Shown in pieces: positions 1 through 55,335 of a stretch of 55,335 bases of DNA (position 1 is the stretch's first letter; the number at the start of each line of letters is the position of its first letter). Under the pieces are notes generated by a model. The model was not told the DNA's origin. It worked only from the letters and a program-made list of their open reading frames with translations, and did not search any database. The position numbers and the translations under genes were made by a program. The stretch comes from Salisaeta longa DSM 21114 (lineage in GTDB: Bacteria; Bacteroidota; Rhodothermia; Rhodothermales; Salinibacteraceae). The DNA lies in NCBI RefSeq assembly GCF_000419585.1, contig NZ_ATTH01000003.1:1-55335 (forward strand). The letters are read 5' to 3'.

Positions 1-1989
1 TTCCTTTTCCACATCGTGCAGCCGGAAGAAGCGGCCTGAAGCCTCTTGATCCTGCGCTTGGCTGAGATTCACAATGGTCCCGGCCGTAGACACAGCGGCC
101 TTATCCAAAATGCCCTTTCCGAAGTCTGCCAGAAACTCAAATGCGCCCTCGCCACTCACGAAATTCTCTCGGAAAGCGCTGTACGACGTTTTGTACATGA
201 ACGACTTCGGCACCAGCATCCCGATACGACCATGCGATTTCGACAGTCGCTCGTTCAGCTCGAAAAAGTTGATATAGTACTGCGTGCCGTACGCGTAGTG
301 GTCTTCCACGTAGTCTTGCACAGCATCCGGCATTCGTCCGCCACGGCCGTACGGCGGATTCATGAGGGCCACGTCGTAATCTTGCGAGAGGATGACAAGT
401 AGCCGCAAGAAGCTCCGCAGGTCCTTTGCCCGAAACGATGCGCCATTGGTGTGCTCGGCTACGGTCTCATGCAGTCGGCCAAGCAACTCAGGCAGCGTAA
501 TCGCATCGGCATCCCCAAAGATGTCCAGTTGCCCATCAACCTCATCCACCAGTTCGGCCAGCGTGCCTTTCACATCGAGCAGGCTCCCTAAGCCCTCCAC
601 CTGTTCGAACGCCGTGAGAATGCTGCCCAGTGCATCGCGCAACGCGTCATCCCCAGCCGCCACCTCATCGAACACCTGATGCGACCGGTCAAGGTCGGCT
701 ACGTGCGCGTCGGCACAAACAATGCCCACGGGCGGCATTTCGAAGTTGTCCGCCTCGTGCTCCTCAGCGCGACCTCGGGCTTTCAGGTACAGATTAAACG
801 CCGCCAACTGGCACGCCCGCAGGTCGAGGTCCACGCCAAACAGGTTGTGCCGCAGGATCTTGGTGGGAACGTCCGCGCGGTCTACCTCCGGCGCCATTGC
901 CCACCAGATGCGCTCCAGCACATCGAAGGCGTAGAGCAGAAAGTGCCCGCTGCCGCACGCCGGATCGAACACGCGGATCTCGCGGGGATGCTCGAAGTCG
1001 GTCGCCTCACCCTCCTCCTCGGTGGCCACGAGGTACGTACACAGCTCTTCGACGGACGCAGCCGCACTCGCGTCGCGGGTCTTCCGCTCCTCAGGTGTGA
1101 AGCGTGCGGCCTGGTTCTGGATCGTCTCTTGCAGCGTGCCTTCGTGCTCTAAAAACAGCTTTCCGAGGCTGTTGTCGGTCAGCATCCGCACGACCCAGTG
1201 TGGCGTATAGAACTGGTTGGCAACCGGCACGTCCTCCGGATCCAGACCCTTCCCCCGCGCCTTCTTGCGCACAGCGTCGAGGTCCGGCATGTTGTAATAC
1301 TCGTACACCCAGCCCAGCACATCATCGGCCCGCCACACGGCATCGTCCACCTCATCGAGCAGCGCGCCGAGGTCCTGCAAGAGTTCCACGAGGCTTGCCT
1401 GCAGCGCGCCCGTCCACGCCAGCTCGTCGGGCGTGCCATCCCACGCGGCGAGGTCGCCGTAGAGCAGGCTGTACGGGCCTGTCAGGTCAAAGAGCAGCTC
1501 GATCTCCTCGCTCCGCTCCCGGCACGCCACCAGAAACGCCGTCCAGATCCCGGCCTCCCGCGGCAGAAAGTACTCGTCAATCATCACGTCCGCCGCCGGC
1601 GTCACGCCGTCCTCCCGGAAGCGCGTTGGGCTGCGGTCCACGAAGCCGCGCACCTCCATGCAGCGGAGCGCGGCGAGGCGGTTCACGAGCGTGTAGCCCA
1701 CGCCCTTGATGTACAGGTCGCGCGCCTTCGCCCAGGACCGCCCGCCGGCCCGCTCGCGCTCGATGGCCGCCCGCACCCGCTCGCGCAAGTCCCACAGGTC
1801 CGGGTCCACCGCGTCCACGTCCCCGTCTTCCTTCGCCAGGTTGAGCTCGGCCTTGATCCAGTGGGCGACGGTCTCCTCTGCCCGTTTCCGAAGCCGGCCC
1901 ACCACGCCTTCCAAGTGCCGGCGCTCGGCTTCATCGAGCTGCGCCTTCCGCATGCCAGTTGGTGCGTCTGTACTGCGATCCATGTCCAT
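1..1989 (-). CDS. pglX: PglX, BREX adenine-specific DNA methyltransferase, N-terminal part (runs off left edge)
   Basis: The minus strand is open for 663 codons from ATG at 1989 (second ATG at 1983) to base 1 with no stop. It encodes an N6-adenine methyltransferase of the PglX type, which marks host DNA in BREX. The SAM-binding motif FDPACGSGHF begins at about residue 341 and the catalytic NPPYG is at 544-548. Residues 1-300 form the helical N-terminal region usual in PglX. The last residues, ending HDVEKE, are where other PglX proteins pass into the target-recognition half, and that half is at 52979-55335. The gene lies 160 bases after the DUF499 ATPase gene and is probably co-transcribed with it. 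Family identity is from motifs and context. Confidence 0.9.
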   Translation of the reverse strand, partial: MDMDRSTDAPTGMRKAQLDEAERRHLEGVVGRLRKRAEETVAHWIKAELNLAKEDGDVDAVDPDLWDLRERVRAAIERERAGGRSWAKARDLYIKGVGYTLVNRLAALRCMEVRGFVDRSPTRFREDGVTPAADVMIDEYFLPREAGIWTAFLVACRERSEEIELLFDLTGPYSLLYGDLAAWDGTPDELAWTGALQASLVELLQDLGALLDEVDDAVWRADDVLGWVYEYYNMPDLDAVRKKARGKGLDPEDVPVANQFYTPHWVVRMLTDNSLGKLFLEHEGTLQETIQNQAARFTPEERKTRDASAAASVEELCTYLVATEEEGEATDFEHPREIRVFDPACGSGHFLLYAFDVLERIWWAMAPEVDRADVPTKILRHNLFGVDLDLRACQLAAFNLYLKARGRAEEHEADNFEMPPVGIVCADAHVADLDRSHQVFDEVAAGDDALRDALGSILTAFEQVEGLGSLLDVKGTLAELVDEVDGQLDIFGDADAITLPELLGRLHETVAEHTNGASFRAKDLRSFLRLLVILSQDYDVALMNPPYGRGGRMPDAVQDYVEDHYAYGTQYYINFFELNERLSKSHGRIGMLVPKSFMYKTSYSAFRENFVSGEGAFEFLADFGKGILDKAAVSTAGTIVNLSQAQDQEASGRFFRLHDVEKE

Positions 1990-2085
1990 ACAAGTGTTTA
2001 GAGAACGGTGATTAAGGCGTACGTGTAGGAGCCGCTTGCTCAATTGCGTAACGGGTACTCGTTCCTTCGGCGACCAACAACAGCC

Positions 2086-2101
2086 GCCCGTTGCAACGGG
2101 C
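2086..2101. repeat. 16-bp perfect palindrome between the second ATPase gene and pglX
   Basis: GCCCGTTGCAACGGGC is an exact palindrome in the only long spacer (160 bases) of the BREX operon. It lies about 100 bases upstream of the pglX start. It could be an operator or an RNA hairpin that tunes pglX expression; nothing in the sequence proves a function. Confidence 0.4.
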
Positions 2102-2149
2102 CCTGCAAACGCTTGCGGGCGTGCTCAGCCGGCGAGGTTTTAAGCAGCG

Positions 2150-5100
2150 TTAGTCGCCCGCTTGAATGACGACAATGCGGCCCTGTGCTTCGCGGTCGAG
2201 GCGCTCGGTCAGTGCTTTCAGTCGTTCGTGCGTCTCATCGTCGTCGGGGGCCTCAAATGCGTTAAAGAAGTCGTCAAACGTAGACGCCGGTGTGTCCGTA
2301 GTTTTGGGAGTGTCGGCATCATGTTCTTCAACCGTTCCGCTCGGTTGGAAATTTTCTGCCCGTTCGGCGAGGTCTTTCAGCCGTGCAGGCGATGGCACCT
2401 CGGTGCCAGCCGTCGCGTCGTCAAGCCGCTGTAGGATGGGCGCCCAGGTGGTCTTGCTGCGCAGGTCACGCCGCGCCTCCACAAACCGTGTCCACAGCGC
2501 AGAAGCCTCGCCCAGCGTCAACATCCACGCGCGCTGGAACGCCTGCGCTTCGCGCTGCACGTCCGGATCCGAGAAGGGGTCGGCCGTCACCGACGACGGG
2601 TCCGCGCTGGCCGCCTGCAGCCGCTGCACGAGCGTCTTAACCGAGACGCGATCGAAGGATTGCTCGACGAACTGATGCACCTGCAGCACCTCGCCGATGT
2701 GCTGCTGTGCCCACTCAGCCAGCCCCTGCACGATCTCAGCTGCATCGTTGGGCGTTGTCGTGGCCCTGGTGACCTGGCGATGCACGGTGCGCAGCCGTTC
2801 GATGGCATCGCGGTCGGTGGGCGGCTCCAACCGAATCGTTAGGTGCTGCAGTTCCGTTTTCGTGCGCACCACGCGGCCCATCTCGGCCGGATCGCGGATC
2901 AGCGTGCCTTCGCGTCGGAGCTGCAGCGCCGGCTTGGTAGCCAAGACGAGCAGGAGCGCCCCCATCGCCTCTACGGGCGTTCCGCGGAAGGCCCCGCTGC
3001 GTGATGCAATCATGCCTATGACCTGCTCGCCCGTGAGCATTGTTCCGCTAGACACCTGTTGCGCCGCCTCCTCAAAGGCCCGGGGCCACGCGCCGGGATC
3101 GTCGCGCAGCGCTCGTTCGTCGAGGCTTACGCCGAGCACGTCGGCGTCTTGCGCCGCCAGCGGCCAGTTGGCTTCGCCGCGGAAAAAGGCAGCGAGTTTG
3201 GGCCCGTCGTCGATGGGCTGCAGCGGTTGCGAGAGCGTGCGCCGCTTCGGAAACTTCCGCTTCACGACCTCCTGCACGATGAACGCCTTCAGGCCGTTGG
3301 CGAAGGTCCCCCGCTTCTGTTTGCTCTCGGCATCGATCACACGGGCCCGGTCGAGCGCGTCGCGCAGTTGGTTGCGCAGCTCGCGCTCTTCGCGCACGTG
3401 ATCCGACTGAAGCTCCGTAAAATGACGGGCCTCGTTGCGCAGCACGTCGCCCGTCGCCACATACCGCCGCAGGCGCTCCTCGAAGTTGGAAGGCAAGTTC
3501 ACGACGACAAGCCCGTCTTCCAGCGTCGTGCTTCGCCCATTGGTCGCCTGCCAGGCATCCACCTCCTCATCGGCTGCGCCCGACGTCACGAACACGCGCA
3601 ACGCTACCGTGTCCGCATGATCGGAGGCGTCGGGAATAGACTGCAGCACGGAGTAGTACACCGTCAGCGGCACGCCCCGCTCGTCCCGGATTTTGACCTC
3701 GCGGCGGTTGCCCTCGCTCGCCAAAAGCGGCGAATATTCCGTCATCCACGCCAGCAGCACCGATCGCAGGCGCGGGTACGACACGGTATCGGCCCGTCTT
3801 TCAATCTTTTCGGCCAGCGACACTTCCTCCTCGGTGAGCAGGCGGTACTGGGCAGGAGGTTCGCTCGTATCCTTGAAGACGTAGTTTTTGTCCTGTAGCA
3901 CGCTGAGCGCGTCGCTGACGGCAGCATGAAGCTTCTCGGTGGGCGCCTCCACGTCTCGGAGAAGCAGGTGCGTGATGACGGGTGCAGTAGCTGGGACCGC
4001 CGCAATTCGGTTTAGTAGAAAGACGGTCTGTGCAACCTCCATTACAGGGCACTCGACGGCTTGAGCAACCGGTTTGAGCCGGCTCAGCAGCTCTTCTGCC
4101 CACATCGGAATGAGGTTGGTCTCAGTGCGCAGCACCTCAAAGATATCCGACCATGGGACGACAGCCCCCAGGTGCTGCGCATCGGCCCAGTGCTGCCGCA
4201 CGAAGAGCGAACGCACGAGCACCAGGAGCGCGCGCCCTTGGATATGCTCGGTTGCCGCCACCCGATCGCGCGTCAGGAGCGACTGCATTGCTTCGCGAAC
4301 GTAGTGCAGATCCCTCGGCCGAAAAGGATAGGCCGCTACGGCATCTGTTGCTGACGAGACGCTGCCATTCAGTGATTTGGGAGGCGCTGGCATGCTCTGC
4401 AAGGTCGCTCGGATCTGCGACTTGACGTCTCCTTTCTTCTGCAGCCAGCGCGCTTGTACAATGACCTCCGTATCGGCGCCTTCCAGCTTGACCTCCTGGC
4501 TGTACCACGCACTGGGGTTGGGCGTCCCCACAAAGTCGCTGTGAACCTCGTTTAGCCCCCACTGTCCCGTTCCCAACACGATGGGGTTAGGGTCCTCCAA
4601 CAGAACCTGCATCGTGGCTCGCAGCTCATCGTATCGGCTGCGGTCGTCCCCAATGAACAACGCAATCTCGTCGAGCCCGATCAGCAGCTCCGTCGCCTGA
4701 CCGCTACGCTCTGACAGGAGGTCTTGGACGGTCTTGATGCGGTCGCGCAGGGCTTTGGGGCGAAACGTCTCTTCTGCAATGTTTGCTTCAGCCTGCGCGA
4801 CCCAATGCTCAACATCGCTTCGGGTGCAGGCCACACCAAAAGATTTCATAACGACAGGGACGGCCTGGTACAACCAGGTGCGAATGTCGCCACGTCGCAT
4901 TTCGAGAATTTGCCCCTCATCATTAAGCAGCGTACCGTTCTGCCCCTCGTACTCCGCCAGCTGGGTCCAGACGCGCGCGCCAGGTGACTTTTCTTCAAGG
5001 CGAAGCAGAAACTCGATGAGCCACCGCGGGTCCGTTGGGTACCCTAGGCGACGCCCAATCGCCTCGTAGATAAGGATGGGGATTGGCGGCTCCTTCGACG

Positions 5101-5503
5101 CGTCACGATTCAGAAGATTGAGGAAGACCGGCACGAACCGATCAGCAGGCGCGCCGTCCATCGCAGCACGAAGCGTCCGAAAGCCCTCGAACCGCGTACT
5201 CAGTTCGCTCACGACAGCGTCCGGGATTTCAGCCTGCCCCGTCGCGTAGCCAATCAGCTTCAAGAGATGCGTCTTTCCAGACCCAAACGTCGCATGCAGA
5301 TAGAGGAACCGAGGATCTGGAAGACGTGCATCACGCGCTACGATTTCGGAGAGACGTTCTAGAACGCGACGCGCGCTATCCGTCTCACAGAACTCCTCTA
5401 CATCGCGCTTCGCTTCTTCGGTGGCATTAACTTTTTGCACTTCCTCCAGCGGGCGGGTCGGGTCGCGGAGAAAAAGTGATCGCAGGGAAGGAGCGTCAGA
5501 CAT
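2150..5503 (-). CDS. DUF499-type BREX ATPase (second BrxC/PglY paralogue)
   Basis: An 1117-aa P-loop ATPase of the DUF499 / BrxC-PglY superfamily. The Walker A motif ATFGSGKTH is at residues 71-79. A Walker B segment, LLIGLDEIALFIGDD, lies near residue 275 and closely resembles that of BrxC in the same operon. The rest is long, mostly helical and charged, with an acidic, threonine-rich stretch near the C-terminus. In BREX such large ATPases are thought to form ring-like assemblies with DNA and the PglX/PglZ proteins. It is 58 bases downstream of brxB and upstream of pglX. Two ATPases of this class in one operon is the hallmark that points to BREX type 5 rather than type 1. The exact division of labour between them is unknown. 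Confidence 0.85.
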   Translation of the reverse strand: MSDAPSLRSLFLRDPTRPLEEVQKVNATEEAKRDVEEFCETDSARRVLERLSEIVARDARLPDPRFLYLHATFGSGKTHLLKLIGYATGQAEIPDAVVSELSTRFEGFRTLRAAMDGAPADRFVPVFLNLLNRDASKEPPIPILIYEAIGRRLGYPTDPRWLIEFLLRLEEKSPGARVWTQLAEYEGQNGTLLNDEGQILEMRRGDIRTWLYQAVPVVMKSFGVACTRSDVEHWVAQAEANIAEETFRPKALRDRIKTVQDLLSERSGQATELLIGLDEIALFIGDDRSRYDELRATMQVLLEDPNPIVLGTGQWGLNEVHSDFVGTPNPSAWYSQEVKLEGADTEVIVQARWLQKKGDVKSQIRATLQSMPAPPKSLNGSVSSATDAVAAYPFRPRDLHYVREAMQSLLTRDRVAATEHIQGRALLVLVRSLFVRQHWADAQHLGAVVPWSDIFEVLRTETNLIPMWAEELLSRLKPVAQAVECPVMEVAQTVFLLNRIAAVPATAPVITHLLLRDVEAPTEKLHAAVSDALSVLQDKNYVFKDTSEPPAQYRLLTEEEVSLAEKIERRADTVSYPRLRSVLLAWMTEYSPLLASEGNRREVKIRDERGVPLTVYYSVLQSIPDASDHADTVALRVFVTSGAADEEVDAWQATNGRSTTLEDGLVVVNLPSNFEERLRRYVATGDVLRNEARHFTELQSDHVREERELRNQLRDALDRARVIDAESKQKRGTFANGLKAFIVQEVVKRKFPKRRTLSQPLQPIDDGPKLAAFFRGEANWPLAAQDADVLGVSLDERALRDDPGAWPRAFEEAAQQVSSGTMLTGEQVIGMIASRSGAFRGTPVEAMGALLLVLATKPALQLRREGTLIRDPAEMGRVVRTKTELQHLTIRLEPPTDRDAIERLRTVHRQVTRATTTPNDAAEIVQGLAEWAQQHIGEVLQVHQFVEQSFDRVSVKTLVQRLQAASADPSSVTADPFSDPDVQREAQAFQRAWMLTLGEASALWTRFVEARRDLRSKTTWAPILQRLDDATAGTEVPSPARLKDLAERAENFQPSGTVEEHDADTPKTTDTPASTFDDFFNAFEAPDDDETHERLKALTERLDREAQGRIVVIQAGD

Positions 5504-5561
5504 GCGCTTCGTATCAAAACAATGAGTGGGGGAACGGGGCGGAGGCCGCTAAAGGATACAG

Positions 5562-6167
5562 TTATGCCTGCAGGTGGGCCGTTGTGATTCGCTCCTCAAT
5601 GCGATGCGCCGGGTAGTAGTGCTGGGCGCGCTCCCCGAAGAAGCTCAGCTTTCCACCGATGACCTTGCCAGGAAATGGAATGCCGACGGTCGCCTGCACG
5701 CGCTGCCGATCCATTTCATCGAGCAGCTCGGAGGCGCGTGCAAATGGATACAAGGCGCCCAGGTGGAGCAGCAACACTATATGCTCTGACGCACGACACG
5801 CATCCTTGTAACGCTCGACGATGCATTGCACCATCTCTACAGCGAGATTGTCGCGAAGCGTGTCCGCCTCTTGTGCGGTACGTTCCTCGGGCGCGCGCTT
5901 GTCGTAACGCTTGTCGTAAAACGATGCAGGGATCTTGAGCAGGGTTTTGACAACTTCGGTTTGGGCCATCACCCGATCGAGATAGATTGTCGTCACTTCG
6001 GTTGGCGGCATATCGCTATGGGCCCATCGGGCAAGGTCTTGGGCAGCCCTCTGCTCGCAGACAGGCGCCACCGGCACGATGACAAACGGATTGCGGATGC
6101 CGCGCCTGGTGCCGGTGGCGAAGTCACCGAGCCGATCCTTAAACTTTTGCAAAGGCGTTTTTGTCAT
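5562..6167 (-). CDS. brxB: BrxB-like protein (DUF1788)
   Basis: A 201-aa protein matching the DUF1788/BrxB pattern. A hydrophobic segment, VLLLHLGALYPFARASELL, is followed by a strand ending in IPFPGKVIGGKLSFFGE and then a tyrosine-rich tail, as in BrxB. BrxB is a conserved BREX component of unknown biochemical role and interacts with other BREX proteins. The ATG overlaps the brxC stop codon in an ATGA arrangement (6164-6167), so the two are translationally coupled. The length is normal for the family. Confidence 0.85.
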   Translation of the reverse strand: MTKTPLQKFKDRLGDFATGTRRGIRNPFVIVPVAPVCEQRAAQDLARWAHSDMPPTEVTTIYLDRVMAQTEVVKTLLKIPASFYDKRYDKRAPEERTAQEADTLRDNLAVEMVQCIVERYKDACRASEHIVLLLHLGALYPFARASELLDEMDRQRVQATVGIPFPGKVIGGKLSFFGERAQHYYPAHRIEERITTAHLQA

Positions 6168-9100
6168 TCGCTCGTGCTAATGATGACTGCGTGCGTGCGC
6201 TCTTCCACAGCAAAGCTACGTTTATGGGCTAGCTTACGAAGTGGATCTGTCAGTTCCTTTCGATCTGCTGGCCACATCCCAATGCTATCGACATCCGAAG
6301 GCGTTGCGCCCGCGGTTACCGCGTCGAGGGTGCGCAGCGCATGCAGGCACGCTTCAGCTTCTTCCACCGAGGGCACGCTTGGCCCCATGCCCTCCTGCAA
6401 ACGTCCTAAGGCGCGCCGGACCTTTGCCGTGTCTAGGCCATGTGCATCACGCATCATCGGTGCAAGGATTTCTTCTGTTCGGCGCATCGATTGCCGAAAG
6501 GCGCGCGGGCCATCGAGATACTGTCGCCGAAAGGTCTGCCCGATGTGGGCGAGGGCCGGGGCATTGGGGTTTACCAGCCAGGGATGATCGGCGGTATCGT
6601 CCATCAGTTGCTTTCTATGCTCTTCCTGCACCGTCTCGCGCCACCACGTTTTGAGTGTAGACAGCGCCTCGTTGTAACTAACAAGCGTATCGACGTATTC
6701 CGTCCATCCCTTCTTCGTCCACCACTGGATTGCAGCCGCCGCCTGTGCTTGCTCCTGCAGGTTGCTAAGGGCACGGTGCACAGGTTCGCCGATCGCATGT
6801 GCATACTGACACTGGAGGACTAAGAGGGCGTCGAGCTGAAGGATGTACGGCTCTCGGGTATCCCACTGGGCCGTGGCCTCCTTAATCTCCTGCTCTGCTT
6901 GTAGGGCATCAGAAACAATTTCCCCCCACTGTGGCTGCTGATGTCGCGTTTCGATACGCCATTCAGTCAGCGCTTTATACATCTCGTCGAGCCACTTCCC
7001 AAATTCTTCCAGCAGGTCGCAAACAGGATTCGTTGCTGCATTCTGAGCGACAATGCCAACCTGCTTACGCAGCGTATCGGTCTTTTGACGCTGCTCAACC
7101 AGAAAGTGCCGGAATTGAACGACCGCGTCGTTGGCCGTATCGTTGGGTCCAACAAACGGACCAAGCTGCTTCCGGAACGACTCGGCATGTCCGATTCGCA
7201 GTCGAATCTCGTGCCAGCGGTCGGGGTTGAGGAGTCGATCCGCGTTCAGCGGCTCTCCATCTTCACTGATGGACTGAAATGTGCCCTGTTGGCAAAGCCC
7301 CCAAAGAATAGCCACAAGGGCCGGCTCTACTCCGCTGTATGCCTCCTCTCTCTTGCGAAGTTCAGCCAGCGCCTGCGTTATGCTGACCGTCTCAATGCGC
7401 TTTAGCTTTCTTCCTATGATTCCTCGAACGGTCGTGACAATGTTGCCCCTGAGCTCATCCTGAGCATCACACACGACTTCCATCTTTTGCGCCCAACTTG
7501 GCAATTCCGCAGACTGGCGAACCCTCTTCAGTTCGCGTAGGCGCTCATGATCGACCCGGAGCATTTCTGGGTGAAACGATCTCGGATAAGACACTCGAAC
7601 GTACTGTTCGACGCCTTGGGCAACCGTGCGCGGCTCGTGAGAACGAACCTTCAGTTCTCCGTTCTTGATGCGGGCCGCAATTCGTGAAGGCAATCGTTGA
7701 CTCTCCTGCCGAAGCTGTTGCTCGATCGCTGGCGGTGCATAGTGCTCACGGCATGCGGCCGATAACGCCGCCCAGCGCTTCAGGTCGTTCCATAACGCAG
7801 TCCGGCCCTCGGCTCTTATCTTCCACAAGAACGCCTTTGCATGATCCGCCGATGAGCGTTCCTCATCTGAGATGAGCCCTTCGACATGAACCGTTACATT
7901 CAGCCCCTCTGCATCGGCAAACGCAACGTCAAGAGCATGACCATCAACATCAAATGTGTAGTTCACTGCATAGGTATCCTCACCGTCCATGTACGGGACC
8001 CGTGCAGGAAGATCGAGCTGCTTAAGGACTTGATGCCATAACGAGGTGTCTGTGCCTTCCGCAAACACATCCACCCGTGCAGACAACTCGCGCGCTACTT
8101 CCGCTTTTCCGAACTCAGCTTCTCGCTTTTCAGCCTCCTCAAGCACAACCTGCTCCTCCTGCGTGGTGAACCGGAGGTAGGAGTCATGCTCATCGTCGCT
8201 TCGGATGTATTTGCCAAGACGCGTGAGCGATTCTTCGACAGCATTCGTCCGGTTCATGAGCGTATCGCCATCGAGATTGTCCATCAATGCGACAGCAACG
8301 TTCTTCGTCTCATCTAACGGAATCATATCCGGGATGTACTGCAGCAGCAAGACTACTTTACATACCATCGCGTCGATGGGCTGCAAGTGGCCTTGTTTTA
8401 CCTGCTTCTCAACCTCATCAATTGTCTTGACTTCTTGCTTGATCGTGTCCTCAAGCTCCGGCCGAATGACCTCAAAGAAATCGACCAGCGATATTACGCG
8501 CTTAAGGCCAGCGTCTTTTCCCCATTCCTGCTCTTCCGAAGATGCAGCCCAGCGCTCTAATAGCCCTTTTACGATGGCGAGCACGGCGCGTGCAGTTCCA
8601 GAGAAGATAGACTTGGCCCGATCGGTGTTCTGTGCACGCAGGCGAGCTAAAATTTCAAGGAAGAGCGGCGGCTGATAGGGCAGAAGTGGAAGGTAGTCAC
8701 TGACCTCTTGGCTGTCCATGTGGTCGAGGCGAGGTTCGGTGTTTTGCTTTACGCCCCGGTAGACCAATGAATTTACGGGATCGAGCGCGGCCGTGCGCAA
8801 CGCTTCGTCAAACACCTTCTTTCCCGCATCGCGCTTCCGAAGCAGGCGATTTTGGACGATATCGCCCACATGACTCGACGGAAGACTGTATTGATGCGGA
8901 AACCGATCGTCCAAGATGCTAAAATCTACTTCCCGGGCTGTATAATCCGTCTGAACGCGAGAAGGATCCTCTTGCGCAGTACCAACGGTTAAAATGCGCC
9001 CTGCCCCTTCATCATCAATGGCTTCAGCAAGTGCATTCAGTTCCGTTAGGAGTCCGTATTGGGTTCCAATGAAGAGTGTGATCTCATCCAAGAGCAAGAA

Positions 9101-9919
9101 AAGACGCACCGGGCGGCCCGTTTCTTGCGCTATAGCCTCACGTGCCTGTTCTAACTGCTTGGCAACAGCCTCCGCGTCCAGATTGCGATCGATAACGTCA
9201 GTGAGCCCCTCACGTACACCTGTTTCTTGCGCAAACAGTTCGGGCATCACGCCGTCTGCAAGCACCGGATAGCGTTTTACACGATCCCAGGTGCTAGTGA
9301 CTCCAAGATCAACGTCCGCGCGCTTGAGTACTTGCGCAGCATCTTGCTCCAGCGTCTCACGGTTACGGCCGTTGCGCGACAGGTACCAACGCTCAAAAAA
9401 AGCAATCTTGAGGTGAGGCGAGTATCCTTGTTCTTCGTACAGGCGGCGCAGGATGACGCTTCCGAAGCCTCGATCCTCTCGCCCTTGCTCTTTGAGCAGA
9501 TTAATAAGTAGTGGACGTAGCACATAATTATCTAAACACCGCATCCACCGTGATTTTAGCCTATCAAGGTGGTCAGCGTCCTCACTGAGAGCTGCCCAGA
9601 CTCTTTCTCGCCCGACCTTACCAACCCAGGCAGAGTCTAGAAGGCATCCGGTGACTGCGAGCAGGTGACTTTTTCCACTTCCATAGTAGCCGTATAGCCA
9701 GTGGTTTGAGCCTTTTCGATCTCCCTGCGCCTCGCCCAACACCCTCGCGAGCATGTCGTCGAGATAGGATGCAGCAGATGCCGTGACGTAGAAACGCTTT
9801 AAGAGACCGATTTTGTCCTGCTCACTATCTCCCGCGGGTTCTCGGTCAACACGTATGGACTCCTCAAAGTCCTGCGAAAAGGGTTGAAACAGTGCTTCTG
9901 GTTCCACTACGTCAAACAA
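6164..9919 (-). CDS. brxC: BrxC, BREX P-loop ATPase
   Basis: A 1251-aa ATPase. Walker A is GYYGSGKSH at residues 77-85, and Walker B is FLLLDEITLFIG near residue 280. The N-terminal order (FxQDF-type strand, helical stretch, P-loop) and the length match BrxC of BREX. The remainder is helical with several coiled-coil-like charged stretches around residues 500-650 and 950-1150. BrxC is required for phage restriction in characterised BREX systems. The gene starts 72 bases after brxA and overlaps brxB by 4 bases. No frameshift is seen. Confidence 0.9.
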   Translation of the reverse strand: MFDVVEPEALFQPFSQDFEESIRVDREPAGDSEQDKIGLLKRFYVTASAASYLDDMLARVLGEAQGDRKGSNHWLYGYYGSGKSHLLAVTGCLLDSAWVGKVGRERVWAALSEDADHLDRLKSRWMRCLDNYVLRPLLINLLKEQGREDRGFGSVILRRLYEEQGYSPHLKIAFFERWYLSRNGRNRETLEQDAAQVLKRADVDLGVTSTWDRVKRYPVLADGVMPELFAQETGVREGLTDVIDRNLDAEAVAKQLEQAREAIAQETGRPVRLFLLLDEITLFIGTQYGLLTELNALAEAIDDEGAGRILTVGTAQEDPSRVQTDYTAREVDFSILDDRFPHQYSLPSSHVGDIVQNRLLRKRDAGKKVFDEALRTAALDPVNSLVYRGVKQNTEPRLDHMDSQEVSDYLPLLPYQPPLFLEILARLRAQNTDRAKSIFSGTARAVLAIVKGLLERWAASSEEQEWGKDAGLKRVISLVDFFEVIRPELEDTIKQEVKTIDEVEKQVKQGHLQPIDAMVCKVVLLLQYIPDMIPLDETKNVAVALMDNLDGDTLMNRTNAVEESLTRLGKYIRSDDEHDSYLRFTTQEEQVVLEEAEKREAEFGKAEVARELSARVDVFAEGTDTSLWHQVLKQLDLPARVPYMDGEDTYAVNYTFDVDGHALDVAFADAEGLNVTVHVEGLISDEERSSADHAKAFLWKIRAEGRTALWNDLKRWAALSAACREHYAPPAIEQQLRQESQRLPSRIAARIKNGELKVRSHEPRTVAQGVEQYVRVSYPRSFHPEMLRVDHERLRELKRVRQSAELPSWAQKMEVVCDAQDELRGNIVTTVRGIIGRKLKRIETVSITQALAELRKREEAYSGVEPALVAILWGLCQQGTFQSISEDGEPLNADRLLNPDRWHEIRLRIGHAESFRKQLGPFVGPNDTANDAVVQFRHFLVEQRQKTDTLRKQVGIVAQNAATNPVCDLLEEFGKWLDEMYKALTEWRIETRHQQPQWGEIVSDALQAEQEIKEATAQWDTREPYILQLDALLVLQCQYAHAIGEPVHRALSNLQEQAQAAAAIQWWTKKGWTEYVDTLVSYNEALSTLKTWWRETVQEEHRKQLMDDTADHPWLVNPNAPALAHIGQTFRRQYLDGPRAFRQSMRRTEEILAPMMRDAHGLDTAKVRRALGRLQEGMGPSVPSVEEAEACLHALRTLDAVTAGATPSDVDSIGMWPADRKELTDPLRKLAHKRSFAVEERTHAVIISTSE

Positions 9920-9991
9920 TTGAGTTGGTTAGACAACGAGAATGGGACGGGGCTTCAGCACTTGCCCCACGCATCAAACGCTGAAGCGGCG

Positions 9992-10801
9992 TTATTTGAC
10001 CTGGTTTTGGGTGCCAACAGGCGTTAACACAGCTTGACCACGCAGCTGTGACACGGACCACCGATCGCTGGCGCGCACACGATCGAGCAAAACGTTCTTG
10101 GCAGATTGGGGCTGAAACAGATACATCCATCCGATGGGGTGACTGGGCCATGCTCGGCCCTTTGTACGCCACGAATAGAGAGCCCCTAGGTGCAACGGTG
10201 GAAAGTCGATCGTAGGGGTGGTTCCTTTATCATCGTATGGCCTCTTGAGGACTCCGATGTCACGTAAAACGGATCGAAAGCCCTGTGCCCAACGATGGAG
10301 CGTCGAATCGGCATATTCAATTTCCGAGCCGTTGTCATATCGAAACGAAGATAGCACTTCCCGAACTATTTTGGGCGACACGTCCCATTCCGCTCGATCA
10401 ACGCCCTGTCGACGAAGAAGCTCATGAAGAACAAACCGAAACAGGTTGTCTTCTTGAATGAGATAGAAGTAGAAAAGCTGTGCTTTAGCCTGCTCCGTTG
10501 GGCACTCATCGACCAGTTCTGCAAGACGTGTAACTGGGGGCAGTACTGACGCCCCAGCAAGCAGGCGGCGCTTGATGATCCTGAAGATTTTTTGCGCACT
10601 CGATCGCGAGCCCCGCTCGTGGACTCGGTTGTCGTGCCAATGCCTCTTTACTTCGCTCCAGTTACGATACCTGGCATAGAGCGCTGCAACCTCTGCGGTT
10701 CTCTTCGTAAGAAGCCCTGCTTCCGTCAGCGACACGGAAACGTCGTCTACAGCGGGCGCAGCGCTACGCAGAAGGGTGTTTTGCTCGTCAGAACCAGCCA
10801 T
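9992..10801 (-). CDS. brxA: BrxA-like protein (DUF1819)
   Basis: A 269-aa protein with the DUF1819/BrxA layout. It has an early winged-helix-like region (SLTEAGLLTKRTAEVAALY), a basic helix with KIFRIIKRRL, the segment QLFYFYLIQEDNLFRFVLHE, and a C-terminal helical part. BrxA is a small DNA-binding component found at the head of several BREX operons. It is the first gene of the leftward operon here; the 150 bases upstream hold no gene and must contain the promoter, but no convincing box was recognised. No BrxR/WYL regulator is present next to it. Confidence 0.82.
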   Translation of the reverse strand: MAGSDEQNTLLRSAAPAVDDVSVSLTEAGLLTKRTAEVAALYARYRNWSEVKRHWHDNRVHERGSRSSAQKIFRIIKRRLLAGASVLPPVTRLAELVDECPTEQAKAQLFYFYLIQEDNLFRFVLHELLRRQGVDRAEWDVSPKIVREVLSSFRYDNGSEIEYADSTLHRWAQGFRSVLRDIGVLKRPYDDKGTTPTIDFPPLHLGALYSWRTKGRAWPSHPIGWMYLFQPQSAKNVLLDRVRASDRWSVSQLRGQAVLTPVGTQNQVK

Positions 10802-10952
10802 CCGGGAGAGTGGCGATCAAAGTTGATATGAAACATTTCTGTTTACCTTCGAGCCGTTTTGTTGTTCGACGCAGATTGTGCACCGAGGAAACCAAAGCGC
10901 TACCGGTGGTGCATTTGATCTCAGGTGTATCCGTTCATTGAGTAGTGCTTCG

Positions 10953-11427
10953 TCACGGGATGTATGTCGGGTAGAGGCGCTTCAGCTTCACACGGGCATC
11001 GCCGGTGGCAAACTGCCAGTCCACTCCGTGCTGATTCGTCGTCTGTGTTGCAGTCCAGGCCGTGCTCTCGGCCTTGAGGGTCTGTAGGTTCGGCACCCGC
11101 TCGGAAAGCCCCTGCCGCACGAGAAGACTCAGTTCGATTTCGGCTATCCCCATAAATTTCTACGCGAGCCAACTGCCATGCCGGGGCGTGTTTACGATGT
11201 CGAGGCACCAGGTAATCGCGCGTGCCCGCTCAGGGGCAAAGACCTCGTAGAGCACCAAGAGCTTGTGCGGCGACAGGTTGTCCTGCACCAGCGTAATCCG
11301 CTCGGCCTCCGGATACACCGTCTCGGCGAGGTGGGTACGCCCAGGCAAGGCGGTCTTGCCTGGGCTCCAGAAGTACCTCGCGCCGCGCGCCCAGCGGTTC
11401 GCTCAGCAAGTAGAGCACACCCACTCC
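10953..11427 (-). pseudogene. IS630-family transposase remnant
   Basis: Minus-strand translation gives the C-terminal DDE region of an IS630-type transposase: LVQDNLSPHK (second catalytic Asp), NTPRHGSWLA, AEIELSLLVRQ (catalytic Glu) and DWQFATGDARVKLKRLYP. An in-frame TAG follows HGSWLA near 11160. Upstream, the segment GVLYLLSEPLGARREVLLEP near 11424-11365 is in another frame, showing a frameshift. The N-terminal half is missing. This is a dead fragment upstream of the BREX operon, probably left from an insertion event. No intact terminal inverted repeats were recognised. Confidence 0.8.
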
Positions 11428-11498
11428 GGCCCGCTCCTTGCGGGCTTACTCCAGCAGAGGCCTCTAACTTGCCCACCACTGCGTCCTCTCCCTCGCCA

Positions 11499-11514
11499 TG
11501 TCTCGCGCGAGACA
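11499..11514. repeat. Dispersed parS-like palindrome, copy 1 (perfect)
   Basis: TGTCTCGCGCGAGACA, an exact 16-bp palindrome between the transposase remnant and the polymerase-like gene. The same sequence recurs at 16636, 20083 and 32337, with variants at 14035, 14191, 15343 and 42711. Confidence 0.85.
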
Positions 11515-11557
11515 TAATCCCACCTTTCAGTGGCGCAGCTCCCTCAAAGTCGGCAGC

Positions 11558-13399
11558 CTAGCCGAACGCGTCGCTGACAGCAGACGGGCAATAATCGACC
11601 GAGAGTTGCGTCTGAATTGATGTTTTACACCCAAAGGCATCCTCGACGTCCTTAAGCCCCTTTTGAAAGGCGCTTTGAAGCGTGGTAAGGGTTTTTCGAT
11701 AACGACTCGGCCGATCCGTTTTCTTCGGACGAACGGTAATTCCGTCGTGCTGCCAGAGGTAGAGCAGCATAGTGCTGTTGCCGAGCGCCTCTTTGCCAAC
11801 AGGGAGCATGGCCATCATCTCGGCAGCCTGCATGTAATCGGAAAGCATCGAACTCACGTTCCTGGGCTCGTCCGCGTTTTGAGTCCGCAGGGGGATCCAG
11901 CGTCCGAATCCATCTCTGATGCCGCGGTCGCGTCTGATGGCGCGAAACAGCTCTTTCCGAGCTTTGAGCAACTCCTGAAAGGCAGGATGGGCAAGTATCC
12001 GATTGGTGACAGTTTCCACGTTCTCTACGCCAAAGTGCTTGCGCACATCGGTTCGTAAGCTTTTAAACCTTGCCTTTCCAGCCTTCGACCCCCTTGTTAT
12101 TGTCAGCCTGCGAAGGTTCCTCTCCGACATTCCGAAAACCATTGAGTAGGTCATTGTCTTGCAGATCGCCTTGGTAGGCGCCCGATTGTTACCTAGATCA
12201 GCTTGCGGGAACGCCTGTTCAAGATAATCATGCAGCACGTCCCACCACGTCTGCTCAGAGGCGGTGCACGTTGACAAGATTCCTTGCAACGTAGGCAAAT
12301 CCCATAAAGCTGCTGCAAGTGCAAGCTGTATCGAGTCGGCATCGATCTCCAAGCAATCCTCGAAAAGATGACGACGCCACGCTTTGGGCAATTGCGCAAG
12401 CGAGAGGCCGAACGGTGATAGGCGAAGGGTTCGGTCCGTTGCCTTATACAGGGGCACGGGATGCCGCTGGGTGTGCTCCAGTACTTGAACTACATGCTCC
12501 GGCACCCCTGAACACGCTTTATGGCCACTTTTTCTACTTTCCAGGCAATGGCGCCCTACCTTATTTACAGTTCGTTTAATCCGCTTCGTAAATCGATTTG
12601 GGCTCAGATCGTTAAGTTGACGCTTGAACGAGTGAATATCCTCAATGTCGTGCGTTCGCGCAGAATCGCTTTCTGACGCTTTTGCTTTCTTCTCTTGGCG
12701 CTTCTTTGCCAAGCCACTTTTGCCTAATCGCCGACCGGTTCGAGCATCGATCAGATCAGCGTCGTCCATTTTCAGAGCACGTATTTTCTCTTTATCGAAG
12801 GCTGTTTCGAGATCTGGAGCCAATTTGAGGTTCTTGATTAGCGTCTTATTTCGCTTAGGTGCAGCTGGTTCAATCTCCATGGGGATATGTTTCTCTATTT
12901 CCGCTAGACGCTCCTGGACTCTGGTTTTGTGGTGTTTTGCCAAGGTGAGATCACCAAGCACCAGGGCGGCTTCTTGCTCTCCAAAGCAAATGAATTCACC
13001 CTCGCCTCGGGGGTCAATCGCGGAATAAAGCCGCATACATATGATAGCTAAGCGTGAGAATTCGCTTGAGAAAATAGGACTTGGGAGATGATCCCTAAGC
13101 GCTGCCCACAGCTCAGGCGTAACGAGAGATTCAAACCTCAGAGGAGAGCTTCGTTTTGGCGGAGCCCCCGATATGCATCTTTCCCTTTTTACACTGCTTT
13201 CTCCCTTTCTTTTGTTACTTGCCGTGCAGGAGGACGCTAAATCTACAGAGGACTCGCTTGCATCTTCCTTCAGCCCAGTTGCCGCTTTTGGTATGGGCTT
13301 TCCTAATGGGATATCTTTTGTTCTGTGCTTTACCGGAATGCCCTTTGTGCTCTGGATAATTCTTCTCTCTGAGTCGCAGTAATCCATGTTACTATCCAT
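11558..13399 (-). CDS. Divergent family-A DNA polymerase-like replication protein
   Basis: A 613-aa protein whose C-terminal half carries recognisable family-A polymerase motifs. Motif A is EIDADSIQLALAAALW with D353. The O-helix (motif B) has K410, K414, Y418 and F422 at the four-residue spacing of Arg754/Lys758/Phe762/Tyr766 in E. coli Pol I, followed by GMS. Motif C is LWQHDGITV (H551, D552), with Gly where Pol I has Glu. The spacings (about 61 residues A to B, 138 B to C) fit the fold. The first 300 residues are basic and low in complexity, with no exonuclease motifs visible. It probably acts in plasmid DNA synthesis together with the primase-like protein at 40758. ATG at 13399 is the first start in the frame. 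No close family name is known to me. Confidence 0.68.
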   Translation of the reverse strand: MDSNMDYCDSERRIIQSTKGIPVKHRTKDIPLGKPIPKAATGLKEDASESSVDLASSCTASNKRKGESSVKRERCISGAPPKRSSPLRFESLVTPELWAALRDHLPSPIFSSEFSRLAIICMRLYSAIDPRGEGEFICFGEQEAALVLGDLTLAKHHKTRVQERLAEIEKHIPMEIEPAAPKRNKTLIKNLKLAPDLETAFDKEKIRALKMDDADLIDARTGRRLGKSGLAKKRQEKKAKASESDSARTHDIEDIHSFKRQLNDLSPNRFTKRIKRTVNKVGRHCLESRKSGHKACSGVPEHVVQVLEHTQRHPVPLYKATDRTLRLSPFGLSLAQLPKAWRRHLFEDCLEIDADSIQLALAAALWDLPTLQGILSTCTASEQTWWDVLHDYLEQAFPQADLGNNRAPTKAICKTMTYSMVFGMSERNLRRLTITRGSKAGKARFKSLRTDVRKHFGVENVETVTNRILAHPAFQELLKARKELFRAIRRDRGIRDGFGRWIPLRTQNADEPRNVSSMLSDYMQAAEMMAMLPVGKEALGNSTMLLYLWQHDGITVRPKKTDRPSRYRKTLTTLQSAFQKGLKDVEDAFGCKTSIQTQLSVDYCPSAVSDAFG

Positions 13400-14034
13400 A
13401 TTATGCTAGAGGCTTTTTTCGGGGTGAGTGATTGGGATACCAATCGTGCTGGCCATCAGGCCCTTTGTCGCTGTCCTTTAGGTGCGGACTTGGGCGTAAG
13501 TGCCAAACGAATCGTATCCAAGACCTAACTTAGAGCGAGCAGCCCATAGCACCAAAAAAAGCCTTTCGTGTGGACCGAACGAGTGGACCGAACGAAGTGT
13601 GTGCTTAACAAGCACACGTCTAAAGCAGGTGGCGAGGGCGCACAACAGGCAGCATAAGGGGAAAACTGGAAATGCAAAAACGGAAGGTGCGCCGACAGCC
13701 CTCAAGGAGCGATTGGTCAATTAAATATGATGGCCCGATTTTACAGGGCTTTGTTGTTATTGTACTTACTTATACTATGTTCTTATTATAATACTGATAC
13801 ACTTACTAGTCTTTACTACTGTATTAGCATTATATATTATTAACAGAAAAAAAAGAAGATAGAAGAGCAGACAGCAAGATAGGATGGAACGGAAGCCCCC
13901 ATTATGCACGCTGCTATTTCTTACAAGCCTTTTCTCTTATGGCTTATAATTCTGCCCTGAACTGACGCAGAAGGATACTTGCGGGGTATGGGGACTGCTT
14001 AGATTCAGTGACAAAGAGTTCCCACAGTGCGAAA

Positions 14035-14052
14035 TGTCTCGCCGGCGAGACA
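14035..14052. repeat. Dispersed palindrome, expanded variant
   Basis: TGTCTCGCCGGCGAGACA is an exact 18-bp palindrome with the same arms as the 16-bp family but two extra central bases. Confidence 0.6.
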
Positions 14053-14190
14053 AGGAGTCCCACTCGCGAGATTTGGAAACGGCATCCTGATATTGCAGGA
14101 TTGGGAATACACCGATTGGTGACTAAACTATCTTAAACTGTCCCGCCAAGCACTCACGGGCTGAGCCCCCCAGCACCTAGGTTGCAAATC

Positions 14191-14206
14191 TGTCTCATTG
14201 CGAGAC
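14191..14206. repeat. Dispersed palindrome, degenerate variant
   Basis: TGTCTCATTGCGAGAC keeps both TCTC/GAGA arms of the family with a changed centre, 156 bases from the variant at 14035. Confidence 0.4.
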
Positions 14207-14437
14207 GCAGCGTTGCAAAAGATAGCGTCGCATCAAACGCCAAATATGACAGACGGTCCAACGGTCCCGGTGAACATCAGGAGTGTCTCTTGCGGTAGAC
14301 GAATCCGTTTGTTTTATTACCTGCGCATCATCTGAATCCTCTTTTTAATTCGGATACCTGTAAGGCACCGGACTGCTCTCAAATCGCTTACCCCCTAATC
14401 CACGTGGACACCTGTCCGCGAAAAGGCTACTCAACAT

Positions 14438-16057
14438 ATGACGCTCGTTTCACTGAAGGAAGCCCTCTACATCATTCGCCAAAGCGAAGATCTGCACAAG
14501 GGGGTTGTCTCGATATCGGCAGAGTACATCAAAAGCCGTATCGCAACGTCGCAGCAGGAAGCGCTTCAGCAACTAGACATTCGGTTTCGCGACCAGCACA
14601 GCATCATAAATGCCGAGGTAAGCACCTCAGGAATGCGCTACCAATGGGCAAACAGTTTCGCTCTACGTGGCGCAGACCTAAACGGAGAGACCAAGTATCT
14701 CGCGTTCGAGCCATCTCCTAAAATGAGCGTGAAAGCTGCGAGCTTTGGTGCGAAGGCGCTGCGATGGACACCGCGGCTGCTTTCTGTTGGCCTGATTGCG
14801 CCTGGGGCGTCTCTCGCTATAAACTACATTGGGAAGTGCCTTATCGACAAACTAGCAGAACGCATTGTCGATGGTAAGGTGAAGGAGTACCTGGATGCCC
14901 AGGGGTTTTATCTCGATGGAGATCGCTGGACCTTGGCCTTTAACGAAGAGCTGTTCAACAACCACCCTGCATTCACGCCAGTGGAAATCCCCTGGATTGG
15001 CAGAGGTGCTTTGTTTGGCGATGTTATTATCGTACGGCGCCTCATGCTGGAAGACGATGAGATGAGAGTACAATTGGGAATTAATCCTCTCATTGCGCAG
15101 ATGGCTCAGAAGCTTTACCCCAGTAGCATCGCAAGCGAGATCGGTGCGCTAGCGATTGCAGGCGGAGATGCTGTGCGCGACGAGCTGATCAGGTTGACGG
15201 AATTCAGTCCGAGAAGTATGCTGCCGGAGAACACGGCCCTTTCGAACAACCTTGCGCTGAATCCTCGGCAGTGGATAGACAAATGGGATGCCTCGCAAGA
15301 CACAAAGGCGGAGAATGACGCGGACGAAACTAAGCCTGAGGCAGTCTCGCGTGAGACAGAAGAGCAATCAACCCAGTGGTTCGAAGACATACCCTTCGCC
15401 AAGACCTTCGGTAAAGAAGAGGCAACTGAAAACTTGGCGACCGAAGCGCTGGGAGAGAGCGAGGAACCGTCCCCTCCCAACCCGAGCAGCCCCTCTGAAG
15501 AAAGTAGCCCTTCGAAGAACGACCGGTCAAAAGATAACCAACCCGAAGAGAGCGCGGCTAAAAAGAAGTCGGCCGAAAAAGACACCTCCCAAAAGCTAAC
15601 GCAAGGAAGTTGGATTGGGGGATTGAAGGGCAGTATGTCAAATTCATGGAAGGCAACCAAGGACACCCAAAACAATGATGGAGACAATGAGGCAGCGTTA
15701 AGTCAAAACCTTGAACAAACGGATTCGGATTCTTCACCACTCTCCTTGATGGGCAGCACAGGCGCAGATATCCGGCGCGCTGTAGAAGAAAAGAAAGACT
15801 TGATGACAAACGCGCTCAAAACAGCAAAGGGGGCTGCGAGTGTGCCAAGCTTTCGACTTGGTAATTTTCAAAAAGCACTCGAATCAGGTGACGAGGAAAA
15901 ACTAGAAGCACAATACGATGCCAATCAACCTGAAGAGTTAATGGATGTTGAGTGGGCCGAGCACCTTGAAACAATGGATGTAGCCCCACCCAACGCACTG
16001 GTTGATGATTTTGGTCACTTCGAGTTGGTAGACTTTGCTCTAGACAACCTTCTTTGA
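14438..16057 (+). CDS. Hypothetical protein with hydrophobic segment and acidic low-complexity tail
   Basis: A 539-aa protein with no family that I recognise. Residues 1-100 look globular. A hydrophobic stretch near residues 110-140 (LLSVGLIAPGASLAINYIG) could be one membrane-associated helix. The globular part continues to about residue 290. Residues 290-430 are a low-complexity, Glu/Ser/Lys/Pro-rich linker, and the last 110 residues are acidic and end in a conserved-looking FGHFELVDFALDNLL. One copy of the dispersed palindrome (15343) lies inside the coding sequence and encodes AVSRETEE. The ATG at 14438 follows the 1-kb gene-free region. Acidic composition is consistent with a halophilic host. 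Function unknown. Confidence 0.6.
   Translation: MTLVSLKEALYIIRQSEDLHKGVVSISAEYIKSRIATSQQEALQQLDIRFRDQHSIINAEVSTSGMRYQWANSFALRGADLNGETKYLAFEPSPKMSVKAASFGAKALRWTPRLLSVGLIAPGASLAINYIGKCLIDKLAERIVDGKVKEYLDAQGFYLDGDRWTLAFNEELFNNHPAFTPVEIPWIGRGALFGDVIIVRRLMLEDDEMRVQLGINPLIAQMAQKLYPSSIASEIGALAIAGGDAVRDELIRLTEFSPRSMLPENTALSNNLALNPRQWIDKWDASQDTKAENDADETKPEAVSRETEEQSTQWFEDIPFAKTFGKEEATENLATEALGESEEPSPPNPSSPSEESSPSKNDRSKDNQPEESAAKKKSAEKDTSQKLTQGSWIGGLKGSMSNSWKATKDTQNNDGDNEAALSQNLEQTDSDSSPLSLMGSTGADIRRAVEEKKDLMTNALKTAKGAASVPSFRLGNFQKALESGDEEKLEAQYDANQPEELMDVEWAEHLETMDVAPPNALVDDFGHFELVDFALDNLL
15343..15358. repeat. Dispersed palindrome, copy within a coding sequence
   Basis: AGTCTCGCGTGAGACA differs from the 16-bp consensus at two positions and lies within the linker-coding part of the 14438 gene. 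Confidence 0.6.
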
Positions 16058-16635
16058 TAATCGTGGCTTTTGTCTAGCGCCGATATAAACAGCAGGCCAC
16101 CTGCAAGGCTTGAAGAAGGGATCGATTCACACACACCGAAGCAGCTTCAAGAGCCCCTCGGGCCCACAGAAGCTCCCGTGGGCCCCTCAAGCGCTTTGCA
16201 TGCGAAACCCACGGACAACCCTTCGCAAGATTTACAGAAGCGCCTGGAGCCTCTGAGCACCCTTCAGGAGGCTGGCTCGTTTTGGATAGCTCAGCTGCGC
16301 GCCGGAGGTCTTTTCACTATATGCTGTTTGCGAAGACACAGCGTCGGTTGCTAAGCGCCAGACCTCCTGCCAGCCTTAAGTAGGAGCCTTACGCTGCCGC
16401 GGCCGCCAACGCGAGGCTTGCAAAGCACGAAGTGCGCAAAATAGACTACGGGGTGAACGCGGCTTGCTCAGCCTTCTGCCAGGGGACTTGCATGCAGCGC
16501 CGGCCGAGAAGAACGCGCCTGAAGCCTTACGTAGTGCTTTGTCTGGCGAGGACGCTGATGAGATCGTCGATTGCGTACGTGGCGCGTTCCACGTGGTCTG
16601 AGGCGGTTAATACAAAGCCCTTTGCCTTGCGTCCG

Positions 16636-16651
16636 TGTCTCGCGCGAGACA
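16636..16651. repeat. Dispersed parS-like palindrome, copy 2 (perfect)
   Basis: TGTCTCGCGCGAGACA, extended by one more paired base on each side (16635-16652). Confidence 0.85.
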
Positions 16652-16860
16652 CAGCACAAAACATCAAAGGCAGGGAAGATCAAAAAGTAAAACGCTGAGG
16701 GGGGGCGAGGAGTAGCCTCTGTTGCCCATCACCATACCCAAGGTGGGGGCTGCCCTTCAGTAATCAAAAAAAGAGCAGGCTGGAGGCAGGGGCGGCTCAA
16801 AAATCAAATCGGAAATCGCGGTTAGATTTTATACACCTCTGTACCCTTACTCCTTAGGGT

Positions 16861-16917
16861 TACCTCTATACCTCTACTCTTATACTCTTATCCCTTTACC
16901 TCTATGCTTACCTCTAT
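16861..16917. repeat. Iteron-like TACCTCTAY repeats
   Basis: Four copies of TACCTCTAY begin at 16861, 16869, 16897 and 16909 within an almost purine-free strand. The spacing is irregular (8, 28 and 12 bases). They could be protein-binding iterons or simply slipped low-complexity sequence. Confidence 0.4.
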
Positions 16918-17108
16918 TCTATCCTTTGTTAGGTAAATTCCCCCAGCGCAGCAGTATTACAGTGGCGATTTTTCGGAATTAATTGCATTCGGAAGATGCC
17001 GCCTGCCTTTAATTCTGTTGAGCGCACTTTCTGCAAAGGAATTGTTAACAACTTGATGAAGAAACACCTAACAATTTTTGAGGGGGTTGATTTTTATCAG
17101 GCTAAGCA

Positions 17109-18041
17109 TTATAAGCCATAGATTCCATCGTCATGCCACCCGCTGGCCGCCGCCTTGCCCGGTGCATCTTCAACCATCTCCCCACCGAAGTACATGCGCC
17201 GGGCCATGTTTGCGTAGTTGCTCACCTGCAAAAAGTCATCCGTGCCCGTCTTTTGAAACTGGATCGTACGAGTCTTGTCGTTTACCTCCCTGGTGACGCG
17301 CATGTAATCCTGGAGGTGCTGCTTCGCGCGCTCGTCAGACCACTCCGGAAAAACAAACCGCCGCGCCTTTAGGTCGCGAATAAACTCATTGATGCTGGGC
17401 GTTTTGGGGAGTGCGTACTTTTCGCCTTGCGGGTCGTACTTCGTGCGCACCGTGCCTGTTGAGCTCCCGTAGTAGTGAAATGTGATGACCCGGTTGGGGT
17501 AGACTTTCTTCAGGCGCTGATTCTCGTTGTAGCCCATGCCGTAGTCACAACCCAGCACGGTGACGTTATAGCGCTCAATGAGCTCCACGATGCGCCTGAG
17601 CCGCAAATCCGGGTCTGTCCCAATAGTCCCCGAGAACTGTTCAGCGTGTATGAGCTTCAGTTTTCCGTTGTAGTAGGCGAAGATTCCCATCTTGGTGTAG
17701 GACGAGGTGGACTCATCGCTGCTCATGGCCCAGTCTAAGCCGCCGAACACCAAATTGGACCTATGCTCCTTCGCTATGGCGATCTCCTCATTCTCGGTAC
17801 GTGGGAGCCTGTAGGCGTCGCAACACGCGCGGATGTCCTTCTCAGTGATGGGTAGGTCCCCCGATTCGAAGGGCAGGCCCATAACCTCATTTACAAAACG
17901 GCGCTCGGAACACTCATCGAGCTTATCAAGGATGCTGTCGTTGTTGTCGGTCTTCCGGCGTGCCCAGCACTTTGCAGCACCTTGCCAAACCTTGCGGCGA
18001 CGTCCGCCTGAAGCCGCCCATGTCCTCTTCAGATCCTTTCT
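17109..18041 (-). pseudogene. Phage terminase large subunit, nuclease-domain remnant
   Basis: The minus strand is open from just after a TGA at 18042-18044 to the stop at 17109, but the first normal start is ATG at 17882. The product from there (257 aa) resembles the RNase H-like nuclease domain of a TerL. It has NLVFGGLDWAMSSDE (first catalytic Asp), a middle segment VLGCDYGMGYNENQRL and a late acidic HDDGIYGL. The part upstream of 17882 (RRKVWQGAAKCWARRK, ending ERRFVNEVMGLP) continues the TerL linker. The N-terminal packaging ATPase is missing. This is a remnant of a phage or phage-like element; the Rad52-like gene just beyond may share that origin. Confidence 0.65.
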
Positions 18042-18268
18042 TCAGCGTAAGGCCCCAGCCCGAATGGAGTAGCTACTGTCATGCCTGCAATTTCCGCGGC
18101 TTTCTGTGCACAATAGCAGTGCCAGCCTCACGCCTACAGGCACGCGATGGTGAAAGCATGTGAGACGTCGGCGGCTCTCGTTCGTCGACTCCTCTTGTTC
18201 ATGGATATATCCCTCTTGCCTGGGTGCTGTGGCAACTGCTTACTTCCGTTTACCAGTCACACAGCCGC

Positions 18269-18760
18269 ATGGACTCTCAAAATAAGAATCAGCACCAGAT
18301 TGACGACGACCTGTTGCCCCCCGGTGTTTGGAAGCTCCTGCAAGCGCCCTTCAAAAGGGACGATGTCGTCTTTCGTGATATGCAAATTGACAGCAGCGTC
18401 GGCCGTGGCCTATGCCGACCGGTCATTGACGAGTTCGCACTCTTTGATCGGTTCAATACTGTTCTTGGACCAGAGAACTGGAGCCTCAGTTTTTCTCACG
18501 AGACTGAAAACATCTATCGTTGCAGACTGACCATCGGTACAGCCCATCGCGACGGAATGGCCCGTGCCATCGACCCCCTCGAAGCCTGCCTTTCTGCAGT
18601 CCGGAAAGCGATGTTGCTCTTCGGGATCGGCGTAGGGCTACACGGACCGCCCGATATTTATGTCGAGCGCGCTTCTGGAGGACAGATCCTGAATGCTGAG
18701 GATATCCTAAACGATCTTGCCAGCATCGGGGCGATTCGGTCAGAATCTACTGAGGACTAA
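18269..18760 (+). CDS. Rad52-like single-strand annealing protein
   Basis: A 163-aa protein from the ATG at 18269; an earlier TTG/ATG-type start near 18224 adds an unlikely 15 residues. The core DEFALFDRFNTVLGPENW, followed by CRLTIGTAHRDGMARA, then EACLSAVRKAMLLFGIGVGL, matches the pattern of Rad52/DdrA-type annealing proteins (aromatic-rich first part, then a helix with Ala/Lys before an LFGIG loop). Such proteins anneal complementary single strands in phage or plasmid recombination. The acidic C-terminus ends in ESTED. It lies next to a broken terminase, which suggests a phage source. Family assignment is by eye. Confidence 0.6.
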   Translation: MDSQNKNQHQIDDDLLPPGVWKLLQAPFKRDDVVFRDMQIDSSVGRGLCRPVIDEFALFDRFNTVLGPENWSLSFSHETENIYRCRLTIGTAHRDGMARAIDPLEACLSAVRKAMLLFGIGVGLHGPPDIYVERASGGQILNAEDILNDLASIGAIRSESTED

Positions 18761-19583
18761 GTCCTGCTTCGCGATGAAGGGAGGCTGCTCACAGCAGCTT
18801 CTCTTTTTTTGCTTGCGAGACAACCAATGTTGCAAAACAATTGATAGATTGGCAGGATCCATTATACATATAAAAAGCTTTACTTTGTTACCTTTATTTT
18901 TGTAATGAAAATTATTTTTTATTAAAACAAGGGTATGGGACAAATAGTGGGGGGTGCAAAGTTTTGCACCCCTTCCCCTTAGATTGCCCTCTCGCACCTA
19001 TTACATTATATTGAGCTTACATTTTAATCTGTAGCCGATATACATTTCAAGTGCTTCACAATTTGCCACGAACGGGTACGATATAAGAGCGGATTGATGC
19101 CTATAATTGAAAAAATTGTATCTGTAAAACCAGCGCAATTGATATTTTACGTACTTGATCTGTCTCGCGATGGGACTTTTAGTGTGAGTTAAGAGCATTG
19201 TCCTCAATCGAGTGGAGCTTGAATGGGTGCTTCACTGACTTAAATTACGCTTTTCTTTCCGACTATGTTGCTAGTGTGAGATTCTATTTTCTCTTTACTG
19301 TCTGACTAAATAGCAGACTATGGAATGCCAAATTTATGTTGCTCATATATTTTTTGAGTGGCGTGCGTACACTTAGTTAATCTCATAAATATTTATTTTT
19401 GGGCCTGAGCTCAAGTATCCATAGACAAAATCAGATCTATTGGTGAAACATTTTGATTCTATTGCTCTTATATCGATTCAATAATCCGAAATTAAGCTGA
19501 TAAAATACGATAACTCGGAACAATATTAAGGTCGTCTTTTTTATACTGCCGTCGATAAAAATTACACAAAGTGCCGAAGACTC
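18761..19583. other. AT-rich intergenic region, no gene supported
   Basis: About 820 bases of clearly lower GC than most of the plasmid. It contains the strong inverted repeat at 18951-18972 and a half-site of the dispersed palindrome (TGTCTCGCGA at 19161). Short minus-strand frames here show no protein-like features. Confidence 0.5.
18951..18972. repeat. 22-bp near-perfect inverted repeat
   Basis: The arms GGGGTGCAAA and TTTGCACCCC are separated by two bases. The loop is too short for an ordinary terminator hairpin, so a protein-binding palindrome is more likely. It sits about 190 bases after the Rad52-like gene. Confidence 0.5.
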
Positions 19584-19769
19584 ATGCCCAAAAGTGGATC
19601 AGACACTATCGTAGAAGAATGGACAGAATATGACTTCCGAGGTACTCACATATTTGCCATTTATGAAGATGAAGATGGATACCGATATAAAGAGTGTATA
19701 GGTTATGAGAGCAGCAATGACCTACTCGGGTTTGAAGATGATGACCATTTTGAGGACAACATGCTCTAG
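19584..19769 (+). CDS. Small acidic hypothetical protein
   Basis: A 61-aa protein from ATG at 19584, rich in Asp/Glu (including FEDDDHFEDNML at the end) and aromatic residues. There is no signal peptide or membrane segment. It could be a DNA-mimic-type or anti-defence protein by composition alone, but that is not shown. It stands alone in AT-rich DNA. Confidence 0.4.
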   Translation: MPKSGSDTIVEEWTEYDFRGTHIFAIYEDEDGYRYKECIGYESSNDLLGFEDDDHFEDNML

Positions 19770-20381
19770 AGGGTTAGATCTGCATAACCATGCCTTGAAA
19801 TGGACGGTATCAGTGGCATCTTGAAGTATTCGCTGTGTCTCATATTCTCACCAAGAGACGTGAGTCACGCATTACAGTTGTGCTTGAGCCCGGTCCGGAG
19901 TGGAAGTAAATTGGCTACCTTAAGCCGTTGAAATCCCAGTGGCAGCGCTCCATAGCACAGCACTGCTGCCAACGAAGGGCTGGAGTTGAATTCGAGAGGT
20001 AGTGCCTCTGCTGCCGATCTTCGAAACTTTTCCAGCCCTTCGGATGCAGATGCTCATCTGGTAATAGGGTCTCGTTTTCGTTTGTCTCGCGCGAGACACG
20101 ACGGGCGCTCTGTTTAACTGTAACGGTTGCACTGACCTTAGGCAAGCGCCGTTTCTGCTCGCTTATCGCAGGGCGGCTCGTTTCTCTCGGCCGGAAGTGA
20201 CAGCATGAACGGATGGAAACTTCGTCGTGTGGAGTCGTACGGGCAGCCGGGATCAACGCAACCCTTTTCTGGTACCTAGTTCAGGTGAATATCCATCCTA
20301 TAAAAAACTCCAAAACTATCAGGTCAATTTCTGATAGAACTGAGGAAGCACCACTCTCAAAGATAAAACACATTCAGTCTC
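19770..20381. other. Intergenic region with palindrome and inverted repeat
   Basis: About 610 bases without a supported gene. It contains the perfect 16-bp palindrome at 20083 and an inverted repeat CTATCAG (20316-20322) / CTGATAG (20331-20337) 45 bases before the zinc-ribbon gene. The latter may be an operator for that gene. Confidence 0.4.
20083..20098. repeat. Dispersed parS-like palindrome, copy 3 (perfect)
   Basis: TGTCTCGCGCGAGACA, exact, in intergenic DNA upstream of the zinc-ribbon gene. Confidence 0.85.
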
Positions 20382-20636
20382 ATGGCTAAAGGAAAATGTT
20401 GTCCTCACTGTAATAGACAATCTTACCATGATGAGGGAAGCTACCGAAAATGCTCAAATTGTAACTACGTAGGCTGGTCGTGGCGACAGCCGATCAAAGA
20501 TGTAGGAAAGGGCAAGGGAAATAAGTGTCCTAACTGCAACAATCAAACACTCCATAAAATCACTTCACTCGATGGTGGGCATGTAGTTAGACGCTGCGCT
20601 ACTTGTGACTACAGTGGAATTGAACCAATCAGTTAA
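20382..20636 (+). CDS. Small double zinc-ribbon protein
   Basis: An 84-aa basic protein with two zinc ribbons. The first is CPHCNRQSYHDEGSYRKCSNC and the second begins CPNCNNQT and ends CATC, giving four CxxC pairs in all. Such proteins bind nucleic acid or protein partners. The lower GC and lack of neighbours suggest recent acquisition. The start ATG at 20382 is preceded by an inverted repeat at 20316-20337. Confidence 0.6.
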   Translation: MAKGKCCPHCNRQSYHDEGSYRKCSNCNYVGWSWRQPIKDVGKGKGNKCPNCNNQTLHKITSLDGGHVVRRCATCDYSGIEPIS

Positions 20637-20948
20637 AAACTTTGGATCTACACTATATCGCTTTGCTATAACACAACATTGCTGCCAACATTATATTTAT
20701 TTTAATTTATAGCGACACTTCCTCCACTGTGCTGTTTTTTCAACTTTTCGCTGCGCGTTACAGCTTAATAGCTGCGCATTGGAGGAAGAAATTTCGGGAT
20801 TGACTCCGCAAAACTGACTCGTTTCCTTTTGAATACAGGTTCTAAGCTCGACTTTATCTTCATGCGGCATAGCCCAATGTACTGGTTAGCCGCTCGAATA
20901 GGGGTCTGGGGATTTTCAACCTCGTTTGCAAACCCGAGCGTCTTTTGT

Positions 20949-20981
20949 TAGATTATCTGTCGGAAAACGTCAAATAATCTA
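20949..20981. promoter_or_regulatory. Inverted repeat at the start of the AbiE-like operon, likely operator
   Basis: TAGATTAT (20949-20956) and ATAATCTA (20974-20981) are exact 8-bp arms 17 bases apart, ending two bases before the ATG at 20984. AbiE-type systems are known to be self-regulated through inverted repeats in their promoter, and this position fits. Confidence 0.5.
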
Positions 20982-20983
20982 GC

Positions 20984-21589
20984 ATGCTTATGGGCAGTGC
21001 ATTCGGACCGGAGCAACTGGAAGACCTTCTGACAGCCGTTGGCGACCTTTTGGAGGCAGAAGGTGAACGCATGGGGATTGTCGTCGTGGGCGGAGCTAGT
21101 TTGAGTCTCTTAGGTCTCGTGAAGCGCACAACTAGTGATGTGGACGTGATTGCCGCTGCAACGCCTGACCCATCGGGACCCGACTCATCGGGCGAAGAAA
21201 CGCTCACGCCTCCGGACCCACTGCCTCCTCCGCTAAGACGGGCGATCCAAACCGTGGCGCGTGATTATGGACTGCCTTCCGACTGGATGAACACGGCCAT
21301 CGGTCCGCAATGGGATCTTGGACTTCCGCCGGGGCTGAAAGAAGACATTTCGTGGCGGACCTACGGGGGGCTCCGCGTTGGCCTTGTGGGGCGCCGTACG
21401 CTCATCGCACTGAAGCTCTTTGCGTCCGTCGATCAAGGACCCGAAAGCGTTCACGTGCAAGACCTCGTAGCGCTGGAGCCAACCCCAGACGAGCTTCACC
21501 GTGCTGCTGAATGGGTGCGCAGCCAAGACGCATCACCAGAATTCGCTTCTATGATCGACGCTGTCATCCGCCATGTCCAACACGCCTAA
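20984..21589 (+). CDS. Nucleotidyltransferase-fold protein (AbiEii/DUF6036-like)
   Basis: A 201-aa protein with the minimal nucleotidyltransferase signature: VVVGGASLSLLGL followed by TTSDVDVIA, giving GG(A)S and the DxD pair. After an acidic/proline-rich insert (residues 60-80) comes the C-terminal helical part with GRRTLIALKLFASVD, in which a lysine lies as in AbiEii-type toxins. Such enzymes add nucleotides to tRNA or other targets and act as toxins or abortive-infection effectors. Its stop overlaps the next gene by 17 bases, so the two form an operon. Gene order is the reverse of classical AbiEi-AbiEii. Either ATG at 20984 or at 20990 could be used. Confidence 0.6.
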   Translation: MLMGSAFGPEQLEDLLTAVGDLLEAEGERMGIVVVGGASLSLLGLVKRTTSDVDVIAAATPDPSGPDSSGEETLTPPDPLPPPLRRAIQTVARDYGLPSDWMNTAIGPQWDLGLPPGLKEDISWRTYGGLRVGLVGRRTLIALKLFASVDQGPESVHVQDLVALEPTPDELHRAAEWVRSQDASPEFASMIDAVIRHVQHA

Positions 21590-22610
21590 TCCATCCCGCG
21601 ACGGTTCCAAGGCATCGTTCGACGAGGCTGCACTTCGTGATGCCATCATTCAGGCGGTATGGGGACAGTGGGCTTGCCTCGGCGCGCATGCCGTGGGAGC
21701 CTCCTCTAAGCCGCGACGGTCGATCATCGATCCCGAGGCGCTTCTTTTGTTTACGCTATACCTGGAGCCACAAGAGCGGCGGCTTCGCGACTTCGCGTAT
21801 TGGTGGGCGCAGGTCGGGGCGCACCTCTTAAGCGTTCAGCGTACAAAGACGCTACTCCAGCATTTTCCATCTGTGACCGAAACGCGGCTCTCGGACTTTG
21901 CCACGTGGGCGGTCGCTGCGGGCGACAACCGGTGGAAACGGCACGCAGGCAGCGACGCGCCAAGCCCGACCGATAAAAGTAAGGAATCGCTACGCGGCAC
22001 AGGTCCCCGGCCGGGCAAAGGAAGCGACCGTCCCCGCCTGGATCTTCTGCCTGCTCTCGTCTTGCGCCTGCGGGCGGGGTTCGGGATCAGTGCCAAGGCA
22101 GACGTGCTCGCCTACCTCTTGGGAATTGAAGAGCGATCAGCCCGCACGCGAGCGATTGCCGATGCCACCCACTACTCACGGGCGACAGTCGCAAATGCGC
22201 TCAAGGACTTGTGCGATGCGGGATTTATCCAGAAGACCACTGGTGCAGTGGCAGAGTACGTCGCCGTATTCGACCAGTGGGCTCCCATTTTGAATGGGCC
22301 GCAGTCGCCCCCCGGCGTATCTTCTGCCGCTAACACGTCTTCTGCAGCCGATGAGGCTCCTGTCTGGAGGTACTGGGCCGGGCTTTTTGCCTTTTTGGCC
22401 GACGCCGACCAGTGGATACGCGACACTGCAGCGGCAAGCGATTACCTGCGCAGTTCCAGCGCCCGCGACGTATTCGGGCGTCACCGTGCAGCCTTGGAGA
22501 ACAACCAGATTCGCGTGCCTTCCCCGAAATCCTATCGCGGCCCAGCGTACCTGGAGGGTTTTGCAGATACGCTACGCCGCGTCGTGCAGTGGCTTTCGGC
22601 GCATCCGTAG
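21573..22610 (+). CDS. Winged-helix partner protein of the nucleotidyltransferase pair
   Basis: A 345-aa protein. The middle holds a helix-turn-helix: RSARTRAIADATHYSRATVA, then ALKDLCDAGFIQKTTG, typical of a winged helix. The N-terminal 110 residues are helical and the C-terminal 90 residues are a separate helical part. It is translated from an ATG that overlaps the upstream nucleotidyltransferase gene. Its likely role is antitoxin/repressor binding the inverted repeat at 20949-20981. Function is inferred from the pairing and the HTH. Confidence 0.6.
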   Translation: MSNTPNPSRDGSKASFDEAALRDAIIQAVWGQWACLGAHAVGASSKPRRSIIDPEALLLFTLYLEPQERRLRDFAYWWAQVGAHLLSVQRTKTLLQHFPSVTETRLSDFATWAVAAGDNRWKRHAGSDAPSPTDKSKESLRGTGPRPGKGSDRPRLDLLPALVLRLRAGFGISAKADVLAYLLGIEERSARTRAIADATHYSRATVANALKDLCDAGFIQKTTGAVAEYVAVFDQWAPILNGPQSPPGVSSAANTSSAADEAPVWRYWAGLFAFLADADQWIRDTAAASDYLRSSSARDVFGRHRAALENNQIRVPSPKSYRGPAYLEGFADTLRRVVQWLSAHP

Positions 22611-23045
22611 AGCATCTCTAGAGCATCGATAGAACACCACAAGAGGACTTGGCAGAGCATCTCCCGTTCGTTACCTGCTGCTCTGTCACATGCCAAACGC
22701 CGCCTAATGCAGCAAGCGTCGCGTCTAGAACTGAAGACGAGTGGTAGTAAAGACACACGGAACGTATATGGATGCGGATGCCCTCGACGAAGACGCCTCA
22801 TCGAATGTCACTGAATACCCCTTCCTATTGCATGAAAACCAATCATTGAACGACGGCTTACACTCAAATTATTGCCAATAGCACGGGTAATGAAAATTGA
22901 GTTGCCAAGCTTCGCGTGTTCAACCTGAGCGTGTGCTCTTCATTCGCCAGGATCTGACTTTGGTAAGTTTGCATCACCACCAGGCCTAGGATGTTGCATA
23001 AGATAACTTCTACAAACTGCTCTTTTCTGACAGGCAAAGAGTCTT
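22611..23045. other. Intergenic region upstream of the STAND gene
   Basis: About 435 bases, more AT-rich towards the STAND gene. It must carry that gene's promoter; no specific site was recognised. Confidence 0.4.
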
Positions 23046-26000
23046 ATGTCCGCTTCTCCCGATTCCCTCTTTCGTGAGATACGCTCCTCTGATGTGTTTG
23101 CCGATCTGGCAACTGAACTGGGCGATCGGTTCCACGATGAAGGCTACAAAAACAGCCGCATTCCAGACATCAAGGCCGATTTCCAGCAGCAGGCAGAAGA
23201 GGCTGGGGTGCCGGAAGATGCCGCTGCAAGTGTGGCGGGACGTCTCATTGGAGCGCTCATGCAGGAGGCGAAAGACCAAGCGCCGCCCTCACCCAGAAGC
23301 AAATGGGATCGCCTGGATCCGGGCGAGGGTCCTCTCTCGGAAGAGCGCGATGTGGACCTGCCAGGCCCAATGTACCATTTGTTGCGTCTGATCGGTGCCG
23401 AATCGTCGCCCTTTCGACAGGTTCATCGTCTGATTGACGCCATCGAGTGGGCCGTAAAGTGGCATACCACACTTGCCCTTAGCGACCTGCTAGCCCAGGG
23501 CGACATCCCCAAGTCGGTGAAGCTGCTGCTCGCACGTAGTCTCCAGACCCCCTCACTGGGCACGTGGCATCGGTTCTTCCGAGAAGCGGTTGCGGCGTTT
23601 GATGCGGTCGAGACGACGCCTGCACTCTCATGGAACCGCTTCGAGCGTTTGACCGGACTGGAGGACGAGCACAACCTCGTGAACTTCCGCAACAAGTACG
23701 CCCACGGCGCCACCCCCAACGACGACGAATGCCAGCGCGATGTTGAGCAGTTTCTGCCGGTACTACGAGAGCTAGTGCACTCGCCGCTGTTCACAGGCAT
23801 TCGCCTGGCGGTGCGGAGCGAGGGGGATGCCGCGCCACACGTTTTGAGAGGGCCGAAGCGCACGCCCGTGGACGCCAATGTGCCGCCAGGTCATGCCGTA
23901 GCCCTGCTCCCCGAGGTCGCCGAACGTTCGATAATTGACCTCTGGCCTTTGGGGATCGCCCGCCTCTCTGACGCAGACACCGGACCAGTGCAAAAAGGGG
24001 AGACACAGTTTTTCTTCTTTAACGCGCTGAAGCACAACGAAGTCGACCAACTCAATTACGAGGGACCGCTCCACTATCGCGACTCGTCGCTCTACGACCC
24101 GTTTCTGCAACGCCTTCCGCTTCGCGCCTGGAGGCAGGCGGCCGGACCAGACCTTGATGATGTCACCGAGCAGGTGGAGGCGCTGACCGACACGTTCAAG
24201 GGACGCCGCGAGGAGCGTGCTCGCCTGCGCGGTTTTGTGGCCAATGGAGAAGGCACCCTGATGGTGTTCGGTGCGCCGGGCATTGGGAAAAGCACACTGC
24301 TGGCCCAGGTCGTGAAAGAGGTTGAGGCTGGCATAGACGCCGACGGACGTCCGTTGACGGGCAACGACGGGAAGTCGATCGACCCGCCACCAGTCATCGC
24401 GTACTTCATCCGCCGCGCTGAAGGAAGCGACAACCCGGTGACCCTCTTGCGGTCACTGTGTCGCCAGTTCGACCGGCGCTATGGCGTACAGGGCATCGGA
24501 ATGGGCAATGAGTCTGTGACGCTGCAAGAGAACCTCCGTGCTCGCCTGCAGGCCATCCAAGATCAGGCGAGCGGCACACCCGAACGCACGGTTTTGCTGA
24601 TCGACGGCCTGGACGAGGCTACTGACCTCGGGCAGCACATCCCTGCCGCCCGCGGCTGGCTGCCGGTAATTGTAGCCAGCCGAGAGACGCCCGAAGCGGA
24701 GTCGTTCTACGAAAGCCGCCACCGCGAAACGCGCTCCCGGATGACCCTGGGCCCGATGGGGACAGCCGACGTACGCGCAATGCTCTACGATGGGGTTAGC
24801 AAGTACGACCCGGACTTCACTGAGGCCTATGTGGAAGCGGTCGCCGAGCGTTCCGAAGGGAACCCGCTGTACCTGAAGCTTCTCGTGGAAGCGCTCTTTC
24901 AGGGAGAAATGACAGTGGGCGACGTGAGCGCACTGCCCAGCGAGATGGGAACGATGTACCGCACGGCAGTTCGCCGCGTCACCGATGGAGGGACCAACCA
25001 GGACGCCGTGGACCTGCTGCACCTGCTGGCTGCAGCGAAGGCGCCTCTCCCGCCTGACGCCCTCGGCGAGCTGCTGGGAATCAATTCGATGCGCGCCGAC
25101 GCAGCCGTTCACGCCACGAAGGAACTGCTACGCGAGGCACCACCGGAAACGCTCTATCCGACAAGCGAGGACGCGCCCGAGGAGGCCGTTCAGCTCTTTC
25201 ACGATAGCCTGAGAGAGTGGTTGCAGGAAGCACATGCTGCGGGCTGCCAAGCCATGCGAGACCATCTGGCCAAAATGACGGCAGAATGGGACAAACGCCA
25301 AAACGAGACCGCCCGGCGATATGCGCTGCGCTACGGTGCGGTGCATCAACGCACTGCGGAGCGCCCGGACGCGCTCTGGAAGTTGCTAAGCGATCCTACG
25401 TATCGCAACGCGCAAGTAAACGCGTTTAAGCAGTACGATGCCACCTACGATGCGATGCAGCATGGGTTGGACGTCTATGCCACGCAGAACGGCGCCACGC
25501 CTGAGTCGGATGTTCGTCTCGCCCGCCTCACGCTGGACGCAGGTATTGTATCACAGGAGGCACAAGAGGACGTGACCCAGGCGTTCCGATGGGCCGAGGC
25601 CGGACGCATGAACGATGCACTCCAACGAATCGAAGTCCTGGGAGAAGAGAAATACTTCTTGGCAATCCTTCGCCTTCTGTGGATCGAAGCGGACCGGCAA
25701 GCCAAGCGGCCGGAGGCGGAGCAAGTCTCTGAGAAGGCGATCGATGTACTTGATGCGCTTGATGACCGTATTCCCTCTGGCACTGAAGCAATCAACTGGA
25801 GCAAGTTCGCTCATCCAGACTTCATTACGTGGTGGGTCGAACGCGTATTGGCTACTTTTCCAGATCTAGGTATATCAGGCATATTATCAAGAACAGATGA
25901 CTATAGCTGTGGGAAAGTTGTCAAACAAATATGTGAAAAAATAATTAACGACTCGAACCATAAACGAAAATTAAATAATAATTTTATAGACTCAATATTA

Positions 26001-28484
26001 TTAAACATAAAATATTATGTATATGTACTTGGTTTAATTAATTTTTTGCTATATATAATACAAAACATAAAAAATAAACTTGTATATTGTAAATCTGCCT
26101 CAATTATTGCACTATCATTATTTAAAATAGGATATAAAAAAGAATCGCAATTATTTTTTGAAGATGCCTATACTATTACTCAAACTATTGAAGACAGTAA
26201 AGCACGTGATGAATCATTTGAGTCCCTTTCCAGCGCTTTGGCAAAAGCAGGTCAACTTGATACGGTTAGCGCTATCATAAAGATGATTGATAGCGACTGG
26301 ATGAGTGCTATAGCTCATGGAAATCTTGCGTTTGCACAAGCAAAAGAAGGCAACATCGATGAGGCTTATGCAACTACTCAGGAGATCGAAGGCGAGATTG
26401 GATATGCTATTGCGCTGAGCAAACTCGCTACCGGCTTAGCTAAAGGTAGATACGAACAACAGTCCCGGTCGACGTTCGAAAAAGCTCGCACCGCCGCTTC
26501 GACAATTGTGAGCGACGAGGTCCGTACTATCGAGCTGAGCAACCTCGCAAGTGATTTGGCAGAGGCCGGGTATACTCGACAATCACAATTAGTGTTTGAC
26601 CAAATCCATCTCACTGTCCGAGCAATAAGAAGCAACGAGGAGCGTGCCCGGACACTGACAAGGCTAGCAACCATTTTGTCAGAAGCGGGACATATTGAAA
26701 GAGCAAAATCAGTACTTGAAGAAGCGGGCGCTACCCTTCTGATGATGAGGTCCAACTGGATGTCTACCAATGTGATAGAAGGTATTGCGTATGCTCAAGT
26801 AAAGGCAAGACGACTTGGCGAAGCTCTCAACACTGCTCGGGCAATTAAAAGGGAATGCGCGCGTTCTAAGGTGCTGACAGCCCTTGCAGGGGCTCTCGTA
26901 CATGAAAACCATGAACAAGCTCAAGTGATCTTTGTTGAGGCTCTGAGCACTTCAAAAGAAATTAAACGCGACTGGATGCGAGCCGAGGTACTGGCAGCCC
27001 TTATAGAGAATCTTGTCGAGGCTGGAGACTACGAGCATGCTCAGTCCGTCTTAGACAATGCTCGCACCACTGCAAAAATAATTGAAAGTGACTCTTATCT
27101 GGCTACAGCGTTAGGCAAACTTGCCACGGCTCTAGCAAAAGCAGGTCTGTTTGATGAAGCGCGGTCCACCGCAAAGTCGATTCAAGATGACTTGACGCGT
27201 GCAAGGGTGCTAGCAGTCCTCGCAGAAGCTCTTGTAGAGGCTGAAGACCATGAGCATGCTCAGTCCGTCTTTGATGAAACTCTGACCACCGCAAACACAA
27301 TTGAAGACGACTTGACGCGTGCCAGAGTGCTGGTAGTTCTCGCAAAGACCTTTGTGGAGGCTGGAGACCATGAGCATGCTCAGGCCGTCTTCAACGAAGC
27401 CTTAACCACTGCAAAAGCAGTTAAACACAACTGGATGCGTGCTAAGATGCTGGTAGTGCTTGCAGGGGCTGTTGTACAGGTTGGGGACGATGCGCATGCT
27501 CAGTCCGTTTTAGACGAAGCTCTGAGCACCGTAAATTCGTTTGAAGACAGCTTGACGCGTACAAGGGTGCTAGCAGTCCTCGCAGAAGCTCTTGTAGAGG
27601 CTGGAGACGATGAGCATGCTCAATCCGTCTTAGACAAAGCTCGCACCACTGCAAAGATAATTGAAAGTGAATCTTATCCGGATACGGCGTTAGGCAAACT
27701 TGCCACGGCTCTAGCAAAAGCAGGTCTGTTTGATGAGGCGCGGTCCACCGCAAAGTCGATTCAAGATGACTTGACGCGTGCAGAAGCGCTGAGCGATATT
27801 TCTACCGCTCGGATAAAAACAGGAGACGACAAGCAAGCCCGTCTAGTCCTCAACGAAGCCCAAGCTACTGTTCAGACGATCAGAACATCCCAGCGGCGTG
27901 CGAAAGCATTGGAAGCCCTTGCAACAGCGTTCGCGAAGGCTGGATATGCAGAACAAGCAGTTGTGGTGACAATGTCTATCGCTGACTTATCTGGGCGAGC
28001 GGATACGATTCAGTCGGTTGTCAACCAGAACTTCCAGTCCGGATCGCCCGAGACACTAGCGACGCATCTACCGACCCTGGACCTGACGAAAGACGGTTGG
28101 ACGAATGTCCTACACAGCTGGCGCGAGGGACTATTAGAGCATGTCGCCGATCCCCGCTCTCTGCTTCGTGAAAGCCTAACACTGTACCCGTTCGACCAAA
28201 AGTCAGCCGTTGAGGGCGTTTATGCGCTGGTGCAAGGGCATGTGCAAGCGGACGACCTGGACACTGCAGGGGCGATCGCGGCGGCGTGTCCGGAGCTGCA
28301 GTTGGATGTGCTTGTGACAGAGTCAGAGAGGCCACCGCTGCCTGACGACTGCGATCCCGAAACGTTGCCCGACTCATTCCGCGCCAAGTTTGATTCGCTC
28401 GTTGCGGCTCATGCGAATGGCGAGATGGACGACGCTACGTTCACTGCCAAAGCAGAAGTGATCTTTGAGATGGCCGCCCTATAG
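23046..28484 (+). CDS. STAND NTPase with HEPN-like N-terminus and TPR repeats (candidate defence protein)
   Basis: An 1812-aa protein. The N-terminal 400 residues are helical and carry an R-N-K-Y-A-H motif (R215, H220), which fits the Rx4-6H signature of HEPN ribonucleases. The NTPase module follows: Walker A GAPGIGKST at 409-417, Walker B LLIDGLDEA near residue 522, then a winged-helix-type region. From about residue 1040 to 1660 there are TPR repeats of about 40 residues, the usual sensor region of STAND proteins; several are nearly identical at DNA level. DNA for residues 940-1060 is strikingly AT-rich, so the gene is a mosaic. STAND NTPases of the Avs kind recognise phage proteins and then activate an effector; here the effector would be the HEPN-like part. 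It precedes the macro-domain gene by 84 bases. Confidence 0.75.
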   Translation: MSASPDSLFREIRSSDVFADLATELGDRFHDEGYKNSRIPDIKADFQQQAEEAGVPEDAAASVAGRLIGALMQEAKDQAPPSPRSKWDRLDPGEGPLSEERDVDLPGPMYHLLRLIGAESSPFRQVHRLIDAIEWAVKWHTTLALSDLLAQGDIPKSVKLLLARSLQTPSLGTWHRFFREAVAAFDAVETTPALSWNRFERLTGLEDEHNLVNFRNKYAHGATPNDDECQRDVEQFLPVLRELVHSPLFTGIRLAVRSEGDAAPHVLRGPKRTPVDANVPPGHAVALLPEVAERSIIDLWPLGIARLSDADTGPVQKGETQFFFFNALKHNEVDQLNYEGPLHYRDSSLYDPFLQRLPLRAWRQAAGPDLDDVTEQVEALTDTFKGRREERARLRGFVANGEGTLMVFGAPGIGKSTLLAQVVKEVEAGIDADGRPLTGNDGKSIDPPPVIAYFIRRAEGSDNPVTLLRSLCRQFDRRYGVQGIGMGNESVTLQENLRARLQAIQDQASGTPERTVLLIDGLDEATDLGQHIPAARGWLPVIVASRETPEAESFYESRHRETRSRMTLGPMGTADVRAMLYDGVSKYDPDFTEAYVEAVAERSEGNPLYLKLLVEALFQGEMTVGDVSALPSEMGTMYRTAVRRVTDGGTNQDAVDLLHLLAAAKAPLPPDALGELLGINSMRADAAVHATKELLREAPPETLYPTSEDAPEEAVQLFHDSLREWLQEAHAAGCQAMRDHLAKMTAEWDKRQNETARRYALRYGAVHQRTAERPDALWKLLSDPTYRNAQVNAFKQYDATYDAMQHGLDVYATQNGATPESDVRLARLTLDAGIVSQEAQEDVTQAFRWAEAGRMNDALQRIEVLGEEKYFLAILRLLWIEADRQAKRPEAEQVSEKAIDVLDALDDRIPSGTEAINWSKFAHPDFITWWVERVLATFPDLGISGILSRTDDYSCGKVVKQICEKIINDSNHKRKLNNNFIDSILLNIKYYVYVLGLINFLLYIIQNIKNKLVYCKSASIIALSLFKIGYKKESQLFFEDAYTITQTIEDSKARDESFESLSSALAKAGQLDTVSAIIKMIDSDWMSAIAHGNLAFAQAKEGNIDEAYATTQEIEGEIGYAIALSKLATGLAKGRYEQQSRSTFEKARTAASTIVSDEVRTIELSNLASDLAEAGYTRQSQLVFDQIHLTVRAIRSNEERARTLTRLATILSEAGHIERAKSVLEEAGATLLMMRSNWMSTNVIEGIAYAQVKARRLGEALNTARAIKRECARSKVLTALAGALVHENHEQAQVIFVEALSTSKEIKRDWMRAEVLAALIENLVEAGDYEHAQSVLDNARTTAKIIESDSYLATALGKLATALAKAGLFDEARSTAKSIQDDLTRARVLAVLAEALVEAEDHEHAQSVFDETLTTANTIEDDLTRARVLVVLAKTFVEAGDHEHAQAVFNEALTTAKAVKHNWMRAKMLVVLAGAVVQVGDDAHAQSVLDEALSTVNSFEDSLTRTRVLAVLAEALVEAGDDEHAQSVLDKARTTAKIIESESYPDTALGKLATALAKAGLFDEARSTAKSIQDDLTRAEALSDISTARIKTGDDKQARLVLNEAQATVQTIRTSQRRAKALEALATAFAKAGYAEQAVVVTMSIADLSGRADTIQSVVNQNFQSGSPETLATHLPTLDLTKDGWTNVLHSWREGLLEHVADPRSLLRESLTLYPFDQKSAVEGVYALVQGHVQADDLDTAGAIAAACPELQLDVLVTESERPPLPDDCDPETLPDSFRAKFDSLVAAHANGEMDDATFTAKAEVIFEMAAL
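25855..26230. other. AT-rich insert within the STAND gene
   Basis: Hand counting gives about 19% G+C for 25921-26160, inside an otherwise GC-rich gene. The frame stays open and the encoded segment is rich in Ile, Asn, Lys and Tyr. It marks the junction between the NTPase module and the TPR array. Confidence 0.8.
27060..27782 (+). repeat. Near-identical DNA repeats coding TPR units
   Basis: The block at about 27061-27200 recurs at about 27640-27781 (offset 579 bases, 193 codons) with only a few base changes. A second block at about 27190-27243 recurs at 27552-27603. The repeats are in frame and match TPR boundaries. Confidence 0.8.
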
Positions 28485-28568
28485 CTGCGGACTACCGGAG
28501 CACGAAGTCGGTACCTGCCCCTCGAACGTGAGCGCTCCTGCCCCGAAGATGTCAACCACTCATATCCA

Positions 28569-29789
28569 ATGTCTGCGCTTCCTCAAACCTGGACGTTCGG
28601 CAACATCCGCTTCCACCTCGTCCACGACGACATCTTTGAAGTGCCCGCCCGCGCCATCGTCAGTAGCGACCAGACCGATTTCTATCCTCATTCGGATTCT
28701 CATACCGTTCGAGGGCAGATCTATCTCCGATACGGGGACGCTGTACAAGATCAGTTGAACGCGAAGACGCAAGGCCGTGCTCTTCCTCGTGGCACGGTGC
28801 TAAAGACAAAAGCCCCAGACACGTACGAGTCCATCTACCACATTGGGTTTCATCATTCGCATGAGTGGCTTGACCCAGAAGCGAGCGAAGAGGACGAAGA
28901 GTCAGAGTTTGTCCGCATCATCACCAGTGGAATTCGAGAAGTGCTAGAGCGGTTTGCGGCCTCAGAGACGTCGTCGATTGCCTTTCCAATGATCGGGTGC
29001 GGTCTCTTCCGTCTCGATCCGGCCCTGCTGGCCTATGAGTTCATGAACACCCTCATGCGGTTTGCCCGCTCTGCCTCCTTTTCCAATGTTCGGGACATCT
29101 GGCTGGTGGTGTACGATGCTCCGCTGGTTGGTCCCGTTCTAAATTCTGTGGTTCAGTCGGTCATTGATCAACAGACCGAAGGATTTCAATGGGAGCCGCT
29201 GCGACTCGGTATTCCGCACCTCGACCGTTTTGAAGAGGAGGCGGTTCAGACAAACAGTCCGAAGTGGGGCGCTTGGACGATGGTTCGATACGTGGAGCTT
29301 CTGATCCACTACATGTTTTCCCATCTGGCCGCGCGGCATTCCGTCCCGCTACGACCAGAAGACGTGATTGCCTCCGGAACGATGACCTCGTTCGGATATC
29401 TGCGACGGAAAGCGTGCGAGCGATCAGAGGGTGTCGCGATGGCCGCTGCGGACGAATGGACGCGGTTTCTCGCCCATCGCATGCTTCATGACTGCGAGAC
29501 GAGGGAACGCCTGCTGCGTATCAATCAAGACCGAAATGCGATTGCGCACGGACGCAGTTTTCGTCCGGCGGACGCAATCCGCGAAGACGTCGAAGCTTTC
29601 GTAGACGTCTCGACGTGGAAGTCTCTGCGAGGAGAGCGAGGCAGTCCAGATTTGTCTTTGCTCGCGCCATGGCTGGGACGTTCCGGAGATCGTACAGGCA
29701 TTCTGGAGCGATGGAGCCCCGAACACTGGCGGTATGTCATTCCCCACTCGGGTGAGGTCTTCCGTCTCCCACGTGAGAATGGCGCGTGA
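28569..29789 (+). CDS. Macro-domain protein with C-terminal HEPN-like domain
   Basis: A 406-aa protein. Residues 1-190 resemble a macro domain: ARAIVSSDQTDFYPHSD, a loop RALPRGTVLKT, YHIGFHH, and the late motif SIAFPMIGCGLFRLDP typical of macro-fold phosphate loops. Macro domains bind or hydrolyse ADP-ribose and related nucleotides. The C-terminal part has DRNAIAHG with R322 and H327, the same R-N-x-x-A-H-G arrangement as in the upstream STAND protein, consistent with a HEPN domain. The two genes are on the same strand, 84 bases apart. A role in sensing or making an NAD-derived signal, with RNA cleavage as output, is a hypothesis. Confidence 0.65.
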   Translation: MSALPQTWTFGNIRFHLVHDDIFEVPARAIVSSDQTDFYPHSDSHTVRGQIYLRYGDAVQDQLNAKTQGRALPRGTVLKTKAPDTYESIYHIGFHHSHEWLDPEASEEDEESEFVRIITSGIREVLERFAASETSSIAFPMIGCGLFRLDPALLAYEFMNTLMRFARSASFSNVRDIWLVVYDAPLVGPVLNSVVQSVIDQQTEGFQWEPLRLGIPHLDRFEEEAVQTNSPKWGAWTMVRYVELLIHYMFSHLAARHSVPLRPEDVIASGTMTSFGYLRRKACERSEGVAMAAADEWTRFLAHRMLHDCETRERLLRINQDRNAIAHGRSFRPADAIREDVEAFVDVSTWKSLRGERGSPDLSLLAPWLGRSGDRTGILERWSPEHWRYVIPHSGEVFRLPRENGA

Positions 29790-29887
29790 GAGGTTGGCGT
29801 CAGACGCTAGCTGGATGCACGACGTTTGCACGCTGGGATGCCTCCGACATCAGGACATGTGCGTCCCGCTGATGCGAAGGCGTCTGC

Positions 29888-31906
29888 TCAGTACGGACTC
29901 ACGCGGCGTACGCGGAGCAGGCCAGAGTGCCCCTCAAGCGTAGCTTGGCCCACGACCTCTTGGAACCTCTCGGGGACGTGCATGCGGAATGCATTTTCTT
30001 TGCTGATGCACTGCCCCGTCACGTCGAATGTCCATTCCACCCACTGGCGAATTGCTGTCTTTGCTGTTCCCGTATTCCAGGTAAGAGCCGCCTTCCCCTG
30101 TCCTAGAGCCTTTCGTGACGCCTTGGTGTCGCTATTCATTAGCATCTCCAAGAGTGCACGGTCCCGTTTGGTAAGAGCCCAAAACACGCCTCGTGCCTCG
30201 TCCTCTATGAAGTCCAATGCCGTCTCGTAGACGGTCATGATCACAGAGTGGTGGGTTGCCTTGTCAGCAAGAGCAGTAGTTGCCGCCGCACGCATCGCAT
30301 GCGCAATCGCGTATGGGCTGGGCGGTTCTTGCTCAGCTGCTTCCCGCAGGGCTGTCTTACTCTCGCTCAGTGCCCCCTCAAACCATCCGCGTTTCAAGCG
30401 AGCCAAGATACTGTAGTTGAGAAGTCGCCCACGATCATAGGACGCCATGTCAACCTTCCGAAGCCGCTCAATGGCGGCCAGTACGTCATCCAAAGGTTCA
30501 TCGACTGTTGCGGCCTGGATCCTCGCCAGGATCCATGTCATGGTTGCCTTGAGGTTCATGCGAGACGCTTCAAATGCATCAGCATCCTCCTCGTAGGTGT
30601 CATCCTCGTAAAGGTCCCACAAATCGCCATACATCGTCACCCGGTCGCGGTGCTTCGTGGCAACCTCCAGCGCCTGGTCAAAGCGGAGCGTATGCTGAAG
30701 CGTGTGAATGCGGATGAGCTGGCTATCAAGCACGAGCGAGAAGTTCGCGGGGTCTTGGACCAACTGGCGCTCTACTGCTTTCTGCTGTGCGCCGACGGCT
30801 TTGGCCCGTTCCGTTTGTCCATCCCGGTTGGCCGCAAGCTGTAACATGTTGCGCATGCGGAAAAGGATGGGTTGTAGCGTTGAGCGCGATTCGTCTTCAG
30901 CGATGCTCTCCAAGGCGTCGATAACCCGGCTTAGGCTCGCCAGAAACGTATCGTGTCGCTCGGTTTCGCCAAAGTCTCGCCAAAGCATTTCAATGACCAC
31001 CTCGAACGTCGGACGTGGGCTTCGTGTCGAAAGGCCGGTCACCTGTTGACAGAGGCGCCTCAGAGCCTCGCGCTGCCGATGCGCCTCGTCACCCTCCAAG
31101 GGCAACGAGGCCCACCGGTAGAGGGCCAGTCCAAACATGCCGTCGCGTTCGGCAACCTGGGCGCGGCGGATCCGGGCGTCATCGCCTCCGGTCGTGAAGA
31201 CTCGTCCGCGACCATTTTGGACAATGCTATTGACGATTCGTTGTGGCCCCTCATGGCGCTGGTTATAGACGGTGTTGCACCAGAAGTCTGCCACGGTGAG
31301 CATCCAGGACGTCTTCTGTTGCTGAAGGGAGATATCGTCATCCAAAACGCCCAGCAGGCCCCGTGAAGCCAGGTCCACCTCGATCGCGTCTTCGATGCGC
31401 TTAAGCACGCTAGACAGGTCGTCTCTGGTAGACATTCGACCCTCACCCCTTCGAGTCCGGGAGGCGATGCACAGCTCAAGACGATCTAGAGGCTGATCGG
31501 CCGGAAGCGTTGCATCGGCCAACCCGATCAAGTCGAGGAGCATCAAGCGGTACGTCTCCTCGGGATGCGATAAGCTGCGCTGATCAGGATTACGCACAGC
31601 GAGAAGCTGAGCTCTCGGTGCTGTCTTGTGGACAGTTTGGAAAATTGTCTCTGTCAGGTCGTCTATCCTGGGAATAGTCCATTCAGCAGTCCCCGACAGA
31701 GCAGCTCGCAGGAGATCTGTTCGATGCATTGCATCACGACCGCTCAGCCCATACTGGCTAGGAATTGGATTCAGCCGGTTGCCGATTGTCTTCTCCGCGG
31801 AATTCCGACCCATCGGACAAAGCACGCCTCCAACGACCCAGGCTTCTTTTTTATCATCGTAGCCGAAATGACCTGATTCGTCAACGAAGAGACTGTATTT
31901 CATCAC
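29888..31906 (-). CDS. DUF3800 protein with C-terminal helical repeats
   Basis: A 672-aa protein. The N-terminus SLFVDESGHFGYDD is the DUF3800 signature (RNase H-like fold, D9 and E10), and the domain ends near residue 230 with a DFWCNTVYN-type segment. Residues 250-650 are helical, TPR-like repeats. DUF3800 proteins are widespread in mobile and defence loci; their reaction is not established. It is convergent with the macro-domain gene, with about 100 bases between stops. Whether it belongs to the same module is uncertain. Confidence 0.65.
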   Translation of the reverse strand: MMKYSLFVDESGHFGYDDKKEAWVVGGVLCPMGRNSAEKTIGNRLNPIPSQYGLSGRDAMHRTDLLRAALSGTAEWTIPRIDDLTETIFQTVHKTAPRAQLLAVRNPDQRSLSHPEETYRLMLLDLIGLADATLPADQPLDRLELCIASRTRRGEGRMSTRDDLSSVLKRIEDAIEVDLASRGLLGVLDDDISLQQQKTSWMLTVADFWCNTVYNQRHEGPQRIVNSIVQNGRGRVFTTGGDDARIRRAQVAERDGMFGLALYRWASLPLEGDEAHRQREALRRLCQQVTGLSTRSPRPTFEVVIEMLWRDFGETERHDTFLASLSRVIDALESIAEDESRSTLQPILFRMRNMLQLAANRDGQTERAKAVGAQQKAVERQLVQDPANFSLVLDSQLIRIHTLQHTLRFDQALEVATKHRDRVTMYGDLWDLYEDDTYEEDADAFEASRMNLKATMTWILARIQAATVDEPLDDVLAAIERLRKVDMASYDRGRLLNYSILARLKRGWFEGALSESKTALREAAEQEPPSPYAIAHAMRAAATTALADKATHHSVIMTVYETALDFIEDEARGVFWALTKRDRALLEMLMNSDTKASRKALGQGKAALTWNTGTAKTAIRQWVEWTFDVTGQCISKENAFRMHVPERFQEVVGQATLEGHSGLLRVRRVSPY

Positions 31907-32583
31907 GGTTGAGGCTATATGTAGCGATAAACTCGCGGTCGATTGCGATCACCTGATGGAGAGTCCGAGTCGACCGCTGCAAAAAAGCCGCTCTACGACC
32001 TTGGCCAACTCCTCCCCCATAATCGTCTCCTGCAGGCAAGACGATCTACGCAATTGGAAAGAAGATGCCCCGATGCCCCCCCGACGGTAAAGACATTTAC
32101 GGATACTTAGCCGGGCTTCACTCGATACGGCCGATACCGGTCGAGATGATCCGAGAGAACGTTTGTATTTGGGCCTACACACTGCATAATGAACTGCATA
32201 ATGAACGGGCTGGGGTTGACAAACAAATCGCAAATGACATGATCCCCGCGCTGCTAACCGCAAAGCCTGTTGATCTTTTTAGATGCGTCTGGCTCTATCC
32301 ATGTACTGCTGGTGCAGTTAAAGGGAGTTTTTGCCATGTCTCGCGCGAGACAAAGAGGCGCAAAATGAGGGTAGTGACATAGGAGACGTGAGGCAGGAAG
32401 GGCCACGCGAAGAAAAGTGACTAGCGTCGTTTAGGCACTGCAGTGTAAAGCCGGTACTTGCAAGAGCGCGGCGCTCCCGTAAGCGCTTGCGTTTGTGTGC
32501 TGGCAGGGCGTACCATGATGGCAAGCAGTATAATATAAAGCGAGTTATCCAACAAAAGACGAACCCTCTAAGGGTTCTCTTCA
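31907..32583. other. Intergenic region upstream of the recombinase
   Basis: About 680 bases between divergent genes. It holds the perfect palindrome at 32337 and a 12-bp tandem duplication (CTGCATAATGAA) at about 32187-32210. A frame at 32065-32382 is open but has no recognisable features. Being next to a recombinase, it might contain a recombination site; none was identified. Confidence 0.4.
32337..32352. repeat. Dispersed parS-like palindrome, copy 4 (perfect)
   Basis: TGTCTCGCGCGAGACA, exact, 230 bases upstream of the tyrosine recombinase. Confidence 0.85.
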
Positions 32584-33681
32584 ATGCCCAATCTCATTCC
32601 GCAGCTGCGCGCAGATCTGCCGGCTATACTAGATGATGCAGGCGACAATGCCGCACGGCGCATCATCGAGTTCTTTACCGCCGAGATCCGCAACAAAAAT
32701 ACGCGTGATGCTTATGGCCGCGCCGTCCGCCAATTTTTTGACTGGGCGGCGGGCCACGGCCTAACGCTTAATACCATTGAGCCGGTTCACGTGGCAGCCT
32801 ACGTGGAGCAAGACACTCGCGCCCCGGCCACCATCAAGCAGCATCTCTCAGCTATCTCCCGGCTCTACGATTGGCTCGTTACCGGTCAAGTCGTCGAATC
32901 CAATCCGGCAGCACCCGTACGCCCGCCGAAGCTCGTGCGGCGCGAGGGCACGACCCCAGTGCTTACCGCCGGCGAAACCCGTGACCTTTTAGATGCGATT
33001 GTACACACCGCGGGAGGCCCAGGACCGGGTGGTCAACCGACGGATAGTCAGCGCACGAGCGACGAGCAAGGTACAGATGCCAAACCGGGTCTAAGCGGTG
33101 GCGACGATTCAATCGTTGGGAAGGATTCTGTTGCTGCCCAAAGTGCCAAGGGCGTAGGTGTCGGGCGTCTTCGCGACCGGGCCATCATCGGCGTTATGAT
33201 CTACACCTTCGCCCGCGTCTCGGCCGTCGCGCGTCTTAGCGTCGGCGACTACTACCGCGCGGGCCACCGGCGCTTTTTACGCCTGCGCGAAAAAGGCGGG
33301 CAAGAGCGCTCCATTCCCGCCCATCATAAGATGCAAGACTACCTAGAGGCCTATCTCGATGCCGCCGGCATCCGCAAAAAGAAGAACGCGCCGCTCTTTC
33401 AATCGCTCCAGGGACGCAGTGGCACGCTCACTGGCAAACGCATTCTCCCGGCTAACATTCTCCACATGGTCAAGCGCCGTGCGAAAGAAGCAGGCTTCGA
33501 CCCGGAGCAGGTCTGCTGCCACACCTTTCGTGGCACCGGCATTACCACCTACCTCGAAAACGGCGGCGACCTCGAAATGGCGCAGCACATCGCCGGGCAC
33601 GCCTCTCCTGAGACCACCCGGCTCTATGACCGCCGCCGCCAACAGGCCAGCCGCGAGGAAATCGAGCGGATCAGAATTTGA
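32584..33681 (+). CDS. Tyrosine recombinase (XerC/D-like)
   Basis: A 365-aa site-specific recombinase with all catalytic residues in place: R211, K237, H313-x-x-R316, H339 and Y348. Residues 20-110 are the core-binding SAM-like domain. An unusual insert of about 50 residues (about 143-192), rich in Gly, Ser, Asp and Gln, sits just before the catalytic Arg segment. A likely job is plasmid dimer resolution or cassette movement. The gene is single and starts at ATG 32584. Confidence 0.9.
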   Translation: MPNLIPQLRADLPAILDDAGDNAARRIIEFFTAEIRNKNTRDAYGRAVRQFFDWAAGHGLTLNTIEPVHVAAYVEQDTRAPATIKQHLSAISRLYDWLVTGQVVESNPAAPVRPPKLVRREGTTPVLTAGETRDLLDAIVHTAGGPGPGGQPTDSQRTSDEQGTDAKPGLSGGDDSIVGKDSVAAQSAKGVGVGRLRDRAIIGVMIYTFARVSAVARLSVGDYYRAGHRRFLRLREKGGQERSIPAHHKMQDYLEAYLDAAGIRKKKNAPLFQSLQGRSGTLTGKRILPANILHMVKRRAKEAGFDPEQVCCHTFRGTGITTYLENGGDLEMAQHIAGHASPETTRLYDRRRQQASREEIERIRI

Positions 33682-33730
33682 CTGAGCCCCGTGCCTCCAG
33701 ATTCTTTTTCCTCTAGCACGCTATATTATA

Positions 33731-35827
33731 CTATCGCTTCCAGTCAAGAGAAACGAGCACACATCCATCCCGGTCGCATAATTCCGCATCACCAACATGG
33801 AACGGTATCCTATCCTCTTGAATGGCACAGCCTAATCGTGCTCGTTCGTCATCTTTGAAGTAGGGTGGATAGTGCGGAGATTTAATAAAAAAAGATTGTA
33901 ATTCGTATTCTTGTACGTCTGCACAAAGCACGGCAACATCCAGCCAGGTGCGCCCAATCAGAGCAAATTCACGAGATGTAACGTGGCTCTTCTCCACTAG
34001 ACGTCGTGCACTCTTCAAGTACCAGAGCAGGCCCTTACCGTGCACAGGGTTGCCATGGAAAGGCCCATTCCCATACAGAAATCCGAGGCGAGCTAATTGG
34101 GCCAAGTAGCTTTCTGCTGCTATGTGGCGAATCCCATGGAATGTGATCTGGCTCCTAATGCGTGTCGGATTGGGGTAATCGTATTTGTTTTCAGATGAGG
34201 ATTTACCCGTGATCTTGTTTGTTGCCTGTTGAATTACTTTCTGTACTTTTTCACTTGTATCCTCCAGCGTTTTTTCAAGCGAAGGTGGCTTCAACAGTTG
34301 AGCTTCGTGAAGGGCCTTCAGCAGATAGCCAGATCTCACATCCTTATACCCTCTGAGGTGACCTAAATCCACGCGCTCCCTGTACCTCTTTGCGTAGGGG
34401 TGGTAGAACTGCGTAGAATAAGCGACGGTCTGCCATAAACGTCGGTCGACACCGAAAACCCAATCCAGTTCTGTATCCAAGTCAGCCAAAGGAGTCCAGT
34501 TCTCAACTGGCCATTTTTGTATGCCGCTCTCAAGGCCTATATGGTTGCATATAGCGCCCTTCTTCATGTCGCGAGCAGACTTGAACAAGGTGCGGCATCC
34601 CTCAAGAATCTCGGGCAACTTATCATAAACCACTTGGCCGATCTTAGTATCAAGTACTCTCCAAGCCTTATCCCGAGCGCGACGCTCACGCTCCTCGTAT
34701 GCCTGTCTTCGGCGCTCCCAACCCATGTTCCATTGGTGTGATGCCTGCTCCCAGGTCCATGCGTCGGAGTAAGACTTGGCAGAGCGATACGGGCTCTCAA
34801 ACGCAATTGAGGAGCCAGCTAGTCCTGAGGTATTAGCCTCAGAACCTGAGATATCTTTGTTTACGGACTCAACACAAAGGTTAAATTTAGTAATTGACAT
34901 GATAGAAGATAGAACACAGTCAATCTCCTTAGTTTTTGATATGGCTCTCCAGGTGTTGGGGGCTACGAGATGCTGGGGTTGTTTAGAAAACGGTCGACGC
35001 TTGAGCTGTTCGATAGTCTCTGTAGGGTCACCCTCCGCACTGCTATAAACATAACCAATGCCGTCAATCTCTCTCAGATTCACCTCGGAAGGGCTAGGAG
35101 GAGCTACTCCTGAGGTTTTTTCCTTTAGATGGTCAACGGCGTCTTCTGGAACCCAGAGAAGACGCCCATCAGCCGCGAAGAGTCCACGCGCCAGATGACC
35201 AGGTTTTAATGCGATGGTGCGTTCACAGGCAGGAGTTGACTTACAATCGACCGCTTGACTGATTGTGTCGTGAGAAAGGCTTTTGCGGACAGTCTCCTTT
35301 CCTGGAGAGTTGTGTTCTGTTGAGAAGTCTTCGCTAGACGGATCAGAACATATCAAATCAAAATGGCGATCTCCTACAAGCATCCATACGTCATGGACTG
35401 AGGCTTCCCGATACTTGTCGCGCCGTTCCTGCCAGGCTTCTGCACTGATGGGAGAGCGCTGTACTTCAAACGCAATGCGGCGTTTGTTTGTAATGAGGAG
35501 CACATCGGCAACTTGGCCGGTCTCAATTTTCTTTTCGACGTGCACGCAAGATCCACCAAATGAGTTCATCAGCCACTGATAGATTGCCCACTTGAGCAGC
35601 TTGTGCTCACGGCTTTCTGGTCCATAGTCGGGATCATCGAGAGAGCAATCTGCCCCATCATAGTGAGCGAAATGCCAAGTCACAGTGCCCCCTTCCCGTC
35701 CCTTGAAGTAGACGGGCTGATCACAGGCTGGACAACGGAGAGCACGTCGCTTACTGAGCAGACGAACTTTGTCGAGTGAAGCCTCTGGAGCAAATATTGA
35801 AGTGGTGCCGTGAAGGGCGCTAAGCAT
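33731..35827 (-). CDS. CoiA-like nuclease with long C-terminal extension
   Basis: A 698-aa protein. The N-terminal 170 residues match CoiA/competence-type nucleases: CPAC (C32, C35), HFAH (52-55), ESREH (71-75), then the PD-(D/E)xK-like core with D108 and E121-V-Q123, and RRDKYR. The remaining 500 residues are unlike anything I recognise, with coiled-coil-like charged stretches near 350-400. CoiA proteins are linked to DNA uptake and recombination; here the gene stands alone, so a plasmid or defence function is also possible. It converges on the recombinase gene. Confidence 0.65.
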   Translation of the reverse strand: MLSALHGTTSIFAPEASLDKVRLLSKRRALRCPACDQPVYFKGREGGTVTWHFAHYDGADCSLDDPDYGPESREHKLLKWAIYQWLMNSFGGSCVHVEKKIETGQVADVLLITNKRRIAFEVQRSPISAEAWQERRDKYREASVHDVWMLVGDRHFDLICSDPSSEDFSTEHNSPGKETVRKSLSHDTISQAVDCKSTPACERTIALKPGHLARGLFAADGRLLWVPEDAVDHLKEKTSGVAPPSPSEVNLREIDGIGYVYSSAEGDPTETIEQLKRRPFSKQPQHLVAPNTWRAISKTKEIDCVLSSIMSITKFNLCVESVNKDISGSEANTSGLAGSSIAFESPYRSAKSYSDAWTWEQASHQWNMGWERRRQAYEERERRARDKAWRVLDTKIGQVVYDKLPEILEGCRTLFKSARDMKKGAICNHIGLESGIQKWPVENWTPLADLDTELDWVFGVDRRLWQTVAYSTQFYHPYAKRYRERVDLGHLRGYKDVRSGYLLKALHEAQLLKPPSLEKTLEDTSEKVQKVIQQATNKITGKSSSENKYDYPNPTRIRSQITFHGIRHIAAESYLAQLARLGFLYGNGPFHGNPVHGKGLLWYLKSARRLVEKSHVTSREFALIGRTWLDVAVLCADVQEYELQSFFIKSPHYPPYFKDDERARLGCAIQEDRIPFHVGDAELCDRDGCVLVSLDWKR

Positions 35828-36107
35828 GTGCGAGAAGAGACATTTGCTGTAGTGATTGTTTCGACCACATGAGCCGCCATATATACTTCTGTCGTCACAA
35901 GCTCAACAAAAATACGTAGTTCTCTCCCATATGGTCTTGACAGTACAGGATGTATAACCTAGGCATAGAACGGCTGCTTAAGCGTATTGAGGGAGCACGT
36001 GCGAGAAAAGCCGACCTGTCGCGGATGCCGAACGGTCAGACCCAGAACCATCCGTTCAGTCGCATCTCAAGCACGTCCGAATGCACCGAATCTCTGTAGC
36101 ACACGTC

Positions 36108-36125
36108 CTCAAATGATCATTTGAG
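36108..36125. repeat. Partition-type palindrome, site a (perfect)
   Basis: CTCAAATGATCATTTGAG, an exact 18-bp palindrome. Confidence 0.8.
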
Positions 36126-36290
36126 TACTTGAGTGTTTATTCACTTGATGATTTGCCCAAACGATCAAGAAGCCCCTCTCCACAATATTGGTCTGCGCTT
36201 GAGGGTCTAGTGGACCTGTGTGATCTTCAGAAGCTTATGACCAAGGAAGTGGCTCAGAAAATCTCCGGGCATCTCATCAGGATGGTACCC
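36108..36290 (-). pseudogene. Decayed cassette 1: RHH-gene tail plus recombinase-like fragment
   Basis: Begins at a perfect CTCAAATGATCATTTGAG. On the minus strand it shows a frameshifted copy of the RHH gene's last 15 codons (NIVE then LLDRLGKSSSE), next to a segment, MPGDFLSHFLGHKLL, like the end of a tyrosine recombinase. Confidence 0.55.
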
Positions 36291-36455
36291 GACGGTGCTA
36301 GTTGCAGAAAGAATAATGGCCGCGCTGCACTTTGCGATCACCTTAGAGGGCTCGTGCGTGCCCTTCGCACATACCCGGTGGCTGCTGGATCCAGAACCAT
36401 CCATGCAGCCGTATCTCAGGCATGCCTGCATGCTTCGACCCTTACAGGGCATATT

Positions 36456-36473
36456 TTTGAATGATCATTTGAG
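36456..36473. repeat. Partition-type palindrome, site b (three mismatches)
   Basis: Keeps ATGATCATTTGAG of the 18-bp site; the left arm has diverged. Confidence 0.6.
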
Positions 36474-36707
36474 TGTTTGTGCATTTACTCATTTGATGAT
36501 TTACCTAAATGATGAAGAAGTGCTTCCTTCACAATGTCGGTCTACGCGTATGTAGTAGGCGGCTGCAGTCTGTGGATGCCTATCGCCAAGGAAGTGCTGC
36601 AAAACCTCTTCGGGCATATCCCGGCCGGTTCCTCGGATGTTGGCTTTCCGAGTCAACAACCTAATCTTCGCCAAGTAGCTTGAGTCCAAATGAACAAAGA
36701 GCCTCAA
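36456..36707 (-). pseudogene. Decayed cassette 2: RHH-gene tail plus recombinase-like fragment
   Basis: Begins at an imperfect palindrome (36456-36473). The minus strand encodes DIVKEALLHHLGKSSNE, clearly related to DIVEGLLREYLGE of the intact RHH protein, preceded by MPEEVLQHFLGDRHPQTAAAYY, which resembles a tyrosine recombinase C-terminus including the catalytic Tyr region. Confidence 0.6.
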
Positions 36708-36836
36708 TGACGAGGCGCTCTACGAAGGTGAGATGAGCAGCTTGAGCGGGATTGAAGGGGCTTTTAATTTAGTCGCCTTTGTGTACACATCAAGTGAGAT
36801 AACCATGCAGCCCCCACTATTACCAGTCATCACCTT

Positions 36837-36854
36837 CTCAAATGATCATTTGAG
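36837..36854. repeat. Partition-type palindrome, site c (perfect)
   Basis: CTCAAATGATCATTTGAG, 24 bases beyond the stop of the intact RHH gene. Confidence 0.8.
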
Positions 36855-36877
36855 TGTTTGTGCATTTACCCATTTGA

Positions 36878-37108
36878 TTATTCACCCAAATACTCACGCA
36901 GCAACCCCTCCACAATATCGGTCATGCTCGCACCGTGGCGCGTAGCGTATACCTTCAACTCTGTGTGCAGGGACTCGGGAATTTCGACGTTTAGCCGCTT
37001 ACGGCGCTCGTCATCGCCGGCCACTTTCTTCTTTAGCTCCTCGATACTTGCTGAGTAACCTCCCGATTTTGCTTTAGCGGCGTTCGACAGCGTGTTCTTC
37101 TTCGCCAT
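36878..37108 (-). CDS. Ribbon-helix-helix DNA-binding protein, ParB-like partner of ParA
   Basis: A 76-aa protein from ATG at 37108, which overlaps the parA end by 35 bases; an upstream start at 37183 would add 25 unlikely residues. The second half is an RHH fold: RLNVEIPESLHTELKVYATR, then SMTDIVEGLLREYLGE. The N-terminus is basic and flexible, as in ParG/Omega-type partition proteins. It should bind the CTCAAATGATCATTTGAG sites that lie on both sides of the operon and both repress parA and form the partition complex. Two decayed copies of its 3' end lie downstream. Confidence 0.8.
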   Translation of the reverse strand: MAKKNTLSNAAKAKSGGYSASIEELKKKVAGDDERRKRLNVEIPESLHTELKVYATRHGASMTDIVEGLLREYLGE

Positions 37109-37745
37109 GGATGAACTCCAATAATTGATTCTTGATCGTGGTGATTTCGTTTGCAGCTTTACTTCCCTTCGCATTATGAACAACAGTCGCCCCTTCAGCT
37201 AGGGCCTCAACAAACGCTATTCGCTGATGCGTGCGTGCATCCAGAATTGGAATGCCGTAGGCTTCAACCGCCTCGTCTACCTCACTGGCGACGTTCGTCC
37301 CCACGATTGCACGGTTGATCACGAAACAAGCCTTCGGACGGCCGTCGGTTATTTCTTGGCGCGTCTTAATGAGTTCAACCATTTCTGAGACAGCCCAGAT
37401 ATCGGCTGCACTGGGTTGGATCGGAATGAGAACTACATCAGCTGCCTTGACGGCCGAGACAATCATCTCTTGTAGCTTGGCCGCTCCGTCGATCACAATG
37501 AAATCGAAGGCGTGCTCGATTTCTTTCGTATCTTTCTTCAGCGTCGGACGATCGATACCAACCACGCCCGGAAGATTGCTGTCTTCTTCTTGAACCCGGC
37601 GCCAATCTCGTGCCGTCCCTTGCGGGTCTGAGTCCGCAATGATAACGGAGTATCCATCGAGCTGCAGCGCACCAGCAAGATTGGTGCTTATGGTGCTCTT
37701 ACCGCTACCACCCTTGCTGTTTAGAACAGCGATGACTGTCGCCAT
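37074..37745 (-). CDS. parA: ParA-family partition ATPase
   Basis: A 223-aa ParA of the short type (no N-terminal HTH). The deviant Walker A is KGGSGKST near residue 11, preceded by AVLNS. A further motif ADSDPQGTARDW and the Walker B-like DFIVIDGAA are in place. It moves plasmid copies along the nucleoid before division. The downstream RHH gene overlaps it. Palindromes d and e (37747-37764 and 37887-37904) lie in the promoter region, one directly abutting the start codon, consistent with self-repression. Confidence 0.92.
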   Translation of the reverse strand: MATVIAVLNSKGGSGKSTISTNLAGALQLDGYSVIIADSDPQGTARDWRRVQEEDSNLPGVVGIDRPTLKKDTKEIEHAFDFIVIDGAAKLQEMIVSAVKAADVVLIPIQPSAADIWAVSEMVELIKTRQEITDGRPKACFVINRAIVGTNVASEVDEAVEAYGIPILDARTHQRIAFVEALAEGATVVHNAKGSKAANEITTIKNQLLEFIHGEEEHAVERR

Positions 37746-37746
37746 G

Positions 37747-37764
37747 ATAAAATGATCATTTGAG
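37747..37764. promoter_or_regulatory. Partition-type palindrome, site d, abutting the parA start
   Basis: AAATGATCATTTGAG with a diverged left end, one base upstream of the parA ATG. The position suits a repressor site. Confidence 0.65.
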
Positions 37765-37886
37765 TTTTTGGGGATCTGATCATCAAGATACGACAGGCCG
37801 ATGAGAGTGTAAAGCCTGCTCCCTTGGCTCTGAAGAGGCTTATCTTCGATGCGATTTTTTTGATCACTTACGCAAATACACGTTTG

Positions 37887-37904
37887 CTCAAATGATCATT
37901 TGAG
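37887..37904. promoter_or_regulatory. Partition-type palindrome, site e (perfect)
   Basis: CTCAAATGATCATTTGAG, extended to a 20-bp palindrome by flanking G/C, about 140 bases upstream of parA. Confidence 0.75.
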
Positions 37905-37996
37905 CTTTTGAGTGCAAGTACGTCTGCTTGATCAGGTGAAGGGGCCGTGGGGTACGATCTGCTGTCGTCGGAGGCAAGAGCCGTGTTGCGCTAATG

Positions 37997-38132
37997 AGCT
38001 GGCTCTTCTCATGTTGGCTTGCTGCGATCTAATTAAACCTGGGCCCTTCCGTGGCTCGGAAGGCAAAGTTCCTTTAGCCGTGGCGGATCGAAGACAAACA
38101 TGCGCGGCTTTTCAATAATGCTGGATAACCGG
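37997..38132. repeat. Long direct repeat, copy A
   Basis: Closely matches 40428-40566 in the same direction, including an identical 40-plus-base run ending TTTTCAATAATGCTG. It carries a hairpin with stem CCTTCCG/CGGAAGG and loop TGGCT. Confidence 0.8.
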
Positions 38133-38202
38133 GAGTCAGACCTCCGATGCGCCGGCTGTATGCTGCTATGGCCGCGCCTGCTACCGTGATCGCGTCTGCT
38201 AC

Positions 38203-38244
38203 CACAGTGGCACCTGATACTAACACAGTGGCACCTGATACTAA
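38203..38244. repeat. Exact 21-bp tandem duplication
   Basis: Two identical 21-base units in a row (starting CACAGTGGCACC) in the non-coding space between repeat A and the GTPase gene. Confidence 0.85.
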
Positions 38245-38294
38245 CCATGTGAGCCACCACCACGGGTGGAACGCCAAAGCCGTGCGTCTGCTAG

Positions 38295-39713
38295 CTAGAT
38301 CGGATGGTTAGTGTCGTACTCGGATATTTTGTACAAGTCGGCCATCAGTTGCGTCAGTTCAGAACTCAGCTTACTCGTCAACCGCTTCGCAACTAGCTTT
38401 TGCATTTTGCTGCTGCGTTCATTGATCGCTTGTTCTATTTCTGGTTCACCCAGCCTGCTCGTTGCTGGCGACGACTGGGTGTAGAGAAAGTGATAGTAGG
38501 ATGGAAGCAACACTAGAAGACCATCAACGCCGACCGGCTTGTTCACTCGGACGGTGGTATAGAACTCCTCGCCAAAGAAGGCCGCCCGTACGTTCTCCCA
38601 AAATCCACGCGGCTTTCGTGGTTTATTTTGCTCTGAGACACCTTTGCTCCTGACATGTTCGCTTAGCTTCTCGGCATCGCCATTGCACCTAAGCCATGTT
38701 GACTCATCTACTGCATAGTGTTGGCTCACCAAGGCATAGAGCGTAAGTGTAAGGATTTGAATTTCCTCATCGCTGCCGCCATCAAGCAACATAATTGCTG
38801 CTAGAAGACTGCTTGCCTCTGTAACGACGAACGACAAACGTTCCAGCTTGCGCTCTTCGACCAGAGATTCCTGGAGCTTAGATAATCTTACATCAGAGGG
38901 CATACTGCGAGAAAGCCGCAGGACCAGATCATCCAGTCCTTCTCCCGTTCCGTCATCTCCTACAGAGACGGGTACAGCGTCACCATCCGACACATTGCTG
39001 ACGTACTGGAGCATCTTGTCGCGCTCGTCAGCTGAGAGACGATTGAGGACATCAATGTGGGTGGCTGCAACGATTACATGATCGCCGTATTGCTCACGTA
39101 GCTCAAGGAGAATATTGCGGAGCAAGGCTCTGTCCGGGCGCGTCATCGTGCGCGACGCATCAATCACGAATAAAACTGCATCCACAGGCGCCTCTTGTTC
39201 GATTTGATGAGGCGTGAGATGCCGTACGGCGGCCTCGGGTGAGCTCTGGAATGGCACAGATTCAACCGCATCCAAGTCTGGATCTTGAGGTATGCCCAAA
39301 AATTGCCGTGTGACGTTCTCATATTCCTCGTCACCTCCAACCCCCGGTGTATCATAAACTATCAACCCACTGCTGAAGGTGACGCGGAGAACGGCACTTG
39401 TGGTATCTGGCGTGCGCTTAGCAAGAGCAACTGGATCGCCAAACAGTGAATTAATAAGACTTGTCTTGCCGGCTGAGGTCATCCCGGCGAGAGCGACACG
39501 TGGAGGACGTCCCGACTGGATGCGATGCAGGGTCTTGGCGACAGTGTCTGAGTCATGTTCAACTTGCTCTGTATCCAGGCGCTCATTCAAATGTTCAAGG
39601 ATAGCCTCTCCAAGCTCAAAAACATCTTTGACACTTGCGAGGTTGAAGAGATCTCCAATAACATCATTGATGCTTTTTCTCATGCGTCCATTCTGGGACC
39701 TACTATTGTTCAT
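38295..39713 (-). CDS. Dynamin-like / Era-like GTPase
   Basis: A 472-aa protein with a complete GTPase core: G1 GMTSAGKTS (77-85), a DTPGVGGDEEY G3 motif near residue 118, and a G4-like ATHIDVL near residue 216 (T-H-I-D rather than NKxD). The C-terminal 200 residues are helical, with a hydrophobic run LLVLLPSYYHFLY near residue 400. Such GTPases act at membranes or on ribosomes; several defence systems contain dynamin-like GTPases. A small membrane protein gene lies just upstream on the same strand. The pair is bracketed by the long direct repeats A and B. Confidence 0.75.
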   Translation of the reverse strand: MNNSRSQNGRMRKSINDVIGDLFNLASVKDVFELGEAILEHLNERLDTEQVEHDSDTVAKTLHRIQSGRPPRVALAGMTSAGKTSLINSLFGDPVALAKRTPDTTSAVLRVTFSSGLIVYDTPGVGGDEEYENVTRQFLGIPQDPDLDAVESVPFQSSPEAAVRHLTPHQIEQEAPVDAVLFVIDASRTMTRPDRALLRNILLELREQYGDHVIVAATHIDVLNRLSADERDKMLQYVSNVSDGDAVPVSVGDDGTGEGLDDLVLRLSRSMPSDVRLSKLQESLVEERKLERLSFVVTEASSLLAAIMLLDGGSDEEIQILTLTLYALVSQHYAVDESTWLRCNGDAEKLSEHVRSKGVSEQNKPRKPRGFWENVRAAFFGEEFYTTVRVNKPVGVDGLLVLLPSYYHFLYTQSSPATSRLGEPEIEQAINERSSKMQKLVAKRLTSKLSSELTQLMADLYKISEYDTNHPI

Positions 39714-39878
39714 GTCTTTGCAACGTTTATTGAGAATAATTTATGTGGCGCATGCACCACATAACGGTTAAGTTCACCTGCGGAGATATAGCTTGGGCAC
39801 TCTCCAGACAGACAAAGCGTTTTCGGGCAGCGCGAGCGAACTAAGTCGCCCGCATTCATTGTCAGGTGCAACACTGTA

Positions 39879-40130
39879 TCATGAAGCTTCAGACGCCTTC
39901 CCATCGAACTTACGGTTTTTCTCTCTGTGGTACCACATCCAACTGCCAAACGCAATTCCGGAAACTGTCCAAACGACCAAGAAGATTGCACCTTCCACCA
40001 GCGAGTCAAATGTCGGAAGGTGTACACCAAGCGGAGATAGCTCTATTGATTTGGCAAACAGCCCCGAGGGATAACCCCAGAGGAGAACGCCATGATAAAG
40101 AACGAACTTCCATTTGCTTTCTTTTTCCAT
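39879..40130 (-). CDS. Small membrane protein
   Basis: About 83 aa from ATG at 40130 (a GTG two codons earlier is possible). There is a hydrophobic region near residues 10-30 and a strong membrane helix EGAIFLVVWTVSGIAFGSW near 47-66, followed by a basic end. It is upstream of, and on the same strand as, the GTPase gene, 165 bases away, so it may be that protein's membrane partner. Confidence 0.5.
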   Translation of the reverse strand: MEKESKWKFVLYHGVLLWGYPSGLFAKSIELSPLGVHLPTFDSLVEGAIFLVVWTVSGIAFGSWMWYHREKNRKFDGKASEAS

Positions 40131-40427
40131 TTGCACTGATGCTCACTTTCTCAGTGGAAAGGATTCATAACCTATACTTACATCAACACACTTGACATAG
40201 CACGTATCCATAATTTCGCGCAAACGCCTGAAGGTCAATGCAACGGGTGTATCGGGCCCGCTGCTATATCAACAAAGTGGGCATAGCACATTATGAGCGA
40301 CACGGCGACGGTGTCTATGCCCGTGTGTCGCCCGGTATTGGATTACAACGTAGCACGGCACTGCATAAGTCGCAAGTTTCTGACTGGGTTGCCTCTCCTC
40401 GCATGCCGCCCCGTATGTACAAGGATT

Positions 40428-40566
40428 AGCTCTTCTCGTGTTGGCTTGCTGCGATCTGCTTAAGCCTGCGCCCTTCCGTCATTCGGAAGGAAAAGTCGTT
40501 TTAGCCGTGGTGGATTAGCCGTGGCGGATCGAAGACAAACATGCGCGGCTTTTCAATAATGCTGAA
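40428..40566. repeat. Long direct repeat, copy B
   Basis: Matches 37997-38132. The hairpin stem CCTTCCG/CGGAAGG is kept but the loop is TCATT. It contains a small internal duplication of TTAGCCGTGG. Confidence 0.8.
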
Positions 40567-40679
40567 AATGAAGGCAGAACACCTTGATAATGGGTGCCAT
40601 TGTCTCCATATTGAGTTTATGCGGTTCAGTAAATATGCAATGCAGCATCGCCTCGATGGCCACCGGGGCGCTTTGACAT

Positions 40680-40712
40680 AAAAAACCCGTCCCGGCACGT
40701 GGCCAGGACGGG
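40680..40712 (-). terminator. Rho-independent terminator pointing left, upstream of the primase-like gene
   Basis: Read on the minus strand, CCCGTCC and GGACGGG pair across a 13-base loop and are followed directly by TTTTTT. No minus-strand gene lies upstream of it, only the oppositely oriented primase-like gene, so it may end an antisense RNA. Confidence 0.6.
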
Positions 40713-40757
40713 CAAAATCCCAAATTGCAATCGGCTGCTTTTGACAGGGCACCGCCG

Positions 40758-42632
40758 ATGCAGAGGAAAAACCACATGCGCAACGCACATGCGTCAAACA
40801 GCGGTACGGAAGACCGCCATTCAATATCTACATACGGCACTGGAGTGGAAAAGATCAAATCTTTTTCGGATATCCCGTCAAAAAGGGGGCAGGGAACGCT
40901 TCCTTTTCCGGATTTTTCCAGAACAGCACCTGATCGAAGCCCAGATCGTGCCTACCGAAGTGCCTTCACGCGGTCCGTTCCGCTGCGCGCAGGCTACGTG
41001 GAACGTCGCAGCGGCATTCTCACTCGCCAAAGCACCCCGCGGTTAGACCTTCTCTTCGACAGTCGGGCCGTCCATCTGACACGAAAGTCCGACAACGCCT
41101 CCTGCCGGGTCTTTGAGATGCATAGCGGCGAGCGTGTCAACCGAAGACGCGGGGAATTCTTCAAGTCGATTCAGTCGTTTACCGAAGACATCTGGACGCG
41201 GATCTACAGACGGGCAGTGCCGCAAGGCAACCCATTAGCGCACGAGGACTTTCACCGTCTGTACCGTAGGCTTCAAAAAGCAGTGCAGCGCGGGAGCGAG
41301 ACGTTCAACATTGGGCCTACCGTTCCGAATGTTCGGAAAAGAGACGCCGACCGCTTTGGCCGTCGCTGGCGGCCGTCGGAGAACCTCAAACGAGCTGGTG
41401 CTAATTGCTATGCCGAGCCGCGACCGTTCGTTCTCTGTACGCCTCCGGCAGAAAACGACGCTGATAGCCTTAGCCTTGCGCCAAGTGGCAGTAGCGAGTA
41501 TATCGACGTGTGGCAACAGGCAGCACAGCACGTTGCGCGCTCACAGAAGCTCCACAGGCGCTTTACCCATGCGGTGACGTGCTCTTCCCTTTACGGAAAC
41601 CGCTACACCGCTCACGGCCGGCGCTACGAACGCAAACATGCTAGGGTCGGAGACCGCGAAGCGGCGTCACCTCGGTACTTAACGATTGGTCGCTGGCGGA
41701 AAGATGAGGTACAACGCCACGATCGTTCAAAATGCGCGGTTACAGTACCGTGGGTCATTGCCGAAATTGATGGCCGAAACGACGGAGGAGAGAAGTGCAA
41801 ACGCGTTTCGGATCGCCTCGCGCGTCGCCTCCTACATTTGCTGAAAGACACCGGCGTTGATCTGGAAGACGTAGTCGTATCGTATTCAGGGAATGCCTCA
41901 GTTCACGTTCGCATCCCTCACAGTCTCTTGGGGTGCCCGATCTATCGGTCATCCCGTGCTGCAATAAATGCCCTTTCGGCTCTTTTCGATCGTCTCTGCG
42001 GCGATGACTTAGAACTTCGGCGAGCCATTGATGACGCGTGCTTTCGCCCAGGCCAGCTAATTCGCGCGATAGGCGGGATTCACGAAGACACTGGCCGTCG
42101 CACCGTCGGCGCTACGGGAGATGAGTTCTTAGACAAGCCCTGTTACTACCTATGGTACCTCTCAGAACCGCAGTTTCAGTACGCTCCCCTCGACATGCCA
42201 CACCCCCGGGGGACCGATGCTTCAACCGACCTCATCAAACACCTGACCCTTACACCCAGCTATGACACGCAGCATACACCCGATCACGACTGTGAGACAT
42301 TGGCTTCAGATCGTGCGCCAGCGGAAGGAGCCAGGCGACGCCCCAAAGGGGTCTTGCGGCGCATTGCAGAGGGCGTAGCAGAGGGCGAACCGTGGGGAAG
42401 CGACATTGAGCGCCCCGAGTGCGTTGGGCGACACTGGGCTGCGGTGTTTTGGTCGCATAAGATGCTCGATGAAGCCCCCTCCACGATGCGTGCCCGAACG
42501 CGCCTGTGGAGCTGGAACAAGCAGAACAGCCCGCGACTTCCGCTGCAAGAACTCAATAAAGTGTTTACAAGCGTCTACAAGTGGCGCAAACAGCGATTTG
42601 ACGAGCGGCGGCCGGCACTTCGGGCCGTGTAA
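40758..42632 (+). CDS. Archaeo-eukaryotic primase-like replication protein
   Basis: About 624 aa from ATG at 40758; TTG at 40725 and ATG at 40776 are other possible starts. Numbered from the TTG, motif I is WVIAEIDG with E347 and D349, motif II is SGNASVHVRIP with S392 and H394, and motif III is DDACF followed by the basic loop LIRAIGGIHEDTGRR, as in AEP primases. The N-terminal 300 residues are basic and unlike known domains; the C-terminus after residue 520 is a further helical part that may bind DNA. It probably primes, or initiates, plasmid replication. Its 5' end faces a leftward terminator. Confidence 0.7.
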   Translation: MQRKNHMRNAHASNSGTEDRHSISTYGTGVEKIKSFSDIPSKRGQGTLPFPDFSRTAPDRSPDRAYRSAFTRSVPLRAGYVERRSGILTRQSTPRLDLLFDSRAVHLTRKSDNASCRVFEMHSGERVNRRRGEFFKSIQSFTEDIWTRIYRRAVPQGNPLAHEDFHRLYRRLQKAVQRGSETFNIGPTVPNVRKRDADRFGRRWRPSENLKRAGANCYAEPRPFVLCTPPAENDADSLSLAPSGSSEYIDVWQQAAQHVARSQKLHRRFTHAVTCSSLYGNRYTAHGRRYERKHARVGDREAASPRYLTIGRWRKDEVQRHDRSKCAVTVPWVIAEIDGRNDGGEKCKRVSDRLARRLLHLLKDTGVDLEDVVVSYSGNASVHVRIPHSLLGCPIYRSSRAAINALSALFDRLCGDDLELRRAIDDACFRPGQLIRAIGGIHEDTGRRTVGATGDEFLDKPCYYLWYLSEPQFQYAPLDMPHPRGTDASTDLIKHLTLTPSYDTQHTPDHDCETLASDRAPAEGARRRPKGVLRRIAEGVAEGEPWGSDIERPECVGRHWAAVFWSHKMLDEAPSTMRARTRLWSWNKQNSPRLPLQELNKVFTSVYKWRKQRFDERRPALRAV

Positions 42633-42862
42633 CAGTTCAAGTCTGAGATGATTGATGGGCAGAGGCTAAAAAGCGGCAACAAAGGCGGCTGGTGAAGCAA
42701 ATTCCTCGCGTGTCTCGCACGAGACATGCCTCATCCTGGGCGACCTAAACGGAGAAGCGGGCGTCTTCGCCTTTTACCCAGGTGCTACTGACTAGCATTC
42801 TGTATTTTTACAAGGGCCAAAGCTACACTGAGATGCACACTCTGTCTAGTGGAACGCTCACC
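42633..42862. other. Intergenic region between convergent genes
   Basis: 230 bases between the primase-like gene and the end of the BREX operon. It contains a near-perfect copy of the dispersed palindrome at 42711. Confidence 0.5.
42711..42726. repeat. Dispersed parS-like palindrome, one-mismatch copy
   Basis: TGTCTCGCACGAGACA, one change from the consensus. Confidence 0.75.
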
Positions 42863-45800
42863 TCAGTCAGGGTGCGGCGCGTCGTCTGCAAAGCCTCTAA
42901 AAAGCCGCTCCAGGTTACTTCGCGTGATTAATCCGTCTCTTAGCTCCTGTGCTAAATCCGCTGTTACGTACTGCCACATCTCGGTTGGCGTGTTTGTCTC
43001 CTGCATGTCGATGTAGCCATGCTCATAGCAATAGTCTTCGAACTCGTCAGCCTTAGTGCTATGAAATCCTTTCGTGCGTTCGTCATTGCGCTCCCTAAGC
43101 TCACGTAGAAGTTTTTCAGCATCGCCCTTCAACGCTTTGGCGAGCTCGACGAGGTCTTCAAGGTAGTTACTCGATACCGCTCCACAATCCTTTAGGGCTT
43201 CCGGCCCAATCGCCTTGCCTCGGCCGACCCGCCAAGCGTCTTGCCAGCTTTCAACAGCTTTCGCGCGAGCCCGGATGCAGTCATCTTTGTCAGATGAAAG
43301 CCCCGTAGCAGCATTGCCCGTACGTTCATACTGGAATGCAAGCTGCCCCCAGGTTTCTGTCCCGCGACGTACGAGGTCGGCAAGGCCCTTTGGATCTTCT
43401 ATTAGATACCAGAGGTGAAGCTTCGATACCGGCTGACGTGGCGTCCACGCGGGAACTTTTAGTATGTCGCGGAGCGCTGTATGGCTCTTACCTTTCAGCT
43501 CAATAGGGGCAGTGCGAAGTGGCGGTACAGGAATTACTACATCATTCTCTCGCGAGTCCTCCGCAATGGGAGCGATGTCTCCAAGCGTCACAACTTTACA
43601 GGGCACGTTGGTCGTGCTGATATGCTCACGCCATTTCATTACTTCATCCTTCTGCGCCGTGAGGTAGAACACTTGACGACCCGACGCACACACAGCCTGT
43701 ATGGCATCGATGATCGCAGTAGCTTTCTCCTCGTCGCTGTTCGCGAGCGTTTCATCTAGCACGAGCGGGAGCCTACACGTCTCTTCTTGCGATTCGACAA
43801 ATGCCACCCGCACAGCTAAAAGAAGTTGGACTTTTGTGCCACTCGATAGCTTATCGAGATCGAATCCTCGGCTTTCGATTCGGTCACGTGCCCTAAACAC
43901 GCCTGCGTCGCGGTCAAGGATGAGCTCGTAGCGGTGATTCGTAATCGCAGCGAACAGCTCGCGCGCTCGGTCGAAAACCGGCGGCAATCCCTGGTCTCGT
44001 GTCTTCGCTTGTACGCACTTTAATAGGGCAGCACCGACGGCACGGTTATAGTCTTCATGCCTCTCGCGAGCTAGCGCGTCGACCGTTTCCCGGTACGCCG
44101 CCCGCGCTTCTTCCAGCGTCCCTTCTTCTTTCGCTTCTTCGATACCACGTTCAATCGTACCAATTTTTTCTCGCAGCTCTTCCTCACGACGTGCACAGGT
44201 GCGGGCGCTTTCAAGACGTTTCGCTAACTCAGACCGAACGTCCTCATCCATCCAAGCTTCGTGACCATCCAAGCGATGAAGCTGCCGGCGTTCGGTTTCC
44301 AGCTCCATTTGTGCTCTCGATTCGGCTTGTTGTGTCTCCTTGTAGTCCTCATGCCGATCGCACAGGTCACGCAGCGTACTCTCGTTGCCCACTTCCACGC
44401 CGGTGGACGCATAGATCTCGTTGATCGCGTCCTGCGCTTCTTTGATATCTTTCTCGGCACGCGTTTTCTCAGCCTCCGCACCATCGAGGTCTTGCTTGGC
44501 TTGCCGAAACACCTCGCGCTCCTGCTCCAGCGTTTTCAGCGCACCCGCCGCTTCTGCGGCCGAAGCCGCGTCTCCCAGCTTAAGCGCGTCAAGCGTCTCG
44601 TTTAGGTTGTTCAGTGCGTTTTGGGCAAGGCGACGGGCTTCATCACGCGCTGCCTCGGCGGCTTCCGCCTCTTCGCGCGCCGTCTGCCACTCCGATAGGC
44701 GTTCAACGAGCCAGGCCAGCGAACGCATACCGACGTTGAATCCCAGCCGTTCAGAAAGCCGTTCGCGTTCCCTTTTGAGCTTCTCTTCACGGTTAGCTAG
44801 CTTCTTATATTCGGGCGCTAACCGCTCCCATTCTTCGATTTTTGCTGTTTCTACGGCTGCCCCGCGCAATGCGTCGAGCAGACGGTCGGCCGCTTTCTCG
44901 ACCGCCGCGCGCGTCCACTGCGGCGTTGCCAACCCGGTCCGCTCAAAGTTGCGCTCGTAGGCAGATCGGTCGTCGCGCGCTGCTGCTTCTGCGTTCGATA
45001 CGCGAGCGCGCAGCACGTCTGCCCCGATGATGAGGAGGCCAAGCACGACGGCAATTGTGGCGATCCAGAGCGAGACTCCGTGAGCGATATAGGCGAAACT
45101 TCCCAGCAACACCACTCCTGCCGCACTCCCAATGACGACCCAGCGTACACCTCGGTTATCTTCCGCGGGGTTCGGCTGCTGCAACCACCGATGCAGCGCC
45201 CGGACTCCGTCCTGCAGCGTTTCTGCGGAGGGGGTTGGCGCGTCTGCCTCTAGCAGACGCTGAACTACCTTCAGTGCCTCCTGCGAGCCACGTAGGTCCT
45301 CCGCCTTCTCAACGTGCGTTTCAACCGTCTGGATCTGAGGCAGGCCTACAGCTGCGGCTTTCTCGCGATCCATGCCGGCATCGAGCCGATTCCAGGTTTC
45401 TTGCTCCCTCTTTTTCGCTTTGGCAACCTGCGTCTTGGCATCTTCAACACGTTTCTCAGCCTCTTTGAGCGCATCTTTCAACGCCCGGAGCGCTTCAACC
45501 TCGCTGGCCGACAGTCCTCCATCAGGCAGTATGCTTTCGCCGAGCGTCTTTTGTGCCTTATCGATGATGCGCTCGTGCTGCTCAACGACGTCCCTGGCTT
45601 TTTCGATGGTCGCCAGATGCGCATCAAGCTGCTCATCCTCATCACCGCGCAGATGCTCGTGGGCCTCCGAGAACGTTTCGAGGCGATCGACAGCTTCACG
45701 ATGCTTTTTCCGGGCGTCAGCAACGGTCATCGCCTGTTCGAGCGCACGGACCTGCAAGCCAGCCTCCTGCGCTTTTTTGTGCTGCCGACGCAGGTCGTTG

Positions 45801-46408
45801 AGCGAACGCTCCTTTTCACGCAGCTTTTCCTGCTTTGCTTTCGTTTTCCTAACTTGGCTGCGCGCGTCCTCAACCGCACGAGCGGTCTTGTTCTTATTTC
45901 GCGTCGGAACACCAAAGCCCAGGTTGCGCCCCGCCCCTTCGAGGTCGATGCCGCCTTGCGCTTCTTCTAAGATATGCTTGGCAAAGGCGTCGGCTCCGTC
46001 GGTGGCTGCAAGGAGATCTGGGAGGTACAGGTGGTACCGCGCGTGGTAGGAGGCTGGGGGGACGGAAGGAGGAGGCGCTGCCTGGGCGTCTTTCTGATAC
46101 TTAACTCGGTTGCCATCACGCTCAACGTGCCATGCTGAAGCCCCCATGCGGAACGTGCCAGAAAGAACGGGCCTATCGTCGCTTCCACGCTTCGCCCAGA
46201 TCATCATCTGGATCGCCCGAGCCAACGTTGTTTTTCCCGAAGCATTCGAGCCATAGATGATGTTTACGCCGTCTGTCAGATCCTCGACCTTTAGGTTGTG
46301 ATTGAGCCCGTAGAGGCGGTGCACCTGAATATGAGAAAAAGCCAACACCGGCGTTGAATCGTCGGTTGAAAACGGTGCAGCGTTAAGCCGTTCAGGGTGG
46401 GTAGACAT
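42863..46408 (-). CDS. YhaN/SbcC-like ATPase with coiled coils and a membrane hairpin
   Basis: An 1181-aa SMC/Rad50-like ATPase. Walker A is GSNASGKTT (53-61). Long coiled coils run through residues 190-410 and 500-780. Two adjacent hydrophobic segments at about 423-468 (VVIGSAAGVVLLGSFAYIA and LWIATIAVVLGLLIIGADV) could form a membrane hairpin in the middle, as in YhaN-type proteins. The signature LSSGTKVQLLLA is near residue 853 and Walker B LPLVLDETLANSD follows. A C-terminal extension of about 230 residues lies beyond the ATPase. It pairs with the SbcD-like gene 59 bases upstream, so together they may form a DNA-end nuclease. Last gene of the BREX operon. Confidence 0.8.
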   Translation of the reverse strand: MSTHPERLNAAPFSTDDSTPVLAFSHIQVHRLYGLNHNLKVEDLTDGVNIIYGSNASGKTTLARAIQMMIWAKRGSDDRPVLSGTFRMGASAWHVERDGNRVKYQKDAQAAPPPSVPPASYHARYHLYLPDLLAATDGADAFAKHILEEAQGGIDLEGAGRNLGFGVPTRNKNKTARAVEDARSQVRKTKAKQEKLREKERSLNDLRRQHKKAQEAGLQVRALEQAMTVADARKKHREAVDRLETFSEAHEHLRGDEDEQLDAHLATIEKARDVVEQHERIIDKAQKTLGESILPDGGLSASEVEALRALKDALKEAEKRVEDAKTQVAKAKKREQETWNRLDAGMDREKAAAVGLPQIQTVETHVEKAEDLRGSQEALKVVQRLLEADAPTPSAETLQDGVRALHRWLQQPNPAEDNRGVRWVVIGSAAGVVLLGSFAYIAHGVSLWIATIAVVLGLLIIGADVLRARVSNAEAAARDDRSAYERNFERTGLATPQWTRAAVEKAADRLLDALRGAAVETAKIEEWERLAPEYKKLANREEKLKRERERLSERLGFNVGMRSLAWLVERLSEWQTAREEAEAAEAARDEARRLAQNALNNLNETLDALKLGDAASAAEAAGALKTLEQEREVFRQAKQDLDGAEAEKTRAEKDIKEAQDAINEIYASTGVEVGNESTLRDLCDRHEDYKETQQAESRAQMELETERRQLHRLDGHEAWMDEDVRSELAKRLESARTCARREEELREKIGTIERGIEEAKEEGTLEEARAAYRETVDALARERHEDYNRAVGAALLKCVQAKTRDQGLPPVFDRARELFAAITNHRYELILDRDAGVFRARDRIESRGFDLDKLSSGTKVQLLLAVRVAFVESQEETCRLPLVLDETLANSDEEKATAIIDAIQAVCASGRQVFYLTAQKDEVMKWREHISTTNVPCKVVTLGDIAPIAEDSRENDVVIPVPPLRTAPIELKGKSHTALRDILKVPAWTPRQPVSKLHLWYLIEDPKGLADLVRRGTETWGQLAFQYERTGNAATGLSSDKDDCIRARAKAVESWQDAWRVGRGKAIGPEALKDCGAVSSNYLEDLVELAKALKGDAEKLLRELRERNDERTKGFHSTKADEFEDYCYEHGYIDMQETNTPTEMWQYVTADLAQELRDGLITRSNLERLFRGFADDAPHPD

Positions 46409-46467
46409 GAGAAGCAGACAGTCTGTGCAAACGAAAGTAAGCGGGAGGTGCGAAGACGGGCTCTTTG

Positions 46468-47757
46468 CTACCGATCTGCCGGCGTGTGTATGGCATCAAG
46501 GAGCCGGTACCCCTGACGGATAGCCCATTGGCGTATCTCACCTGACGACGGGGCGTTTCCTCGCTCAGGGTCGCGCTGAAGCGGGTCATAGCGTGTTGAC
46601 CGATAGAGCGGCTGGACGTTTTTCTTTGCTTGCTGCATCACGTTTCGAACAGCATCGGTGTCGCGCCCTGCTTCAAGATCGAGGAGCAGTTCCGCTAGCA
46701 CACCTACCGGATCGTTGCCACGGGCAAGTTCACCGAGGTCGTAGTCGGGGCGCGTTTGAATCTCGTAGTCGTAAATCGATCCGTGGACCTCGCCCGCTGA
46801 CGGTGCAAGATCAGCAACGACGTCTTTCGCCTGTCGCTCAATTTCCGTATGGAGCGCCGTGCGGCCATCGTACACGAGCCGATAGACAACATGCCGTACG
46901 TTGGGCCATGTACGGGCAGCATGCGCCATGCCGTCCTGGATCGTTTCAATAACGGCGTGCTCGACGTCGTCTGCGGTATCGAATCCCGACACGTCAACCG
47001 AGGCCCTGTCGTAGCGAAGCGTTGCAAGCGGAATGCGTTCTTCATTTACATCCGATGGCCCGACGTTCACCAGCCACGCCCCATGCGTACCGGTTTCACC
47101 GGGATCGAGGGGTTGTAGCGATCCGGTGTAGAGCTGAAGCTGCCCACCTTGGCGATGCTCATTAGGGGCATGAATATGGCCAAGCAACCACGCATCGACA
47201 GGAGCACGGGCCAGTGCCTCACGACGTACGGGGGCGTACCGCCCTTCCGCTTGTCCCGCGTCACAGTGCAACACGCCAACGGTTGGCATTGACGTGGCCT
47301 CCAAATGGCCGTCTTCGAGAGGCGACCGCGGCACATACCGGCTTGGGAACGACCATCCGATGAAGCGAACGCGGGCACCGTCGCTGTTTTCGAGGATCAC
47401 GGCCTCCCAATTTCCGCCCTGCCCCAGCAGATGAAAGCGATCGTCGTTGATGCTGCGCACCAAGCGGGGAAAAGTATCGTAGTCGTGGTTGCCGGCGACA
47501 GCTACCACGTTGATGCCTGCCTCAAGGAGGCGACGGATACCACGCTCTAGAGGCCCAAACGCCTCGTACATTTTGTTTTCGTTGTCGACGATGTCACCCG
47601 TCAACACAAAGGCATCAACGCTCCGGTTGAGCGCCTCTTCGATGCATTGTGCCCATACGTGCTGCACCGACAGCTCGTTGGGGCGGCGCGGCGCACGGGC
47701 CGGGCGACGCCCAAGATGAACATCACCGGTGCAGATGATCCGAAAGCGAGACGGCAT
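46468..47757 (-). CDS. SbcD/Mre11-like metallophosphoesterase
   Basis: A 429-aa calcineurin-like phosphoesterase with the full motif set: GDVHLG (11-16), GDIVD (54-58), GNHD (89-92), H164 in GVLHCDAG and GHIH (193-196). The C-terminal 200 residues form the capping and partner-binding region. By analogy with SbcCD and Mre11-Rad50 it should be a nuclease controlled by the ATPase encoded next. The gene starts 27 bases after the helicase gene. Confidence 0.85.
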   Translation of the reverse strand: MPSRFRIICTGDVHLGRRPARAPRRPNELSVQHVWAQCIEEALNRSVDAFVLTGDIVDNENKMYEAFGPLERGIRRLLEAGINVVAVAGNHDYDTFPRLVRSINDDRFHLLGQGGNWEAVILENSDGARVRFIGWSFPSRYVPRSPLEDGHLEATSMPTVGVLHCDAGQAEGRYAPVRREALARAPVDAWLLGHIHAPNEHRQGGQLQLYTGSLQPLDPGETGTHGAWLVNVGPSDVNEERIPLATLRYDRASVDVSGFDTADDVEHAVIETIQDGMAHAARTWPNVRHVVYRLVYDGRTALHTEIERQAKDVVADLAPSAGEVHGSIYDYEIQTRPDYDLGELARGNDPVGVLAELLLDLEAGRDTDAVRNVMQQAKKNVQPLYRSTRYDPLQRDPERGNAPSSGEIRQWAIRQGYRLLDAIHTPADR

Positions 47758-47784
47758 AGAGAACGGTTGTTGGCATTGAGGACG

Positions 47785-50682
47785 TTAAGCAGGCAGCGCG
47801 TAACACAGATTCACGAGGTCTGGAGCCAGAGAAACCACGCGCGATTTTGCGCGCACGTTTTCTTTTCGCTTTTCGATCCGTGCCTTTAGGTTTTCCAGCC
47901 GCTTCTCTTGTCCACGAATGGCAATCTCCATATCTTTGCCCGTTTCTTGTTCGCGGCGGTAGCGCTTAATAAATGCTTGAAGCCGCTTTCGCTCCGACGC
48001 TGCGTAGTCGTCGAGCCGCTGCAGCTCTTGTTCTGTCTTCACCTCACGCTCTTCGGCCAGTTCTTTTCGGATGCGCCGAACCGTGCGACTCAGATACGCC
48101 TCGGCTGCATCTTTGAGCGCCTCGCTACGCGCCTGTAGCGTCTTCAGCAGCGACGCATCGGGCGAAACGGAGAGCGACTCACCATCGATAATACGCTCGC
48201 CCATGTTGTGCTGTGCCTGGCCATTCAATTCGTCCACAAAGACGGGGAAAAGCTCCTCACGGAGAACTTCTCCTGTGCCATCCTCGAATGCAATCCGATA
48301 ATTGAAGACGATCCCCGGATCCTGAACAAAGGGCAAAACCTTGGCTCCATTTCTTCCGCCAAAGACATCCTCGTCATCAAACACATGATCGACGAGCGCG
48401 CCTACAAGCGGATGATCGGGCGATAGGTACGTTACCTTGCCCTCGAACCGCATGGCTAGATCGCGATCGAACGTGATCATCTGTTCTTCGAAGGTCTCGT
48501 CGACCGAAGCGGCCAAAACATCCGGCACGGTTACACGGAACTGACGGGTGGAGACCTGCTCAACCGTTCCTCCCAATGCTCGAAGACCTGCAATCACAAA
48601 GCCTTGGACATCCTGCGATGAGCCGAATACGTCTTCAGAATCGTCCACGACCTGCTGGATCCGGCGCCGACTCTCGGCATCGAATGTCGAGCAATCAATC
48701 AGGCTTCGCTCGTACCAGTCCATCAGGGTCTGCTGTCGCTTCTCGATTTCGCGCTCCAGCTCCTCCTGGGTGACGGATGGAGGCTCATTGTCACGAATGG
48801 AGCGCATGATCAATTTCTCGATGTTGAGATCCTCGATCATTCCCAAGACATCCGCTGTTGCCCCTACGCGCGCCCGAATGGCCTCCACTTTCTCCTGCAG
48901 GAGCTCAAAGATTTCGGCTTCACGGGTGCCATCAAACTGGAAGTTCCATACCTTTACCTCACGCTCCTGCCCGTACCGATGGATGCGCCCAATGCGCTGC
49001 TCAAGACGGTTGGGGTTCCAGGGCAGCTCATAGTTGATCATGATATGGCAGCTCTTTTGAAGGTCGATCCCTTCACTAGCTGCGTCGGTGGCAAAGAGCA
49101 GTCGGCTCTTGCCATAGTTGAATTCGTCTTCGATGCTTGCCCGCTCGTCTTTCCCCACATCGCCGTGAATCAGCAAGATCTCGTCGAACCACGGCTCATC
49201 CTCAAAAAGCGTGAGCAAGTATTCCAACGTATCTCGGTACTCGGTAAAGAGGAGAACCTTTTCGTTGGGTTCTCTCTCAAGAAGGGTTTGGATGTACTGC
49301 TGAACCTTTCGGGCTTTGCTGTCGACTGCAATTTCGTTGGCTCGTTCGAGAAGCGACCGAAGCGCTTCAAGTTCGTCTCGCAGCTCTTCATCGGCCGTTA
49401 CCGTCACGCGCTCCAGCTCTTTCTCGGCCTCAATTTGCTCATCTTCCTCCAGGTCCTCTCCTTCGAGATAGCTTCGTGCATCGCGCGATAGATCGAGATC
49501 ATCGTGCGCAAGCAATCCCTGTAGCCGACGCTCAAGGGTCGAACGGATGGCCCCGATGCTACTTACGAGCCGCTTCTGCATCAGCGCCATGGCAAAGCCA
49601 ACCACCGGGGCATTAAGCACCTCCGACCGGTTGTAAACGGTGCGTACGTACTCGGTAACCGCTTCGTAGAAGTTTTTCTCTGCAGTGGTCATGGAAACGC
49701 CGACCGTCTGCACATCGCGGTTCGGAAAAATCCGCTCGCCATCGTCATCGAAAATCGTTTCCTTTCCGCGGCGAATCATCACCTCGTCGACGATTTCACG
49801 GGTGAGCTCTTGATCTTGTGCAACCTTGAGCGGGTCGACATACGAGATAAGCGATCGGAAGCTTTGCTCCTTGCCCGTATGTGGCGTTGCACTGAGCAAT
49901 AGCAGGGCGTCGGACTGGCTGGTGATCTGCTCTACGCGCCGCGCTGTTTTGCTCGGCGTTTTTCCTTTCCGACTGGCTTTGTGGGCCTCGTCGACGATAA
50001 CAACATCCCAAAAAGCTTCCTGCAGCGGTGCCTCAAATCGTCCTTGCCTAATGAAGGCCTGGCTCGTAATGAGTCGTTGCTGGTCCTGATTCCAAACGTT
50101 GGCTTCTTCCCCAAGACGACGCTGCTCCCCTTCTACCCAGTACCGGTCTGCGACGCTGAGCTGAATGTCAAAGAAGCGCTTCATCTCGCGCACCCACTTT
50201 TTCTGCAGGTGGGCCGGTACTACAAACAAGACGCGATCTGCACGGCGCCGGGCATCGAGCTCTTTTAGGATGAGCCCAGCCTCAATCGTCTTTCCCAACC
50301 CCACATCGTCGGCGATGAGCGCGCGCTGCCGTAGTCGCTGCATGACTTGGTTCACGCAGGCAAGCTGGTACGGCTCTAAGCGTACCAGCGAATTTGAAAT
50401 GCTTAAAAGCTGGCCGCGCTGATGCGCCAGGCGAAAGCGCATTGCCTGGGTTCGAAGGTCAAACCGATCAGCCGATAGGTCGTCCAGATCGTCCGTGTCG
50501 GCCGCCGATCCGTCGCTCCCCCGGTGATCAATGTTCACATCCTCAACGCAAACGGACTTGACGCCTTCCCCTTCTACGTACACACGTAGATAGGGCAGCT
50601 CTCCCATTTGGGTGATTGTGATCACCTCGGCTGGCTGGCCATCGAGAAGAATTTTGTCGCCTGGATTTAGCGTATCAATCAT
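47785..50682 (-). CDS. SNF2/RapA-type helicase (BrxHII- or DrmD-like)
   Basis: A 965-aa SF2 helicase. Walker A is DDVGLGKT (125-132), motif II DEAH (231-234), motif III LLLSATPHTGK. The second RecA domain has LLFTEYRDTLEYLL, LLFATDAASEGIDLQ and QRIGRIHRYGQ. The C-terminal 350 residues include a basic coiled coil at the very end. SNF2 helicases of this kind occur in BREX types 3 and 5 and as DrmD in DISARM. It follows pglZ by 59 bases, so a BREX role (DNA translocation or remodelling) is most likely. Confidence 0.85.
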   Translation of the reverse strand: MIDTLNPGDKILLDGQPAEVITITQMGELPYLRVYVEGEGVKSVCVEDVNIDHRGSDGSAADTDDLDDLSADRFDLRTQAMRFRLAHQRGQLLSISNSLVRLEPYQLACVNQVMQRLRQRALIADDVGLGKTIEAGLILKELDARRRADRVLFVVPAHLQKKWVREMKRFFDIQLSVADRYWVEGEQRRLGEEANVWNQDQQRLITSQAFIRQGRFEAPLQEAFWDVVIVDEAHKASRKGKTPSKTARRVEQITSQSDALLLLSATPHTGKEQSFRSLISYVDPLKVAQDQELTREIVDEVMIRRGKETIFDDDGERIFPNRDVQTVGVSMTTAEKNFYEAVTEYVRTVYNRSEVLNAPVVGFAMALMQKRLVSSIGAIRSTLERRLQGLLAHDDLDLSRDARSYLEGEDLEEDEQIEAEKELERVTVTADEELRDELEALRSLLERANEIAVDSKARKVQQYIQTLLEREPNEKVLLFTEYRDTLEYLLTLFEDEPWFDEILLIHGDVGKDERASIEDEFNYGKSRLLFATDAASEGIDLQKSCHIMINYELPWNPNRLEQRIGRIHRYGQEREVKVWNFQFDGTREAEIFELLQEKVEAIRARVGATADVLGMIEDLNIEKLIMRSIRDNEPPSVTQEELEREIEKRQQTLMDWYERSLIDCSTFDAESRRRIQQVVDDSEDVFGSSQDVQGFVIAGLRALGGTVEQVSTRQFRVTVPDVLAASVDETFEEQMITFDRDLAMRFEGKVTYLSPDHPLVGALVDHVFDDEDVFGGRNGAKVLPFVQDPGIVFNYRIAFEDGTGEVLREELFPVFVDELNGQAQHNMGERIIDGESLSVSPDASLLKTLQARSEALKDAAEAYLSRTVRRIRKELAEEREVKTEQELQRLDDYAASERKRLQAFIKRYRREQETGKDMEIAIRGQEKRLENLKARIEKRKENVRAKSRVVSLAPDLVNLCYALPA

Positions 50683-50741
50683 TTGAGACAGTGTGTGATG
50701 AAAGGATACAGGATGTTGCAGATTAGCCTACACGTTCGGTA

Positions 50742-52919
50742 CTACTCGGCCTCGATGGTCAAAAAGCTCAAGATGCACTCTTGCGGAAGGGCGCCGCCGT
50801 GGTAAAAACGCGTGTCGGCGAGCCCCTGCTTTTTGAATCGTTGCAAAGGATCTACGAGGATGCGGACCGGCGAGGCCAGGTACGACAGATCGGGGATGCG
50901 TTCGCGCGTTAAGCGTACTCCTGGCCCCTTGTCGGGTGCGTCGGCGGCAGCGACGCGGCGGCGCTTGATGTCACCCTCCGGCGGCGCGAGCGCTTCGAAG
51001 GTGGTTCGTTCAGGAAGGAGCACAAAGCCGTGATCGGTGACGACGTAGGCACGGCTCCAGTTGCCACTGCGCATCTTTTGAAAGATCAGACGGACGAGTT
51101 CGTCAATGCGCGCGGCCAGTTTCTTTTCGATTTGGTCCAGGTCGTTTTCTCCAATGTCGTCCAGCTCCGTGTCCATGTACGCCACACGCGTGCCGGACCA
51201 TGCCGACGCGTCGTGCGGAGCCACGGTCCATCCTTCGTTCCTGAGCAGCTCGTGACGGCGCGTGGTATTGAGGGCGCGCCCGCTTCGATGCGCGCGCAGC
51301 TTTCCACCGTTCATCTTTACCTCGTAGGCGCGAACGCGCCCGGGCAGTACGGCCGCCATGCCAAACGCCGTCTCCGACGGCAGCACCCCGAGGCGCGTCG
51401 ACTCGCGAACCGTGAGGTGTACGCCTGCAGCATCGTCGGAGCGTTCCTGCAAGCGGTCGGCCAGGGCACGGGCCAAATCGAGGCGAAGGGCGTCGATATA
51501 AAACAAGACCGCTTCCTTGCCCGCGCTGAGCGCCTCGCTGTGATCGGACCAGAACGTGACGCTGGGGCGCAAGGTGTCGTCGAGGAGCGTGCCGCGTTGA
51601 AGGGCGGCCTCCATTTTACCGGCCAGCGTTTGCAGGTATTCGAGATACCGATCGCCCACCAGGGCGTCGCGGCAGGTGGCCAGTGCCTCGCGGGCTGGAT
51701 GGTCGGTGGACAAGTCCTCTTCGGGCGTGCCGGAGACGATGATGCGACGAACGGCTGCATCGATGTGCCAGCTTCCTTCTTCCCGATCGGCGTACAAGGC
51801 GTGAACCGGCGCATCGCGGTCGGCCCACGTGTCGTAGCGGTGCGCAAGCTCGGCGAGTGAAGCGGCCTGGCGCCACGCGCGAATCCAGGGCGGGCGCGCT
51901 TTGCCCACGTCTTCGCCGTCTCGCTTGGTGGCGGCACGGAGCGCTTCGGTGCGTTCGCGGGCTCGCTCCTGACACTGTGCAAATGCTCCTGCATCGAAAT
52001 CCTGAAGCCACACCTTCCACAGATACGCTTCCAGGGCACCGTCTACCGGGCATGCGCTCGCGACCCAGGGATCGTCGAGTTGCTTGATGGCATCCGGCCA
52101 GTACGCTTTTTGATACGTGGACAAGACCTCCGTTTGCTGATCGGTTTCAAGCACCGATTTGAGGCGGCGGTGGGCGTAGCCAAGATCGCTCGTTGCAATG
52201 AATCGGGGAAACGCATCGCGGGGTACGCCTTCGTGGTGAAGCCACCCCGCCACGGCCCAGCGGCGCACAGCCTTGACGATGGCTGCGGGCTGACTGCTCG
52301 GGCGCAGGTTGGGCACGTGTTCATCGTTTAGGAGTGCACGGACTTTCTCAACGACATCCGGGTCATCGGGCAGGCGGCCCCATCCGTCACGCAAGATGTA
52401 CTCAACCGGCAGGCTGTCGTCGCCGGTAAGAAGGCTGGCTTGGAGCCGCTGCAATGTGGGCCGATCGCGGCGGCTGAGCTGATCCTTGAGAATGTTGGCG
52501 ATGCTTTGGCTGACGGCACCTTCGCCTTCCCATGAACGGAGCTGCCATGGGTAAATACCATACAGATCGGCAGCAAGGTCTTCGATACCCTTCTTGATCA
52601 CCTTGCCCATGTGCGCTACGTCGCGAAACCAGTCGCGGCCGTTTTGTGCTTCGGGCACGTACCAGACGACGCGCTCGGGCTCGTCTTCCGGCGTAGCGCC
52701 TTGCTCGGCCACCCACGCCCGAAAGGCCAGCGGATGCTCGCGCGGGATAAACGGCACCCCCAACGCCTCACACGCGCGTTCCACCACGCTTCGAAGGTAT
52801 CCGCCAGCATCCCACCAGAGTACACGACGCCGCGGGCCGGGGGCATCGTTGAAGGCGGCCTGGAGCAGCGCCTCCGCTTCTTCCTGAAGGGACTGTTGAG
52901 CGTGTTTGGGTGCAGGCAT
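50742..52919 (-). CDS. pglZ: PglZ, BREX alkaline-phosphatase-fold protein
   Basis: A 725-aa PglZ. The core carries EAVLFYIDALRLDLARAL near residue 470 (metal-binding Asp), a middle region with TELDDIGE, and VVTDHGF near residue 625, where the D-H pair is the usual second metal site. The N-terminal 450 residues are helical. PglZ is the defining protein of BREX/Pgl systems and a predicted phosphodiesterase. It is 59 bases downstream of pglX. Confidence 0.9.
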   Translation of the reverse strand: MPAPKHAQQSLQEEAEALLQAAFNDAPGPRRRVLWWDAGGYLRSVVERACEALGVPFIPREHPLAFRAWVAEQGATPEDEPERVVWYVPEAQNGRDWFRDVAHMGKVIKKGIEDLAADLYGIYPWQLRSWEGEGAVSQSIANILKDQLSRRDRPTLQRLQASLLTGDDSLPVEYILRDGWGRLPDDPDVVEKVRALLNDEHVPNLRPSSQPAAIVKAVRRWAVAGWLHHEGVPRDAFPRFIATSDLGYAHRRLKSVLETDQQTEVLSTYQKAYWPDAIKQLDDPWVASACPVDGALEAYLWKVWLQDFDAGAFAQCQERARERTEALRAATKRDGEDVGKARPPWIRAWRQAASLAELAHRYDTWADRDAPVHALYADREEGSWHIDAAVRRIIVSGTPEEDLSTDHPAREALATCRDALVGDRYLEYLQTLAGKMEAALQRGTLLDDTLRPSVTFWSDHSEALSAGKEAVLFYIDALRLDLARALADRLQERSDDAAGVHLTVRESTRLGVLPSETAFGMAAVLPGRVRAYEVKMNGGKLRAHRSGRALNTTRRHELLRNEGWTVAPHDASAWSGTRVAYMDTELDDIGENDLDQIEKKLAARIDELVRLIFQKMRSGNWSRAYVVTDHGFVLLPERTTFEALAPPEGDIKRRRVAAADAPDKGPGVRLTRERIPDLSYLASPVRILVDPLQRFKKQGLADTRFYHGGALPQECILSFLTIEAE

Positions 52920-52978
52920 ACGGTTAGGGGAGGGGTTGGAGCGGCGAATTCAAGTGAAGATGGGGGGCGGCCTCCGTC

Positions 52979-55335
52979 TCAGATCACCTTCTTGTCGACG
53001 AGCTCGGGGACGATCTTCTTCTCGGCCCACGGGGTGATGTTGATGGCTACGCCGTGCTTTTTGACGGGGCGGTACCCGGCGGTCGTGACCTCCTCCAGCG
53101 CGCGTTTTCGCCACTCACTGTCCATGTGTTTTTTCATGCGCTGGCAGGCGACGTTGATGGCTTCGCCCAGCTCGATGTCTTCATCGGTTTCGCGGGCGAG
53201 GGCGGCGACGAGCTTTTGGCGGCGCGTTACGCCGTTCGTCTGGCCCTGGTCGATCTTGGCGGCGAGGTCTTTCCCCTTCGAGAAGTAGTAGTTCAAGAAG
53301 AAGATGCCGTTGCTGCTGTAGTGCGTGGAGCCGGTGAGTTTGTTGAAGTACGGCAGCAGGTCGTACAGGTGCGCCTCGACGGGCTCGTCCGCCGGGCGGG
53401 CGAACTGCTCGCAGGCGGCTTCCAGGTCCTCCAGCGCGTCGATCCACTCGTCGCGGTTGTCGTTGACCGACGCCATAAACTTGGGACTGAAGTGGTCTTT
53501 GAACCACGACGTGGGTGCTTCCTCGTGGAGGGCGTCGAGCGTTTGGAGGCGCTCTTCGAGGCGCTCGCGAAAGCGGCGAACTTTGGGCGCGAGTTCGCGG
53601 GCGTCGTCTTGCACGGCCTCGGCCCACGGGCGGGGCTGGGTCTGGCTGAGTTCGGCGATCTTCGTTTCCAGCGCGCTGATTTGCCGGAGGGCGGCATCTG
53701 TGCGCTCAGCCTCTTGGCGAGACGCGCGGCGCGTGGCGGCGTCGACGCTGTCGTCGTCCGCGGTGCGGCGAGCGGCGGTTTGGCGCTCGCGGAGGGCGGC
53801 TTTGCGCGTCTCCAGGTAGCGCGTGCTGAGACGGTCGAAGACGTCGGCGCCGAGCTGGTGGTAGTCGATGAGGCAGGCGAAGCCGGTGATGCCCGCATCG
53901 CCGTCGCCGAGGCGCTCGGTGCTGAGCTGCCAGAGGATGGGCGTGTTCTCGAATTCGCTGCAGTGGAAGGCGAAGAGTTTGTGTTCGAGCCAGTGGCGCA
54001 GGTTGGGATAGGGCTCGTCGGTCGGGGCGCGGTTGCCGAGCACCTGGTCGACTTCCTGCAGGCGGTCGGTGGCGTATTCGCCCCAGATGGCTTCGAACTT
54101 GCGGGTCATCTTCACCACAAGGTCGGCCTCCTCGTCGTCGGAGACGGCACGGAGGAGCACGATGCCGTCGTCATCTTCCTCCAATATCTCGAAGACGAGG
54201 TGGAGGAGCATGCGTTCTACAAGTTTATCAACATCAAATGGATTGTCGCTTTCTCCCTCATCCTCCTGGCCATCGTCCTCTTCATTCCAGAAGGGGCGCA
54301 GTCCGGCCTCTCCGTACCGAATGCGTATTTCCTGTTTGATGAGGTGCTGCTGGCCCTCGTCGAGATCTAACAGATCAAACACCCGGTGATTGATGCCGTC
54401 TGCCCGCGTTTGGATGTTCGTCTTGGTTTCCTCCCAAAAGCTCTTCGCTGCCTGTACCATCTCAAATAGCGACGCGGAAGGAGCCAGCTCTGCTGGCTTG
54501 GACAGGCGTGCATCCTCTAACAGGGCACGATGCGCATGATGGCGATGGCTTGGTATACTGTCAGCATGACCCAGCAATTTAAGTAAAACAGGACCGCTGT
54601 AATAGGGCGAGTTGAACTCGAACTGCCGAAGGGAGGCCAACAGCGCGATAATTTCCTGCGACGCATTCTTCAACGAAGAATCTGCAAGGCGATCAAACCA
54701 TGGAAGTTTTGACACCTCGCCAACCTCCCATATACGCTCGGTTTTCTGCGCAAGCATCAGATACGTGCCAATTAAGCTGTTGGCATATGCCAGTAGCTCC
54801 ATCACATCGCGATCTGGGATTATTACTGAGCCGATATGACCGAAGATGGAGCCATCCTGCAACAAACCGAACCGCCGTCCATGCTTCGATTTGACGGTGC
54901 TGTACGTGATGGCTGGTTTGAAGTAATGTTGTTCGCTTGGTGTCCCATTACCACCACTGAACCTCTTTATTTCATCACCGTCCCTGCCCCATCGCAAAAC
55001 TCGCTGCACTCGTGGTAAGACCCAAGAATCCTCGCCACCTTTGGAAAAGGGTGTCCAACCTTCGTTGCTATGCTCCCAGAAAAGATGTACGTATCGGTCG
55101 TCCTTACCAGTAGCTATTCCCTGCCGGACTACGCCAACAGATTTTCGGTCGTCACCTTCCCGTGCCTCAATGCAGAACTCAGTCTGATACAGTTTTCGAA
55201 GATCCAGCGGCACCCAATACGACAGCGACGCACCTGGAATCATTTCAAATTCGCTCAGAGGACGCACATACCTCCGCTGAATATCGTTCTCGAAGGCATC
55301 CACGTAAGCTGCATGGAGAAAGGAGCGCTCCTTCG
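52979..55335 (-). CDS. pglX: PglX, C-terminal part (enters from right edge)
   Basis: The minus strand is open from the right edge to the stop at 52979. In the edge frame it reads KERSFLHAAYVDAFEND, so the GTG at 55303 is internal rather than a start. FEMIPGASLSYWVP, just after the edge, is the segment that follows the NPPY domain in PglX. The rest is the target-recognition and C-terminal helical part (about 785 codons), including coiled-coil segments near 53550-53850. Joined to the part at 1-1989 it would make a PglX of about 1450 residues, a long member. The joining frame is off by one base (see findings). Confidence 0.88.
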   Translation of the reverse strand, partial: KERSFLHAAYVDAFENDIQRRYVRPLSEFEMIPGASLSYWVPLDLRKLYQTEFCIEAREGDDRKSVGVVRQGIATGKDDRYVHLFWEHSNEGWTPFSKGGEDSWVLPRVQRVLRWGRDGDEIKRFSGGNGTPSEQHYFKPAITYSTVKSKHGRRFGLLQDGSIFGHIGSVIIPDRDVMELLAYANSLIGTYLMLAQKTERIWEVGEVSKLPWFDRLADSSLKNASQEIIALLASLRQFEFNSPYYSGPVLLKLLGHADSIPSHRHHAHRALLEDARLSKPAELAPSASLFEMVQAAKSFWEETKTNIQTRADGINHRVFDLLDLDEGQQHLIKQEIRIRYGEAGLRPFWNEEDDGQEDEGESDNPFDVDKLVERMLLHLVFEILEEDDDGIVLLRAVSDDEEADLVVKMTRKFEAIWGEYATDRLQEVDQVLGNRAPTDEPYPNLRHWLEHKLFAFHCSEFENTPILWQLSTERLGDGDAGITGFACLIDYHQLGADVFDRLSTRYLETRKAALRERQTAARRTADDDSVDAATRRASRQEAERTDAALRQISALETKIAELSQTQPRPWAEAVQDDARELAPKVRRFRERLEERLQTLDALHEEAPTSWFKDHFSPKFMASVNDNRDEWIDALEDLEAACEQFARPADEPVEAHLYDLLPYFNKLTGSTHYSSNGIFFLNYYFSKGKDLAAKIDQGQTNGVTRRQKLVAALARETDEDIELGEAINVACQRMKKHMDSEWRKRALEEVTTAGYRPVKKHGVAINITPWAEKKIVPELVDKKVI

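Follow-up and report, generated by a model that had tools for sequence, protein, structure and literature searches.

What do two genes that resemble a DNA-end nuclease contribute directly behind a complete BREX operon, and do they belong to it? The window, i.e. the whole stretch of DNA that was analysed, is the entire circular contig NZ_ATTH01000003.1 (55,335 bp), contig 3 within the 3.4-Mb genome of Salisaeta longa DSM 21114, a salt-loving bacterium of the family Salinibacteraceae (class Rhodothermia). Circularity was deduced from pglX, which is split over the two contig ends and whose homologues align straight through the join and, since the circle also has a ParA partition gene, it is most likely a plasmid. 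A tyrosine recombinase (32584-33681, plus strand) and the ParA partition ATPase itself (37074-37745, minus strand) fit a mobile plasmid. The minus strand has the gene order brxA-brxC-brxB-brxC2-pglX-pglZ-brxHII, followed by an SbcD-like gene and an SMC/Rad50-like gene. Only on a circular molecule are these genes one uninterrupted operon, with pglX spanning the join (from about 1989 to 1, then from 55335 to 52979). The features are as follows.

9992..10801, minus strand: brxA, the first BREX-5 gene (PADLOC BrxA, 1.1e-69; Pfam BrxA, 43.1 bits, cut-off 23)
6164..9919, minus strand: brxC, the first DUF499-type ATPase (PADLOC BrxC, 1.3e-268)
5562..6167, minus strand: brxB (PADLOC BrxB, 3.1e-60; Pfam BrxB)
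2150..5503, minus strand: second brxC (PADLOC BrxC, 6.9e-234)
1..1989, minus strand: N-terminal part of pglX (67% identity to the PglX of Salinivenus lutea up to the join; start codon approximate, read from the translation)
52979..55335, minus strand: C-terminal part of pglX (BREX_5_MTaseX, 838 bits for this half of PglX alone, the cut-off of 900 being for the whole protein; 54% identity to S. lutea PglX)
50742..52919, minus strand: pglZ of BREX type 5 (NF033444 BREX_PglZ_5, 684.7 bits, cut-off 250)
47785..50682, minus strand: brxHII, an SNF2-type helicase and the last BREX gene (PADLOC BrxHII, 1409 bits)
46468..47757, minus strand: SbcD/Mre11-like metallophosphoesterase, 429 aa (Pfam Metallophos, 2.1e-11; profile search retrieving SbcD and Mre11 structures in the PDB, 8.5e-14)
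42863..46408, minus strand: SMC/Rad50-like ATPase, 1181 aa (Rad50 profile matches, 1.1e-7; model compared with Rad50 heads, hydropathy)

On its gene content the operon is firmly assigned to BREX type 5: a type-5 PglZ, brxA, brxB, two brxC genes, a type-5 PglX and BrxHII are all present, and the scores of PglZ and the helicase bear out the type-5-like set described in an earlier, sequence-only reading of this DNA. The whole of pglX aligns over the circular join and contains an NPPY motif. A small frame slip in the gene falls at a short repeat, of a few bases, shared by the ends of the contig; given this position at the join, a true frameshift of the phase-variation kind is not favoured. Like the BREX type 5 systems of haloarchaea, the operon has all its genes collinear, and its PglZ is 35-41% identical to haloarchaeal PglZ over 95-97% of the length; unlike them, it is bacterial, lies on a small plasmid and is followed by the SbcD-SMC pair.

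The sequence-only reading had also placed an Mre11/Rad50-type pair right behind the operon, and this holds exactly, in both coordinates and strand. The spacers are, as it had given them, 27 bases between brxHII and sbcD (47758-47784) and 59 bases between sbcD and smc (46409-46467), and a scan of both for consensus promoters scored near the level of shuffled sequence. Co-transcription of the pair with the BREX genes, which had been put forward as almost certain, is held here as likely from the spacing.

The phosphoesterase has the metal-binding motifs DxH, GDxxD, GNHD, H and GHxH, and the residues concerned (D12, H14, D55, N90, H91, H164, H194 and H196) are invariant across nine family members. 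With the ATPase it would form a putative DNA-end nuclease, an activity predicted from sequence. Against the curated SbcD model TIGR00619 it reached 38 bits, under the cut-off of 77.65, whereas the canonical SbcD encoded on the host's chromosome scored 138.9 bits; since the chromosome has this canonical SbcD, the pair on the plasmid is a distinct paralogue. Neither the SbcD-like protein nor PglZ had a relative among the viral contigs searched.

The ATPase has a Rad50-type head, with invariant ABC Walker and signature residues, split by a long coiled coil, and its model matched Rad50 heads with a Z of about 20 (20.2). In place of the zinc hook of Rad50, a membrane hairpin is predicted at the tip of the coil. 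Two hydrophobic segments (about residues 424-442 and 445-463) have Kyte-Doolittle values of 2.07 and 2.53, AlphaFold2 places helices at 418-441 and 448-490 with low confidence at the tip itself, a strong hydrophobic segment was found there in 88 of the 94 family members tested, and a zinc-hook CxxC in none of 101. The hairpin noticed earlier therefore stands as a prediction, a transmembrane hairpin at about residues 424-463 that may put the protein at the membrane. The ATPase ends in a helical domain of ~250 residues (about 930-1181; mean model pLDDT 90), shared by about 95% of 67 members, for which neither Foldseek nor VIA-align gave a confident PDB match (best Z 3.8) and to which no Pfam family corresponded. 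We leave this predicted domain unnamed, and the missing structural match need not mean a new fold. Among the curated families searched, none spans the whole of either the SbcD-like or the SMC-like protein.

Comparison with known systems places the pair near several of them. It has in common with SbcCD and Mre11-Rad50 the phosphoesterase motifs, the Rad50-type head, the long coiled coil and the two adjacent genes, and differs from them in scoring below the SbcD cut-off, in lacking the zinc hook and in having the hairpin and the additional C-terminal domain. The proteobacterial YhaO-YhaN proteins (annotated as 'DNA repair exonuclease' and 'YhaN family protein') follow the same two-gene logic, with phosphoesterases at 26-29% identity; the two proteobacterial YhaN-type proteins compared, which did not include B. 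subtilis YhaN, have no hairpin and terminate after the ATPase, and the best match to an annotated proteobacterial YhaN was not full-length but lay in the C-lobe only (30% over 178 residues). Lamassu LmuB is likewise a Rad50-like coiled-coil ATPase, and the PADLOC LmuB profile gave a partial match of 61.5 bits. In contrast to LmuABC, however, the partner here is a phosphoesterase, and with no PADLOC match to LmuA or LmuC among the neighbouring genes scanned, membership of Lamassu was rejected. A literature search for YhaN/SbcCD-like defence systems found nothing relevant.

A profile of the SbcD-like protein led to 80 further loci that were kept, in haloarchaea and many bacterial phyla. An SMC-like gene lies near the SbcD-like gene at 77 of these, the other three running into a contig end, and the most frequent arrangement of the two genes is a 4-base overlap. 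BREX-5 genes were found within 10 kb at none of the 80, and the immediate neighbours of the pair (76 scanned) belong mostly to housekeeping families, with few defence genes. Eight haloarchaeal plasmids have a full-length pair, one of them together with BREX-5 at a distance of >40 kb, and on none of the 20 haloarchaeal BREX-5 plasmids does the pair adjoin BREX-5. On this distribution we rejected a core role for the pair in BREX-5; the second bacterial system, described below, has a fragment only. The sequences point rather to an independent, widespread two-gene family that is usually found apart from BREX and here looks like an added accessory. The suggestion that the pair marks a variant of BREX was accordingly not upheld, the haloarchaeal plasmids, the housekeeping neighbours and eight relatives with the pair away from BREX all speaking against it; DNA degradation at the membrane, proposed along with it, stays conjectural. 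In Halogeometricum limi (L046/L162) the strand opposite to the pair has a distant BrxC-like gene at 5 kb and a PglZ-like gene at ~15 kb, not of type 5. In a Balneolaceae genome (L038/L129) the pair comes directly after a probable GajB-like UvrD helicase and an OLD-like ATPase, a Gabija-like neighbourhood.

Other type-5 loci had been proposed as the place to look for the same pair. It does not stand beside the haloarchaeal ones, and what was found is a truncated sbcD-like gene in Salinivenus lutea, the one other genome with a type-5 PglZ among 196 of class Rhodothermia (one per species). The S. lutea BREX-5 genes have the same order as the Salisaeta longa operon, and behind brxHII come first a candidate defence gene (a PADLOC PDC-S11 match that looks nuclease-like by eye) and then the truncated gene, which covers about residues 1-108 and adjoins a tmRNA gene (positions 7904-9004 and 7027-7392 of locus L018). 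Flanking DNA is 97% identical between S. iranica and S. lutea, and this identity breaks off precisely at the 3' end of the tmRNA, so that the fragment belongs, like BREX, to the divergent part. An intact pair is present elsewhere in S. lutea, to which the fragment is only 56% identical. Two further associations may be relevant, each resting on few independent cases: in Salinivenus and in genomes G129 and G146 the pair has defence-type SNF2 helicases of different classes as same-strand neighbours, and a gene for an AddAB-like DNA-end nuclease is present on 9 of the 20 haloarchaeal plasmids with a type-5 PglZ, always within 17 kb of pglZ (counted from listed coordinates, kinship ignored). The AddAB-like genes vary in arrangement, some following the helicase and others preceding brxA; nuclease/helicase gene pairs of this kind near BREX-5 were located, for example, at 21110-27410 (L135), 17340-24520 (L164) and 23276-29960 (L166).

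We tentatively favour, at a little short of an even chance, the view that the pair is an accessory DNA-end nuclease appended to a complete BREX-5 operon and serving as an auxiliary or back-up to BREX. The two genes would encode a two-subunit DNA-end processing complex of the Mre11-Rad50 type, from a separate and widespread family, most likely expressed together with BREX. BREX would mark self DNA, unmarked DNA would be stalled or nicked through PglX, BrxC, PglZ and BrxHII, and the pair would bind and cut what this leaves (ends, hairpins or stalled forks), perhaps beside the membrane. Such an auxiliary effector fits the tight spacing as well as the fragment in S. lutea, and it fits the extra nucleases published beside BREX (PMC12839542). 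According to the main text of that 2026 survey, PglZ is cited as a DNA-nicking nuclease and auxiliary nucleases next to BREX are a general pattern, including REase, HNH, HKD, OLD-TOPRIM, HEPN, PIN and Schlafen classes (PMC12839542); the earlier premise that BREX has no nuclease is, on that account, dated. The likeness to those effectors lies in an extra nuclease module directly beside the BREX core genes, and the main text does not contain SbcC, Mre11, calcineurin or metallophosph (PMC12839542). The invariant motifs, the Rad50-type head, the SNF2 neighbours, the AddAB-like genes and the status of the pair as a separate paralogue also count for an auxiliary role, as does the shared strand; its absence beside haloarchaeal BREX-5 and from the vicinity of BREX-5 at the 80 loci, its housekeeping neighbours, the single copies away from BREX in eight relatives and the position of the plasmid copy in the tree count against.

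A close rival, which we consider a less probable but serious reading, is that this is a repair pair, chromosomal in relatives, which was relocated to the plasmid, came to stand behind BREX by chance and serves host or plasmid DNA repair with no role in BREX. Each of the nine pair-bearing Salinibacteraceae genomes has one ATPase copy, a count restricted to genomes in which the pair had been found beforehand, and it lies on a BREX contig only in Salisaeta longa, the pair standing away from BREX in the other eight. In the SbcD tree the plasmid copy is sister to Salinivenus copies that stand away from BREX (SH-aLRT 99). The housekeeping neighbours in most phyla would suit a repair function, as would the presence of the pair in most sampled members of the Rhodothermia genus g23, as if vertically inherited. 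The pair is patchy even among the Salinibacteraceae, however, with a strong match in 9 of the 20 Salinibacteraceae genomes searched and none in 11, some of them incomplete; the truncated gene in the S. lutea BREX-5 insert is a second instance of the association, the host chromosome already has its canonical SbcD, and chance relocation sits poorly with the tight same-strand spacing behind brxHII. Joint acquisition of the pair and BREX-5 from haloarchaea, considered separately, was not supported, the tree placing the copy with Salinivenus and apart from the haloarchaeal clade.

Two other explanations give the pair a closer partner. It might work with SNF2 helicases of the BrxHII/DrmD/BrxHI class, here with BrxHII, as a three-protein translocase-nuclease that can stand alone. 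We judge this improbable: adjoining same-strand helicases of different classes are found in Salinivenus, G129, G146 and the Salisaeta longa plasmid, but one is lacking in the vicinity of most pair loci. Of 60 sampled genomes, five encode a full-length homologue of the Salinivenus helicase, and all five have the pair, yet the two are on different contigs there, and because the five genomes are close relatives this co-occurrence is not independent. Hardly credible, to our minds, is a new subtype of BREX with the pair as its obligatory effector, degrading phage DNA at the membrane on entry. The position in the operon and the hydrophobic coil tip common to the family would agree with it, but other BREX-5 loci do not have the pair beside them, it is common where there is no BREX, and the second bacterial BREX-5, that of S. 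lutea, has only a fragment behind its helicase.

If the pair is indeed an auxiliary to BREX, it is interesting to speculate on its wider meaning. The final step by which BREX stops phage DNA is still under debate, and a DNA-end nuclease in the same likely transcript, taken with the AddAB-like genes near haloarchaeal BREX-5, yields the testable idea that BREX-5 makes or exposes DNA ends which dedicated nucleases finish off. A bolder version, unlikely as it stands, is that the BREX-5 of Salinibacteraceae recruited a membrane-anchored Mre11-Rad50-like effector that destroys BREX-stalled or nicked DNA at the membrane, and that haloarchaeal BREX-5 recruited AddAB-like enzymes for the same job. Apart from BREX, the pair represents a widespread family of Mre11-Rad50 type whose ATPase has a predicted membrane hairpin and ends in an unnamed domain, and if it proves to be a repair pair only, the locus is still a clear case of a DNA-repair module behind a plasmid defence operon.

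Several other genes on the plasmid deserve mention. A 1812-aa NACHT/AAA-type ATPase with TPR repeats (23046-28484, plus strand; PADLOC STAND_TPR, 73 bits) is followed by a 406-aa macro-domain protein (28569-29789, plus strand), and the two genes are possibly a STAND-type defence pair. On the minus strand, 33731-35827 encodes a 698-aa protein with a CoiA-type nuclease domain (49.8 bits, cut-off 20.3), and 38295-39713 a dynamin-like GTPase that is weakly similar to LeoA (48 bits).
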